DNA from: Isoetes taiwanensis | Taxonomy: Eukaryota > Streptophyta > Lycopodiopsida > Isoetales > Isoetaceae | Assembly (NCBI GenBank): GCA_021234155.1 | Contig: JAJEKV010000136.1 | Span: forward strand, 868,001 to 932,000 | Length of the DNA stretch: 64,000 bases | Direction of reading: 5' to 3' | Shown: positions 1 through 64,000 of the stretch, piece by piece | Layout of the letters: each line of letters opens with the position of its first letter | How positions within the stretch are numbered: position 1 is the first letter of the stretch | Made by a program: the position numbers and the translations under genes | The notes under the pieces: generated by a model | What the model saw: the letters and a program-made list of their open reading frames with translations, nothing else | Databases searched by the model: none | Told to the model about the DNA's origin: nothing

Positions 1-560
1 ATTGTGGCCTTCATTGCGAATCGCTGCATCCGTATAACATTTGCTCAGAGCCATGCCAATGCTCTGCTGAAGACACCATCATTTCTAGGTCAATGTATGT
101 CTACAGGAACTGTGTAAAATGGCCACTAACGGCCTATTTGTAAATTAACTCTCCAGCTAAGGCACTGGCTGTCATGTCTTCCATTTGTGAAAACGTTGGA
201 GCCCTTTTAGTGCAACAACAAAACATCTTGGCTTTTGATTCTTAATGTTGGGTCAAGAGGTTTCGATACAAGCTGAAATGAACCATCCAGTATTAGTAGG
301 TATTGCAAATTCTTCAGCTTCTAGGTTCTGAAGCATCAACCCACACGATGCCCTTCAAGCAAGTCTGTAGAAACTGATGGAGTTATTATACTTGTTGAAC
401 TTTACAAGGAAGGCCGAGTGACGGATGCAGTTAAGATCTTTTGCAGAATGCCATGTGTTGGCTCTAGCATCCCAATCCAAATAAATGACAACAGAAAGAG
501 AAATACTTCTCAAGATGTGATTGAATCAAATCTGTGGGGCTTCCATGGGATAATGTTCTA
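1..560. other. No gene recognised
   Basis: No family-level similarity, splice-consistent exon or repeat boundary could be supported in this stretch. Short open frames exist on both strands but none reads as a known protein. Confidence 0.4.
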
Positions 561-599
561 GAAAATCTCTAGCAATTGGATCTGTTCAGTTGCATTAAG

Positions 600-1810
600 A
601 GTTCCAAGCTGAATTCACCTGAATATAGCATAATCAATAGAAGCCAATCCTTGGATAAAATTATAAATGCGATGATTGTTACAAATCGTGAGTAAATTTG
701 CTTACCAGCAGGCAATTTCTTGAGGTTAATAGCTGCATATATTAACCTGCATGAAGGGAAAACATAATGAATGTGCCGAAGGCTGTTGGAATCGCTCTCA
801 AACTTATATGGTGCGGCCGAAACGAAGAACCCACCTAGGATTTACTGAAATATCCTCAAGTTTAGAAGCATAAATCGCACAAGACTGTCTAGCAGGGCAA
901 CATCTTGATGCATCAAGGATGTCTAGCAAGATAACATCTTCATGCATCTGCCAAAGAATTTCAAGTGCTCGAATTTTTTTTATTATATGCAGCCTTGGTT
1001 TTTGCTGTAACATGCTTACCTGGAACCATTCTGTTGCATGTTGTACCTATGAGATTATGGATGGTGCCCAATTTCTTCTCAGAGCATGCATCCAGCAGTT
1101 CGGTTTCGCACCAATGTCTTTCTGCCAAAGGCAAATCTTTTAAGAAAGCTTGCTCAAGTCATATACTATTGATATCTGGACTGCATAGCATAAATTTGTG
1201 TTATCTGGGCTGTGCAAGTTCATAAGTTCTGGAAAATCTCTAGCAACTGGATCTGTTCATTTGCATTAAGAGTTCCAAGCTGAATTCACCTGAATATAGC
1301 ATAATCAATAGCAGCCAATCCCTGAGTAAAATTATGAATGCGATGATGCATTCAATTGCCTTTACAAATCATGAGTAAATTTCTGCTTACCAGCAGGCCA
1401 CTTCTTGTGGCTAATACCTGCATATATTGACCTGTATGAAGAGAAAACATAATGAATGCGGCAAAGCCTGTTGGAATCGCCCTCAAACTTATAAGGGGGA
1501 GTCCAAAATGAAGAACCCACCTAGGATGTAGTGAGATCCTCGAGTTTAGAAGCATAAATCGCACAAGACTGTCTAGAAAATTAACATCTTGATGCATCAA
1601 GGCTATCTAGCAAGATAACATCTTGACGTGTCTACAAAAGAATTTCAAGTGCCTTGGTTTTCTTGATCATATGCAACAACCCACCTAGGATGTAGTGAGA
1701 TATCCTCGAGTTTGGAAGCATAGACCACACAAGACTGTCTAGCAAGATAACATCTTGATGTATCTGCTAAAGAATTTCAAGTGCCTTGGTTTTGTTGATC
1801 ATGTGCAGCA
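600..1810. repeat. Diverged tandem duplication
   Basis: A block beginning near 610 recurs near 1,283 at about 85% identity by eye. A shorter 125-bp module ending in the phrase CCCACCTAGGAT (or its neighbour) occurs three times, near 825-965, 1,505-1,670 and 1,678-1,800. The repeated block lies just downstream (minus strand) of a kinase pseudogene, so it could be decayed exon/intron sequence that was duplicated in place. No protein family was recognised in any frame. Confidence 0.6.
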
Positions 1811-1971
1811 ACCTGGCATTCCATGATCCTATATCAGGCAGCAGAACAAAAGCTTTAAGTTGTAGAATATATAGAAGACGAATACAATTTGGATGTATTT
1901 TTGAGAGGAGCAAAAAGCATAAATTCCCCTGTAACCAAATTTTTATTAAAAGGCAAAGAGAGTGATAGGTC

Positions 1972-2407
1972 ACACATGTGGTTCAAATGCTATTCCAAAA
2001 AGGATATTTGATGTCTTAATATCTCTGTGAGTTATCCGTCTTTAGCACTTCTTGTGAAGATAATGAAGACCACGTGCCACTCCTGCTGCCACCTTAAATC
2101 TGAGATGCCAATTGAATAGCTGTGCATTAGGACCTGGAATAGTATGTTAAAGCTATGCCCAGAAAATATACAATTACAAATTACCAGCTGCAGCTGCGCA
2201 CCGTGAAGAAGACCGGCCATATTCAATGCAAAAACCAAGTAGAGCAGTGGTATTTGGATGAGAAATATGCCCAAGAATTCCAAGCTCTGTCAAAAAGTCT
2301 CTTTCCCCTTGTTCTTCACTATCGCCTTTGCTTTACTGCAATTAACTGGCCATCTGGAAGAGAACCCTTGTAAACTTTTGAATAGCCTTTCTTTCCTACC
2401 AGGTTAT
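1972..2407 (-). pseudogene. RLCK VI / RBK-like protein kinase fragment
   Basis: Read on the minus strand, a good acceptor (TTGCAG at 2,408-2,413) opens a kinase N-lobe with VGKKGYSKVYKG (glycine-rich loop), DGQLIAVK (subdomain II lysine) and TELGILGHISHPNT followed by LLGFCIE (helix C to beta 4). After a decayed stretch it resumes with VAAGVARGLHYLH and THRDIKTSNIL (catalytic loop). The HPNT/LLGFCIE wording is typical of plant receptor-like cytoplasmic kinases of group VI, such as the ROP-binding RBK1/RBK2. At least two frameshifts and in-frame stops (for example after VKQRR and before THRD), and the loss of a recognisable DFG and C-lobe, make it a pseudogene. A Helitron-like 5' end lies upstream near 3,070, so capture by a transposon is possible. 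Confidence 0.75.
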
Positions 2408-2849
2408 CTGCAATAAGACAAGTAATTGTTATGCTTCACATAAGGATCTCAACATTTGAAGCAAGTACCTTCCCAATCAACCCACAGGGCACTGAAGCCT
2501 GCTTCTGATAGTCTTGAACACGGCTTTTGCTTGGCCTTAGATCTACTGCCAGACATGATGAAGAAATGAGATATTGAAGGGAAACTCTTGGCACATTAAG
2601 CAAACTGTTGGAGCAACGACCTTCTGATGAAAGACGGTTCATTCAAATCGGTGGAAGCACGTAACAAAAAAAAAATGATTTGCAAGAAATGGTCTGCTCT
2701 GAACAAAGTAGCAATATAGCCACCGAATGACCTACACTATGCAGTCGGCACAAAACAACACGAAGAACTGAGAGGACTTTGGTCGACAGGATAAGTGCCG
2801 AGATGAATGAGAGGAATGAATACTCTGCTCGCAGTATGAACCGCTCCAT

Positions 2850-3602
2850 GAACCCGAACCCGGGTGCAGCGCTTTCAAACCGCTTTTACCATCGAACATC
2901 GAACGGTGTACAACAAAAATTGTAAAGTCTACAGCAGATAAATCGAAGGGATAAAAATAATTAAAAAAAATTCAACGCGCAAGATTGCTCAAAAAATAAT
3001 TAAAAAAATTCAACGGGCAAGATCGCGCACAAACTATCCTAAAACGCCTTTATTATTATATATAGATAGATGCTAAGAGGATTGCTTTTTCTAAAAACGG
3101 AATCCATTTTTTGTCTCCCAGGATTAAGAAGAAGAAGCTATACGGTAAGCTTAATCTGGAGTAGTTGGTTTAATTTGAAAGTTAAAACCAATGGATCCAA
3201 TTAGTTTGAAAGGTTTTTGAGCTGTTATTATGCTACATATTTGAGCTGTTCTTAGATATTGGACTACAGAACATATGTCAGTATCCAGGTTCAGTATCCA
3301 GGTTCAGACAGAGCCAAGATACATTTGAAGCTTCAGGTCGCATGGGTCCAAGATACATTTGCTTCTTGACTTTTCGGGCCTTCTCTATTCCATGTTATTT
3401 GATAATCATACTTATATTGAAGCTACTTCTAAGACCTTGAAAAAGGCCGGTATCTCTATGCCCAATTCCAACGATTCACAATCTTATATCCATGGTATTG
3501 GATGTTGGCAAGTAGCTATGCTGGAAATGCAACATAACAGATGGATATGGGATGATCCTTGTCTGTCTGTGAAAATGCGTTCTTTATTCTTGGGCAATGC
3601 CA
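2850..3602. other. No gene recognised
   Basis: Apart from the AT-rich motif near 3,050 nothing is recognisable. A 98-codon open frame at 3,359-3,655 on the plus strand has no family resemblance and runs into the palindrome arm. Confidence 0.4.
3040..3075 (-). mobile_element. Possible Helitron 5' terminus
   Basis: On the minus strand the sequence starts TCTATCTATATATAATAA and continues into AAGGCGTTTT. This resembles the TC-initiated, AT-rich 5' ends of many plant Helitrons. No matching 3' hairpin plus CTRR was found downstream on the minus strand within the window, so the call rests on one end only. Confidence 0.3.
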
Positions 3603-5175
3603 TCACTGTATCTTCCATCCAATATAATCATTTTCAGGTTGTTTTGAAGCATTAGTATAGCAGCTGCAAACATGCACATTACATGTAGCAAAATGTAGAG
3701 TTGTGTGGTTTTCTTTATTGGTTTTTATTATTCTATCATAGTGTAGATCATTTCTCTAGGCTATAACTACCATACAAGCTAGTAAGCCTGGGATGATGCC
3801 TCTGTTTTGCGGACTTGGTTAGAGTTGGAACATAAACTATTATGGATTTTTGCCACAGGGATTTTCAAATAGGTCTTCCAAGAGATTTTAATATTCTCAC
3901 AGCTCCAATGACAAGGATGATGCTCTCAAGAGATTTTGATGAATATGGCCCACCAATATTATGGGCAGCATGCCTATTAGCGTTTTCACTATTGCATCAA
4001 TCAATATTATCACAATCTTACATTGCTACAATATTCAAGTATCATGGTTTTTATTTCTTTTTGTTATTTTAAATTCCTAAATAAATAGGTATCAATAAAA
4101 TGTTTCTAATTGTGTCAATAGTATCATTACAAATGTTTTTTACTTCGTTCATCAATTCTTAAGGCCCCGAAGGGGCCAAAATTTTTTTGGGTTAACACAC
4201 AAACCATTACATTAATCACTCTAAAATTAAATCCCCCTTGAAACCCCCTGTGGTTTGGGTGCATATTCACACGGGGGTTTACGTAGGGCAGCGAGAGCCC
4301 CAAAACAATTACAATACATGTACAAAATTAACACCATTATGTACATTCTCTCAAACTTTATAGTATTTTGCAAACCTTAATATACAGTATACAAAAACTT
4401 GTACATGCATACCCCACAAACGAGGATCGCTATGTACGGTCCAGATCTTGGAATAAAGGGCAAATATGCCCATCCAACAGCTCTCGTTGCCCGAAGTAAC
4501 CCCCCGTGTGAATATGCACCCAAACCACAGGGGGTTTCAAGGGGGATTTAATTTTAGAGTGATTAATGTAATGGTTTGTGTGTTAACCCAAAAAAATTTT
4601 GGCCCCTTCGGGGCCTTAAGAATTGATGAACGAAGTAAAAAACATTTGTAATGATACTATTGACACAATTAGAAACATTTTATTGATACCTATTTATTTA
4701 GGAATTTAAAATAACAAAAAGAAATAAAAACCATGATACTTGAATATTGTAGCAATGTAAGATTGTGATAATATTGATTGATGCAATAGTGAAAACGCTA
4801 ATAGGCATGCTGCCCATAATATTGGTGGGCCATATTCATCAAAATCTCTTGAGAGCATCATCCTTGTCATTGGAGCTGTGAGAATATTAAAATCTCTTGG
4901 AAGACCTATTTGAAAATCCCTGTGGCAAAAATCCATAATAGTTTATGTTCCAACTCTAACCAAGTCCGCAAAACAGAGGCATCATCCCAGGCTTACTAGC
5001 TTGTATGGTAGTTATAGCCTAGAGAAATGATCTACACTATGATAGAATAATAAAAACCAATAAAGAAAACCACACAACTCTACATTTTGCTGCATGTAAT
5101 GTGCATGTTTGCAGCTGCTATACTAATGCTTCAAAACAACCTGAAAATGATTATATTGGATGGAAGATACAGTGA
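3603..5175. repeat. 1.57-kb near-perfect palindrome
   Basis: Left arm 3,603-4,278 and right arm 4,499-5,175 are inverted copies of about 675 bp, essentially identical by eye; one substitution was spotted (T at the TGTAGCAAAA site against C in the other arm). A non-palindromic core of about 220 bp separates them, and weaker inverted similarity runs a further 20 bp inward. Each arm encodes the same 76-codon open frame (3,842-4,072 plus; 4,706-4,936 minus), with no known family. The inner part of each arm plus the core is a repeat that recurs at 15,979-16,363. High arm identity means a recent inverted duplication or an assembly fold-back artefact. Confidence 0.9.
4163..4622. mobile_element. Undescribed inverted-end repeat, copy 1
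   Basis: The ends read AAGGCCCCGAAGGGGCC then AAAATTTTTTT, and the mirrored form closes the other side. Further in, both sides carry GGTTTGGGTGCATATTCAC followed by a G-run and a GGGC..CGAGAG block, again inverted. The core (4,300-4,490) is about 93% identical by eye to 16,150-16,340. Long inverted ends with a unique centre suggest a non-autonomous DNA element, but no clean target duplication could be assigned because the palindrome extends beyond it. Confidence 0.55.
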
Positions 5176-6822
5176 ATGTGATTCCGATTCAAAAAGATGC
5201 TTTAACATCCAAAGAATCTATGTTCAGAAGTCAGACGCAAGAAAATATACAGAAGACCTCCAAATTTGCAATCCTAACCAAATCAAAACTTGGTCAATAT
5301 CCCTGGCAGCAAGCTAAAATTTGCAGATGAAAAAATACACAACCTTTTTTCACTTTTGACATTGTGTATAACTCTAACAGGCCTGAAAACAATGTGCATC
5401 AACTTTTTTGACAAAAATTCATGCTCAGATGGTCAGAAACCTTGTTTTTTTTTAGCAAAAAGACTGTTTTGATGCAAGAACTAACAAGAAAATTTTTGCA
5501 GAACATGCAAATGATGTCTTTTTTTAGTTTTGATACTTCCTATGATCTCTGACAGGCCTGACATGAAGTGCATCCAGTGTTTTTTCAAAAAATGTTAACT
5601 TGCCCTCGGAGATTAATTTTTCACATGAATGCTATCATGAATGATAAAACAGATTGAATTCCATGTTCTGTGTTCATTTTTGAAGTAATTTTGAGTTTTT
5701 TTAATAGAGTACTAGGCAAACTATCTGTTAATAAGTGCACAACTGTGAGATGACCAATTTTCAATGCTCATTCTTGTTTCTAAACTGATCCAATGATTGT
5801 GCTAAATTCTCTAATGCTTCCTTTTTTTTTTGCTTTTTTCTGATACTATGCTTCTTAAATACTTAAATGTGGTTATGCAGACTTCTGAAAGGAAACTGCT
5901 GTAGCTGGCAAGGTAGCCACAGAATGTTGCCTTGGATTTATGATGTTATACCACTGCAATCATAAAAGTTAATATTATATCATTTTGTAACGTAGTCCAT
6001 GTAACGTTTGCTGCGCTCTGCAGTCTACTACATTTGGCCCACCCTGCATTTTAAATGTTAAACTTGTTTTAGGATAATAGTCATGCCGGAGCTAAGGGGA
6101 GCTTATGGAACGGGGGCGAGAACTTGATATAGGTATATTTGTTACTATTGCCATATTGTTTGCCTTCAAGAATGTTTTGTACAAAGCCAATGCTCAAGGA
6201 TTCTTCTTCCCTCTATGCACTCTTTTATCATAACAAAATTCATCTGAGAAGGGTTTCTCAAGAGAAACATATGTGATGCATTATTGTGATAAATTGAAAT
6301 TGCTAATATCCATACATCTGGAGGAAATGAATCTGAATCTTTTTCATCTTTAGCTGAAGGATTATGTAAGAAATTGGAAAATAGAAAATGGTAGCAATTC
6401 TAATTGTCCTTATTTACGCTGCTTGGTCCATAAATTATGGTATGTGGCTAATTGCTATACCATACTGTATAAAAGAAATTTTATTCTGACTAAATAGAAA
6501 TTTGGATTGTTACATGAACACCATTCGTTGTGTTGACATCCATTGCTAGATTGTTGTTGATTTAAATCCCTTTGAGGGAACACAGAGGTTTAGGGATAAA
6601 TGGAGCCAAATGGGTACTCAAGTATAAGAGATTCCAGAAACAAGTGGAGAAATGGCCAGATGATATTGAAGTGTTTCTGGCTATTGTTTTGTTTGATTTA
6701 CAAGTTCATCTTTACTTTTTAAATGATGTTGATAGTTCTATAGTGGTGTTCTTTTTGTTTTTGTTTTGTTGTTTCAATTTTGTGAGTGTTTTATGTGAGA
6801 TAATGATTTCATTTTGTTGTAG
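5176..6822. other. AT-rich, no gene recognised
   Basis: Poly-T and poly-A runs dominate. An open frame at 6,572-6,847 (plus) starts REHRGLGINGAKWVLKYK and has a coding-like feel, but no family was recognised. No repeat boundary was found. Confidence 0.35.
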
Positions 6823-6908
6823 ATTTTGGATAATGTCGAGGCATTAATAAACAACATGCTACAAAGGAGAGAAACTACATTGTTTGATTAGGGACTTCAT
6901 TTACTGAG
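6823..6908 (+). pseudogene. Exon-like segment of unidentified gene
   Basis: The segment lies between a TTGTTGTAG acceptor and a GAG|GTATGC donor. It reads ILDNVEALINNMLQRRETT then LFD, one TAG stop, then GLHLLR. The splice sites and residue composition suggest a true exon carrying one nonsense mutation. No family was recognised; it may belong with the segments at 8,718, 10,202 and 10,341. Confidence 0.35.
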
Positions 6909-8717
6909 GTATGCAAAATCAACCCTTTTAATTTGAGATTATTCGGTATGGCCGAAAACGTTTTTGGAATTTTTTAAGATTGATTTTCTAAGGTATAAGG
7001 ATTTTTCGCAGCCGGAAATAATTCCCGATATTCCAAAAATCGAAGAACTTTTGCCCGTATCATTTTTTTGATTTTGGATTTCGTTTGGCACCGCCCTTAT
7101 ATCCAGTCGAGAGGTTATAGTACTATATGGATGCCATGCAAAATTCACATGCATCTGGGCTTCACGGTGGAGCAAAGGTATGTTGCGATTTCTTATTGCA
7201 TCGGTGTAAATGTTGTTGCTCCTTGATGACGTTAATTCCTATTCTTCTTTAGCCGGCTGGTTATACTGTAAGATTAAGTTTTTTTTATCTTCTGTCATGC
7301 AAGTGGATGCATTTCACAGTAAAGCTTGGTTCTGGCATCGGATCCTTCTGTTCTGGAAGCATACGTCCAAGTTTGGTTTATTGATAATCGTCTTACGTTA
7401 TAACAGGTCGTAGCACCTTCTGGATTCTTAGGCCTGATTCCTTTTCATTTTTTATTTATTCGCAGATGGCTGTGCCAGATTTATGGTTTGCTGGATCAAT
7501 AGTAAAACTATAATGCATTTCTCAAACAATCCAAGCTGTTAAGCAAAGGATCAGTCTTATGCACTAGAAGTAATAGGGATATTGTTTAGGTCATCCCTTT
7601 AATCTGGTGCAGGCCTGAAGGTTGCCGTAAAAGTGCAGGCAGGGTCTGCTCTTTAATCATAATCTACCTGGTAAGGTTTTTTTTTTTAACTCTTATGCTC
7701 TGTTCTAGAATCAGGAAACCGTGCTTGCTTTATGTCATGTAATAGCTTCTAGGTTCTTAAATATTGTGGTTGCACATCCGGGGATGATTCTGGAAGGCAG
7801 TTGTGTCTTTATCTTCAAGTCCTTCTATTGTCCGACTCTTAAAATTACTCTGCTTGGATTTGTAGAAATAGATTTGTGCCTTAATTTTGATTGCAAGAGG
7901 TTGAAGAGGCTGACGAATAGACCCAAACAAGGTATCAGTCTTTATACATTATTAAGAGTTGTAGAGATGTTGTTTATTCTTCTGTCAAAGGTCTATTTTA
8001 GCTGAAGTATGCAATTTGATTCTCATACATAGTGCTATGATCTTTACAAATATGGATTCAGAGTGGAGATCTGCTATGTCTTAAAGGGTATGTCTTCTTT
8101 ATACATTCGTGCTTTATGCCTTTTATATATTTGTGCTTTAGTTATACATTTGTTGCTACCATTTTGCAACTACAATATATTACTTGGCTCCACAGGTAAA
8201 ATAATGTAATGGTCATTGTGGACATGCGTGCATTTTATATCTTTCATGCCATATAATTTTGGCCTGACATAATGTAAGCATGCCCTTGACACAAGCCTGA
8301 GATATGACTCAAATTCTTGCAAGGCATTGGGGATGGGCCTAATTGGTTCCTCATATTTTTGTACTTTCTGTTAAAAGACTTTGGCCAATCCAATGTTGTG
8401 GATGCAGTTCACATGATGCAATGCAATGCATAGTTTGGATGTTCTTATACACAAGTTTATGATTTGTATAGAATTGCTTTGGGACTGTTGGTGCAAATCA
8501 GACTTTTAGGTATTGTATAATTGGATTGTTGATAGCAAATTTATCAGACCATGAATCTTTTGGAGACTTTCAACTTTTGGAGGCTAAAGTGACTACCTAC
8601 CTAAAGATCTGATGATGATTTTCTTGAATACTGTGTCATTGCTCTAATAATATGCAGTGATTGAGCTATAAATCTGACGTTTTTGTGGGTCCTTTCGACC
8701 AAGCAGTGCCTATGCAG

Positions 8718-8902
8718 GTGCATTCTGGGTTCTGTCGTACCTTAATGCTGTGGAAAAAGACCACAAAATTTTAAAGAGCATCGCATCTAAGATCATGCGG
8801 AGAAACGGGCGGAACTTCTTGCTGGAATTTCTTGCCGAGGAGCATAATGCACAAAGATTTGGCTATAGCAGGTGTAGCTCTCAAATCCATCAGAAACCCT
8901 TG
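8718..8902 (+). pseudogene. Exon-like segment of unidentified gene
   Basis: A 185-nt segment is bounded by TATGCAG (acceptor) and TTG|GTAAGT (strong donor) and is open throughout in one frame: it includes AFWVLSYLNAVEKDHKIL, then KSIASKIMRRNGRNFLLEF and LAEEHNAQRFGYSRC. The sites and uninterrupted helical-looking protein support a coding exon. I do not recognise the family, and neighbouring exons were not confidently joined. Confidence 0.45.
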
Positions 8903-10201
8903 GTAAGTTAGGTTTTTATGCACTTTCTTTTCTTTTTTCTTTCGATTTGACAGATTTTCCTTTTCCAATGCAGACAAATGATCTTATCATACGGATTCCT
9001 TAAAATTTCAATATTCTAATGGTTATATCAGCGAAGTTGGTAAGCATGCACCTATGGCAGTTGAATTCTTACAAAGAAATGGCTGCAAAGCCTGTCAACT
9101 ATTTTATACTGAAAGGGTGCATGTTCAAAACATGGACCACTGATGTGGTGCATCAGTCTGCATAGACCAGTCTATGCAACCCTTATGCAGGTTTCTCTCA
9201 TACAACTCCGCAATTTAGTAGGGATTCTGAAAGATCCATGCTTTTCATAGGAGGTTAACATCGTATTGCAGCATGTGGGTGGCATCACTGTTTAAAGGCA
9301 AAAATAGTTGGCTGGAAAATATTAGTGACCTTCATTGGAGCGAGATTTTTGACCAGTTGCTCATTTACCAAATTTTACTTTTAGTGAGTTTGAGCATGCC
9401 AAGTGTTGAGCCTCCTTATAGTATCTGAAAGCCTTTGCTTTACCTACCTTCAAATACATCATGATAAAGTATTTCCATTGCGTTGATGATGTTTCAAGCT
9501 GGTGAAACACTAACTTCTAAGTTTTTTAGTCACATTCGAAGTGCAGATACCATTGCTTCAAATTCTACCAGATTGGGTTCAATCATAACGTGAACTTTAT
9601 GCCTTTTCATTATGGGACTGCTTCGCTTTATTAGGTTCTACAGGTACTATAGGAATGGGAACGGTGAATCAGGATGACCAAAGTAATAGGAAAGGAATAA
9701 AGAAGCTGCTTCAAACCCAAGTAGCAGAGGTTGTTTATGCAGGCATTTGATATGTACATAGTAGTTATTTAGCTTTCACTGATCAAATAATTATCCAGTC
9801 TAGATCAACATTATCTAGCAAGAGGCAATTAAGATGTGTGGAGAATGGAGAATGCCTCTTTTCCGGCAGCAGTAGGCTTCATGGCAATGCATGTGCAAGT
9901 CCAATGTTATGAGCATATATTTCTAGCCATTGTACATGTTGACATCATCTTGGAGCCATAGGCACTCCGCATTTTGTTCTCCTTGAAGTATCTTTATTGA
10001 ATCCTACAAATACAAATATCCCATGTTTTGATCTTATTCAGAGCAGTTTCTATAGTTCCATATGCTCTTCAATTTTTATAGGCCTTGAATGGTGTGAAGT
10101 GGAGAAAAATACTGGGATCAATGTGTCACGGTTAGCAGCTGCTTATGAGTGTAATATTATGTTGACGATGTGGCCAAATTGTCAAATAAACTTCTATGCA
10201 G

Positions 10202-10241
10202 GAACAAATGTTTGAAGGCTCTTGGTGCTGAAGTTGCAAGG
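10202..10241 (+). pseudogene. Short exon-like segment, unidentified
   Basis: Between an ATGCAG acceptor and a GTATGT donor the frame reads NKCLKALGAEVAR. It is too short to assign; the ALGAEV phrase occurs in several enzyme families and is not diagnostic. Confidence 0.25.
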
Positions 10242-10340
10242 GTATGTCCCAAGGATCAATTTGACGATTTAGATTGGCCAAATCTCTATTACTTTACTGT
10301 CTAATATTTTGTTATTGCTAAGGTGTGTTCAACCTTACAG

Positions 10341-10410
10341 GGCTCGACAACGTCATAGAAAGCGCCTAGCCAAGATTGTGGTTGAGCAATGGAAGTATTT
10401 TGCAAGACCT
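10341..10410 (+). pseudogene. Exon-like segment of unidentified gene
   Basis: Between CCTTACAG (acceptor) and CCT|GTAAGC (donor) one frame reads ARQRHRKRLAKIVVEQWKY then FARP. Basic-rich and well bounded by splice signals, but the family is not recognised. Same strand as the exon-like segments upstream, so all may be parts of one intron-rich gene or pseudogene. Confidence 0.35.
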
Positions 10411-10979
10411 GTAAGCATTCTCTCGAACATCGTTTGGGTCATGGCAACTCAGGGTTCTGGACTTTTTTCTACACATCCATATTCTTATTGCTAAAGTTGC
10501 AAATGATTGAACTCAAAGAGTTAAGACTTTAGAACTGTTTTTTAATCATTTCATCTATTAAATGTTTATGCAGCGGCTATTATCTCTCAGATTGTGGAGA
10601 TATGTGGGATAAGGATGAGTAGGTATGCATGGGACATTCACTATATCTTTTGTATTACTGATAAGTTTTTGGTGTTAATAATTGCTCTTTAATGCATGTT
10701 CTGTGTTTTAAAAAAGGATATGCTTTGATACCTGGAGGAAGTTCTTAAAGAAGAAAAAAGACAGACAGAAATGTCGATAAGGGGAAAAAGCTCCATGCAA
10801 AGTTTTTACTTTTGAAAACCATTTGTACTTGGTGCCTTTTTACAAAGCAAAGACAGCAAACTCAGCTTATGACTAGCATGGGTTTGTCCCTCTATTATAT
10901 CGAATAAGCTGGTATATGTCATTCCAAAAAACTTATGTGAAGAAATTTGTTTATTTTTCAGTTCGATAACATCTAAGTA

Positions 10980-11165
10980 AAATGGCACTCCTTTTACTAT
11001 GTGAGATCTCTGATCCTTTGAGGTAAAGGCTGAAGCTTTCCCTTTTCTGGCTACAGTAGGACGTGTAGCACCTAAGTGTCACTCCTTTTATTATGTGACA
11101 TCTCTGATCCTTTGAGAGAGGCTGAAACTTTCCCTTTCATGGCTACAGCAGGATGTGTAGCACCT
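10980..11165. repeat. Tandem duplication, about 95-bp unit
   Basis: Two adjacent copies run from the phrase CACTCCTTTTA to GTGTAGCACC (10,986-11,072 and 11,082-11,164). They differ by small indels and scattered substitutions. Confidence 0.8.
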
Positions 11166-13720
11166 TCATATGCATGCCATGATTTCAAAATTGCTTCAAG
11201 TCCTATTTTCTAGCTATTCACTCCAATCCAGGTACAAATTTATGTTAGATTATTATTTAGTTTGGCATTGCTTTGGTGGATGGGTTAACTGGAAGGAGTT
11301 GCCGTTACAGTACAAGTGTTATCAAAGTTGCATTTCGTGTTATGATTTTTGTTATACTTGGTTAGTTTGATAGATTTATGAAGCTTGAGCTTTGGCATCA
11401 AGTTTGTAGTCTCTTCTCTAGGACCATAACTGTGCATAGTTGTGCATCTATAGGTTCTAAGAACGGACAGAGGATCTGGTTGCATTTAATCCTAACAAGA
11501 GCCTGCATGTTCTCAAGGTTTTTTCTACTCAATCCACAAGAAACCACCTTCATGTTTACTTTTATCTGTTTAGAATATTGACTGCTCTCATGGTCTTGCA
11601 ACCAAGCATGAATATGCAAAATAAAGTGCATTACATTGACAGTGTAAAGTGCTACATGCAAACTCCTTGAAGTGTCAGTCCACTTTTGTTTTATAGGATT
11701 TTTATATATATTGGAAACCAAGCTTATACATACTGAAAACCCCAAATGTGTATAAGATCACTTTCCTGCAAACAAATGTGGACTTACAAAAGCTTTTCCA
11801 GTTCTAAAGAGCCTCCAGCCTATACACACCAACAAACCAAATCCAAGTTGCATTCAAAACTTGCTGATGAAGAAGACACGGCCTGGCTTGCTTCGGCTCC
11901 AATTCTTGAAAAGGTAACAAGCGCATGCTTCTTTTTCTGCTCCGAGCATTCATGTGGTTTTTTGCTTTGTCGCATAGTTGCTATGGAGCTGCCAATGAGG
12001 GTGACATTATGCACATATAAGCACGAGTCAAAGAACAGGAAGCTGCACAAATTTCACACTACATCCCATTGGATACACAAATTTCTCATTTTGCACTACA
12101 CATGCTTGGTTTTAGCAATCTCAGACGTGACAGGGTGTGAGCACTTCACACACTTTCATCATAGCCAAACAAATTTTTGCTCTTCTTTGTAATTGAATAT
12201 TCGTAACACATTGGATGATGTGGTGGTGGGATTCAGTTTTGTTCGTCTCAGATGTCTACATCCATATCACAAGTACAACTCTACACCATATTCCACCACC
12301 TTGGCCAGATTTTTATTTGAACGTCCTTTGGCCGAACTTGGGCACACATGTGTTGGAGCTAAATATTATTTTTCTTTGTTTTGGCTTGCATAATATTTGG
12401 TCAATTGTGGCTTTCATTCATGCATTTTTGAATTTATAGTGGAGCTCAGAAAGAGTATTAATAAGGAAAAAATCGACGAAAATACTTCTTTATACGTCAG
12501 AGATATGGCATAAACAATGGTATTTGAGGCATAGTGAGTTTTACTTCTGATATTGTCGCGCGTTTTGGAGGAATGAAGTTCCAACACATAGCTACATCTT
12601 TGTAGGTGTTTGAAGCGGTGTTCTAACCTCGAAGGACATGTTGTAGTTTGGATATGCTGGGATACCTAACGTGTTCTTATAATTGCCAGTAGCAAAATGC
12701 AAATCACGGAGTGCAAGAATGAATGGAAGAATAACATCTCTTCTTTAGGCAAATATGTATTTCAACCTATTGCATCAACTCTATAAGACTTTACATCACA
12801 TAGCCTTAATACTCCTCAATTTTCAATAACATGCCCTTCAAAAGCTTAAATTATTGTTCTGTATATCTACACTCATCACATATTCAACTACGTAAGAACT
12901 ACATAAGACTTCACAATGCATGGCCTTATTGTAGGACACTTCAAAGCAAAAGTTATTATCCTATATAACTACACTCATCCATTTCCAACAAACATAAACA
13001 TTTGTATAAAAAATAACCCCGTAGATCACATGATCACTTCACCCTATAAGATATTGAGCTATTCTCCACAACAATACCTAATATCACATTGTTATACACA
13101 TGCTCGACTTTGGCAATTACATAACATCTCTTACTTACAATGCACATGGCTAAATCTATGGTTATGCAACCATCTTTTTGCGAGCTAGGTTGCATAAAAT
13201 TGCACATGCCTCAGGAAACTAAATAACTTATTTCTTACATGTGCATGAACAACCAAACCTTACCATTGACGTGAAAGGAAATATGTCATTGACATTTTTG
13301 CTTACAATGCATTAAAAAGGACAATGGGGCACCTAACAGGCATAAGCAGATGGAATGCTCGATGGGATATATCGAAACAAATTATTTACGTATAGGTATT
13401 TCATAGATACACCAATGTTGGTTCTATAGTGTTATTCTCTATTTATGAACCTATGGTAGAGACGACCAAAATAAAGAAATAAGATATGCATGTACATTGG
13501 AAGAGACTATCTATATGGGTATTTTGCTCATTCGTCTGCTTTGATCCTATCTATCAGCACAGTCTAATTATGACATGATGCATTTTATCCAAATTGTTGC
13601 ATCTAAAAACGTGTGCCTGGAACACAAACTTCGTGCTTCATTGACACTACTACAATCTCCAATTACAAATTTTCATGCTCCAAATTTCCACTTAGCACTA
13701 AGCAATGACTTTTCAAACTA
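11166..13720. other. No gene recognised
   Basis: Several open frames of 70-148 codons occur (for example 11,746-12,192 plus), but none has family resemblance, conserved motifs or splice-consistent neighbours. The 11.4-12.0 kb stretch is open on both strands, which is typical of chance. Confidence 0.4.
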
Positions 13721-13727
13721 TTACTAG

Positions 13728-13755
13728 GCCCGGCAATGCCGGGCACAATAACTAG
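13728..13755 (+). mobile_element. Helitron-like 3' terminus
   Basis: A GC-rich hairpin GCCCGGC-AAT-GCCGGGC (7-bp perfect stem) is followed after 7 nt by CTAG and then T. A subterminal hairpin about 10 nt before CTRR, with insertion before T, is the hallmark of plant Helitron 3' ends. The 5' TC end was not located, so the element's extent and any captured genes are unknown. Confidence 0.6.
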
Positions 13756-13954
13756 TTCACATGAAACTGCACTTCTCTCTGTGACTAAGGTTTGCATTTA
13801 CTCATGAATATGTAGCATAATAACAGGGGGTTTTTTTGTGTTTTTGTACGCTTTTCACAAAGGTTTTCCTAAGATTTCATGGCGTATTCGAATGGATGTA
13901 CTAATGCGTACATCTAGAGTGCACCATTTCTTAGTCGTCGATTTAGCTTTTTTT

Positions 13955-14440
13955 TTTCCATGGTCCAACATCCAAGGGCTCACAATAAAAGCCCTTTTTT
14001 TGCTTTAGGGGCTGAACATGCAAGCCTCGTGAATAGCATTTCAGGGCCATACTATTCAAAGTTTCCATGGCATTCCGGCGCCAAAGCATTTCTTTCGAAG
14101 TTTTTTCCAAGGTATGGAAATTATTGTGGCCCTAATTGGTCCAGCGGAAGAGATGGTGGCTCTCCTCTCTGGAATAAGCCCTTGTTTTCAGACATCCGTT
14201 ATTTGTGTAGGAAAGGAGCAACTTCGTGCTTGGGATTCTTTGGATTCAAGCTTCAAATCTGGAGCTATTTCGGCAGCCGAGCTTTGGGCTTGCATGGCTA
14301 TGGCGGATTTTTGGTACCCAAATCGACAAATCTCTAAGATGTGGCTATCATCTTGTAAGCAGACTTAGGGTCGGGTGTGATCCTTCTCTATCGTTTATGC
14401 TCGATTTGTACAATTACATTATGGGTTTTTCAGGGTGAAC
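13955..14440 (+). pseudogene. Phospholipase A2-family protein fragment
   Basis: One frame reads GPYYSKFPWHSGAKAFLSKF then FPRYGNYCGPNWSSGRDGGS. The GNYCGPNWSSG(K/R)DGG stretch is characteristic, from memory, of a plant phospholipase A2-like family (the At4g29070 type), where it sits before the His-Asp catalytic loop. The expected cysteine-rich CCxxHD segment is not visible. After about residue 70 the likely frame shifts by one, and coding-like sequence continues as QLRAWDSLDSSFKSGAISA and ELWACMAMADFW to about 14,370. I call it a decayed exon fragment; the family assignment is moderately firm, activity is not expected. Confidence 0.55.
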
Positions 14441-14957
14441 CTGAGGAACTGTCTGAGGGGACCATTTTGCATTCGTTTCAGAGGGGTGCAATCACCATTT
14501 GTTTCAGAGCCGTGTGACAGATCTGGATCGAAAGCCTAGAAGTTTCAAGGCAGGTTGAAGCAAAATATCCTGCTTTATTATTCAAACAGCAGCTCACGGC
14601 CTATGTGGAGAAAATTTACGGCATCATAAGAGATAACTTGAAAAAAGAGATTTCCCCTCTTCTTAGCTTTGTGTATATAATACATATTCGGTATGTTTAT
14701 CAAAGCGAGGGGGGGATGAATATATCCTACCCTAGCACATTGCTTAAAGGTTAGATCTTGGCGGGCACCCCGCACATATCGAGGGCAAGCCTTGGAAAAA
14801 CAACTTCAAAGGTCGCCAAGTTTGAGTACGGCTGCGAACAAACATTGAGCAGTCACTGGCATAGCATCATCAAGAGTCTAACCAGTCTATTATAAGAATC
14901 TTTTGGGGATATATTTGCAACCATTGCAATCATTTTATGATTAAACTTGTCTTATAG

Positions 14958-15511
14958 GTGACACCTTTTACGGTCCATAAGCTTTTCACCCGGATATTTT
15001 CATTTATCAATGTTCGGTTGTTCAACAAATCGGGATTCGAGGAGCAGTTGGTCAAATGGAAGTTTGTGAACTTTTATTTCTAAACACTTCACTTTACGTA
15101 GTTTTTGTTGTTGCGGCGTGAATGTTGTTCCTTCAACAATGGTGAATATGTCAAGGCTGGTCTTGCGTAATTGGAACATTGGATATATGAAGCATCTGAT
15201 CAGGTAGGATCACATCATTTTGTTCTTCTCTTATTTCAGCAATGTTGCTTTGACTTCTAGAGCTAAGTTAATTATTATCATCTTTTGATGTAGTATGCGG
15301 GTTCTTCCGGGATGAACTGAAGTACATCGAGACAAGCGGTTGGTTTTCTAGTAAGAGATCTCGTCTAACTAAGCGCACATTAGTTAATCGAGGGTTTTCT
15401 TTCTCAAAAACTTTCTGTTAGATATCAATGCCGAACTAATTGTCCTTGCTGCAGGTAATACATCAAAAACCAAAGAAATCCCTTGATGAGATCACCCATG
15501 ATTTGTGCCCG
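14958..15511 (+). pseudogene. Myosin XI tail (DIL domain) fragment
   Basis: Four exon remnants with splice-consistent borders match the globular tail of plant class XI myosins in the right order. They are: KLFTRIFSFINVRLFN (from 14,958); LLLRRECCSFNNGEYVKAGL then LEHWIYEASDQ (15,105-15,203); a short piece starting YAGSS and ending RQAVGFL (15,294-15,350); and VIHQKPKKSLDEITHDLCP (15,454-15,511). Exon ends fall where myosin exons normally join (DLCP then VLSIQQ). Lesions: a stop in GLA*LEH, a frameshift after YAGSS, and no motor, neck or last exon. This myosin tail binds vesicle cargo; here it is a pseudogene or captured fragment next to an unrelated phospholipase fragment. Confidence 0.8.
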
Positions 15512-15978
15512 GTAACTGTCACGGGATTCTCTTATGTTCAAAGACCGTATATCCCACCGTATATCCTTATTCTCCCATCAATGTCGCACCTCACAAAGGA
15601 TGGTTGAACGAGCCGAACTTGAAAGCGCCATTTTGGGAACATTTATAAGATAGCATTTGCACCATAAATTTGCCGGATGAATTATATGATGCAATTGATG
15701 CCATAATGTGGTTTTCGAGAGAAGAATTTGCAATCTGGCAGCTCGGGGATGATTTTAAATCATATCTTGTTTTAATGCTAGATATTGGATGCCAATGCCG
15801 GTTATGATTGCCATTTCTTTTTGTATTGATGCTCCCTCTTTTTGCGGAATTAAGTTTGTTTTACATATGGCATATGCTTATGAATGCTTTGTGGAAATAA
15901 TTTGTTTGTCTTGATGTTATTGTGCTTTTTAGTAATTAATATTTAGGCCCATAAAGTTTACCTATATGTTTGCTTTAG

Positions 15979-16363
15979 TTAGGGCCGAAGGGCCCAAAAT
16001 TTTTTTAATATAACAATCAACACACAACTACCATTAACATTATTAACACAAACCATTGCATTTAACACATTTAAATTAAAATCCCCTTAAACCCCCTTTG
16101 GTTTGGGTGCATATTCACCGAGGGGGTTACGAGGGGCGTGAGCTCAAAATATATTTACAATACATGTACAAAATTAACACCATTAAGTACATTCTCTCAA
16201 ACCTTATAGTATTTTGCAAACTTTAATATACAGTATACAGAAACTTGTACATGCATACCCCACAAACGAGGATCGCTATGTACGGTCCAGATCTTGGAAT
16301 AACGGGCAAATATGCCTATCCGACAGCTCTCGTTGCCCGGAGTAACCCCCCGTGTGAATATAA
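15979..16363. mobile_element. Undescribed inverted-end repeat, copy 2
   Basis: This starts TTAGGGCCGAAGGGCCC and AAAATTTTTTT, passes GGTTTGGGTGCATATTCAC, then shares a core with 4,300-4,490 (ACATGTACAAAATTAACACC, CCCCACAAACGAGGATCGC). It stops just after CCCCCCGTGTGAATAT, where copy 1 continues into its second inverted end. The copy is therefore truncated on the right. No protein family is recognised. Confidence 0.7.
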
Positions 16364-18085
16364 GTTTTTACAGTATAGGTTGTTTATGATATTATCCAAT
16401 TATTATGAAGGCTCAAATAGCAAACCATATTTATTGCAGTATAACATTGGGCGAGAGATTGTGCTAACACTAGCTTTGCTCATTGTACAATGAGCGGTTG
16501 TCCTTTAGATATACATCTGAAAAATGTACTTCACCCTATAATTTGATTTGGATCCTTTGCTTGCACAACTTTTAGAATTTCAAAAATGTTCTCTTATTTG
16601 TGAATTGTAGGAGTACAAAAGTGAGTGATATTTGTAAGTAAATACTAAGTGCTCCACGTTTAGGATTTGCTGGCATCTTTAGATTCAATTTTCTCCCACT
16701 TTCAAAGTGCACTAGCTGCACGCCTCATCTAGGGATTATTGAAATTGTTGTTCTAGTACTTCCATATATCTTGTGTACTGAACGCATTGTCCTTTGCGTC
16801 CATCCCCTTCATTTTATAACAGCTGTTGTGTTGCATGCAGATGCAATCTCACATAGTTGGCCATCTTCTTTATTTTCCTATCTCCAAGGGGTAATTTATA
16901 TATGGAATAGTCCACAAATGTGATATCTAGCAAACATCATTTGCTTTATAAGGGTTTGAAATGAACTCCAACATGAGTAATTGGGTGAAAGCCCCGTTTC
17001 CAGTCCTATATTGCAATTTGGAATTTTAGCTTATTGATAACTTAATTTATTTGCTAGATGCACGTTTAGAGACAACGATGCAAATTTCTTGGAATGAATA
17101 ATTGCTGTTATGAGCTTATCCGTTTGTATATTTAGGTCATCATCAAATGCATAGAGCTTAAGCATATATACACCATGCACATCCATATTAATATATAAAT
17201 GCCAATTTAAATTAACTTACTTCATCAATTACTAGAGTTTATCTATGATGGCAGTCATAATGATGTTCAATCCAAAAATCATGTGTGTACCATCGTTACT
17301 ATATGTTGTGGTTATAAGCAATTTTTGTGCTGCACTTACAAGTGAAATGCTTTATAAACTATGCTAACAATGCTAAATAGATATATCATTATTAACTTGA
17401 AACTATATAGATATCGCATTACTGCACATAGAAAGCTGGAGCAAAGATGTCTGCCTTGAAAAGCTTGAGCAAAGATGCCTGACTTTAAGGTTGATTTAAG
17501 TTACAAGCATAATATTATGACTACAATTGCTAAGAGTCATTACTTGCAGTTTGATAAATTGCATGTAAATATATAGCCACAACTCTTGCAATCCTTAATC
17601 TGTTCATTAAAGTAGGGGCAAACATGTAAATACCCATATTCTATGCCTTTCTTAATTGGTTACAACTCTAGATGAGCATACAATCTCATGAACTCAGTCA
17701 ATTTGTATTAACAAAATCTACATAAAATTATTACATGATAGAGCAACACATTACAACCATCTCATAGCGACTTTACTAATAAAGACAAGCACTATTGCTC
17801 CTGAGTCCATTCGAACACAAAGGAATGAAACAGAACCCATGAAAACACACTCTCAGGCCACCAGAGGGCAACTCGTTGTGTGCAGCATCTTGTTTGCTTT
17901 CATCTCGTCTTTAAGAGGCATGTGATCATCTGTATTTGTGTGTGCTATATGGCAGGTCGGTGAATTACATGTTGGATGTCATGTCTTTATTTAGAGCGTA
18001 AGAGATCTACTTATGATGTACTCTGATTTATTAGGTAACAGACAGAGACATTGTTTTAATAGTTTACAAATCATTTTAATTTGGT
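16364..18085. other. AT-rich, no gene recognised
   Basis: No open frame, splice-bounded segment or repeat with a recognisable identity was found. Confidence 0.4.
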
Positions 18086-18089
18086 CGTT

Positions 18090-18950
18090 TGTCAGGATTT
18101 AGGTCCACCATAGACCACATTTTCACATTGTGCGCCTTTATAGAAGACAATAGAAACAAACGATAAGATTTACTTTGCTGTTTTATGAACTTTGCCAAAG
18201 CTTTCAACACGGTTCCTAGGGAGAAGCTGTGGGAAAGGTTAATGCGGTTGGGAGTCCCCCAGAAGTGGCAAAAATGCAGTATACAGACTCTAAGAAATAT
18301 GTTTGCTCGATTGCCATCAAGGCAATTTATCAACAGGAGTGTTAGAGTCCATCAGAGGTTTCCACACTCTCCCACGCTGTTTGGATTGTACATTGATCAG
18401 CTTGAGGACTAGCTTACACAACATGGAAATTGAGGAGCCAGGCTTGCTCATAATATCATCCGCCAACTGTTATATGATGAAGTAGACCCCTTAGCTCATG
18501 CCCCAACGAGTACGCAGCAAAATATGAATGCACTGAGTACTTTTACAGGGTCACTAGAATGTGCATCAATTTGGCTAAAATCAAGGTGTTTCAAGGCAAT
18601 AGAGACATCCTTGCTTCACTTACCAAGCTCAAGATGTGGAAATAGTGCAAACGTACAAATACTTGGGAGTAGAGTTCACTACTACTATGTATTGGGATAC
18701 TTGTATTAGGCAACGGTGACGACATGCTAGAAGGCTTTCTATGCAATGCAGAATAACTGTTACATAGCATAGCTTTACGATTGTCGCATTTGTTCAAGGT
18801 GTTGGTGAAGTCCATAGTGGAAGTATGGAGATTAGCGATATCATTTTTCACTTGGAATTGGGTACTGACTTGAGCACTTGGAGTCAAGTCCACGGTCTCA
18901 TATCAAATTCTTCTGCAAGAGACCAGATTTGAAACTCTTCGAAGAGATGA
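18090..18950 (+). pseudogene. LINE reverse-transcriptase remnant
   Basis: Plus-strand frames read GFRSTIDHIFTL, then FAKAFNTVPREKLWERLMRL with GVP (RT palm motif A region, where FAKAFDTVPR is usual), then NALSTFTGSLECASIWL and QTYKYLGVEFTTTMYWDTC (RT C-terminal region). Frameshifts separate the blocks, and the catalytic FADD box is not visible. This wording differs from the L1-type element at 20.7-26.2 kb and suits another LINE clade. It is an old, 5'-truncated copy. Confidence 0.75.
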
Positions 18951-20743
18951 TATGAAATGTCATATAATACACTGTCAGAAGTTGGTAAACATAGGGGACA
19001 CGCGCCTTCCATCCCCGCCTACACAATGACCATGGGGTCCCTTAAAACCTGTTCGGAGGAGAGACGAGCTACTAGTTCTCCAGATGGAATGCGCAGGAAC
19101 AGGGATGCATATAGATGCATACCAATGAGGATGACGATTGTCTGAGAAATAATATCTGGATACATGCTTCCTAAGTAAGCTTTGGGACAGTGCTTTGGAG
19201 CTGGTCAAGACATCGCACCACAAATACCATATTAATCCCACGCTTGCCAAAGTTCCACATCGATAATTAGATTTTTAATTTTCTCGTTTGGCAATGAAAT
19301 AGGTTGTTGTTTGACTGCATAGGGAGGAAAAACTTGTTCTCCTAGACCATAATGCTGCAATATATAATACATAATCCAAACAAAGATATCTTATTTGCAT
19401 ATCAGAGGTCGGGTTTTCATCACTGCATCTGTATTTGATCTTGCCATTTTTTCTAAAGTTTGGGGGATCTTAAAAAGCGGCATACTTTATCGTCGAATTC
19501 AAAAGCCTCGCTCATTTGCCCTGCATCAAGGCAACCCTTGAAGTTGTACCTGCTGAGAAAAAATCTAGAAGCGAATAAGTTTTCCATCCATACCATCCTA
19601 AGCAAATTTAAGCTTGCCCGTGAAGTACATTATTATTATTATTATTATATATATTTTTTTTAAGCATCCAAATCTTCACATGTGTGCTTTTTGGGGCATT
19701 AGTCACGTAAGTGTGTCAAAGTTTCAAATTGGGTTGCAGTGGTATTAACCCGAGCCTCGCTTCTCTTCATAATTACATGCGTCACATCATATTGAAACTC
19801 CTTCGCCATTTTTTTTTCTCACCTAACCTTGTTCTTCATATGCCTCAACTAAAGCACGTGAATTGCTTGTACTTGACTTTGTCTATAGAAACAATTAGGC
19901 ACTCCATTGACCTTAAAAACCTTAGAAACATAATAATATGATATATTTTGTCGGTAGTCATGCTAGCAATTCTGCTATACAAATCCAGATTTCTTGGCCT
20001 CCTAGATCCTGTTGAAGCTCCCCATGTCAATGAAGATCATCGTTGCGTTTTTTACAACATATGCCAATACATGAATTCTCAACTTTGTTACAAGATGCAC
20101 AATATTTTTTTTTTCTCCTTTATCTGTTTTGATTCCTCTGACCTAAGAATAGAACTGATAGCCTTCTAAACAAATTAGCTTGAACACGCTCTTTATTGTA
20201 ATTAGACATGACATATTCAAAATTAGAGTCTGTAATATCTAAAAGGCGCTCTTTTGTAAAATCGGGGAAATTGCTCATAAACTCGTCAAACCTGACATAC
20301 TCTTTCTCTGTAATGCTATTCTGGGAAGGAACTCGTAATGCACACAAAAAACCTGGCGGTAGATAAAAAGGCTTGTCATTCATCACAGTAGCAATATACA
20401 ACGTATAGATGAAATACAAGTGGGGAGCTGACCGTAGGAACAACATCCAGCTCCCCACAAAGATAAAATATAAAACTATGTGGAGGCAAGAGTGAGGGCA
20501 GTGGCGACTACTTCTCACTGGGATAAAAAAAAGTCCGCCGTTTTACCAATGAGAAATGGTCGCCAATGACCTCGAAGGTGCCTCGAAAAGTGAGACAAAA
20601 AGATTGATGATACCAGGTGTAACACGCGTCCACTCCCAGGAATGTGCTGACGACCTAAAACAAAGGCAAAAAACATGGAAAGTCCATTAATGGTTAGAAA
20701 TACCCTGGTTCAGTTGTGATGTCCAGACCCAAAATTCCTCTAA
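18951..20743. other. No gene recognised; ATT microsatellite
   Basis: A TTA/TA microsatellite with a T-run lies at 19,631-19,661. A 132-codon minus-strand frame at 20,120-20,518 contains SITEKEYVRFDEFMSNFPDF, which looks protein-like, but no family was recognised. It lies just 3' of the L1-type LINE on the same strand and may be part of its insertion site. Confidence 0.35.
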
Positions 20744-23700
20744 CTAAGGGCACAGGAATACATGATTAGAGCTTTCCATTTGACAACAACCTAAGGGGCA
20801 AGCACCATCAACTGAATTGTCATATTTATGTCTGACAGCATTTGTATATAGACTCTGATGTAGGACCAGCCATCTGAATATTTTTATTTTGCTAGCTTCA
20901 TAACTTTTCCAACCACTGTGGCATGTTTTGGCCAAGGCTTCCTCCTCACACCCCCAAAGTCTGCTTGCCTTGGAGTCAGGACTGTCCAGAAGAGCATTAT
21001 AAATGTCCTTCACCACATAGTTTTCTTTGTTCTTTAAAGTCCACTTGTTTGAATTATTTGCTAGGTCCCCAAACATCTTCACCATGCTTATTACTCTACA
21101 ATAGATTTTCCTATCCAGATTTGAACCTTTAGTCCTGGCCTGCACTGCCTCCCAAGACATCCAATCTTCTTTGTCAGTGAGGTCTTCAATCTTTTGTAGG
21201 CCAGCATTGAACCATTGCATATATTTCTGTGGGTGAGCGAGGGCCAGGCAGTCATTCTGATTCTGATTAAAGCCAAAAGATGGATGTCAAAAGAAATAGA
21301 TCTCCTTACGTCTTGCATCCAGCTCAGGAGGCATAAAACAAAGAAGAGATTGATTCCAGGCTTGTAACAGTCTTCTCATTAGAGGTGATGATCCAGAATT
21401 TGGTGCGACCTGGAAAAAAGCAGAATCAGGTAGAAGATGCTTAAGGGTGTGGCTTCCCTCAGGATAAGACTGGTCTACCCAATAATGGACCAGTTTTAAT
21501 GCAGGAGAAGGGCTGTATCTGTGAATTGCCCTCCATATCATTTTCCCTGCCAGAGCTTGAGCTTGAAGGAAAACATCTTTACAGCCAAGTCCTCCTTTGG
21601 ATTTAGCCTTGACTACATCAGCCCATGCAACTTTATGAGGACCTTGCCAGATGAATCTCCTTATAGCACTCTCAATGCTATTATATGATGCTCGATCTGC
21701 AACTATAGCTGAGGAGAAATACACATGTATGCTTGCAATTACCGAGTTTGCCACTTCTACTCTGCCTGCAAGAGAAGAAGGGTAGAGCATAAGTTTTTTC
21801 TTAATCCTGTTCACCAAAGGATCCTAGAGCCCATGTAAGGTACTGTTTAAGGCCAGGGGGGAGACCAAGAAGTTTGGTAGCCTTATTCTTCCCAATCACT
21901 TTTATACCCAATATGGCTGTTCGGTCACTGTCAATTACAATGGAGCATTTGTCTTTATTAAGTTTAACTCCTGACACCTCCCCAAATTTCTCTAGAGCCT
22001 CAAGAAAATTATGTAAACTATGGTCATCTTACCTCAAGAACACAAATGTGTCATCCAAGCCAGTTGAGTTGGGAATCCTTAAAGACTGAATTTTTCCAGT
22101 GCTATGTAGATGGAATGCCAGTTTTGTAACCATTTCTGCAACAATTAGGAACAAATAAGGTCTAACGGGCAACCTTGTCTAACTCCCCTTCTACATTCAA
22201 ATAGCTTAATAGGAGTGCCATTGATAATTATTGTTGATGAGGCAGTGGCATTCATCCTCCATATCTGGTCATAAATATTATCAGAGAATCCCAAATGATA
22301 CATGGCTTTCTTTAGGAAATCCCAATTGATGGTATCATAGGCAGTTTTGAAATCTTACTTCAAAAGCATACACTTCTGCCCAGATAATTGTTCCAGTGTA
22401 AACCTTCACTTGCCCCAATAAATTTGTCTAAAATATTCCTGTTATGGAGAAAAGCTGACTGACAAGGGCTTATTGTATCTTGAAGGATAGGTTTTAACTT
22501 GTTGGCCAGAATTTTAGCAATAGTTTTGTATGTGGTATTGGTCAAAGTGATAGGTCTCCAGTCTCCAAAAGCAACAGGGTTCTCAACCTTAGGAACAAGA
22601 GCTATCTGACCTGCATTAATTGTTGGGCTCATGATCTTAGCTTTCCAAACCCCTTGGAAGAAATTGACTAAATCCTCTTTCATAATATTCCAAAATTCCA
22701 GGTAGAACTCAGGTTGGAATCCATCAGGACCCGGGCTTTTCCCAGAATCCATAGATTTAATGGTGTCCTATATCTCCTTCTCCTGAGGCACTTCCAGAAT
22801 TTCCTTCTCGTTGAAATTAGTCTACTTTTTGAGAATTGCATCAAAAAAATCCTCCATCTGCTTACTATCTACCTTCTGTTCAGCAAAGAGATCTGCATAT
22901 ACATCCCTAAAATATGCTTCCATATCCTCCTGTTTGTCCAAGGTCTCCTCTATGCTTGTTTTTACTTTAACAATCCCATTATTTAAAAGCCTGCTCTTAG
23001 CAGATCTAAAGAAGAAAGCAGAACAGCTTTTGTCCATTTCATTAAAAAATCTGCATCTACTCTTTACTGCTAGGGTTGTAGCTTCATTCTCCTCAATAAT
23101 TTTGACTCTTCTTTCCAGCTCCTCTTCCTAAGCTTGCAAATCCAGATTATCTTTGTCCTTAAACAATTTCTTCTCTAAAACCTTTCTGATGCTGCTATAT
23201 ACCTCCTGTTTTCTTTTTTCTTTTGGTCATTCCACTTTTTTCCCCAGATTTTAATCCGCCCTTTAACCAGCTTCATTTTTCCAAGGAATAATTGGATTGA
23301 GGCTGTTTTCTCCACCTTATGCAGTGAGGTATAATATTCTTTGAATTCAGTGCAGAAACTCTTATCCTTGAGAAGCTCAGTGTTAAATTTGAATGGCACA
23401 TTGGCACCTCCCTTCCTTCCCTGCATTGGACTTGCCATTATTTGTGGGAAATGGTCAGATATGGAGTTCCCAGTATCACTCGTGATTGTCACATTATCCA
23501 GAGATTGAATGGTCTGAGCCTTTATATAAAATCTATCTAATAGCCAGAAGACTCTGTCAGCCCCTTTCCTTTTCTTCGACCATGAATAAGTATTGGAAGG
23601 GGGCATATATCATAAGTCTGAGGTTAAAGGTTCCCATGTGGATCTTTCACTTCTAGACATGTTCAGCTTCTTCCCAAGTTTTTGTTCCCATGTAGGGATG

Positions 23701-24124
23701 TTATTTAAATCACCAGCTATTATAATATTCACATAGTTCTTCAGAGCTAGCCATTGCTGCATTTCCTCCCATTGTTCTCTCTTTCTGCTGGTGCAGTGGA
23801 AGCATACACATTGACCACAGTCAAAGGTTCACCATCAACCTCCAAAGAAACCATGGACCATCTTCCACTGGAGTGACAGAAGAAATCTAGTTTTTTAAAA
23901 CCTTGCCACATTGTACATATATCCCCCTTGGTGCCATCAGCAGTAGTCCATACAGCTTCACCATTTGGAAATACCCAACTTTCCAATATAGCAGCTTCAA
24001 AAGTTGGCAATCTATGTTCTTGAACTAGAATAATATCAACTTCCATATCTCCAAGGGCAATTATAGTTCTTTTCCTCTTGAGGGGACCCTTAATTCCTCT
24101 CATATTCCAGGTAATACACTTCAT
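20744..24124 (-). pseudogene. LINE ORF2 endonuclease-reverse transcriptase
   Basis: Endonuclease: MKCITWNMRGIKGPLKRKR at 24,124, then QEHRL (metal-binding Glu) and SDHFPQ (catalytic His region, about 23,460). RT: SGKSPGPDGFQPEFYLEFW (22,740), ADWRPITL-like GDWRPITLTNTTYKTIAK, FKTAYDTINWDFL (22,340), GVRQGCPL (22,170) and LDDTFVFL at the YxDD position (22,040), where the usual Tyr/Phe-Ala is lost. C-terminal zf-RVT: CPLGCCQMESSNHVFLCP (20,744). An in-frame TAA directly precedes DFKTAYD, and several frame changes follow. The enzyme would perform target-primed reverse transcription; this copy cannot. Confidence 0.85.
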
Positions 24125-24539
24125 TATGCTGGATATGTCTTTCTGGCTTGAACTATCAAGTTTAGAGCAGGACTACTGTCAGAAAAATAAACTTTCTTAC
24201 TCCTCTTTTTTGTTGTAGGAGTATAGAAGACTTCTTTGTTCAGTGTTACAGGAGCAGAAGCAGTCTCTTCTTCTATGTTACTAAATCTCAGCTCCTCAGT
24301 GCCTGCAAAGGTGTCATCCACTCCTTCTGAGCATAAATCCTCCATAGGTGACCTAGTGAAGGACTTGAACTCATTCTCCTTCTGTTCTTGTTTGATTGTG
24401 CATGGAACAATTTCAAAGTCCTGATCTCCATTAAATTTTGAGCTTCCTCCTTTTCAATTAGCTCCATGAGTTCTTGATATAGATCAGTCTCTTCATTTGG
24501 GTCCCCTTTACTAGGGGTAAAGAATTCCATTTTGTTGGA

Positions 24540-26218
24540 AATTATGGGAGAAGCATGAGACTTCTCTCATTGAATAACACAGTCCCTCCTGTTGACTTGT
24601 CAGAGTCAGATGAGTTTGGATATTCATTGACTCTTGGGTAAATAGGATCCACTATCGTTAAAGTATTGCTCCTTTGCAGATGTGCTAGGGTCACAACTAA
24701 CTTAGGGTCATTTTCCATGTCAAATTTCATTTTTCCTTTATTTTGGATAATCACTTGGCCCATTAGACTTGTAAGACCTGCAGTTTGACTCTGCTTAAAG
24801 ACTGAGTCTTGGCCAATAGGGCTTATAAGCCCATTATCCATGTTGACATCTTGTTCAATTTCTTGGCCCTTTGAACAATTGACCTGATCATTAGGAATTA
24901 CAAGAACTTTGAACTGATTCCCAAGATTACTGTTTGTTCTTTTTTCCTCCATTCTTTATGTTGTCTCCTGTTTTCTTTTCTCTCTAGTTCAGCTTGTCTC
25001 CTCTCCTCCCTGATTTTCCTTTTTTTCCAAATTCTTCGAGCATTCCCATTGAAATTTCCTTTCTCTTTTTTCCTATTGCGAACTGGGGTCCAGTCAGCTT
25101 CCATATCATTTCCCTTATCTCTCACTACCGGGACTAGGATATCTACTTGGCCCGGGTTCACTTCAGAGATTCTCATCCATTTGCCCTTACAGACACCGCC
25201 CCCATGCAGCCTAAGGCCGCATATATTGCATGGAATGGGCAGCCCATATCAATTAAGGTTGAGTTTTCTTGGATTGTCAAAGAAATCCAGATACTTTATG
25301 TGTTTGGGTATAGATTTAAGAATGTCCAGTTGAACCCATACCTTCGGGGCTCTTTCAGGGATGATTTCACATCCGATATAGTCACCAATCTCTTTGAACA
25401 AAAGCTGGAATATGTTTTTGTGCCAATAGATTGGATTCAAACCCTGGATAAAGACTGATGCTGGATGAAACAGCTGACTCGGGTTGCGGATCGAACTTGA
25501 GATTCCATTTCTGGAAGTAGAATTGGGTGTTGGCCATATACATTGTGCCTTGTTTAAGCAGGAAAGTCATCATTTTCTCATTACCGCATTCTACCACAAA
25601 GAAAGGAAAATCTAGCCAGTAAATCCCATTTATTTCCAGTCCCCTGGTCATTTTACATATTTCCGTTTTAATATTCCCCAGTTTGACTCCCTCATGTCGA
25701 ATGCAACAGATCACAGCTTTAAGTTCCATTTCTTTTAGTTTAGCAGGAATCACAACATGTTTAAGGCTAGGAATACCTCGAAATTCTGGTATCTTTCTCC
25801 CCCTCTGTTCCTGGATCAACCATCTCTGTTCCGCATTGATTTGATCAAGGATAGGCTGAGTGATCTTGCTCTGCATCTTCGCCATTGGGATCCCATTTTG
25901 CATCCTCGTGATCAGTCGATTTTTCTCCATTGTTCCAATGTCATTCAGGAAATCACCCATAGAGACTATATTCTCTGTCCTTCCATTTCCCAAAAAGTTA
26001 ATGATTTCAATCATTGACTGCTGCTGTTGATGTGACAGCTTCCTGAAAGCTCTTTCGAATTCCAACCATGATTCTTCTGTCTCTTTCCTATACGTCTCCT
26101 GTCCCTGTTGAATAGTGTGTCCCTTTTGTCCCTGATCCAAAACCTTAGCATTCTCGCACTATTCACTATGCAGCTGAATGGGTCGATTAGGGCCCAAACT
26201 CTTACCTTCACTAATCAT
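24540..26218 (-). pseudogene. LINE ORF1 (DUF4283, CCHC)
   Basis: From the ATG at 26,218 one stop occurs early; a long frame (26,140-25,382) then runs through a glutamine-rich N-terminus into a DUF4283-like segment ending MYMANTQFYFQKWNLKFDPQ. After a frameshift it continues NPIYWHKNIFQLLFKEIGDY and KVWVQLDILKSIPKHI, then a TGA stop, then the knuckle CNICGLRLHGGGVC (CX2CX4HX4C, near 25,200). A basic/acidic spacer follows. In plant L1 elements this protein packages the RNA. The order of motifs is clear; the copy is inactive. Confidence 0.8.
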
Positions 26219-26309
26219 ATGTACCTTACCTGATCTAGTTTACTGATTCTCTCCCTAACGCTCTAACCCTAGCGCCATTCTCCTGTCACCCAAGCATGGT
26301 TCTACACCA

Positions 26310-26525
26310 AAACAGAACAAATTAGCATCCCCCAGTGGGTGGAAAACATATAGCATCACCCAGCAGGGGAAAAAAATTAGCATCACCCAGTGGGTAGAGA
26401 AAAATTAGCATCACCCAACGGGTAGAAATAAAATAGCATCGCCTCCTGGGTGGATAAACAATAGCATCATCCAACTGGTGAAAAATAGCCCTATGGGTGG
26501 AGACTAAAATAACTAACGTTTACCA
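26310..26525. repeat. Tandem repeat, TAGCATCACCCAGTGGG unit
   Basis: Six to seven degenerate copies of a roughly 32-38-bp unit with core TAGCATCACCCAGTGGGT plus an A-rich spacer run from 26,323. Copies drift toward the right end (CCTCCTGGG, CAACTGG). They lie between the LINE 5' end and the recombinase end of the DIRS-type element. Confidence 0.8.
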
Positions 26526-26749
26526 ATTGCAATAAAAATTGATAAGGAAAAGCAAAGGAGGGAACCAAAGGCCAAGAGGAAATGCTGTTGTGAGAAGATG
26601 CCAGTAAGCGGCAAAGTGAAAAACAATACATATATAGATGGCTCGTTCCTTCCTAGAACCTCAATCCGATGGCACAGATCGATTGCATTCTGAGAAGAAA
26701 CTTACAATGAACACAGAAAACCTGCCGACGACTAGAGAACTTGCATTTT

Positions 26750-27742
26750 CTATAATCCCAAGCGATGAGAAACGGTAAGGTCTTGTGCCGAATCGCGAAT
26801 CACGTAGCGGGAATGCGAAGCCGAAGACCGCCATCGACCATGGACATGCACAACGTCATCTGGGACTCCACGAGCTGCTGTTGCTGAAGCACTGCCGCGA
26901 CGAGCAGAATGTGTACCATATCGAGAGGGGTCAAGATCGATGCTGAAAGGCACTTCTCCACCATAAAAAGGCAGTCTGATAGATCAAAGGGGGGACAAAC
27001 AAGAGCGAAGAACGAAGAAAAGGACCACCAGACAAAGGATCATGTAGGTGATACCCACCAGTAGAAATCAAACGATGAAGTAACGTTCAGGATAAGCTAG
27101 CGATGGCAAATGCGCAAGGGAAGTAATATGGCTGCGAGCACATTGGTCCCGTTGGGAATGAAGAACAAATATATCAACATGAGCAGGAGAGAAATAAAGG
27201 GCACGCCAATTAAGAGCCAACGCCTCGGAAAACCCAGAGAAAAGTCGCAAAAGAAAGAAGGATAAAGGTAGCCCGAGTTAGGGAAGAAAAAGAAGTGGTA
27301 GGGTAAGAAAAATGGAGCACAATAGAGTGCACACGATGGGGAAGAAGAGCTAAAAACGCACGAGGTGTCATAGCATGGCGAGAGGCAGACTGGCGAGCCA
27401 AGGAGAGCAAGGATAACAAAGAAGGATATGGGAGATTAAACAATTGATGAAAAAGGAAATGCCTGCCGAAGCAGTGCTAATAGAAGAAGAAAAAGAAAAA
27501 GAAGAAGAAGAATAAGACGTACCAGGGCATTGAATAAAAGCAAAATCTTCGGCTACCACAAAGGGAGAAGCGGGCAATAAAAACACAGAATTCTGGCAGC
27601 ACCACAAGGCAAAATGGCAGAAACTAGTAGCATATGCCTGCATAGTAGAAGGAGCTCTAGAAGAAAAAACCAATGGAAGGGTATAAAGAAATAATGGTAC
27701 TTCCTGGGACAGAATCAAAAGAATTAATGCTAGAATACACAA
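26750..27742 (-). pseudogene. DIRS tyrosine recombinase
   Basis: The core-binding part reads STMQAYATSFCHFALWC then FLLPASPFVVAEDFAFIQ (27,650-27,540). The catalytic part has a box I-like segment FSEALALNWRALYFSPAHVD (27,210) and box II THSARRGSASATAARGVPDD, GRWRS, with the nucleophile tyrosine in SHSRYV (about 26,806). His-x-x-Arg, Trp and Tyr of box II are all present; the box I arginine sits in a frameshifted stretch (RLFSGFSE against the usual R.SE). At least two frame changes (near 27,430 and 27,250) break the ORF. Confidence 0.75.
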
Positions 27743-27763
27743 CGAGAGAAAATTAATTTCGAC

Positions 27764-28738
27764 TTAAAATTTACAGCGAAAAACGTAAAGAGCTACCTGA
27801 AGGCGACAACCAGCAAAAGTAGCTGAGATATGGGGTAACAGTGCCTGAGAGAATGCATCAAAATACAAAACATCCGGAATAAAAGATGCCCAACTGTTAT
27901 TGGTCCAAAGAAAGGGCCACCACGGAGCAGAAGGCCAATGTAAGACAATCAAAGTAATGCGAGCAAAAAAAGTTGCGGCATGTGATAAAACACGTGGAAC
28001 CAATGATAAAGGAGGAAAACAATAGTTATTAAAAAGGTGCCAATCATATGTAAAATCATTAGGAGGATACGATGATGGGTAAGCAAAGCACGTATGGTAA
28101 ACATGAAGATGATGATTGAGGGGAGAGGCAAAGCGATCAACATAATGTGGTCCTTATAAGGAATCAAGGTGGTTGAAACACCAAGGCGCACGAGGAAATT
28201 CATCTGACTGAGGGAGACAAGAAAGATAATAAGCCCATTCATTTTGAGAATGAGGAATCCACACTAGTTCTAAAGCAATAGAGAAATGAAAACAAAGTAG
28301 AAAATTTTCAAGGACGAGGAAATGGATATCCGGAGAAGAGGAACCTCCTTTTTGGATGATAGCGGCAACATTAAAATTATCCCCACCCCCGAACAGAAAT
28401 AATGCGAGAAGAAAGAAAAGGCAAATCCGAATGAAGGATTTGAAAAAAAGCAAAAAGTTCCCGCCAAGTGGACGAACGAGAAACTCCGGTCTCAGAAAAA
28501 GGTCCAGAAGCAACCAATCTCCCTATCCAAAAGAACTAGCATCAAGCCCCAACATAGCTGATGGACGACGGGAAGCACAATGAGAGCGAAAACCAAGAGA
28601 AAGAGCTATAGATTCCCAAAGTACAATCTTCATGCGTGATAACAATGATAAGGTGATAGGAGCATCCCAATAAAAAGGGTTAATAAGGCAATAGGAGAAA
28701 AAAGTGAGAGCTGAGACGAGGGAACCAAGGGCAGTCAT
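27764..28738 (-). pseudogene. DIRS RNase H region and linker
   Basis: Fragments in different frames give, in order: RRPSAMLGLDASSFG (the DAS acidic motif opening RNase H, stop where Trp is expected), GVSRSSTWRELFAF (WRE motif, about 28,460), ELVWIPHSQNEWAYYLS (the W.PR..N..AD.LSR motif, 28,200), FNHLDSL then VDRFASPLNHHLHVYHT, and TLIVLHWPSAPWWPFLW (27,920), DAFSQ. The DRFAS and WPSAPWWP phrases are the standard linker between RNase H and recombinase in DIRS/Ngaro-type elements. Several frameshifts and a stop (SL*GPH) show decay. Confidence 0.75.
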
Positions 28739-28740
28739 TT

Positions 28741-29520
28741 ATATTATGGAAGGAGTAATTTCAATCGCCTTGAAATTTCTTGTGGAAATTTTCAGCTGAC
28801 CTGGCGGGCCACAAGCAGAAATTTCATGGTGATTGAAATTCTCCGACGAAATTTTAACTACCTTAAAATTTCAGCCCGTTCATGAGGATCTCTGGTTCAG
28901 GCCCATTCATCCAAATTCATGCACTAAAGAAGAAAAAATCAGAAAATCTGCCTGTTCTTGAGGATATCTAATTCAAGACAGAAAGAAATACCTCCACTTC
29001 AACCGGATTCATGCACTGAAGAAAGAAAATGAGAGAAGAAAGCCGTGAATCATGATCCAACTCGTTTCTGTCTTGAGCTCGTTTCTGTCTAGGGCCACCG
29101 GATTTGTCTTAAGAACGACAAGATCTGCATCAAAGCTTCATTCATCGCCTCAGAGGTTCAGATTCTTCACAACGGGAGCAGGCGGCGCTCAGATAGGCAG
29201 AAATAGAGGGGAAGAAACGGGGAGCATGCAGAAACAGGGGCAGTAACAGATCGGCAGAAACAGAGGGAGAAGGCGGCGCCGCCCAAAACGCCGCCACGAC
29301 GTCAACATGAAATTTCAGGTTTTAAAATTTAGCTGAAATAGGGCGAAATTTTAAGGTGGTTAAAATTTCATAAGGGCGAGGCACAAGGCGAAGTGGTAGG
29401 GTGAGCTGTGGAGGCCACTGCCGAGCCTTACATGGCATAAAAACCCACACGGGCTTTTAATAAAACGCAAAATGGACTTTTTGTTGAAATTTCGTAGTGG
29501 TACACGAATAGTGTAAAATT
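28741..29520. repeat. Fold-back region rich in AAATTTCA motifs
   Basis: Several mutually inverted motifs occur: AATTTCAATCGCCTTGAAAT near 28,760 against its mirror near 28,825, and GAAATTTTAACTACCTTAAA near 28,850 against its mirror near 29,350. The arrangement resembles a fold-back element next to the point where the DIRS-type element was truncated. The middle (29,050-29,280) is GC-richer and unrecognised. Confidence 0.45.
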
Positions 29521-30500
29521 TTATAGTAATTTCTGTGTGAAAATAGAGTTACCCTGGTTTTGATGATTCCGGTGACAACCTTCCCACAAAATCACCAGCC
29601 CTTCACCAACGGGTTCTGTTTTGAACACCCCATTTCAGGTACCTGCCATGGTACCCGACATGCTGAAATATCCTGCCCAGTGGAATATCCTGTCTGTACA
29701 CCTCTCTTCTTCCCAGCTATGGCATCTCGTTTCTACTTCGGGAGGGCGAGATTCTATGCTCCTTCTGCAAGGGCTTCAGCAGTGGCGATGGTGCTCAAAT
29801 CGACAGATTCTGCAGCAGACGTCTAGGAGCTCCCACTAGAGCTCCTTTTTGATCGATTTTGAGATGTTCTTGGGAAGGTTTTTTCCAGTAGATCCAAGGT
29901 CCCTTCTGGATCTGTGCGTTTGCTCTTTGTGGGTTGACTTGGGCTCTATTTTTACTCTATTTGCTCTCTTAGATCTTTGTGAATGCGTTAGCCATGATTC
30001 GAATTGATAACTCCTTTGGTTTGGTCTGCATTCGTGATTCGGCTTGCTTAGTTAATGCTCTGTTCTTGCTCTATTCTTGCTCTCTTAATGCTCTGTTCAA
30101 GGATAACTCTGGAAACAGAGCCCTTAATGTTCTAACGAGTTTGGGTTTCGATTTATTCAGGATCAGGAAGCATCGGCATCTAGAATAAAGCCCTTAAGGC
30201 CATCTGACCGGCCACGACGTTCCAGATCCATGGCAAAGGCTGCGTTTCATCATAAAAGCACAACATTTTCATAAAAACACAACATTCTCGCATTTTTCCT
30301 CTAATTGAAGCTATGGCGATGGGCTCTGGTGAGGCCGATCTGGCCTGGAGGTTCAAATCCTCCAACCCAGAAGAGAACATGCTTCGTTGCTTATTACTGG
30401 AACAGGGTTCAGGCAGAGCTTGTTTTTTTTACCATTGATTCTTTTGTCATTCAACCTATCTTTCTTCCCTGCCTGCAGTTATTACAGATTCAAAGGTTTC
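29521..30500. other. No gene recognised; tRNA-like T-arm
   Basis: The only notable motif is GGAGGTTCAAATCCTCC at 30,340-30,356, a perfect T-arm-like stem-loop with a pol III B-box core. No convincing A-box or cloverleaf was found upstream, so it is recorded only as a weak SINE/tRNA-like trace. Confidence 0.25.
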
Positions 30501-30504
30501 CAGT

Positions 30505-30830
30505 GTGATTCTTTCCCGAGGAATATAGTATGCGGTGATTTCACGTGGAAGAATATTACGGCATGTGATTCCATCGGACGGGATCAACTCTATGTGATTC
30601 CGTCACATGGAATAAACGGTGATTTCACGGCGTGGAATAAACGGTGATTTCATGGCGAAGAATATTACAGTATGTGATTCCATCAGACGAGATCAATTCC
30701 ATGTGATTCTGTCGCGTGGAATAAACGGTGATTCCACGGCAAAAAATATTACAATATGTGACTCCATCGGGCGGGATCAATTCTATGTGATTCTGTCGCG
30801 TGGAATAAAAGGCTGGTGATTCCGTCCGGA
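30505..30830. repeat. Tandem repeat, GTGATTCCATCGG..GGAATAAACGG unit
   Basis: About three copies of a unit near 107 bp contain GTGATTCCATCGGACGGGAT, TCGCGTGGAATAAACGGTGA and AATATTACAGTATGTGA. A partial copy duplicates the CGTGGAATAAACGGTGATTT block near 30,610-30,650. Units alternate GATTCC and GGAAT half-sites, so the array folds on itself. Confidence 0.75.
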
Positions 30831-30864
30831 GGGATGCATCAGAAGAACACGGCGGTTGTCGGTG

Positions 30865-31045
30865 CACGAAAAGTCTTTGTCATGTACGGGAGCGGGGCCT
30901 CAAAGCGGATCCCATTCGGGAGGGTTAGTGATTCAGCGGGGAGAGTAGTACGAAAGGGATCTTTGTCATGTGCACGGGGCGGGGCCTCAAAGCGGATCCC
31001 ATTCCCGGAGGGTTAGTGATTCCGCAGGAGAGTAGTCACCGCGAC
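30865..31045. repeat. Two-copy tandem repeat, about 88 bp
   Basis: The block from TCTTTGTCATGT through GCGGGGCCTCAAAGCGGATC and GGGTTAGTGATTC to GAGAGTAGT occurs twice, at 30,869-30,950 and 30,959-31,038. It ends in CGACGGAATCACTA, the mirror of the GTGATTC motif that opens the neighbouring array. Confidence 0.8.
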
Positions 31046-31059
31046 GGAATCACTAAAAC

Positions 31060-32204
31060 CGGGGTAAGCCTATTTTCACCGGTAATTTCTTTTCTTTTAC
31101 GGGGCTATTCAAGGACAAGCCTAGGTAAGGTACCGGCGTTTGGTTGGACATAGATTCTTACTATGCATATACTAATTGACAAAAGCCATAGGAAAACGCC
31201 TTTAGCAAAAACGTATGGAGCAAGACCGTGAGTGGAGACGGCTGGAGCCAAGAGGCTGACTGTCCTCCATGTATGTCACTACTTTTGTAAATCCCTGACT
31301 TCATGTTTGCTCGCACAGCCCAAGTCCACGGTATTTAGAATAATCATAAATTAAAGTTGTGACTGTCAAAGATGTCTCACCTCAATGCATCGCCACCTGA
31401 ATGAGCATTTCATTTATCACCCCTTTCTGAATATGCAGATCATAATCCTTGCCATAAGCTGATGTTTACCTTTGGACTTGTTATTGTCATCAATGACAGT
31501 TATATTGATATTTACATTTAAGTTGTATTTGGGCATATTTTAGATATTACAAGCTATTTGATGCTCAATAGTTTTGTTTGTGTTGGTTTTCAAGTATGCC
31601 ACTGTAAGTGCACGCTCAGATGGTTTGCTGCTTCTTTGTGGTGTCAGGGATGCTAATAATGTGGTATCAGGGAGTCGGGGAAAGGCCGCTGCAAGAAATT
31701 TCTTGTAATATTAAGAAAGAACGCCTCTGTCATAGTTGCTTCATGCTTTTTATAAATGAGGTCCTCAAAACAGCCTTGGTCAAGAACATATTATAATAAA
31801 AAAGATCGAAACCAATAAATTTTGTTTGGGAGTTATTTTGAAGCGTAAAACAGTAAATCCTCAATTTTCTTTCATCATGGTAAGCCTTTGAAGAAGATCT
31901 GATCTACCTTGGCTCTGTTTGGGAAAAGGGAACAAATGAAAACTTGCAAGCACCTCTGACCCTTATCCTTTCTCACAATCTTCTTCTAACACCGGATTTT
32001 ATTAAATGGCCCTAAGATCTGAGCTTAAGATAGATGCCCTTAGTGATGCTATAAATAGACGTATAAACAGGATCTGGCATAATGACTTGAACCTTTAATC
32101 CCACGAGCCTTGCAATACATATAAATGTCACAGGAATTAAGAAATCCATTTCTTTAGGCATCTTTTCTTTCTTTATGTTAAATCATATCACCCAATCACA
32201 AACA
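31060..32204. other. Downstream of DUF309 gene; nothing recognised
   Basis: This stretch should hold the 3' UTR and terminator of the minus-strand DUF309 gene. No open frame or repeat with a recognisable identity was found. Confidence 0.4.
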
Positions 32205-33983
32205 TCATGGGATTCTGTATAAGTCCTCTTCAGATGCACGTAAAATAGGTAATTTTACCCTTGTTTGCATGGAGGTGGAAGCTAAGACCAAGTTCGAGAC
32301 CCTTTCTGGAGAGAATAAAATATATACTATATTCTTTTGGTCTTGGATAAGAACATACAAAGATTCACCAGCTCCAAAATTACCAAGTAAACGATAAGAT
32401 TGGTCAGACCCATCCATAGTAATGCACATGTCATCAGAACCTACAAAAGAACATACCTCAATACTCTCTACACCTGATAAATTAGATGAAACACTTAATA
32501 ATATACCCACACGAAGAATTTCATTCCTAAACCATCTTCTTAACAGCAAGCTAAAGCATGCTAGTAGCAATGCATACCACAATGCATGCCATAAGTATTC
32601 CATGTATTAGTCTACCAGCCTATTAACTTGAAGATGAAAATGTAGTGGAAGATATACTTACAAGCCGCATTCTCTAATTGCGTATTATATAAGAACTCCA
32701 AAACTGATGAAGCTTCCTTTTCAAAGTCAGCAAATGGACCATTAATCAATCTAAGTCTTCGTAGCTTATTAAGCCCTTCTCCCAGTTCTACCATAGCTCC
32801 ATGATGATTCTGTTTTATAATGCAAGGCATGATGCATCAAGTCCACAAACATCTTTTTAGGAGCCACAATACAATTTATGGTATAGACCACCTAACCAAT
32901 GGACTTGGACTAGAGCATGATCGGGTTCATAAGCAGTGAAGGACACTTCTTAGCATAACAGGTAACTGGAGCTGAGATTGCCAAATTAATTGTGGAACTT
33001 GACTGCAGAGAAAGGTCATCTGCTGTCTAATCAGCATGTGTTTTTTAATTCGTTTTACCAATGAGAGTATTTCTTGTGCTCTTCCTTTGCCAACTACAAG
33101 GGCAGAACCCTATGAGTCTTAGCTTCACCCGAATCCATGTGTAGCAAGACTATAATTCCATTAGAGGCAATGCTCCATGCAGCTATCCTTATCCTTTGGT
33201 AGTAGAAACACTCTGAATGGCCTGCAGTGATTACTAAATCTTTTCTAATTCTCATGCTGGAACAAAATTCTAAAAGACGACAACTCAAAAATTCATAATG
33301 AATGAAATGCCTTGATATATCCATAACAAGCAAACTAAGGGGCCGCTTCCGTGAAGATGGAAACATCGATAACGTAGTGTTATGAAAAAAGATATCACAT
33401 ATCATGCACCCGACCAACTTTCAATCAAGTATCTCATTTACTAGGAATTAAGAACTGGGTCTAATTAAAAGAACGAGCTATGGAACCAACTTTCAATCAA
33501 GTATCTCATTTACTAGGAATTAAGAACTGGGTCTAGTTAAAAGAACAAGCTATGGGACTTAAGCTGGTCCTATAGAATTGAATATCATATTAAAGTCACA
33601 TATCGAATATCATATTGAATATAGCAATAAATCATTTGACAGTAGCGTACCTGACTGAGAAGATGATACAGGGCAACAGTGCACTGAAGAAGTCCATGAA
33701 GCAAACTTCTTTGTGGCTCATGGGCATCATTCCACAGACTTTCCAGAATATCGTGGCATTCATAATATTCCCTGGCATTAAACAAGTGCGCTGCCTTGTC
33801 AAAAGTGTGGAGCGGAGATCCGAGTTCGCGATCTTCTCCTTCCTCAAAACGCCAAGACAAACACTTTCCAGCCTTCTTCAATTGCACAAATTGCCACCGC
33901 GCTCTCCGATTACTAGGGTATGAAGCAAAGGAGGGCAGAGAAGGAACCCCACTACATCGAATACAGGCACTCGCGGATGCCAT
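32205..33983 (-). CDS. DUF309 domain protein, three exons
   Basis: Exons 33,983-33,651, 32,809-32,662 and 32,440-32,205 join with GT-AG introns (CAG|GTACGC..AAACAG; CTT|GTAAGT..TTGTAG) and stay in frame to give about 238 residues. Residues 1-45 are Ala/Ser/Arg-rich without acidic residues at the start, like a chloroplast transit peptide. The DUF309 core follows: FDKAAHLFNAREYYECHDIL then LWNDAHEPQRSLLHGLLQ, crossing the first intron into NHHGAMVELGEGLNKLRRL. The C-terminal part contains CITMDGSDQSYRLLGNFGAG. Such proteins are conserved in plants and cyanobacteria, function unknown. No stop, frameshift or damaged splice site was seen; this is the best-supported intact cellular gene here. The first ATG opens the transit-like region and was chosen as start. 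Confidence 0.9.
33414..33557. repeat. 72-bp tandem duplication in DUF309 intron 1
   Basis: CCAACTTTCAATCAAGTATC and the rest of the unit occur back to back (33,414-33,485; 33,486-33,557) with about three differences, inside the 841-bp first intron. Confidence 0.9.
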
Positions 33984-34850
33984 AGTTCTAGCAATTCTAT
34001 TTTAGCAGTGCTAATATCCTTGCCAGATCCCAGCTTCTTCAAGCCGTTGGATTAGCCGCATCTACCGTTGATTGTCCTGTGTGGAAATATAGGCAGTTAA
34101 TTTTGATATTTTTGGCCTATCCAACTCCAACTATGGTAGTTTATTAAGACAGACTCCTTGGTACCACCACATAACGTTTTCCTAGCTTAGCAAAAAAAGT
34201 CATTGGTGTGTGTCAAACCATATATAAAGCATGTTCCCCTTCTATTTTCTTTGATGCAAAAAAAACCTACGCTTGACACCTGGAAAAAAGCTGATGTACG
34301 CATGTGACGTCATGGTTCCTTTCTTTTTCTTGCTCTGCAAGCAATCCTAGCTATGTACGATTTCTTGGCTTTGCAAGCAAATCCTTGGCTTGCTATGCCG
34401 ATTGAGCCATCTTTCGCCTTTCTAGAAACAAATGAAATGGAGCGGAGGAAACAAATCCTTGCCTTGCTATGCCGATTCAGGGAATTTATGTCCACCTCCT
34501 AACTTATCTATTACTGGAATCCTCCCTGCGCCTCAGTTCGTGCCTCAGTTCAAGCCATGCTCTTCAGCGTCAGTTCTGTTGCATTTTTTCGTATCCCTTT
34601 TTTTACTCGTGCATTACTGTTTCTAAGCTTGGCGGATATGGCATGTTGAGCAAACAGAGCAAAGGCACGACTATGGCAAGCTTCTTTCTTATTTATTTCC
34701 TTCTCCGTTAGAATGCAGCTTCTATCTGGTTGTTAGATTTGATATAGATTCTTACCTTTGTAAAAATGGACTGCCATAGTCATCCGTCAGCGGCTAGAAT
34801 TATTCTGCTGATGGAATTTGATAATGTCGACTTTACTAGCTTAAAAAAAG
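33984..34850. other. Upstream of DUF309 gene; short direct repeats
   Basis: This is the presumed promoter side of the DUF309 gene. CTTGCTATGCCGATT with its left flank is repeated at about 34,380-34,404 and 34,453-34,477. No TATA box could be assigned with confidence. Confidence 0.4.
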
Positions 34851-35019
34851 TGAAAAGAAAATAGGCGCTTCAAGGATCCAAGAACAAGAAGATGCCTCCT
34901 TCAACGGGAGGTTCAATATTAATAGATCTTCCATATATAGACAAAAAGGAAGATATTATGAACAAAGAATCTAACTACTTTTTGTTACAGACTATTATGA
35001 GCAGAAACGTATCTCAACA
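34851..35019 (-). repeat. Copia 3' LTR
   Basis: It begins TGTTGAGATACG on the minus strand and ends CTTTTCA. It is the same as the partner LTR at 39,616-39,784 across all 169 bp by eye. Confidence 0.97.
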
Positions 35020-35033
35020 CTCCCCCTTTCTGC

Positions 35034-38000
35034 TCATAAAAGAGAGGTTACTCCAAGTGTGTCTCGATGATTTTGGAAGACCTCTTTACATAGTGGTTTA
35101 GTAAGAAGATCTGCAGGCATTTCATCTGTTGGGAGATACTCCATATGGATGCTGCGATCCATCACCTTCTCTCTTGTGTAGTGATGATGGATGGAGATAT
35201 GTTTAGAGCGCCGATGATGGATTGGATTTTCTGTAAGAGCAATGCTGCTCCGATTGTCATTGTATACTATGGTGGGTTCCATTTGTATGTACCCCAATTC
35301 AGCAAGGAATTGGCGAAGCCATACTGTTTCTCTGACCACAGCCGATGTTGCCATATATTCTGCTTCGCACGAAGACAAAGCTACAGAGGTTTGCTTTGAA
35401 CTTGTCCATGTGACGCTGCCTCCATGCAACATTACAGAGAAACCTGTAGTAGACCTATTCTTGTCCACATCACCAGCCCAATCCGAGTCTACAAATGATA
35501 CTAATCTGACTGCTGGATAATTAGAATCTGGACCATACCGAATTCCCATGCTAGAAGTGCCGTGGAGATATCTCATGATTCTTTTGACTGCTTTCCAATG
35601 CTCTAACCCTGGATTTTGCATGAAACGACTGGCTGCTCCTACTGCCTGTGCAATATCTGGCCTTGTACTGACCATTATGTGCATAAGGCATCCAATTGCG
35701 CTCCTGTAGGGGATATCTCTCATTTCTGCTTGTTCATCATCTGATTTGGGCTCCATTTGCTTAGATAGCTTAATATTCATTGCAGCCGGAGTATCCTTTG
35801 GGCTGCATTCTGTCATACCAAACCGATGACAGACTCGACGAATTGCTGATGCCTGATGGATCAGAATTGTGCGATTCATCCTATCTCTTTTCACTTGGAG
35901 TCCAAGGCAGGTGTGGATCTCACCCAAATCAGTCATACGAAATTCTTTTTGCAATGCTAGCTTCAATGAATTAATATCGTTTAAGCCTTGTCCAACCATA
36001 ATCAAATCATCAACGTACACTACTATTATGAGGATTTTACCATGTTCCTTTTTCGTGTAGACGTTCCATTCCGTTTGACATCTCTTGAATCCCAATTGCT
36101 GGAGAAAGGTATCAATTCTGAAATACCATGTGCGTGGACTCTGTTTTAAACCATAAAGTGCTCTTCTCAGCCTACATACTTGTCCGCCTGGGAGTTGAAA
36201 GCCTTCGGGCTGACGCATATAGATTTCTTCCTCTAGATTACCATTCAGAAATGCAGTTTTCACATCCATCTGGTGGATCTCTAAGTCTTCCTGGGCAGCA
36301 AGGGCTAGGATGACGCGGATAGATGTTGCTTTTGCTACTGGTGAGAAGGTTTCATCGAAATTGATTCCTGGAAGTTGGGAGAAACCTTTAGCAACTAAGC
36401 GAGCTCGAAACTTATCAATAGAACCATCTTGAGCTCGTTTGATCTTAAAAACCCATCTGCATCCTATGGCTTTCCTTCCTTTGGGCAGGGAGACTAGATC
36501 CCAAGCATGTGTTAAGTACATAGCATCCATCTCATCCTGCATAGCAAGTTTCCATTGCTCAGAAAATTCACCTGTTAGAGCTTCCTGGACTGTTATGGGT
36601 TCAGTAAGTTCAGCTACAAAGCTTTCCAACACGCATCTCTCTTCAAGATCATGGACCCACCACTGCTGGTATGTACGCTCTAGGAGCATCTCCTGACAAA
36701 GAGCTTCAGCAATATGGGCTGAACTCTTCCATTGACGCCATCGTTCAGTGGGTTTATGCCCCCTTAGACTTCTCCGAGGCTGTGGGATCTGTTCAGTGGT
36801 TGCAGGCTGCTGCTCCTGGGTGCTTGGTATGACGCATTCGCGTGGCTCCGCATGGACAGAGGGTACTGAGACTTTCAATGGTGAAGTGCTATCCATTGGA
36901 CCATCAGATGGGACAATGGGCTGCTGCAGAGGCACGACATGGCTGCTGGTCAGATCTAACCATAAGACTGAGGTGTTGGGCTCCTGATACAATGAGTCAT
37001 CTGCATGTTGTTTGAACAAGCTGGTTTCTCCCATCCATTGTTCATCAAATTTTACATGTTGACTTCGAATAATCTTTCTGGTAGTAGCGTCTACTAGCCT
37101 GTAACCTTTACTTTCTTTGCAATGTCCAACAAAGAGACACCGCCTTGATTTGGGGGCCAGCTTGTTGTCTCTTATTTTAGCAGGAACAAGGGCATACGCT
37201 GGGCATCCAAAAATTCTGAGGTGGCTGATATCTGGTCTGCAACCTGTCCATACTTCTTCGGGTGTTCTACCTGGAACTGCTACAGTTGGGGCCCTATTCT
37301 GGACATAGGCAGCAGTAAGGATTGCCTCGCCCCAAAAAATATCAGAGAGCCCGGAAAAACGGAGCATACTCAGTGCACACTCCTTGAGAGTCCTAATCTT
37401 TCGTTCCGCTACCCCATTCTGATGATGATCATAAGGTAAGGAGAGATGCCGTTTAATGCCAGCATCTTTCAAGCACTGATCAAAGGCCTTGTTGGTGAAT
37501 TCAGTCCCATTATCACTTCGAAAGGTACGGATTTGTTTGCATGTCTCTCTTTCCACTTCATTTTTCCAGGTTACAGAATGGCCCAAGACTTCCTTGGTGC
37601 TCTTCATGAGGTACACAAAGATTTTTCGGGAAAAATCATCAACAAATAGAAGAAAATACAAGGCATGACCAAGGGACTTAACTGGTGCTGGTCCGCTGAT
37701 ATCTGAGTGTACCAGTTGCAGCAGCTCGGTGGCACGGGTGCCCTTGCGTTTGATTTTCTTTTCCTTGTGCTGTTTCCCAAGGAGACAGCCTTCGCATATG
37801 TGTAAATTGTCTTCTAAGTTGATATTCATGCCATGAACCATATTATCATGTTGAAGCTTCTTCAGTCTGGTTTCATTGATGTGGCCAAGACGCCGGTGCC
37901 ATAATATAAGGTCAGGTTCCCCAAGGGTGGCTACCAATGCATGCCCTGTGTGTTTCTCTTCTTCCAAGAACTTATATAGAAAACCGTCCCTGTATCCTTT

Positions 38001-39536
38001 GCCGATTACATCCCGTGAAGAGTTGAGCAGCAAAGTCTCTTTCTTGAGAATGAGAGCATAAGCTCCAACATCTGCTAGTCTGGAGAGAGAGAGGAGGTTT
38101 CTGGGCAGACCAGGGACATATAATACTCTTGTGAGAGTGCGACAAGAGTCTAGGAGATGCAAAGAAATAGACCCTGTGCCAACCACGCGAAGACCCGAAG
38201 CAATGCCATTGACAAATCTTTCTTGTGCCATCTCTTGGAAATCAGTTAACCAATGTTTCTGATTTGTCATAAGGTGAGTGGCTGCTGAATCCATCACCCA
38301 AATTCTATCTGAGCCAGTACCAATCACTTCGAATGCTTCAATATCTGCAACCAACGCTTTGGGGTTGCAGCGAATTTCCTCCATATCCGTATCAACACAA
38401 AATGCTTTGGGGCTGCAACGAATTCCCTCCATATCCGCATCAACACAATAATGTTCATGCACTTGCACTTCCTGATTCCATCGCTCCTTCAAAAAGGATT
38501 CAAAAGTACCAACGTGACTGACCTTCAATTGGGATTGCACTGCAGGTTGGATGGGGGCAAGGTATGCCATATTGCCTTCAGCATCACTGTAGCCATCCTC
38601 ATTCTCAGAATCTGAGGATTCTTGTTCAGCCACATGAGCACTTGGCCGCGACTCTCTACGGTTACTCCAACGTCTTGGGGCAGAGTGAGACACAGACTTT
38701 GTGTCTTTCTCCCGTGAATCACTGTGCTTCCCCTTATCTTCTAAAGATGAAGGCTTACCCAATGGTTTTCTTTTTTCTTTCTTGTCTGCTCCTTTCTTTT
38801 TATTACAATTTCTGGATATGTGACCTTTCTTGCCGCATGTCCAGCACTCTAGGTCCTTCCTGTTGGATCTAGTCTGGGCAAGATAAGCAGATTCTTCATC
38901 TTCTCTAATTCTCAAGGTCGAAGCCTGCAAGACACCGCCAATTACTGTTTCGCTCCTCAATCTTCCCTCTTGACACCCCATAGTTTGCTTCAGAGAATCA
39001 TACGAGGCTGGAAGACTGGCCAAAATGGCCATGGCGAGATCTTCATCACTAATGACATGTTGCAGTGCTGCCAACTGATCTGCAAGACCCTCCATTTTGC
39101 TGATATGATCTGTTGGATCATCATCCTCATTCATCTTGGCAGAGAAGAATTTCTGCCATAAAAATAACTTCTGAGAAGTGTTGTGTGTCTTAAAGGTTCT
39201 CATAAGACACTCCCATCCTTCCTTGGCTGTACTTTTCAGTCTAACCAGAGGAATTTGGCCATCCTTGAGGCCAAACATCATAGAGGTTTTAGCTCTATTG
39301 TCTTTCATTTTCCAGCTGGCCAGGAGCGATTGATCTGCAGTTGATGCTACTACAGATCCTGGATTTTCCACACTGCCACTGGCTACATCAGAGATTTGTG
39401 GTTTTGGAAACTCTCCACTCACCACATCCCATACATCCCGCTCCTCCAGTATTGCCTGCATTCTCCAGAACCACACCGTTGCATTGGTGCGATCTAATTT
39501 CTCCAGGTGTTTCAGATCCATCTGAATGTGAGACAT
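35034..39536 (-). CDS. Copia gag-pol polyprotein
   Basis: The frame is open from 39,638 (inside the LTR); I place the start at the ATG at 39,536 (MSHIQMDL..), residue 35 of that frame, because the earlier part is LTR and primer-site sequence. Numbering by the longer frame: Gag with knuckle CWTCGKKGHISRNC (265-278); protease DSAAT at 450 (DSG/A active site); integrase HHCC H581, H585, C615, C618 and D645, D709, E745; reverse transcriptase about 1,020-1,240 with YVDD at 1,208; RNase H D1384, E1427, D1461. The length is normal for copia. The polyprotein is processed into particle, protease, integrase and RT-RNase H. An unusual 16-residue tandem duplication sits at 398-429, between Gag and protease. 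Confidence 0.96.
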   Translation of the reverse strand: MSHIQMDLKHLEKLDRTNATVWFWRMQAILEERDVWDVVSGEFPKPQISDVASGSVENPGSVVASTADQSLLASWKMKDNRAKTSMMFGLKDGQIPLVRLKSTAKEGWECLMRTFKTHNTSQKLFLWQKFFSAKMNEDDDPTDHISKMEGLADQLAALQHVISDEDLAMAILASLPASYDSLKQTMGCQEGRLRSETVIGGVLQASTLRIREDEESAYLAQTRSNRKDLECWTCGKKGHISRNCNKKKGADKKEKRKPLGKPSSLEDKGKHSDSREKDTKSVSHSAPRRWSNRRESRPSAHVAEQESSDSENEDGYSDAEGNMAYLAPIQPAVQSQLKVSHVGTFESFLKERWNQEVQVHEHYCVDADMEGIRCSPKAFCVDTDMEEIRCNPKALVADIEAFEVIGTGSDRIWVMDSAATHLMTNQKHWLTDFQEMAQERFVNGIASGLRVVGTGSISLHLLDSCRTLTRVLYVPGLPRNLLSLSRLADVGAYALILKKETLLLNSSRDVIGKGYRDGFLYKFLEEEKHTGHALVATLGEPDLILWHRRLGHINETRLKKLQHDNMVHGMNINLEDNLHICEGCLLGKQHKEKKIKRKGTRATELLQLVHSDISGPAPVKSLGHALYFLLFVDDFSRKIFVYLMKSTKEVLGHSVTWKNEVERETCKQIRTFRSDNGTEFTNKAFDQCLKDAGIKRHLSLPYDHHQNGVAERKIRTLKECALSMLRFSGLSDIFWGEAILTAAYVQNRAPTVAVPGRTPEEVWTGCRPDISHLRIFGCPAYALVPAKIRDNKLAPKSRRCLFVGHCKESKGYRLVDATTRKIIRSQHVKFDEQWMGETSLFKQHADDSLYQEPNTSVLWLDLTSSHVVPLQQPIVPSDGPMDSTSPLKVSVPSVHAEPRECVIPSTQEQQPATTEQIPQPRRSLRGHKPTERWRQWKSSAHIAEALCQEMLLERTYQQWWVHDLEERCVLESFVAELTEPITVQEALTGEFSEQWKLAMQDEMDAMYLTHAWDLVSLPKGRKAIGCRWVFKIKRAQDGSIDKFRARLVAKGFSQLPGINFDETFSPVAKATSIRVILALAAQEDLEIHQMDVKTAFLNGNLEEEIYMRQPEGFQLPGGQVCRLRRALYGLKQSPRTWYFRIDTFLQQLGFKRCQTEWNVYTKKEHGKILIIVVYVDDLIMVGQGLNDINSLKLALQKEFRMTDLGEIHTCLGLQVKRDRMNRTILIHQASAIRRVCHRFGMTECSPKDTPAAMNIKLSKQMEPKSDDEQAEMRDIPYRSAIGCLMHIMVSTRPDIAQAVGAASRFMQNPGLEHWKAVKRIMRYLHGTSSMGIRYGPDSNYPAVRLVSFVDSDWAGDVDKNRSTTGFSVMLHGGSVTWTSSKQTSVALSSCEAEYMATSAVVRETVWLRQFLAELGYIQMEPTIVYNDNRSSIALTENPIHHRRSKHISIHHHYTREKVMDRSIHMEYLPTDEMPADLLTKPLCKEVFQNHRDTLGVTSLL

Positions 39537-39615
39537 AATTCTCGGGTATGCCACACGTACACCAAATTCCACGATCTTCCGTTTACCACAGCCTTTCAAC
39601 GAGGCTCTGATACCA

Positions 39616-39784
39616 TGAAAAGAAAATAGGCGCTTCAAGGATCCAAGAACAAGAAGATGCCTCCTTCAACGGGAGGTTCAATATTAATAGATCTTCCATA
39701 TATAGACAAAAAGGAAGATATTATGAACAAAGAATCTAACTACTTTTTGTTACAGACTATTATGAGCAGAAACGTATCTCAACA
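39616..39784 (-). repeat. Copia 5' LTR
   Basis: Same 169-bp sequence as the 3' LTR. On the minus strand it is followed at once by the tRNA primer site. Confidence 0.97.
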
Positions 39785-39789
39785 AAAAG

Positions 39790-41360
39790 GACATGCTAGC
39801 AGGTTTCTGAGACACTCCCCAAATTTAAATCCCGTCTCTCCCAAACTTGCAGCAAATCCTTGCTCAAAAACCAAAATGTAGGCCAGCTGCTCATCTTTTG
39901 GGTGATTGTGCATAAAATCCTCAATTTAGGGACCAGAATCTAAAGAGCGATGCACTCATTTTTCCTGATGCGCAGAAAACAAAAAAGAACGATTGTTTTT
40001 TGGGCGTTTGATACAGAAAGCTAAAAAAAGGGGTTTTTGTTCTGCGCATTCGAGCAAGTTCTTTCAAGAGATTTTAGACAGGAAGAAAGATGGATGGCAC
40101 CATGCAAGCTTTTGGATACCAGACAGAACATGACTTTGTTGTAGGAAGCTATGACAGTTCAAGAAAATTAAATTCAGAACCACTTCTGATTGGATGTGCT
40201 AGATTCGACGAGCACTTATTATGCAATTATTATGTGTGAAATAGTTATTTTCAGACATAAAAGCTGTATAGGTTCGAAATAGTGGCGAGAAGTTGGGTCC
40301 TAAACATTTTCAACCTGTCAAACATGTTGGATATGAAGATACTGGAAGGCAGGCTTTTTTAAATTCCTAGCATATTTTTGTATAGCGTATGAGAAAAATG
40401 TTACTCTACAGCAAATCTGAGTTATTTTTAGAGCATTTGTAGGCTACCATAATTTTGTTTGATGAAAACAGATGATTGACCATTGCTTTTGGAACTTTTC
40501 TTCATCAATGTGCACTTGGTTGCTTGAGTTATTGTGCACTTAGTTGAGTTACACTCGGTTGAGTTACAAGATACTGCCCACTATTTTGTCATGAATAGAA
40601 TATAATAGTTTTTTTAACGTCCACGGAGACCAATAGGTCATGGGACCCATACAATGGGCTAGTACAATCATTACTACTAGGATTAAAAAACCCCTGCCTC
40701 GAAAGGTTTTCAAGGGACAAATCAATGAATCGCAACAAGGTGTGATTCTTAAAGCTTAATCTTCCCCTTTTCTCTCTAATTTTCTGAGGCCTATGTAAGA
40801 TGGTTGCCCTTTGTAGTAGACAATACCTTAGTATGATTTAATTAAATTCACACTTCCTGAAATTGAGCACTAAGGGATATACATCTATGATATATCAAAT
40901 ATGCATAGTTTGTAGCAGAAAACTATTAATCATAGATTGGGACCATGTAATATACATTAGCTTAGGCTTTCCCAGAGTTGCATATATGGAAGCATCAATT
41001 TAGTTTTAATCTATAATTGCATCTTGAAGCATCAATTTTCATAATGAATTAACCACACGGGCAAAGCAAATCCTGACAATGTTGTGAACCACACGATTAG
41101 GCTATATGAAATACAGCCACTTTTGTTTGATTATCGACACCCACATTTCTCAAGCAAAACTCCTTGATCTTTTTAGGCAAGTACATGGGTTTCTAGGCAA
41201 ATGGGTCGGATTTCCCAGCCCAATTGGTGGGTTTCTCGGGCCAATCTGTAGGTCTCAGCCCAATCGATGGCTTCCTCAATCCAACTTGTGGATTTCTAAA
41301 CCCAATCTATGGATTTCTGCTTCAGTAACATGCAATATTGTTTGAGAAATCATATCAGCA
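39790..41360. other. No gene recognised; 22-bp minisatellite
   Basis: A degenerate minisatellite (about six units of 19-25 bp, core GGTTTCTCGGGCCAAT or GGATTTCTAAACCCAAT) spans 41,185-41,320. The remainder has no recognisable gene; a short coding-like frame near 40,090-40,240 (AFGYQTEHDFVVGSYDSS) was not identified. Confidence 0.45.
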
Positions 41361-41364
41361 ACTA

Positions 41365-41860
41365 GAGATTCCGGTTGTGGCTCTGCTTCCGATATATGGT
41401 GTATGGCTTGAACACTAATCGAAATATTTACAGGTAGAGTTTCTTGGGATTATATCGCTAAACCTTTCGTGGTTCTGTATCAGATTGGATGTTCTGATGA
41501 AATCCCAGAAATCCCCTGTTCTTTATCTGCTAAAGGGCAGGAGTTTTTGAAAAATGTCTTTGCACAGCCTTCTGATCAATGGACTACTATCCGATTGCTT
41601 GCTCATCCTTTTGTTGCCCAAAATTTGCCTGTTCTCTGCTAAACTTTCCCTGTCATTGCCCCTGGCTCTCCTAATAGTGTTCTTCAATTCGACAATTCTA
41701 GGAATTTTGAATGGGAAGAGGATGACTTGAATTGGAGCAAAATGTTTTTTCTGGAACCTGATTCCTGTTGGATTTGTTCGGAATTTGGGTTGCCCAAGCA
41801 TGAAATTTTAATGGCAAGTGTGGAATCAGCCTGGTGTTGCTCGGATCCAAGAAATTTTCA
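41365..41860 (+). pseudogene. MAPKKK C-terminal fragment
   Basis: A single frame reads SASDIW, TLIEIFTGRVSWDYI, LYQIGCSDEIPEIPCSLSAK, GQEFLKNVFAQPSDQWTTIR and LLAHPFV, followed by an acidic tail (NFEWEEDDLNW). This matches kinase subdomains IX-XI of plant MEKK-type MAPKKKs of the intronless group (MAPKKK15-20-like), where SASDVWSLGCTVIEM, LPEIP and RWTA.QLL.HPFV are typical. The catalytic loop and ATP-binding lobe are absent. Only two nonsense codons interrupt the frame (TGA where Cys is expected in the GCT motif; TAA after LPVLC), and no frameshift was seen, so the loss of function is probably fairly recent. Confidence 0.8.
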
Positions 41861-41973
41861 AGCAGCGCAAGCATTGCTACATATTATGATCTTAAGGCAT
41901 AACATGACCTTATTTATAATGTTATGTGCAGGCTCAATTCCTGCAGGTTGTAGCTTAAAATAGACAAGACCGG

Positions 41974-42129
41974 GAAGAGAAACGTTCGCGGCGGCATCCT
42001 ATAGTCGTTATGGTTAGCATCCTTCTATCGTGCAGGCGCTGAACACAAGGGCAAAAAAAAGTGTAGGTTCAAATCCTGCATGTTCTACCACGTATAGATG
42101 AGTTGGTGAAGAGAAACGTTCGCGGCGGC
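41974..42129 (+). mobile_element. tRNA-like (SINE-like) insertion with 22-bp flanks
   Basis: A 112-bp body lies between perfect 22-bp direct repeats that contain GAGAAACGTTCGCGGCGGC (41,974-41,995 and 42,108-42,129). The body has an A-box-like TATGGTTAGCATCC and a B-box-like GGTTCAAATCC (42,066-42,076), then TTCTACCA. Pol III boxes between direct repeats fit a tRNA-derived SINE or a retroposed tRNA. No poly-A tail was seen and the cloverleaf is poor. Confidence 0.45.
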
Positions 42130-44148
42130 CGCCGCGATAAGTTTCTTGTAATATGAATAGATGTTTTACCTCCTTTGACATTTTGTGATCACATTTTCCT
42201 TTCTGCTCCATTTTTCAGCATGCATAGATTACAAATACTTGTTCATATCGCATGCATGTGATGCATTGGGTCTTCTTTTGACATGTAGAATACATGCATT
42301 ATCATCACACATTGTCACTCCAAAGTTGCGGTGCTCTCTTCCATTTAGTTTCTTGCTTATTCATATAATATTCAAGATATGGAGATTAGACTAAATTACA
42401 GCCCTGATTACAAGTCATAATTTTCTCCTCTCAAAATTCATCATATTGATTGATACATCCTCGTAATGTTAATTATTAATAGCAAAATGGGCTAGAATAG
42501 AATAGCTCACTTGGACTCTTTTTAATTGTTACATAAGGAAATGGGGCTAGAGTAGAACAAGCCATTACAACCTATAAGTGGCCGTTAAGACTTAAGGCTA
42601 TTACCTCTTTATTCGCACGTTTGCACAAACAAGAGTTAGACTTTGAAGCAATTTGAAGCTTTTCACGTTGCAGCCGACTGGGATTATTATGCACGTGGAG
42701 AGCCTCATAGTCGTTAGATTTGATCTGCGGTGAAGGAAAAATGTGGAAATTCCAACATGCCCTCCCAAGGTAGCGTTGGAAGTTATACCCCAGCTAGAGA
42801 ATTCGAATTGGCATTACGGCATTCTGGAAATCGAATTGGTATTACAGCACGAAGTAACTTTGAAAGCCTAGCATTGCTTATTGCTCTTATTTCAAAAGCT
42901 ACATTCATTTGCTTGCTTTATGAATCGTTGTGCAGACCAATTCCTACGCTTTTGAGGGATTCTAGTTCCACCGCATGTGCCAAGTTCCTCATCATCTGAT
43001 GTGCCAAGTTCATCATTGAGAAGGTAAGTCAGTTATGCGGTGCTAAGGAGGTAAGGTCGACTTGATTATTGCGTAGTATTGCCATCTTTATTTGCCGTTA
43101 GGCCTAGGTATGGAGAATTGGAGTCTAGCGTTGAGCAAGATGTACGCATTTTTGTTTCATTTGATTGCTTTTGTTGCTTATTTCTATAGTCAATACACAA
43201 GGGAGGATTGATAAACAATAGTGCTAATTGTTTCTGGCCCCTTACCTAGGTCTTACACCAGACAATCAAATAATTGGAATGTTTGAGTAGTCTCGGAGCA
43301 GTTTTTATTCCTACTCAGGATAAAGCAAAAGATGTCTCTCTAATTCCTAAAAGGTAGATATCCAATCAGGTCAGCATTTGACAGTGAAGTGAGCTTGAAT
43401 ATTGTACAACAAGATGACACTTCTAATAATGGATTCCATTTGATGCTTTTATTCCATCGAATTCAATTGAAATGAGATTGTGATGTGTAAATGTTCCTAG
43501 TCAATTTCTCTTATTTAATTGTTATCCCAACTTGCCAACATTGTGAAACCAGAACATGCATCTCTGACTTTTCTCATTGTTGGGAATCCTAAAAAAAGCC
43601 GAAGCAGGCACATATCTTGTTCCTGGAGATGCATAATTAATTCTAGCAGATATTGGAGCCCAAAAAGTAGCTGCGAAGGCACTGGAAAAGGAGAAGTTGA
43701 AGGTACCGAATTTTTTCTAGAAGATAAAACCAAATCGTTGTGCGGGAAGAGCTTTCCACACGATGACAATGCCCGTAGGTATGATATGGAAAAGCATTAT
43801 CAACATTTCTATTTAAATATAGGAAACTCTTGCTATGACAAAGGCCCATTTTGTTGGGACAAACTTTTACTAAATTTATGTGCAGTGTTCTAGTGTTTAG
43901 AAGATGCAATAATAGTTATAATAATGAGGATCCCATTTTATGATCTTAGCATTTCTCAGATGCTTTAGATCAAGAGGGACAACGCCTAACTTATATGGTC
44001 TTGGCATCCTCAACTAGTATTTTATGATCCAGTACTCTTGCATTGAGAACTGAATTCTCAAATTTGAAGGGTATTTGAATTCTCTCTAGTAAGAGAGAGA
44101 TTTGCCAGATGAGAGTTCATCCTTTTTGATCTATTGATCAAGAAGGAG
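42130..44148. other. No gene recognised
   Basis: Open frames up to 124 codons (43,519-43,893) lack recognisable motifs. The last part, before 44,149, ends in AAGAAGGAG, probably the polypurine tract and a remnant of a copia internal region. Confidence 0.4.
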
Positions 44149-44360
44149 TGTTAGATTATAGGATTAGTGATCATATAGATCAAGCTACATGCTAAGATGG
44201 TATGCCAAGTGGCATGCTTACATGGCATTAGTCATACGAACCTTGTGACATAGATAGAGAGTTGTGTATGTTTCATTTTGTATATGTAGCCATGTTGGCC
44301 TCATTGATATACACACAATCTATTCTATATTCTGATTCTTCTCTTGATTTCTTGCCAACA
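44149..44360 (+). mobile_element. Lone copia-type 3' LTR
   Basis: A 212-bp segment starts TGTTAGATTATAGG and ends TTGCCAACA (TGTT..AACA inverted ends). It is preceded directly by the polypurine-like AAGAAGGAG at 44,140-44,148. The interior has the usual T-rich, GTATATGTAG..ATTGATATACAC character of small copia LTRs. It is not related to the LTR of the intact copia at 34.9 kb. No second LTR is present. Confidence 0.5.
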
Positions 44361-44454
44361 CTCCCAGTTAACATCACTCCACCTCAGCCCAAAATAAAAA
44401 AAAACTAGGTAACATAAATTTACTATTACTCTTAGCTCCAGATCATGTCTCCAC

Positions 44455-44515
44455 CTATTGACTACTACTACGACGACGAGACGACCACCACCACCACCAC
44501 CACGACTACTACTCA
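44455..44515. repeat. ACC/ACG trinucleotide microsatellite
   Basis: Imperfect CTA, CGA and CCA triplets run across about 60 bp. The minus-strand open frame of glycine and valine runs here is only this microsatellite. Confidence 0.85.
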
Positions 44516-44579
44516 CGCTGTAGGATCCAAAGGGTATGGAGCAGGCAAAATTTACAATGAGTTTTTAAACTTCATCAAC

Positions 44580-45930
44580 AAGCCTCTATGCAATTCTATT
44601 GTATAAGATATCTGCCCAGTTTCTTAGGCTCCATCATTAGTAGGGAATAAAAATCTTCACAGGTAATTTCAAATTTATTCTGGACCTCTTCGTATGCTAT
44701 GCAGGTAATTTCAAATTTATTCCAGACCTCTTCATATGCTGTGCATTTCAGGAAGACATGTGACTCATCTTCAACTTGACGAATATCACACAAGGTACAA
44801 ATACATAAGGTACACACAAGGTACACAAGAATTTTCTCTTTTAGTATCTTTAGCCATCTTCTTGTCTCCACTGCAAACTTATGAGAGCTTGTCCTTTATC
44901 TAGCAATTATTCGTTTCAAGTGTTTAGATATAGCTACTCTTAGATAGTCCTGTTCTTCACACACTATCATGGGGTTCACTTCTCATAGGCCAGTTGGCCT
45001 CCGTGGATGTTAAAATATACTTCCTTCCTTCCTTCTAAATTGTAGAATGACATTCAAGAACCTTGCATTTTCCAAAGAGTACCAAATCTCGTGTACCTAG
45101 ATCTATAGCTGGTCAATTTGCTTTTGAGATTTCCCATTTCTGTGCCCAATCTAAAACATCCTTTAACCGTCCGGAATGGTCTGAAATGATGCAAGAGCTT
45201 TTTTAGTTATCCAGTCATCATCTATATCTCGCACCCTGTTAACAAAGTTGATCGTGGGGCACAGAGCTTCAGCTTCAAGAGGGATAAGCCCAGTTTTAGC
45301 AAGCATTAGTGCATATGGTGTCTGACTTCCGATCCCCCAAGTTTCCTTAAGGAAAGTCTTTAGCACAGTTTCAATCTTTTTCTATTGATTGCCAATGTGC
45401 CAACCCCATATAGGAACTCCCTACAACGCCACAGTCTGTACAAGTGTTTTAAATGGCATCTTTTTTAGCTCTCAATAGTCCAAAGAAACCTTGTAATATT
45501 TTGAGAGAATTCCATACAAGGCGGTTTTCCCTCTTGCTACCCTCTTCCTTACGCAATCTGACCATCTGTAATTAGAGATAAAATTCAAGTCCCAGATATA
45601 ACTCTCTACTATCTCAATTTCATTTCCTCTGTACAAAAAGGCTGACCTTTGGAGAAGTGCCAAAAATCATTATTTTTGTCGTCTTCTTTAGTTCACATGC
45701 ATTTGGACATATTCACAAAATGAAGAAAGAGTATCTAGTGAGGTCTGAAGATCTGTAGGTGTGTTGGACACCACAACATCATCTGGATAAATATCATACA
45801 TGCCATATATCCACCGTCCAAATTGAACATTATGCAGGATATGCCAAAACCTCGCCTACAACCCTAGGGTATGACCTTCGGGCAATCCAAAAAGGTCTGG
45901 TTCTGTTTAATTTATCACATAGTTCATTCT
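44580..45930 (-). pseudogene. LINE reverse-transcriptase 3' remnant
   Basis: Minus-strand blocks: GLPEGHTLGL (the GxPQGxxLSP motif, about 45,880), IYPDDVVVSNTPTDLQTSLD (the YADD catalytic box with Pro for Ala, 45,775), TKIMIFGTSP, LYRGNEIEIVESYIWDLNF then NYRWSDCVRKRVARGKTALY (45,600), TWGIGSQTPYALMLAKTGL, and a C-terminal Cys-rich end (CDIRQVEDESHVFLKC, 44,760). Frameshifts and stops separate the blocks and nothing upstream of the palm is left. A 27-bp internal repeat (EVQNKFEIT) lies near the 3' end. This lineage is distinct from the L1-type copy at 20.7-26.2 kb. Confidence 0.75.
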
Positions 45931-46627
45931 TGTGATGAATATGACATGAATCTGCTCTTATTAGATAGAATGACCAGATTTGTGAGATTGTCAAGTAAGC
46001 TTTAATTTTCCTTTCTTCTACTATACCAAAACAGATACCTCAAATCATTATGGATTTTTGAGAGAAGACTAAGAATATGTCTCATGTCTCAAATCATTAT
46101 GAATTTTAATGAGAAGACTAAGAATGTGTCTCATGTCGTTGGGTTTCTGTGAAACATTACGAACTTATATATCATTCTATAACGACCTTCACCCATTGTG
46201 CATCTAACACCTTGTTTTATTTGTGTGCAGATATTTCAAAGTGTGTTATATGTATGCAAATGTCGTGTTTTACATGTACATAAATCGAAGTGTTTTAAAT
46301 GTACTCCGAAGTGTTCTACATGGATGCAAATGACGTGTTTTACAAGTTCGTACAAGTTCTATTGTTTTTATCCGTGCTTGAAAATTATCCCGCGAGTGTG
46401 TATTATTGCTAGAGTGTGTATTATTTTTTCGTGGCCCATTGGATCATGGCATATCCCGCGAGATATCCCATGAGAAGCCTTGTCCTCGGTTCTTCACAAG
46501 TCAAGATGGGGTGAAACTGCCCCATATTGACCCGATTTCTAAGGGGGATTTAAGAAAACCAACTCAATGGTTATGTCAGTATTCCAGAAGCCTGATATAC
46601 AGCACGGCCAACCAAAATAACAGAGCT

Positions 46628-46644
46628 TGGGGAATCGAACCCCA
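46628..46644 (-). other. tRNA-like T-arm (pol III B-box)
   Basis: On the minus strand TGGGGTTCGATTCCCCA forms a perfect T-arm with consensus B-box GGTTCGATTCC. The DNA that would hold the 5' part is occupied by a MITE starting 20 bp away at 46,665. It may be a tRNA or SINE split by that insertion. Confidence 0.4.
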
Positions 46645-46661
46645 ACTAGATTCCAATGCTC

Positions 46662-46860
46662 TTAGGCCCGTTTTCCACAGTAGTCGCAAAATACGACTAC
46701 TGTGGAAAACCATATATGACACCATTTGTGACTCCATTTGATACCATATATGACACCATTTGTGACTCCAGGGCTAAAAATATGAAAAAATAAGACACAT
46801 CTTATTTTTAGTTATATCTCCTCCATATAAAAATATGTTAGCAGTGGAAAAAGATGACGT
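46662..46860. mobile_element. PIF/Harbinger-like MITE, partial copy
   Basis: After TTA the sequence starts GGCCCGTTTTCCACAGTAGT and carries a perfect 16-bp hairpin stem (TTTTCCACAGTAGTCG, loop CAAAATA, then its mirror). Inside, ACACCATTTGTGACTCCA is tandemly repeated, and GAAAAAATAAGACACATCTT is shared with 51,270-51,300. Same family as the element at 51,035. The right end is not definable. Confidence 0.55.
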
Positions 46861-47544
46861 GGCTTGAGGAGAAAAATGTATGTGGAGTGTGTGATGTGGC
46901 TTAGAAAAATATGAGGTGGACGTATGGAAAAAAATCCAAGTGGATGGGAGTACTGAGTGGATAGGGACGGACGGAAACGTGGGTGAAGTGCATGATAGAA
47001 GAAGGACGAAGCGACAGTTTCGTTTGGCGCAACGATTTTGTGCAGGCCCTAACGGGACTGAATTTTCTTTCTATTTGCTATGTGTAGATGCACAGGACTC
47101 TTCTGCAGTGGAAAAGAGTGAGTGACGAATTCAGCAAAGGAGACGAAATTCCAGGTAAGAATGGAGCTTTTAAGGGGAATAGCGATTATAGAAGAATAGG
47201 AATGGCTCGTGTTTGTTTTCACGAAGGATTTTAGGCAAACGAGAGGAATTAGGTAAGAGCATAAACAAAGTGAATGCTTGCTGCTGTTTTCTTTGGATGG
47301 TTTGCTTACATCATGATACAATGTTTTTCTCTGGTAGGGATACTGTTGACTTGGAGTTAGATGGAAGGAGGGTAAACGGATAATTGGAAAAGAAAAGGAA
47401 CGATTCCAGGTTGTTTTGGTCTTCTTTGCTCTGTGGATGTCTATATATAAGATAGATTGTTTACGTTGATGTATAGGTTAAAGTTTTTTGTTTTTCGTAG
47501 ATGTATGTAGGATGATAGATAGGCCTGGCGAATGCTCAGAGAGA

Positions 47545-48060
47545 ATTAATGGACTTTAGGAGATTATTTAGTCTAAGAGCCGTATGCCAAAGACCGGAAG
47601 GCAAGATGATGCATGCACACGTATTGGTAAATGGGTTCTGATCTTTGATTTATGAAACACCCTAATTGATACGTATGGTAACCTGCTGGATGCATTCGGG
47701 ATATTAAACACATGAATGGAACTGGTAACGTCTCTTGGACTGCCATGATTGCAGCATGCATAAGAAATGAGCAAGGTGAAGAAGCTCTTCTGTTATTTCA
47801 AGATGTGCAATACAAAAATTTGGTACTGGATGAAGTAGCATTTGTCAGTGTCCTAAATGCCTATGTAGATTTTGTAATGCTGCAAGAAGACAGGCAAAAT
47901 TTATTGGCAAATTGCAAGTTGCGGATTGGAAAGGAGCGGGGCTGTGGCTACAGCTCTTATCAATAAGATTTAAGATTTGACCAACAAGATACGGTTGCAT
48001 GGAATGTTATACTGGCGTCACTGTCAGAATGGGCATGGCAACACGGTTCCTCATTTTGAA
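47545..48060 (+). pseudogene. PPR protein fragment
   Basis: Blocks in different frames read KMMHAHVLVNG, TLIDTYGNLLDAFGIL, NGTGNVSWTAMIAACIRNEQ, GEEALLLFQDVQYKNLVLDE, VAFVSVLNAY and TVAWNVILASLSEW. These are the alternating long and short repeat wordings (N.VSWT.MI.AC...G..EAL.LF..M...G...D...F.SVL.AC) of plant PLS-class PPR proteins, which bind organellar RNA. Stops (after VNGF and INK) and frame changes mark it as a pseudogene; no start, targeting peptide or E/DYW tail is visible. Confidence 0.75.
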
Positions 48061-48221
48061 ATATGCCCAACATGCAGTTTGGAGGATCAAAACGAGACCA
48101 ATTTGGAGCCACATTGCCGGTCGTTTTTCTAAAGTCGCAATTTCAGATTTTGCTATCAAGGTTAATTGGAAGCATTGCTTAGTCTTCGTTCAAGGTTTAA
48201 GTTTCCCTAATCTTATTGTAC

Positions 48222-48339
48222 CAGTTCATGGCATATGGGATGCCATTCTGGCATGTACCGGTGGGGTCCCGCGACCGGCGTTAGCCGGGAGCGGGTCACC
48301 GGTGCATGCCAGAATGGCAGACCATATGCCATGAACTGA
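48222..48339. repeat. Long hairpin, about 54-bp stem
   Basis: CAGTTCATGGCATATGG and GCCATTCTGGCATG on the left are mirrored by CATGCCAGAATGGCAG and CCATATGCCATGAACTG on the right, with few mismatches. The centre is a GC-rich turn at about 48,281. It could be a MITE remnant or a small-RNA precursor-like fold. No coding similarity. Confidence 0.8.
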
Positions 48340-49054
48340 CAATATGGTACTTGGGGAGCCAAAAAAATTTCTCCCTTCCTCCAGCGATGGCGCCCGCAGA
48401 GCAACATATGGCGATGGCGATGCAACGGCGGGGTCTGCAAGCGATGTTTGAGCTTTGCAGCGACGGCTTTCTTTTGTATTATCCTTTCTTTTTTGCTATC
48501 GACTTCCTTCTGTGTCCAAAGCTCTGTTTCTTTAGCCGATGTAAGCCCATTTCCTTTCTTCTTAGTGACAGCAGCTTTGCGCTAGGGCAGAGGTTTGCGG
48601 CAACAGGTCGAAAAGGGGTTTGGTTGCATCTGCTTGAACAGACTTGAAAAGGGTTTTTGTGCATCAGGGCTTTTTCCAGATCGAGTTCAAACAGGGTTAT
48701 AAAGATAGCTTCTTTCAAATTTGGCTGAATCCTTTCTTGCTTTCGACACTAAGCTTCCTTTCGAGATTCTTCTTCTTCCGTTTTCTGCAGCAAAAAAAGG
48801 AGATTCAGAGCTACAGATATGTCCAAGCTAACGTTACCGCCATTTCTACAGGCTAAACAAATCGAGACATGGCCGGATTCAAGCTATGGCTTTGTCCAAA
48901 GAATCAGTCGAATGAAAAAAAAAACAGAGTAACCTACTGGAAACCGGACATGCGGAATGGTCGACCCAAGATACCATTCTGCAATGGAATGGTATGCCAC
49001 GTGGCATCACCAGAATAACCCAACGCCAAATTTGGCGACCCAAGTACCATATTG
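48340..49054. mobile_element. Non-autonomous TIR element
   Basis: The left end CAATATGGTACTTGGGGAGCC is mirrored by GGCGACCCAAGTACCATATTG at 49,034-49,054 (19 of 21 match). The same phrase in altered form (CGACCCAAGATACCATTCTGC) sits internally near 48,960. No open frame of note and no clear target duplication, so the superfamily is not assigned. Confidence 0.5.
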
Positions 49055-49261
49055 CTATGTTTCAGGTTTTGTCTGGCATTGCAAAATCCTGTTTGCAGGT
49101 AAGAGAAGCAGCGGCATAAGGAAAAGTGGTTCCCACTTTTGGAATCCAGCGCAGAGGTTCTGGAAAGCTCTTTTAAGATACTATGTTTTTCTATCACCTC
49201 AGCACCTGGAGATGAGAATCTCAAGATTCATGTCCATGCTTTAGTGACTGGATAAGGGAGT

Positions 49262-50449
49262 CATGGAATAAATTACTACTCCTATATTTTAGTGTAGCCA
49301 AAATAGGTTAAGCTAAACTACCTTCAAATTGGGGCTAGAAGTTTCTAACACTTGGCTAAATGAAATGGTTTTTCTCCATCACAGTTTCTTGCTTTTGGCT
49401 AAACTTTCACAAAATGGAAAGGCAAATATTAGCCATCACGCTATAATGCATTAGGGATTTTTTGAGATCATAAAAGGGCCTTCTAAGAACTGCTGACTAA
49501 GCTGTATGAACTACCAATCAGCAGTTATAACTGACTCACTGGATCACATTTTCTAGCACAAGTATTGATAGAAAAGTCCAAATGAGCTTTTGTTTGGTGC
49601 AATAGATAGATCTCATTGAGATCTTTCCAAGCTTGGGTGGTTTGCATATCTTTTAGCCCCCTAGGATAGTAAAAAATGGTAAAAACCATATTTTTTGGAG
49701 TTTTGACAATCATAAGTAGTTAAAATATGTGCAAAGCACCTAAGGTTAGAAAGATCTCAACGATATCTATCTATTGCACTAAACGAAAGCTCATTTGGAC
49801 TTTTCTATCAATAGTTATGCTAGAAAATGTGATCCAGTGAGTTAGTTATAACAGTTTTGCTGACTGGACCTGTCAGGCTCTGATTTCTGATTGGTGGTTC
49901 ATTTAGCTTCATTTGGCTTAGTTGGCATGTTTTGAAGGCCCTTTTTTAATCTCAAAAAAACCCTAATGGATTTAAAAAAATCCAAGCATTCTGGCAAAGA
50001 CATTGAATTTATTGTAAGTACATAAATCAAGACACGAACATATATGAACATGCTCAAAAACCTAAAAGAAAAGGGCACAACTTTGTTCCTTTTCCTCTAA
50101 TGCTTTAAATTTGTACTTGGAACGAGAAAGAAAGGGAAACAAAAACAAGAAACATAATCTCTATTTGAAATTTCTTAAAGTTAGTACATAAATTGGTGTT
50201 GAATTTCGGGCTAATCTATCCATTTTTCCAAGCCCACTCTATCTTAGGTTTAGCTAATCAATGTCCCGATGGATATGTCTGGAGGTAAAGGTTTGGCTAT
50301 TCAACCTAAAAACTCACTTGGACGGCAAAAAAATTGGGCTAAAATTTTCTTTTTTTTGGGCATTTTTTCCATTTACTTTAGCCGTTTTTCTTGGCAAAAC
50401 TGCTACAAAATAGCCATTTGGCTAATCTTAGCCGTTATTTTATTCCATG
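49262..50449. mobile_element. hAT-like non-autonomous element, 1,188 bp
   Basis: The ends are CATGGAATAAATTACT and the mirror TTATTTTATTCCATG. A perfect 8-bp target duplication AAGGGAGT flanks it (49,254-49,261 and 50,450-50,457), the length expected for hAT. The terminal 150 bp carry repeated GCTAAA/TTTAGC words shared with the element at 63,376-63,978. No transposase was seen, so an autonomous partner elsewhere is required. Confidence 0.88.
49521..49860. repeat. Fold-back nested in hAT-like element
   Basis: Arms at about 49,521-49,645 and 49,741-49,858 are inverted copies at roughly 88% identity. Shared words include ACTCACTGGATCACATTTTC and GAAAAGTCCAAATGAGCTTT. It may be a second MITE inserted in the first. 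Confidence 0.75.
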
Positions 50450-50457
50450 AAGGGAGT

Positions 50458-51030
50458 TGATAAAGGCCTTTACTGAGGTTAAAGTTTAATATAATGTTAG
50501 ATATTTCACATCTGCACAAAATATCCAAGATGAATGCCAATTTAGCGGACCATTGAAGATCCAACCAAAAATCTGTCATCAGTAATTGACTCAAGGTATC
50601 TCATGTTGGCTCAACGTGACCTATAATATTTCATATTCTTCATTAATTTATGCCATGTCTGTTCGTATTGCAGATATTCGAGCTGTTAATAGATGCCTTA
50701 TGGAGCTGCAGCACAGGACTTTAGTAGATATATGATATCCGTCTGCTTATTGAGCTTGGAATTAGTGCAATACCTTTTATTAGCACCTTCAAAGACATGG
50801 TCAATCAAATACAACAATAATATAAGGTCATTAAACCACACTACAAACTTAACTACCACGACAAAAGAATGGAAATAAAAATTATGAACCACTGACAAAC
50901 AATTTCACAAATAACACTATTATCAGACCTACAATATATTAAAACCTAATCTATTAAAATCATTTACCATCCAACTAATGTGGCGGCAACGTCGCGACAT
51001 GCCTGTCTTGTTTCAAATAAGACTATGTGT
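50458..51030. other. No gene recognised
   Basis: No recognisable coding or repeat feature between the two MITEs. Confidence 0.4.
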
Positions 51031-51034
51031 CTTA

Positions 51035-51453
51035 GGCCCTTTTTCCACGGTAGTCCTATCTCTAAAAGTTACATATTTTATCCAATGATGTTTGGCCACC
51101 TATTGTCTTAAAAGTAAATCACTTTTCCACTATAAAAATAAGACATGTCTTATTTAGGTTCGGAATAGGTTTGAATACCAAATGGAGTCTTATTTTATTC
51201 TGGGGGATTTCCCCCGCCGTAAAATAAGACACCTGGTCTTATTTGAATATATAACTAAAAATAACTAAAAATAAGACGTGTCTTATTTTTTCATGCTTTT
51301 CCACTAGCATTTTAGTGGTGTCATATTTTATGACTACCATGCAGTGGAAAAACAAGTTTAGATTTGTGTGTCTTATTTTAGCCTTGGAGTCACAAATGGT
51401 ATCTTATATGGTATATGACAGCCATATTTTGTGACTGCTGTGGAAAAAGGGCC
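51035..51453. mobile_element. PIF/Harbinger (Tourist-like) MITE, 419 bp
   Basis: The TIRs GGCCCTTTTTCCACGGTAGT and the mirror of GGCCCTTTTTCCACAGCAGT bound it, with the 3-bp target duplication TTA on both sides (51,032-51,034; 51,454-51,456). A G-C initiated TIR plus TTA duplication is the PIF/Harbinger pattern. AAGACATGTCTTATTT-type palindromes fill the interior. No ORF. Confidence 0.75.
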
Positions 51454-51456
51454 TTA

Positions 51457-51645
51457 TTTTATGGGGGGGGGAAATCCCCCGGAATAAAATAAGACTCCAT
51501 TAACAATCCAAACCTATCTCGAACCTAAATAAGACATGTCTTATTTTCATAGTGGAAAAGTGAAATTTTTTTAAGACAATAGGCGGCCAAACATCATTTG
51601 ATAAAATATGTGACTTTTAGAAATAAGACTACCATGGAACTAGTC
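51457..51645. repeat. Inverted partial copy of the adjacent MITE
   Basis: This stretch is the reverse complement of about 51,048-51,230 at roughly 90% identity, giving a 600-bp fold-back overall. It shares AAATAAGACATGTCTTATTT and GGCCAAACATCAT. Its outer TIR is lost (CCATGGAACTAG in place of the GGCCC end). Confidence 0.8.
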
Positions 51646-52820
51646 AAAAGCACGTTTGGTTAGTTCGCTTAGGAATTTAGTTGGTATAATAATTTGAGTG
51701 TTTCAACAATCCAAGAGGAAAAATATAATTGTTTTGGTCTTAAAATACAACCAACCATATAGTAGCCTCCACTTGTAATGTAACCTCCACTTATTAGTCC
51801 TAATATTGGATTGTCACTACACACCTAGCTCTTTGAGATGCAATCCATTTAAGCATATTCTCTCTCCCTCCCTCCCTCCCCCCCTCCCCTTCCCCCTCTC
51901 CCTCTCTCTCCCTCCCCCTCTCTCTTTCTCGGACTTAAGCGTACGCAAACTATTGTTACTAATAAAGGCATGCATAGATGCTCTTCTTACTATGTCACTT
52001 CGTAAACCCATGACTTTCGTCTCTTTCTATATGGGTCCAAGGAATCGTCACTGTATCTACTTGCAACAACGTACTTATTCATGAACTGGTGGAAGTTGTG
52101 CCTTTAAGAGAAGCTACTGCTATAAACACTGCAAGTTTTGCTTATAATAGCATCTGCTACACTGCAAGTTTTGCTTATAATAACATTTGCTGCGACATTT
52201 CCTCTCTTATTCATGGAAGAGATGACCAGGAATGACTGAACATGAAAGGGACTTTTACTTGACAACAATTGTGAATATCTTCGTTAAATGCTGAAACAAT
52301 TTGAAGAATGTCAAACCATTATCTATAATTGATCATTTTTAGCAAACACCACTTGTACCATCCAAAATAAAATGCGACTACCACAAAACTCGATCCAACA
52401 GACTACTTTTGCATGAAAGCCCAAAGCAGTCTTTGGTGGGAGAAAGATGAATTTCTTTTAACCTTAGAGGAATACATAAGCACTTACTTAAAACATAAGC
52501 CTCTTATAGGGCAAGATTTGGGTGAAGCATGTGTCCCATGCAGTTGAACATGCCCTTCTATCCTGGTTGTGGTGATCCCATTTAGGTAAATGTTAATTGG
52601 TACTTAATAAAATATATTAAGGCATTTGACACTTTTATTTGTTGCAAAAGATGGCTAACACGGGCCATACTATCACCTATCCATATTGTGACTAGATTAT
52701 TTTGTTACTACCCATCCATCCATCATCGAGGACTTGGAAGTGGGACCTCTCCAAGAGAACTCCATGCCATAGAGATAATTGTTAATTCCATTATACAATC
52801 TCTGAAATATCTAGCCCTCT
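51646..52820. repeat. Polypyrimidine tract; no gene
   Basis: A CCCT/CT-rich strand-asymmetric tract of about 75 bp spans 51,860-51,935. Nothing else was recognised in this interval. Confidence 0.5.
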
Positions 52821-52824
52821 CAGC

Positions 52825-53066
52825 GTAGGTCTGTCCACCACAAACATCAGAAAACTGATAAAAGTAATGTTGTATAGCTCTATACAGTCCAGCTGCATTT
52901 ACCTTTTGTATGATGATCCTAGCAAAGGAAATGGAGAAGATGAAAGGGTAGGTCTGTCCATCACAAACATCAGAAAACTGATAAAAGTAATGTTGTATAA
53001 CTCTATACAATCCAACTGCATTTACCTTATGTATGATGATCCTAGCAAAGGAAATGGAGAGATGAA
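52825..53066. repeat. Tandem duplication, 123-bp unit
   Basis: GTAGGTCTGTCCACCACAAA through GCAAAGGAAATGGAGA is repeated at 52,948 with about six differences. On the minus strand the unit is open and reads FARIIIQKVNAAGLYRAIQH, so the duplication also duplicates an open frame of unknown nature. Confidence 0.88.
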
Positions 53067-53944
53067 GGGCTTCATCTTCCAGTATGCAGAGAGAGGATCT
53101 ATGGCAACTTGATGAGTAAACTGCCTCAGATCTGTTTGAATGAATATGTGAATTCAGTAGAATAGAATATCAAACCTCTTCTTGAATAACTTTCCTCAAG
53201 ACAGTGAAAGATATAAAGTATCATCCCTTGTGTTGGCTTAACTGTTATGTTACTCAAGAGAAGTAGGAAGCAAATTATAAATTTATCCCATAAGTTACAA
53301 GAAGCTTGATGATTTTATACTGTTATACCTATACCTATCTTTATCATAAATATATGTCCTTGCAAAAGCTACCGCCCCAGGCAATGGGTGTTTTATAGAT
53401 TAAAATATGTGCATCGGCAACACCACATATGCTTCATAATGGTTGTATACTCCTTTGTGGTTCCCAAAAATCAAAATATGTGAACAAAGTGATGTCACAA
53501 AGGTGGCATGGTGTATTTCCAAATACAAACATCATGCTCACAACAATTCAATCCTCAGCCTGTTTTATAGCCCCAATGCTACCACAAGCCTTTAATACTT
53601 GAGAATATGTGGAATTCCATCACTTTATTGCATGTCTTCAAAACATTTGAGAGCGAGACCCCCCCTCATCATTTTGGCAGTAACCTGTAATCACTTATCT
53701 TCTATGCCACAACCAATCACGAGTTGCCAGGTTGTCAACAAATATAAGCCTCTGTCTCCCACATTTATTTTACATGTCAACAAGCATATGATCTATATTG
53801 AATTCTAACCCACATTTAACGTCCGTCTCTGCATAAACAATCTAGGGCACAAAGGCCATCACCATGCCCACAATCCACAAACAATGAACAGATAGACAAA
53901 ATCATTCTCAGCAGCATTCTTCAGTGTAGTCCACTAATATGTTC
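53067..53944. other. 3' flank of transporter exon; nothing recognised
   Basis: Likely holds the 3' UTR of the minus-strand transporter exon. No other feature was recognised. Confidence 0.35.
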
Positions 53945-54449
53945 CTAAAAACCTGCTTGATCCTTTTTTGCATACAGAGAAATATAGACTCTCTTAGTTC
54001 TAGATGTTAGCACCAGGCTGGGCATGGTTGCTACTATGCAAACCCCAGTCATGATTATGTATGTTAACTGGAAGCGTGAGGGCCCAAAACAATGTACTTC
54101 ATTAGAAGCGAGATGCTTCTGGCGCTCAACTTCTCTGTCATAAATAGAACCTGCTATCACTCCGGAGAAGAGCATAGATCCGCCTGGATTTGCCACAGAC
54201 AGTATATTGTACAGAACCCCAAAGCTTTTCAATCCAAAAAGCTCTGATGCTATTGGTAGAACTATAGACCAAATAGAACTATAGCCAAATCCACAAAACA
54301 TAGTTCCAAGGTACAAAGATCCAGGAAAGGCTATGACAAACATTACATGGCCAATTGCAATTATGAGGTAAGATGTTGCCACCGTAATTCCTCTTGGAAA
54401 GATATACTCCATGCGGACATAAACAAGAAAGATCTGATCAAATGCTCGA
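53945..54449 (-). CDS. NFD4-like MFS transporter, last exon
   Basis: The segment opens after a CTTTAG acceptor (54,450-54,455) and runs to a stop at 53,945, about 167 residues. It reads VRMEYIFPRGITVATSYLI, GTMFCGFGYSSIWSIVLPIA, SELFGLKSFGVLYNILSVAN, PGGSMLFSGVIAGSIYD and RLT/QLTYIIMTGVC. The SELFGLK(S/N)FG..YN....ANP.GS..FSG wording is diagnostic of plant nodulin-like/NFD4-type major facilitator proteins, whose C-terminal half this is; four hydrophobic segments are visible. The exon itself has no lesion. A gypsy LTR starts 80 bp upstream, in the preceding intron, and no other exon was found in the window, so it is either part of a gene extended by transposons or a stranded exon. Confidence 0.8.
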
Positions 54450-54529
54450 CTAAAGGTATGTCATATAATCTAATTTCTGGCCCAAAACTAGGTAATTCTT
54501 GGATTCAAACATATGCCTTCCATCATGGA

Positions 54530-56102
54530 TGTGACGCTCCCAGAACATATACGACACTCGGGCGTATACATACGGGGACTTTCCCCTCCCATGGCAACCA
54601 ACTTGCCATGAGCAGGGCCCTCCGTCTAACTCGGACCATCTATGGAAAGATGCTTGAGTGAAGGTCACAGAGGTGTCATTCGGCCCACGCCTTCAATGGG
54701 GCTCTTATGTCGCGGAAGCGTGCATACAAGGTTAGCACACAGCATAATCGTATCATAAATATCCACCACGAAGGGCGGCACATCCATCCAACTGATGATA
54801 ACAGAGAAGATGCATTTAATACTAGGGAAAACACCCCAAAATCCATGGTTCTACCCTGGCTCAGACTCCAGTGAAGATCGACTGACGGCTAGGTCTCAAG
54901 AGATCAGCAGACCGAATCTTGGCATGGCGTTGGCTGGCATAGAACATCGGCTAGGGTTGTCCACTCCATCCGCCCCTCCTGTGCACACTTTGCAGATGAG
55001 TCGAATCATGCTATGGCATCACTATAGCCTTCCGGAGACGCAGACTCAAGGTACCACCCTTCAAGTCTACTCCAGGTTACATCTCCCTAGTCCGATGAGG
55101 CAGGTCGGGGAAGTGTCCCCTTCCAGGATCGCAGCGGTTCCATGGGTGAGCTAGAGAATAAGTGCCGCATCAGCGACCCCCGCATCTGTACCCGACCTAC
55201 TCCCCTAACTTTATCATCAAAGTGCAGGATGCCCCATACGGGTCACACCTCTGCACCCAGGGAGTGTCAGACCCATACCCGGCCCTCTACGTGACCGGCT
55301 ATCAGGCCTAGCCCACTGTAGGAGTCTCAGGAGCCTTTTATGTTCGTGCAAGACCCCACCCCCACTTCACCACTGCGTCCCTTCTCTGGTGCTGAGCAAT
55401 TCCATAGCATCCACGGCTCGGTGGTCTCTTGTGCACAGGCCGCATTTACTGGGTACCAGGGAAACTACTAGGAGCATACTAAGAGCATAAGGCCCGGAGG
55501 TCTCTACCCCCCTTTAATCCCTGCTTTACGGAAGGCTAACAGAGTACCATAGATTCATCCATCCATACATAACAAAGCATAATCCATAATTGATACATAA
55601 TCCTAAGTATCAGAGAAGAGTTAATCCTAAACAAAGACAATCAGAGAAGACTGACTGAGGCGCTAGCCCTAGAGATATCAAGCTAGTCTATCCACTAACC
55701 CGAATTTCTGCTAGATCCATTATCCTGTGGCATCTCCATCTTCAAGCAACTTGGGCGCTCAGCAGCTCCTCCTCTTGGTTCGATTTGGGGGTCCAAATGG
55801 GATAGGGATCCAATTTGATACCCCAAGTTAGCATTCTCCTACTGGCCAATCGAATTTGGCCAGGTGGCACCTTCCTAATTAATCAAATATCCTAACTTAA
55901 TTAACCTAATTAAGTTGATTAGATAATGCTTCCTTATTTATAGGTAATTAACCTTTAATGACCCCTTTATTAATTTAGCATAGCTAAATTAATCCCTTTT
56001 AGGTCAACCCCCTAGGTTAAAATACCCCATGGTGGCGTATCTTTACTGTGTGACGTGTCAGTATATTTATACGTATACCGTATAAATACGGGAAACGTCA
56101 CA
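54530..56102 (-). repeat. Ty3/gypsy 3' LTR
   Basis: TGTGACG at 54,530 and CGTCACA ending at 56,102 form the inverted ends. On the minus strand the LTR start is preceded by TAAGGGGGGAGAA (56,103-56,115), a standard polypurine tract. Just inside the minus-strand start is the palindromic CCGTATTTATACGGTATACG region, a candidate TATA area in the other LTR copy. Confidence 0.85.
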
Positions 56103-56115
56103 TTCTCCCCCCTTA

Positions 56116-56622
56116 GAAATAATGCTGACCTCAGCATTGAGGTAGCTAAACAAGTGGTGCACACTCGAAGAAACTGAAATATAAGAAATTATACACAAGA
56201 AAGGAAGGTAATTCCTTATTTCCGAAGGTAATAACATCAAAGTTTAAGGCATAAAAGAGTTTAAGCACCAAGGTGCATTTCACATGATTATAATAAGGAA
56301 AAGGTTGAAGGACCGAAGTCCAGTATCAAAGATTGCAGTGACAAAAAGGTAACACATGTAGGTAAGAGAGAACTGGAGAAGTCGGGCGATCAGCAACCCG
56401 CTATACATGGGCAGGTCACGTACTGCTCACTGGCCTGCACATGTCAATACGTCAGTATATATAGATAATATAAGTAGGTTGTGGTTGAAGGGACCACCCC
56501 CTATAAGAAAGAAAAGAAAACCCTATCTACAAGGGAACCTATCATGCCTATGGTTCGCAATTCATTGCGGCATAAGGAATGGCCAAGTTCCCATTGTAGC
56601 CGAGATGAACGCGGCCTATCAA
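56116..56622. other. Gypsy 3' internal untranslated region
   Basis: It lies between the end of the chromodomain frame and the polypurine tract. No independent gene was seen. Confidence 0.5.
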
Positions 56623-57285
56623 CTACATGCTTTCGAAGCAATTCGCGGTCATGCCAACATTGACAATACACCACGTCCTAGAGAACACGAAGGTGATCTC
56701 ATCATCGGTAACTATTGTTAACCACGATGCATCTACCCCTCTACTATATGATTCTCGGCGAATGAAGCCTTCAAGCTTACCGCCGGGTGCGGGGTTGATA
56801 GCATCGTTGATGGTGCGGCCCTGAGATTCCCGCATGAAGTCTGGATAGTGCTTCTCAAGGTCTATCTTCATCACCCAAGTAACATCCGCAACTGGTAAAT
56901 GCTTCCACTTAAGCAAGTATTGCAGCATTTGAGTCCTTCTGGTCTGCTTATAAGCTCGATCAAGAAGAGATTCAGGCACTATATCTAAATGCTCTTCTGT
57001 CATTTCAAGGAGGGTGGGTGTATCCAAGATCTCCTCTGGATCTGGGGTATGTTGCTTCAGAAGACTCACGTGAAAGACCTTGTGGATCTTCAAGCGGGGT
57101 GGCAAATCCAAGCGATATGCCTGTTCTCCAACACGTTCAATGATCTTGAACGGCCCAGCCCATCTGGGTGCCAGCTTCTTGCAGTTACCAATCTTAAGCT
57201 TGGCTTGTTTAACCTTAATCTTGAGCCAAACCGATTCGCCCACCTGGAAGACTCGTGGGGTCCGGAGTAAGGCATTGATAACCAT
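56623..57285 (-). pseudogene. Chromovirus integrase tail and chromodomain
   Basis: The 220-residue frame opens FQVGESVWLKIKVKQAKLK and has the GPF/Y module (APRWAGPFKIIERVGEQAYR, residues 39-58), then HKVFHVSLLKQH. A chromodomain follows near 95-150 (EHLDIVPESLLDRAYKQTRR and YLLKWKHLPVADVTWV). In chromoviruses this tail steers integration by reading histone marks. The start is artificial: the upstream integrase core is cut off by the truncation at 57,285. Confidence 0.88.
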
Positions 57286-57668
57286 AATTTATCATGAAGA
57301 ACAAGATTGCGTATTAAACGGGAGCAAATCATCGAAACGAGAGCAAAAGGAATATTCCTCAAAGATTCCCCTTTTTTTATAAAAGGGGGTAAAACGAGGT
57401 AAAAAAAAGATGCATGAAATTCTATTTTGACCCCCCTCCAAATGACTAATTTTTTTGTGCAACGAAAGAATTGACTTTTTTAAAGTGTCACTTTTCTTAG
57501 CAAGTAGAATGTTCTTGAAGTATATTTTACAAGAGAAACTCTAATTTCAGAGGATAAAATATTTAACAAAAAATTGAAGTAAGTCTGTAACTGAAACTGT
57601 AGTATTCTCAAAATTTGAAGATAGAATCTTCATATTCACATGCAAAATTTACAGTCTTTTTCTAAGAC
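57286..57668. other. No gene recognised
   Basis: AT-rich junction between the truncated gypsy element and the DUF7869 pseudogene. No TIR or target duplication could be identified here. Confidence 0.4.
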
Positions 57669-60600
57669 TCAGTTATGTACAAAAGTGTGAGGAGTGACGA
57701 GAGAGGGATCCAGGACGTCATCATGTTCATTTATGCCATCCTCATCACCTTCACTTCTTTCACTGTCACTAGAGGAAGTGCTTGAGTTATCTTCCTCATC
57801 ACTATCAACAGATGGTGAAGCATTGCCACCACCTTCTTCATCCTCTTCTTCGTAATTACAAGCTTTTTTAAGCAAATTGATAGTCCTCTGGCGTAGACGA
57901 TTGTCAGATTTCAATTTAAAATCATAGCACAATATAGTTACGTCATTAAGGTTCAGCTCATCCCTACAACCCACCTTCTTGGACTTTCTCCCTTTTCCTT
58001 GGCTTCTCATTTCTAACTCATATCTACCTTCAAAAGCATTTTCTGAGCGTGTTGCAAGCCAATGAATCTTGAGTTTAGTGACTAAGCCTTCATCCTTGAC
58101 TGTGTCAAGCACTTTTGCTATCCAGAAAGGTCGACCTTTGTCATCCTCCTCAGTTGGAAGAGCAATTAGCATACCCTTGGTAATTTACGTGATATTACCT
58201 TGAGGCTCATTCCCGCCTCTTGTCCGAGGTACATGACTCGATCCTCGTCTTCTTCTATGCGGTGCTAATGTAGCATTGCTTGGACCTCGCTTTGGTGCTT
58301 TGGGGTTGATGGAAGGTGTTAGGCCATTGAAATGGTTCTTGCAGCTGTCTTAGAGCTATATTTTGCACAACAATTTTCTGTTCGAGAAAGAAATTACTCC
58401 ACCACATCTGATCTTCTTCTAAGAAGTACTTAAAGCCTGAGGAAATTCCATTTTCAATGGCTTTTAAGGATGACTTGGGTACTTTTCTTACCTTGGACTC
58501 CTTAGGATTTTTGAGAGGAAGTTGCTCAGCACGTTCTATGAAGGAAGTGTCTGGAATATATTTAAGGAAGCGTAATCCCTCTGGTGGACTCCAGTCCTTA
58601 GTTGTGGTATACTTCTTCCCCTGTAAGAAGCTTTGGCCATCCTTCAAGTAGAACTTGATGTGATGTTGAAAGGTGAGATCATTCAACTTGTTCACAGTTC
58701 TCTGTCTGAACGTTGAGAGAAAATAAACTCTCTGAAATCAGCAGTCTCTTTAAGAAGATCGATCACTGGAGTGGGAGTGTAAGAATCTTCAATAATTCGA
58801 ACTAAAGTAGGAAGAGAGAAAGCCTTCTTCCTTCTGAGGCGCACAGAAAATCTGCTGAACATTTGGTCAATTTGATCATGAGTGTGGCCTACATGTAAGA
58901 AATCGAGCTTCACTTTTCTAAAGATCCCTAGCTCCACTAACATGGCACATTACGCAAAGAGTGTTTGATTCTTGTTCTCCCTTGTAGTATTATTGTCAAG
59001 TTGCAGGTAAAGCACTGGTGGTCACCATGCAAGTTTGGATATGTCAAAAATACTTTGCACTTTAGACTTCCTTTGAAGACCATAGCTCCTACAAGGTGGA
59101 CCTTAACAAAACATTCCTCTGGCACATCTTTAGGAATGTTCAAGAAATGCGGTAGAGTAGTTTTTGTTTGGTCCATTCCATCAATCACAACAGACATATA
59201 TTGCAGTGGACGTTCAAGAGCTTTTTTTCTGTGTTTGGCAAGCTTTCTTCTCTCTGCTGCTTGTTGTTCACGATGTCTGGCAAGGTTCTGTTGCACAATA
59301 TCTGTGGAAGAAATCAGGTCAAAGCATTTTCTTTAAAACAAGTGAGAGATTGGAGAACATGAGCTTACTTCTTTCGACCTCTGTCTTTGCAGTTTCTCGT
59401 TGACTCTTTAATTCTGCACACCTTGAACAAACAGACATTCTATGTCTCCTGGGAATTTTCACTAAACCGAATTCACTTTTCCACAGTCTGGTGAAGTGTG
59501 AGTAAGAGATGTGCTGAAGCTGAGTGCAAGTCTCTTTGTACTCATTAAAAACATCTTTTTTGGTCATGTTATCAGTTAAATGATACATGTTGCTGTTAGG
59601 CAGCTTCTCACATGTTTCTCTAAAATATTTCTCCATCTATGACACAGCAGCAAGGGCATGCATGGTTACAACTCTTCTTGGTCTACAATGATCATCAATT
59701 GCTGGATTTTTGTCCAGTCTTTTGTGTATTCTAGACATTCTGGTGGACCCTAAATGGTGGACAACCATAAAGCATTTCTGGCAAACTTCTTGTCGGTTAA
59801 TGTAGTGCAAGAAGGTGTTGCGGTCTGGTCTTACATGATAGGCCAAGTAGGCATTCTGGTCATCCAATGTCATTGAACTGTAATTGTCTCTAATTGCTCG
59901 TAATTTAGACATGTTAAATTTGTTGATGCAACCCAATGAGTAACATTTACTTCTTAAAAGTCTTCTCATTTTATGCTCGTCCATAAGGTTTCTTCTTCTT
60001 ATAGAGAAGCATGCTCTCAAACCATAATCCACCTTGAATTTCTTGGTGGACTGGCTAGAGAATGTGTAATCTCGTTGCACTTCGTTGGTGTCTTCATCTT
60101 TCAAGAGAGTTCTACTCCGGGGTGACCTCCCTCTACCCTTAGTGGTGTGCTTGTAGAGGAGAACAAACCACGTGAAGCTGTACCCGGATAAGGCGGAGGT
60201 ACAGTGTTGAATGAAGGAGATGGGCCACCATATGATGTGCCAGCGAAAGTTGTTGTAGCTTCTTCATAAGGAGTTCGTTCAAACATGTCTCTTATAGCGC
60301 ATGAAATTACGCAAACCCATGTGTCACCACCGGTTGTGTGAAGAGGAGTAGATGTTGCAAGGTCGTCTTCATTTGTAGTGAGATCGTGGTGGGAGAAGCT
60401 ATAGTGAATCTCGCATCTTGAGCGTCTTTGTATTCTGGTATGTGTAAGTGAAGATGGAGAAACAACAAAGGGTTGAGGTAGTCTGTTTCGAAAAATTTTC
60501 TGAGGTCGAGCCATTGTAGTGTCGGGGGATGGTACAAATGGTGGTGGAAGATTGCTACGTGCAACAGGTGAGGCTTTGAAAGGAGGTGGCAGCCGGTTTC

Positions 60601-60808
60601 CTACTGGACTTGGAGAGGGTTGGAAAGGTGGTGGCAATCTACTAGTTACTGGACTCGGAGTGTCTTCGAGAAGCAACAAAGACCTTGTCGAGGTAGATGT
60701 TGAAGAAGCATCTCCGTCTTGTGTTCCATCTGAAGTAGAGGTACTTGGGCAAACAAATGGTGGTGGAAGTTTGTTCACGAAGCGGTTAACCATGTTAAAC
60801 AACTGCAA
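57669..60808 (-). pseudogene. DUF7869-type protein, candidate RNase H-fold nuclease
   Basis: Minus-strand blocks in order: a proline-rich N-terminus with five LPPPFxxSP-type repeats (60,770-60,470); a Cys-containing region (EVCQKCFMVVHHLGSTRMSR); HRMSVCSRCAELKSQRETAK; a GT-AG intron (59,302-59,368); then a basic helix and VVIDGMDQTKTTLPHF (59,180), LQLDNNTTRENKN (58,985) and LDFLHVGHTHDQIDQMFSRF (58,880); and a C-terminal PFWIAKVLDTV/KLKIHWLATRS part like a BAH/SH3-type module, with an acidic tail. IDGMDQ, LDN..ENKN and GHTHDxIDxxFS are, from memory, the DUF7869 signature. They are spaced like the acidic residues of an RNase H-fold DDE enzyme (inference). Lesions: frameshift near 60,110, TAG at 59,637, TAA in LFA*CAM, frameshifts near 59,000, 58,700 and 58,200. 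Confidence 0.72.
59302..59368 (-). other. Spliceosomal intron in DUF7869 gene
   Basis: On the minus strand the donor AA|GTAAGC and acceptor TTCCACAG|AT bound a 67-bp intron. Its removal joins KTEVER to IVQQNLARHREQQ in one frame. It shows the gene was a normal nuclear gene. Confidence 0.75.
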
Positions 60809-61634
60809 AAAATTGTGGACTTGTTACTAACTCACAAGTCGATTGGACTAATGATATTCGAGAATACAAATGCTATTCCGGAATAGTATTTTGTGTGCAG
60901 CATTTGCTGTGTGTGTGCAAAGATGCTATTCCAGAATACACTTCAGAGTGTTTGGACAAGACGTATTCCGCATCACATAGAAAGACACAACTGACAGTGG
61001 CCTACCTTTAAAAAGGAAAATTGAGCGCCTCAGTTGCGTATTCCGCTTCCAGAGATTTAGTCGCCAGCCCGAGCGCCTTCCGATCTATATTGATTTGCTG
61101 TATTCCGATTTACATAGCGAAAATAATGGACAGGTAAGCATGTAAAGTACATAGTACGTCTTTCGTGTGTTTCCTGATTTGCTTTTGTAGGCCAAAGTGT
61201 ATTCCAGAATACACTTTATACACTTTGCTCACTGGCGAAGTGCAAAGTGTATTCCGGAATACACTTTGCACTACGCCTGAAGGGCAAAGTGTATTCCGGA
61301 ATACTTTGCACTTCGCCTGATGGGCAAAGTGTATTCTGGAATACACTTTGCACTTCGCCAGTGAGCAACAGAATACACTTTGCTTGTCTTCTTGAAAACA
61401 CTTGTTTTTTTGCACTTAAACATACCACTTTTTAGCTGAAACAGACCACTTTTTAGGTTAAACATACCACTTTTTAGTCCAATTAAGGCATAAAAAATTG
61501 AGTTAGAGTGACAATATGTTTGCTTGTTTTCATGTCTTTTGCTGGCCTTTAGGGCACAAGATTAGTAAATCTTATTCTGGAATACAGCTTCCGTCCCATT
61601 TTCTGTCTTAACATTGTTGTTTTTAACGTTTCAG
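60809..61634. promoter_or_regulatory. Divergent intergenic region with palindrome cluster
   Basis: The palindrome GTATTCCGGAATAC or a one-base variant occurs at 60,855 (TATTCGAGAATA), 60,873, 60,927, 61,199, 61,249, 61,291, 61,331 and 61,573. Half-sites GTATTCCG lie near 60,963, 61,038, 61,100 and 61,370. Another full copy is in the plus-gene intron at 63,030. It sits exactly between the two divergent start regions, so it could serve as shared promoter operators, a partition-like centromere, or transposase-binding sites. No function is shown by sequence alone. Confidence 0.75.
61228..61370. repeat. Nested cruciform array
   Basis: A perfect 34-bp palindrome is centred at 61,255/61,256 (half-arm AGTGCAAAGTGTATTCC). 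Flanking words GCTCACTGGCGAAGTGC and the mirror GCACTTCGCCAGTGAGC place the whole 140 bp in one larger inverted repeat, holding three copies of the 14-bp core. Confidence 0.9.
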
Positions 61635-63317
61635 TGGCAGGGAGGAAGGAAGCAAAAAAGCACCCAAAAAAATCTCTGAAGCTTAGGCGCCCACACCCTC
61701 AGAAGCACACCGCTAACACGGACGAGCCTGCGATATACGAAAACTTTCAAACGCAATGGTTCGTAACCAGGGGTGCAGACGGAAAATACAACACACTGAC
61801 GTTTCTGTACGTCTGTAAGAGAGCTGGGAACAAAAGGTACGCCGACACCGAGTTCGTTAACCTTGGAACAATAAAAGAGGTCTCAGAGGTTGCCGGACAA
61901 GGAGGTCAGGTGGGGAGGCTATCCTTCAAGACCTCCCAAGGGTTCATTATTGTAGACATCGCATTCTTTAGAATTGTCAGTGTGCAACCACAGGCATTGT
62001 ACAAATTCTTTTCACACTACCGGACAAAACGAAGCCTGTGTTCACTAATTAGACAGGTTTGTTCTAGTACAAGCGAGGACTTTCCTGTCAGTGGGTCCGA
62101 GCAATCAGATGGAGGTAGATCAGGATCATCACCTTCTCCTAGTACTTCAGGGAGGTCATCAGATGGAGGGTCCCAAGAACAAGAAGAGGAAGTTCCCCCA
62201 GTGCCGCCAAAGAAACTTAGCAGGCCAAGAGCCACCATAGCCGCTAAGGAACCAAAGAAGCGGAAGGTACAGCAGCTTGAAGTTGCAGAAATCCCCGAGG
62301 AACAACCGAAAACGAAGAAGGGAAAGGGCAAGGCACCTAGGGTGGCCATTAAAGAAAAAAAGGTGGACAAGACCTCAGAGAGGATGGAAGTAATTAATCA
62401 GAACAAGTATGTGCAAGGTGTAATATACTTGCCAGTAACTTCCATGAGATTGCCACCGAAGAATGAAGATGGTGAGCGCCCCCTTCAGGTTCGCAAAATC
62501 TATGCTGACCACTTAAGAATTCTGAAGGACAGAATAAGGAGCAATCCCAATGCCCATGTTGCTCCAATTGTTGTTCTTGTTGACAGATCCCAGTGCATGG
62601 ACCCCTACGACAGAGAAAAAACAGACATCTACATGCACTATGTCCTTGGGGGGGAAACCACAGTTTCAAAGCAAGGAGGCAGTTGTACAAGGAGAAACAC
62701 AATCCAAGATATCTCTCTGTGCTCTGCGCTGTTTACTGTGGCCTAATAGACGAAGAAGCCAAAATCGTTGCCAACGCGCACAATGCTGACAACGAATACA
62801 AGCTTAAAATGAGTTTCGTGGACAAAATCAGGTTCATGCACAGGGAATATGTTATATTTAAAGAAAAATATGGAGATGATTTAAAGAAACCACAATACTC
62901 TCTGGAACTGAAGGAAGCGTGTGCTGTGGAGTGCTGCCTCAAATACGACGAGGCTAACAAACGGCAGTCTCTAATACCACATGACAACTGGTTCCAACTA
63001 GCCTTCAGAGACGGCAGAGTAAGTTTCTTGTATTCTGGAATACCCCTGCAACCCTCCCACTGACATCGCTTTTTTCTCTGCAGATTTGGGACCTCCAAAA
63101 CGAAATCTTCACCATGTTCGAGCGTGGTGATTTGAAAAGCAAAGGAAAGGTCTCCGAAAAGAAAAAAGGATCCGACGCCCCCAAAAAGGAAATGACAATA
63201 ACTGTCTGGCGAGAAATGCAGGGCTTCACAGATATGGATATACTAGAAAGGCTACTGCAAAAGGTTGTTGATAAGGAATTTACACTAGAAGAAATGTCCA
63301 AGGAGCTCTACAAGTAA
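61635..63317 (+). pseudogene. ParB/sulfiredoxin-like domain protein
   Basis: The frame opens at an acceptor (GTTTCAG|TGGCAGG), not at an ATG; an upstream exon is required (ATGGACAG|GTAAGC at 61,128-61,135 is one candidate, but its phase does not fit). Parts: a basic N-terminus; a globular region with TQWFVTRGADGKYNTLTFLY; a Ser/Pro and Lys-rich linker (AKEPKKRKVQ, likely nuclear localisation); then VRKIYADHLRILKDRI, HVAPIVVLVD, YVLGGNHSFKA and IVANAHNADNEYKL. The last four match the order of the ParB N-terminal fold: PI.V, then a GG/GERR-like turn followed by A, then a (E/A)N.xN box. After a 65-bp intron (63,019-63,083) the protein ends in an acidic/helical tail (KELYK). One lesion: a run of seven G at 62,648 puts the GGNH motif out of frame. 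ParB homology is by motif only. Confidence 0.6.
63019..63083 (+). other. Intron holding a 14-bp palindrome
   Basis: GCAGA|GTAAGT and TCTCTGCAG|ATT bound 65 bp, and splicing joins DGR to IWDLQNEIF in frame. The intron contains GTATTCTGGAATAC at 63,030-63,043, the same site as the intergenic cluster. Confidence 0.8.
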
Positions 63318-63375
63318 GAATGCCACTTTGGATTTTTTGTTTGATAGGAAGAAGTGTTTTCCGAAATACACTGTG

Positions 63376-63978
63376 CAGGGAATAAATTACTAATCGCATA
63401 TTTCTTATTAGCTAAAATGACTTTAGCTAAACTTGCTCGATTTTAATCCCAAAACTTTCTGTGGTTTAGCTAAGCTCTACATATTTTTCCTCTTATACTT
63501 TCTAGCGTTTAGCTAAACTAACCTAAATATCATCCCAAAAATTTCTATGGTATGGCCAAAGAAAATATTAAGCCAAATCATTATACTTCATTTCAATTGT
63601 TTCCACTTATCTTAGTCATTTTCTTCGTGAAAATATCCTAAAATAATGCTAATTAGCAAAGTCTAGGACCCAAATTAATTCATAATGTTGGAAACTAAAC
63701 TATTAATCATATATTTCTTATAGACTAGAATGATGTTAGCTAAACTAGCCTGAAGTTCATTCTTAAAGTTTCTATGGTTTAGCTAAACAATACCAAATTT
63801 CACTCTCTTACTTTCTAGCGTTTGGCTAAAGAGCTCCAGGGTTGGCGCAGTCCCGAAAAAAGTTAAGCTAAAATTATTATTTTTTTCCCAATTTTTTCCA
63901 TTTACTTTAGCCAATTTTTTTCGAAAATGTGCTAAAAAATCGCCAAATAGCTAAGTTTAGCCCTTAAATTATTCCATG
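63376..63978. mobile_element. Dimeric hAT-like MITE, 603 bp
   Basis: The outer ends CAGGGAATAAATTACT and the mirror TTAAATTATTCCATG are flanked by the perfect 8-bp duplication ACACTGTG (63,368-63,375; 63,979-63,986). Inside are two diverged head-to-tail copies (63,376-63,687 and 63,688-63,978), each with GCTAAA-rich ends. Same family as 49,262-50,449. It lies about 60 bp past the stop codon of the ParB-like gene. Confidence 0.85.
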
Positions 63979-64000
63979 ACACTGTGGCTCACACACGAAA

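Follow-up and report, generated by a model that had tools for sequence, protein, structure and literature searches.

A decayed, probably Sola-type DNA transposon pairing a DUF7869 gene with a ParB-like gene in Isoetes taiwanensis

Introduction

In a 64,000-nt stretch of the Isoetes taiwanensis genome (the window), a gene with a DUF7869 domain and a gene with ParB-like motifs diverge from a common spacer. A preliminary description took the pair for a two-gene mobile element or a partition-like system, which raises the question of what kind of element these genes form. DNA transposons of the Sola type have DDD transposases, generate 4-bp duplications, are mostly 2–9 kb long, and occur in moss while being uncommon in flowering plants, according to the available text of PMC10741241; 4-bp duplications are likewise given for Sola2 in the available part of PMC3627910.

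Results

The two genes were correctly described as a divergent pair on the minus and plus strand, with their 5′ ends facing a palindrome-bearing spacer (Table 1). From this geometry, the spacer would contain divergent promoters. The element starts at 57300, outside the originally proposed span of 57669..63317, and runs past 64000. The open frame of the plus gene stops at a splice donor (63314), so that 63317 is not the end of this gene. The left flank matched the Pfam families SH3_Tf2-1 (1.3e-22), Integrase_p58_C (8.5e-8), and Chromo (4.4e-6). The region around the element is repeat-rich and contains nested elements.

Table 1. Features of the element and its left flank in the window.
Feature	Position	Strand	Remarks
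Transposon copy	57300..64000	.	Left terminus 57300; right terminus beyond the window
Terminal sequence AACAAGATTGCG...	57300..57361	+	Inner GGAATATTCC at 57349-57358
Degenerate DUF7869 gene (likely transposase)	57669..60793	-	PF25273 match; frames compared to P0001/P0002
C-terminal region homologous to BAH-like domain of P0002 (residues 726-842)	57864..58202	-	
RNase-H-like DDD core (IDGMDQ, LDN..ENKN, GHTHDQID)	58692..59230	-	Fold model of relative P0002, not of the window copy
Intron of DUF7869 gene, GTAAGC...CCACAG	59302..59368	-	
Shared spacer between DUF7869 and ParB-like genes, palindrome cluster	60794..61633	.	
Palindrome array CAAAGTGTATTCYRGAATACACTTTG	61187..61368	.	Repeats D3-D6 and I1-I6
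Tandem array inside spacer	61218-61359		
ParB-like part of putative ParB-methyltransferase gene	61634..63313	+	Frameshift at G run 62648-62654
Intron of ParB-like part, GTAAGT...CTGCAG	63019..63083	+	
Splice donor GTAAGA, end of ParB-like open frame	63314..63319	+	Same place as L003 exon 1/2 donor
Nested 603-bp MITE, in presumed intron	63376..63978	.	
8-bp duplications flanking the MITE, ACACTGTG	63368-63375 and 63979-63986		
Left flank, Ty3-type integrase C-terminus and chromodomain	56623..57279	-	Cut short near element edge

Within the minus gene, the single unbroken piece at 58692-58949 matched DUF7869 in Pfam with E = 7.9e-25 (88 bits), and the read-through translation matched PF25273 with E = 7e-38 and 130.6 bits, far exceeding the curated family threshold (26 bits). 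The acidic set noted earlier (IDGMDQ, LDNNTTRENKN, and GHTHDQID) is present in full, and the model of P0002, a relative of the window copy, shows an RNase-H-like fold and conserves three acidic residues, the hallmarks of a DDD/E transposase. DUF7869 is therefore likely to be the catalytic core of a transposase. The window gene itself is broken by in-frame stops and frameshifts and lacks ~18 core residues relative to P0001. As the reading frame of the plus gene is interrupted as well, at a G run, both genes are broken, and the window element is thus a dead, decayed copy.

We identified 94 homologues of the DUF7869 protein, the named hosts of which are a liverwort, two ferns, a green alga, amphioxus, and a coral; the nearest named relatives of the window protein come from one fern and one liverwort. 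In a tree with 34 rows, comprising the window, four of the fern copies described below, and 29 of the 95 database proteins, the window grouped with P0001 (support 100/99), whereas the fern copies grouped with Ceratopteris P0005 as well as P0002-P0004, P0006, and P0009 (100/100), inside a clade in which all members with names are land plants (99/98); the tool issued a long-branch warning for this tree.

The protein of the plus gene had no Pfam match at E ≤ 10 and matched the ParB profiles of NCBIfam (E = 0.052) and PHROG (E = 0.17) weakly. None of the fern copies tried against these profiles (three in one test, two in another) gave a match, and hhalign, using single sequences, failed to align the ParB-like part to either P1 ParB or a ParB-family protein from a plasmid. 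Because these results are negative and the other matches weak, we refer to the product as ParB-like only: the ParB motif strings reported before are present and accompanied by weak profile matches, but a ParB profile match proper was not obtained. At the place of the box-II arginine, which serves NTP binding in ParB proteins, we found GGSHS, GGNHS, or GGQHL by eye, in an uncertain alignment to ParB. The sole database relative, P0095 from the nemertean Lineus longissimus, was one among 70 candidates retrieved with search words concentrated on residues 300-430 (E = 1e-6, calculated for 5.8 billion database sequences; 23% over 313 columns in pairwise comparison). A search with words distributed across residues 255-539 yielded 1469 candidates, none of which reached E ≤ 0.001. 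Searches of PDB sequences with the ParB-like part returned calcium-channel beta-3 (E = 1.2 and 1.3), and those with a two-row alignment returned a collagen adhesin (E = 7.9e-4, composed of two 10-bit repeats) as well as calcium-channel chains (0.13 or worse), all of which were taken as chance; an eight-row alignment gave no match. At the DNA level, positions 58000-63400 did not match phages, and tblastn scans of viral contigs with the DUF7869 and ParB-like proteins revealed no relative. A candidate upstream first exon with an ATG at 61126 has a mismatched splice phase and is tentative for this reason, and the intron of the ParB-like part is absent from five fern copies, where this part forms one exon.

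Further loci were obtained by scanning prokaryote genome contigs with a 25-sequence alignment, resulting in 12 loci (L001-L012), the first eight of which all belong to one 'uncultured Trichormus' bin. Trichormus azollae, a name present in the taxonomy, is the cyanobiont of the fern Azolla. Given the GT-AG introns and the Ty3-type gene found on these contigs, we infer that L001-L008 represent Azolla nuclear DNA. The ParB-like gene was located divergently upstream of DUF7869 in all five fern loci with room for it (L002, L003, L005, L006, and L008; tblastn 4e-50 to 7e-56), and the contigs of L001, L004, and L007 stop within the spacer. For L009-L012, which stem from other lineages, tblastn detected no ParB-like gene ('par' E-values of 4 and 8.9 only); this says little, because their contigs are short, with 0.07-3.3 kb available upstream of the match.

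The ParB-like exon of L003 (4239-2597, minus strand) is followed by the METHYLTRANSFERASE part, which comprises four exons with GT-AG introns. The spliced protein is unbroken (960 aa), matches the N6/N4 DNA methyltransferase profile PF01555 (2.3e-16; 60.8 bits at a cut-off of 26.7), and retains the methyltransferase motifs IADIPYG and DLFSGTGTTLA. Its best PDB sequence match was CcrM (2.9e-8), and it shares its catalytic domain with CcrM and other site-specific methylases of bacteria (as low as 5e-14 for plasmid methylases), whose usual motif IV is DPPY, whereas the fern protein has DIPY. In general, DPPY is the adenine-type form of motif IV and SPPY an alternative; as DIPY is closer to the former, N6-adenine rather than N4-cytosine is our first guess for the methylated base. 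Methyltransferase exons matching those of L003 were found at all five loci with flank, of which only L003 is observed in full and without breaks. The contigs of L005 and L006 end beyond motif IV, the frame of L002 is broken in exon 3, and L008 carries a stop in exon 5 and no longer has the ParB N-terminus. Among seven single exons compared with PF01555, the motif-I exons of L002 and L008 passed, and five motif-IV exons fell below the cut-off. When the fern protein was compared with 50,697 phage records by tblastn, 260 matched, none over more than 80% of the query, and the best 20 of the 260 all lay on the methyltransferase part. In the window, the plus frame ends with AA directly before the donor GTAAGA (63314), matching the position of the exon 1/2 donor in L003, so that a methyltransferase part, if present, is presumed to lie past 64000.

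The reported richness of the spacer in palindromes was confirmed. TATTCCGGAATA, allowing up to two mismatches, matched 10 times in 64 kb, all within 60855-63368, compared to a mean of 2.67 and a maximum of 7 in 100 shuffles (0 of 100 reaching 10), for a pattern picked after the repeats had been seen. A different palindrome is present in the fern copies: its core TCGATGC..GCATCGA (≤ 2 changes), likewise picked after the repeats had been seen and with no chance expectation computed for its counts, occurs 3-15 times in seven of eight copies, always in the spacer or its on-contig part. L008, the spacer of which is gone, has one core match, inside the ParB-like gene. As the tree separates the window from the fern copies, the DUF7869/ParB-like pairing is seen in two separate clades, that of the window being represented by this one locus, and the palindrome sequence has changed between them. 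Furthermore, the window contains a single GGAATATTCC, which is also present in five of the eight fern loci (L002-L006), near the DUF7869-side end.

To place the left end, AA-starts on both strands were scored against seven fern right ends. Position 57300 had the best score (360) among 12,780 starts, followed by the overlapping 57297 (307) and the next unrelated start (291), the maximum of 1000 shuffles being 248; an early guess of 57280 was replaced accordingly. Inverted terminal repeats were not recognised within the window, because the right end lies outside it. The L003 element (391-8114; 7,724 bp) has imperfect inverted ends starting with AACACG (33 columns, 79% identity) and AACA on both sides, giving a target duplication readable as 4 or 6 bp (TAACAA). 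Joining its flanks restored an uninterrupted 360-aa frame, the right part of which contains H2C2 and an rve integrase, and the left 129 aa of which had no Pfam match. We read this frame as Ty3-type pol; computationally, the element sits inserted in a Ty3-type gene. Both ends are also present in L002 (7,805 bp) and L008 (6,044 bp), but no target duplication was found there, so that such a duplication, looked for at three loci, was seen at one.

Selection was analyzed for the four of eight copies with an open DUF7869 frame (L002, L003, L005, and L006, the latter two from stop to stop). The dN/dS values of DUF7869 were 0.09-0.13 in all six pairs. For the ParB exon of the same copies, dN/dS was 0.089 in the sole unsaturated pair, and the other five of six pairs showed pN/pS values of 0.20-0.27 with saturated pS. 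One pair of methyltransferase exons, L003 and the broken L008, yielded a pN/pS of 0.15, pS again being saturated; together with the motifs retained in L003, this suggests that methyltransferase catalysis is under selection.

Discussion

We consider it quite probable that the window element is a decayed cut-and-paste DNA transposon, probably of the Sola type, in which a DDD transposase is combined with a ParB-like methyltransferase, and which would methylate itself. The DUF7869 protein would cut at AACA-type terminal repeats, and its C-terminal BAH-like domain may steer it to chromatin. The product of the second gene would join a ParB-like module for palindrome binding to a DNA methyltransferase acting on N6-adenine (or N4-cytosine). 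This fusion protein would bind at the palindrome array that separates the divergent promoters and methylate the element's own DNA. This methylation could control both promoters and the timing of transposition, or serve as a mark against host silencing.

Whether the element belongs to Sola is a separate matter, and a transposon superfamily of their own for the DUF7869 elements is an option that we take seriously without favoring it. The likeness to Sola is one of description, and the sole target duplication may be 4 or 6 bp long. However, the DDD core, a 4-bp duplication, the size, and the presence in seedless plants agree with how Sola is described in the available text of PMC10741241, and Sola1-1_Ec32 from Ectocarpus has the same kind of partner, a ParB-like gene with an N4/N6 DNA methyltransferase on the strand opposite the transposase (PMC12477816, available part). 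Like the window and fern element, it is thus a DNA transposon with this accessory gene, but it is 21.5 kb long and resides in a brown alga, and the available part of that account mentions neither palindrome arrays nor a BAH-like domain or DUF7869.

It is unlikely, in our view, that the ParB-methyltransferase is mainly a second transposition protein, which shapes the DNA complex or represses the transposase promoter, so that host-read methylation matters little. CACTA elements, two-protein systems with one regulatory DNA-binding partner, provide a precedent. Binding to the palindromes, the core of which lies between the divergent genes in seven of eight fern copies, and perhaps to the terminal GGAATATTCC just inside the DUF7869-side end (five of eight fern loci and the window) would agree with such a role, as does the broken methyltransferase part in two of three complete copies. 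The intact catalytic motifs of L003 and the low, albeit saturated, ratio of the exon pair argue against it. For the self-methylating transposon, a more specific course, in which a ParB-type clamp loads at the array as at parS, spreads over the element, and lays down N6-methyladenine, while the BAH-like domain guides the transposase to chromatin, appears doubtful at present. If true, the transposon would have its own mark, not read by the host's 5-methylcytosine silencing, and the chromatin selected here would be that of Ty3-type elements.

The preliminary alternatives fared differently. The mobile element is supported by the repeated pairing, the ends, and the target duplication of L003. A ParABS-type, partition-like system for maintaining or segregating the element, which the ParB-like motifs and the clustering of palindromes might suggest, is very improbable, since complete L003 shows two genes only (among ATG frames of at least 90 aa, the one other being an antisense frame of 96 aa within DUF7869), has integrated with duplication of its target, and has its ParB part fused to a methyltransferase. 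We give hardly any credence to two unrelated or captured host genes lying side by side by chance in a repeat-rich region with nested elements, which is already contradicted by the same divergent order in five of five fern loci from a separate DUF7869 clade and by the terminal sequence common to the window and the fern copies.

Transposons of this kind are already known from algae. Green and red algal transposons that carry ParB-methyltransferases, like the fern element but in other hosts, are attributed to Iyer 2011 and Petroll 2025 in the available text of PMC12477816, where Petroll 2025 is also cited for giant EnSpm elements of red algae, i.e., another transposase class. A survey of the ParB fold describes ParB-N6_N4 fusions as more frequent in phages and sulfiredoxin as the commonest eukaryotic member (PMC12704722, in part); the phage and prophage proteins have the same domain fusion as the fern protein but belong to prokaryotic viruses, and the available text mentions neither a transposase nor a palindromic spacer. 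DNA transposons with a DNA-modifying enzyme are also found in fungi, where encoded TET/JBP dioxygenases were proposed to allow escape from silencing; in contrast to the addition of N6/N4 methyl groups, these remove 5-methylcytosine (PMC12730594, available part). Among CC-licensed PMC papers, our search found no mention of DUF7869 and none combining new superfamily, DNA transposon, BAH domain, and transposase; in the available text of this literature, we met neither an occurrence in land plants nor the assignment of DUF7869, a BAH-like domain, or palindrome arrays.

Our findings extend the algal ParB-methyltransferase transposons to land plants, with low dN/dS in both genes, and provide DUF7869, a widespread unnamed domain, with a likely function. 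The palindrome array is a candidate binding site. Bacterial-type self-methylation by transposons, with N6-methyladenine at defined sites of a plant genome, would be directly testable on intact Azolla copies.

Sequence features of the window and related loci

The palindrome GGAATATTCC, located about 50 bp inward of the DUF7869-side terminus of the decayed transposon, is common to the window and five of the eight fern loci (L002–L006), and represents a possible site for the transposase or the ParB-like protein. Furthermore, a single family of non-autonomous elements is represented twice in the window; its first copy is nested inside the DUF7869/ParB-like transposon and appears hAT-like because of the length of its flanking duplications. 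A long frame resembling a Copia-type polyprotein, as judged by eye, is perhaps a young insertion.

Features in the window
Feature	Position	Strand	Size	Remark
Copia-type-like frame	35034–39665	minus	1543 aa	unbroken
Non-autonomous element, second copy	about 49262–50450			
Palindrome	57349–57358			perfect
Non-autonomous element, first copy	63376–63978		603 bp	8-bp duplications ACACTGTG

In animals, the Branchiostoma protein P0066 combines DUF7869 and a Ulp1-type protease (PF02902, 3.5e-21) in one fusion; accessory domains of other kinds can therefore occur in animal members.

Among the fern loci, L006 carries a second, partial copy of the DUF7869 3' end and part of the terminal region (about 6677–7226). 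At least eight contigs (L001–L008) of the cyanobacterial Trichormus genome bin consist of nuclear DNA of plant type, in which both introns and transposons occur; users of that genome should be warned of this contamination.
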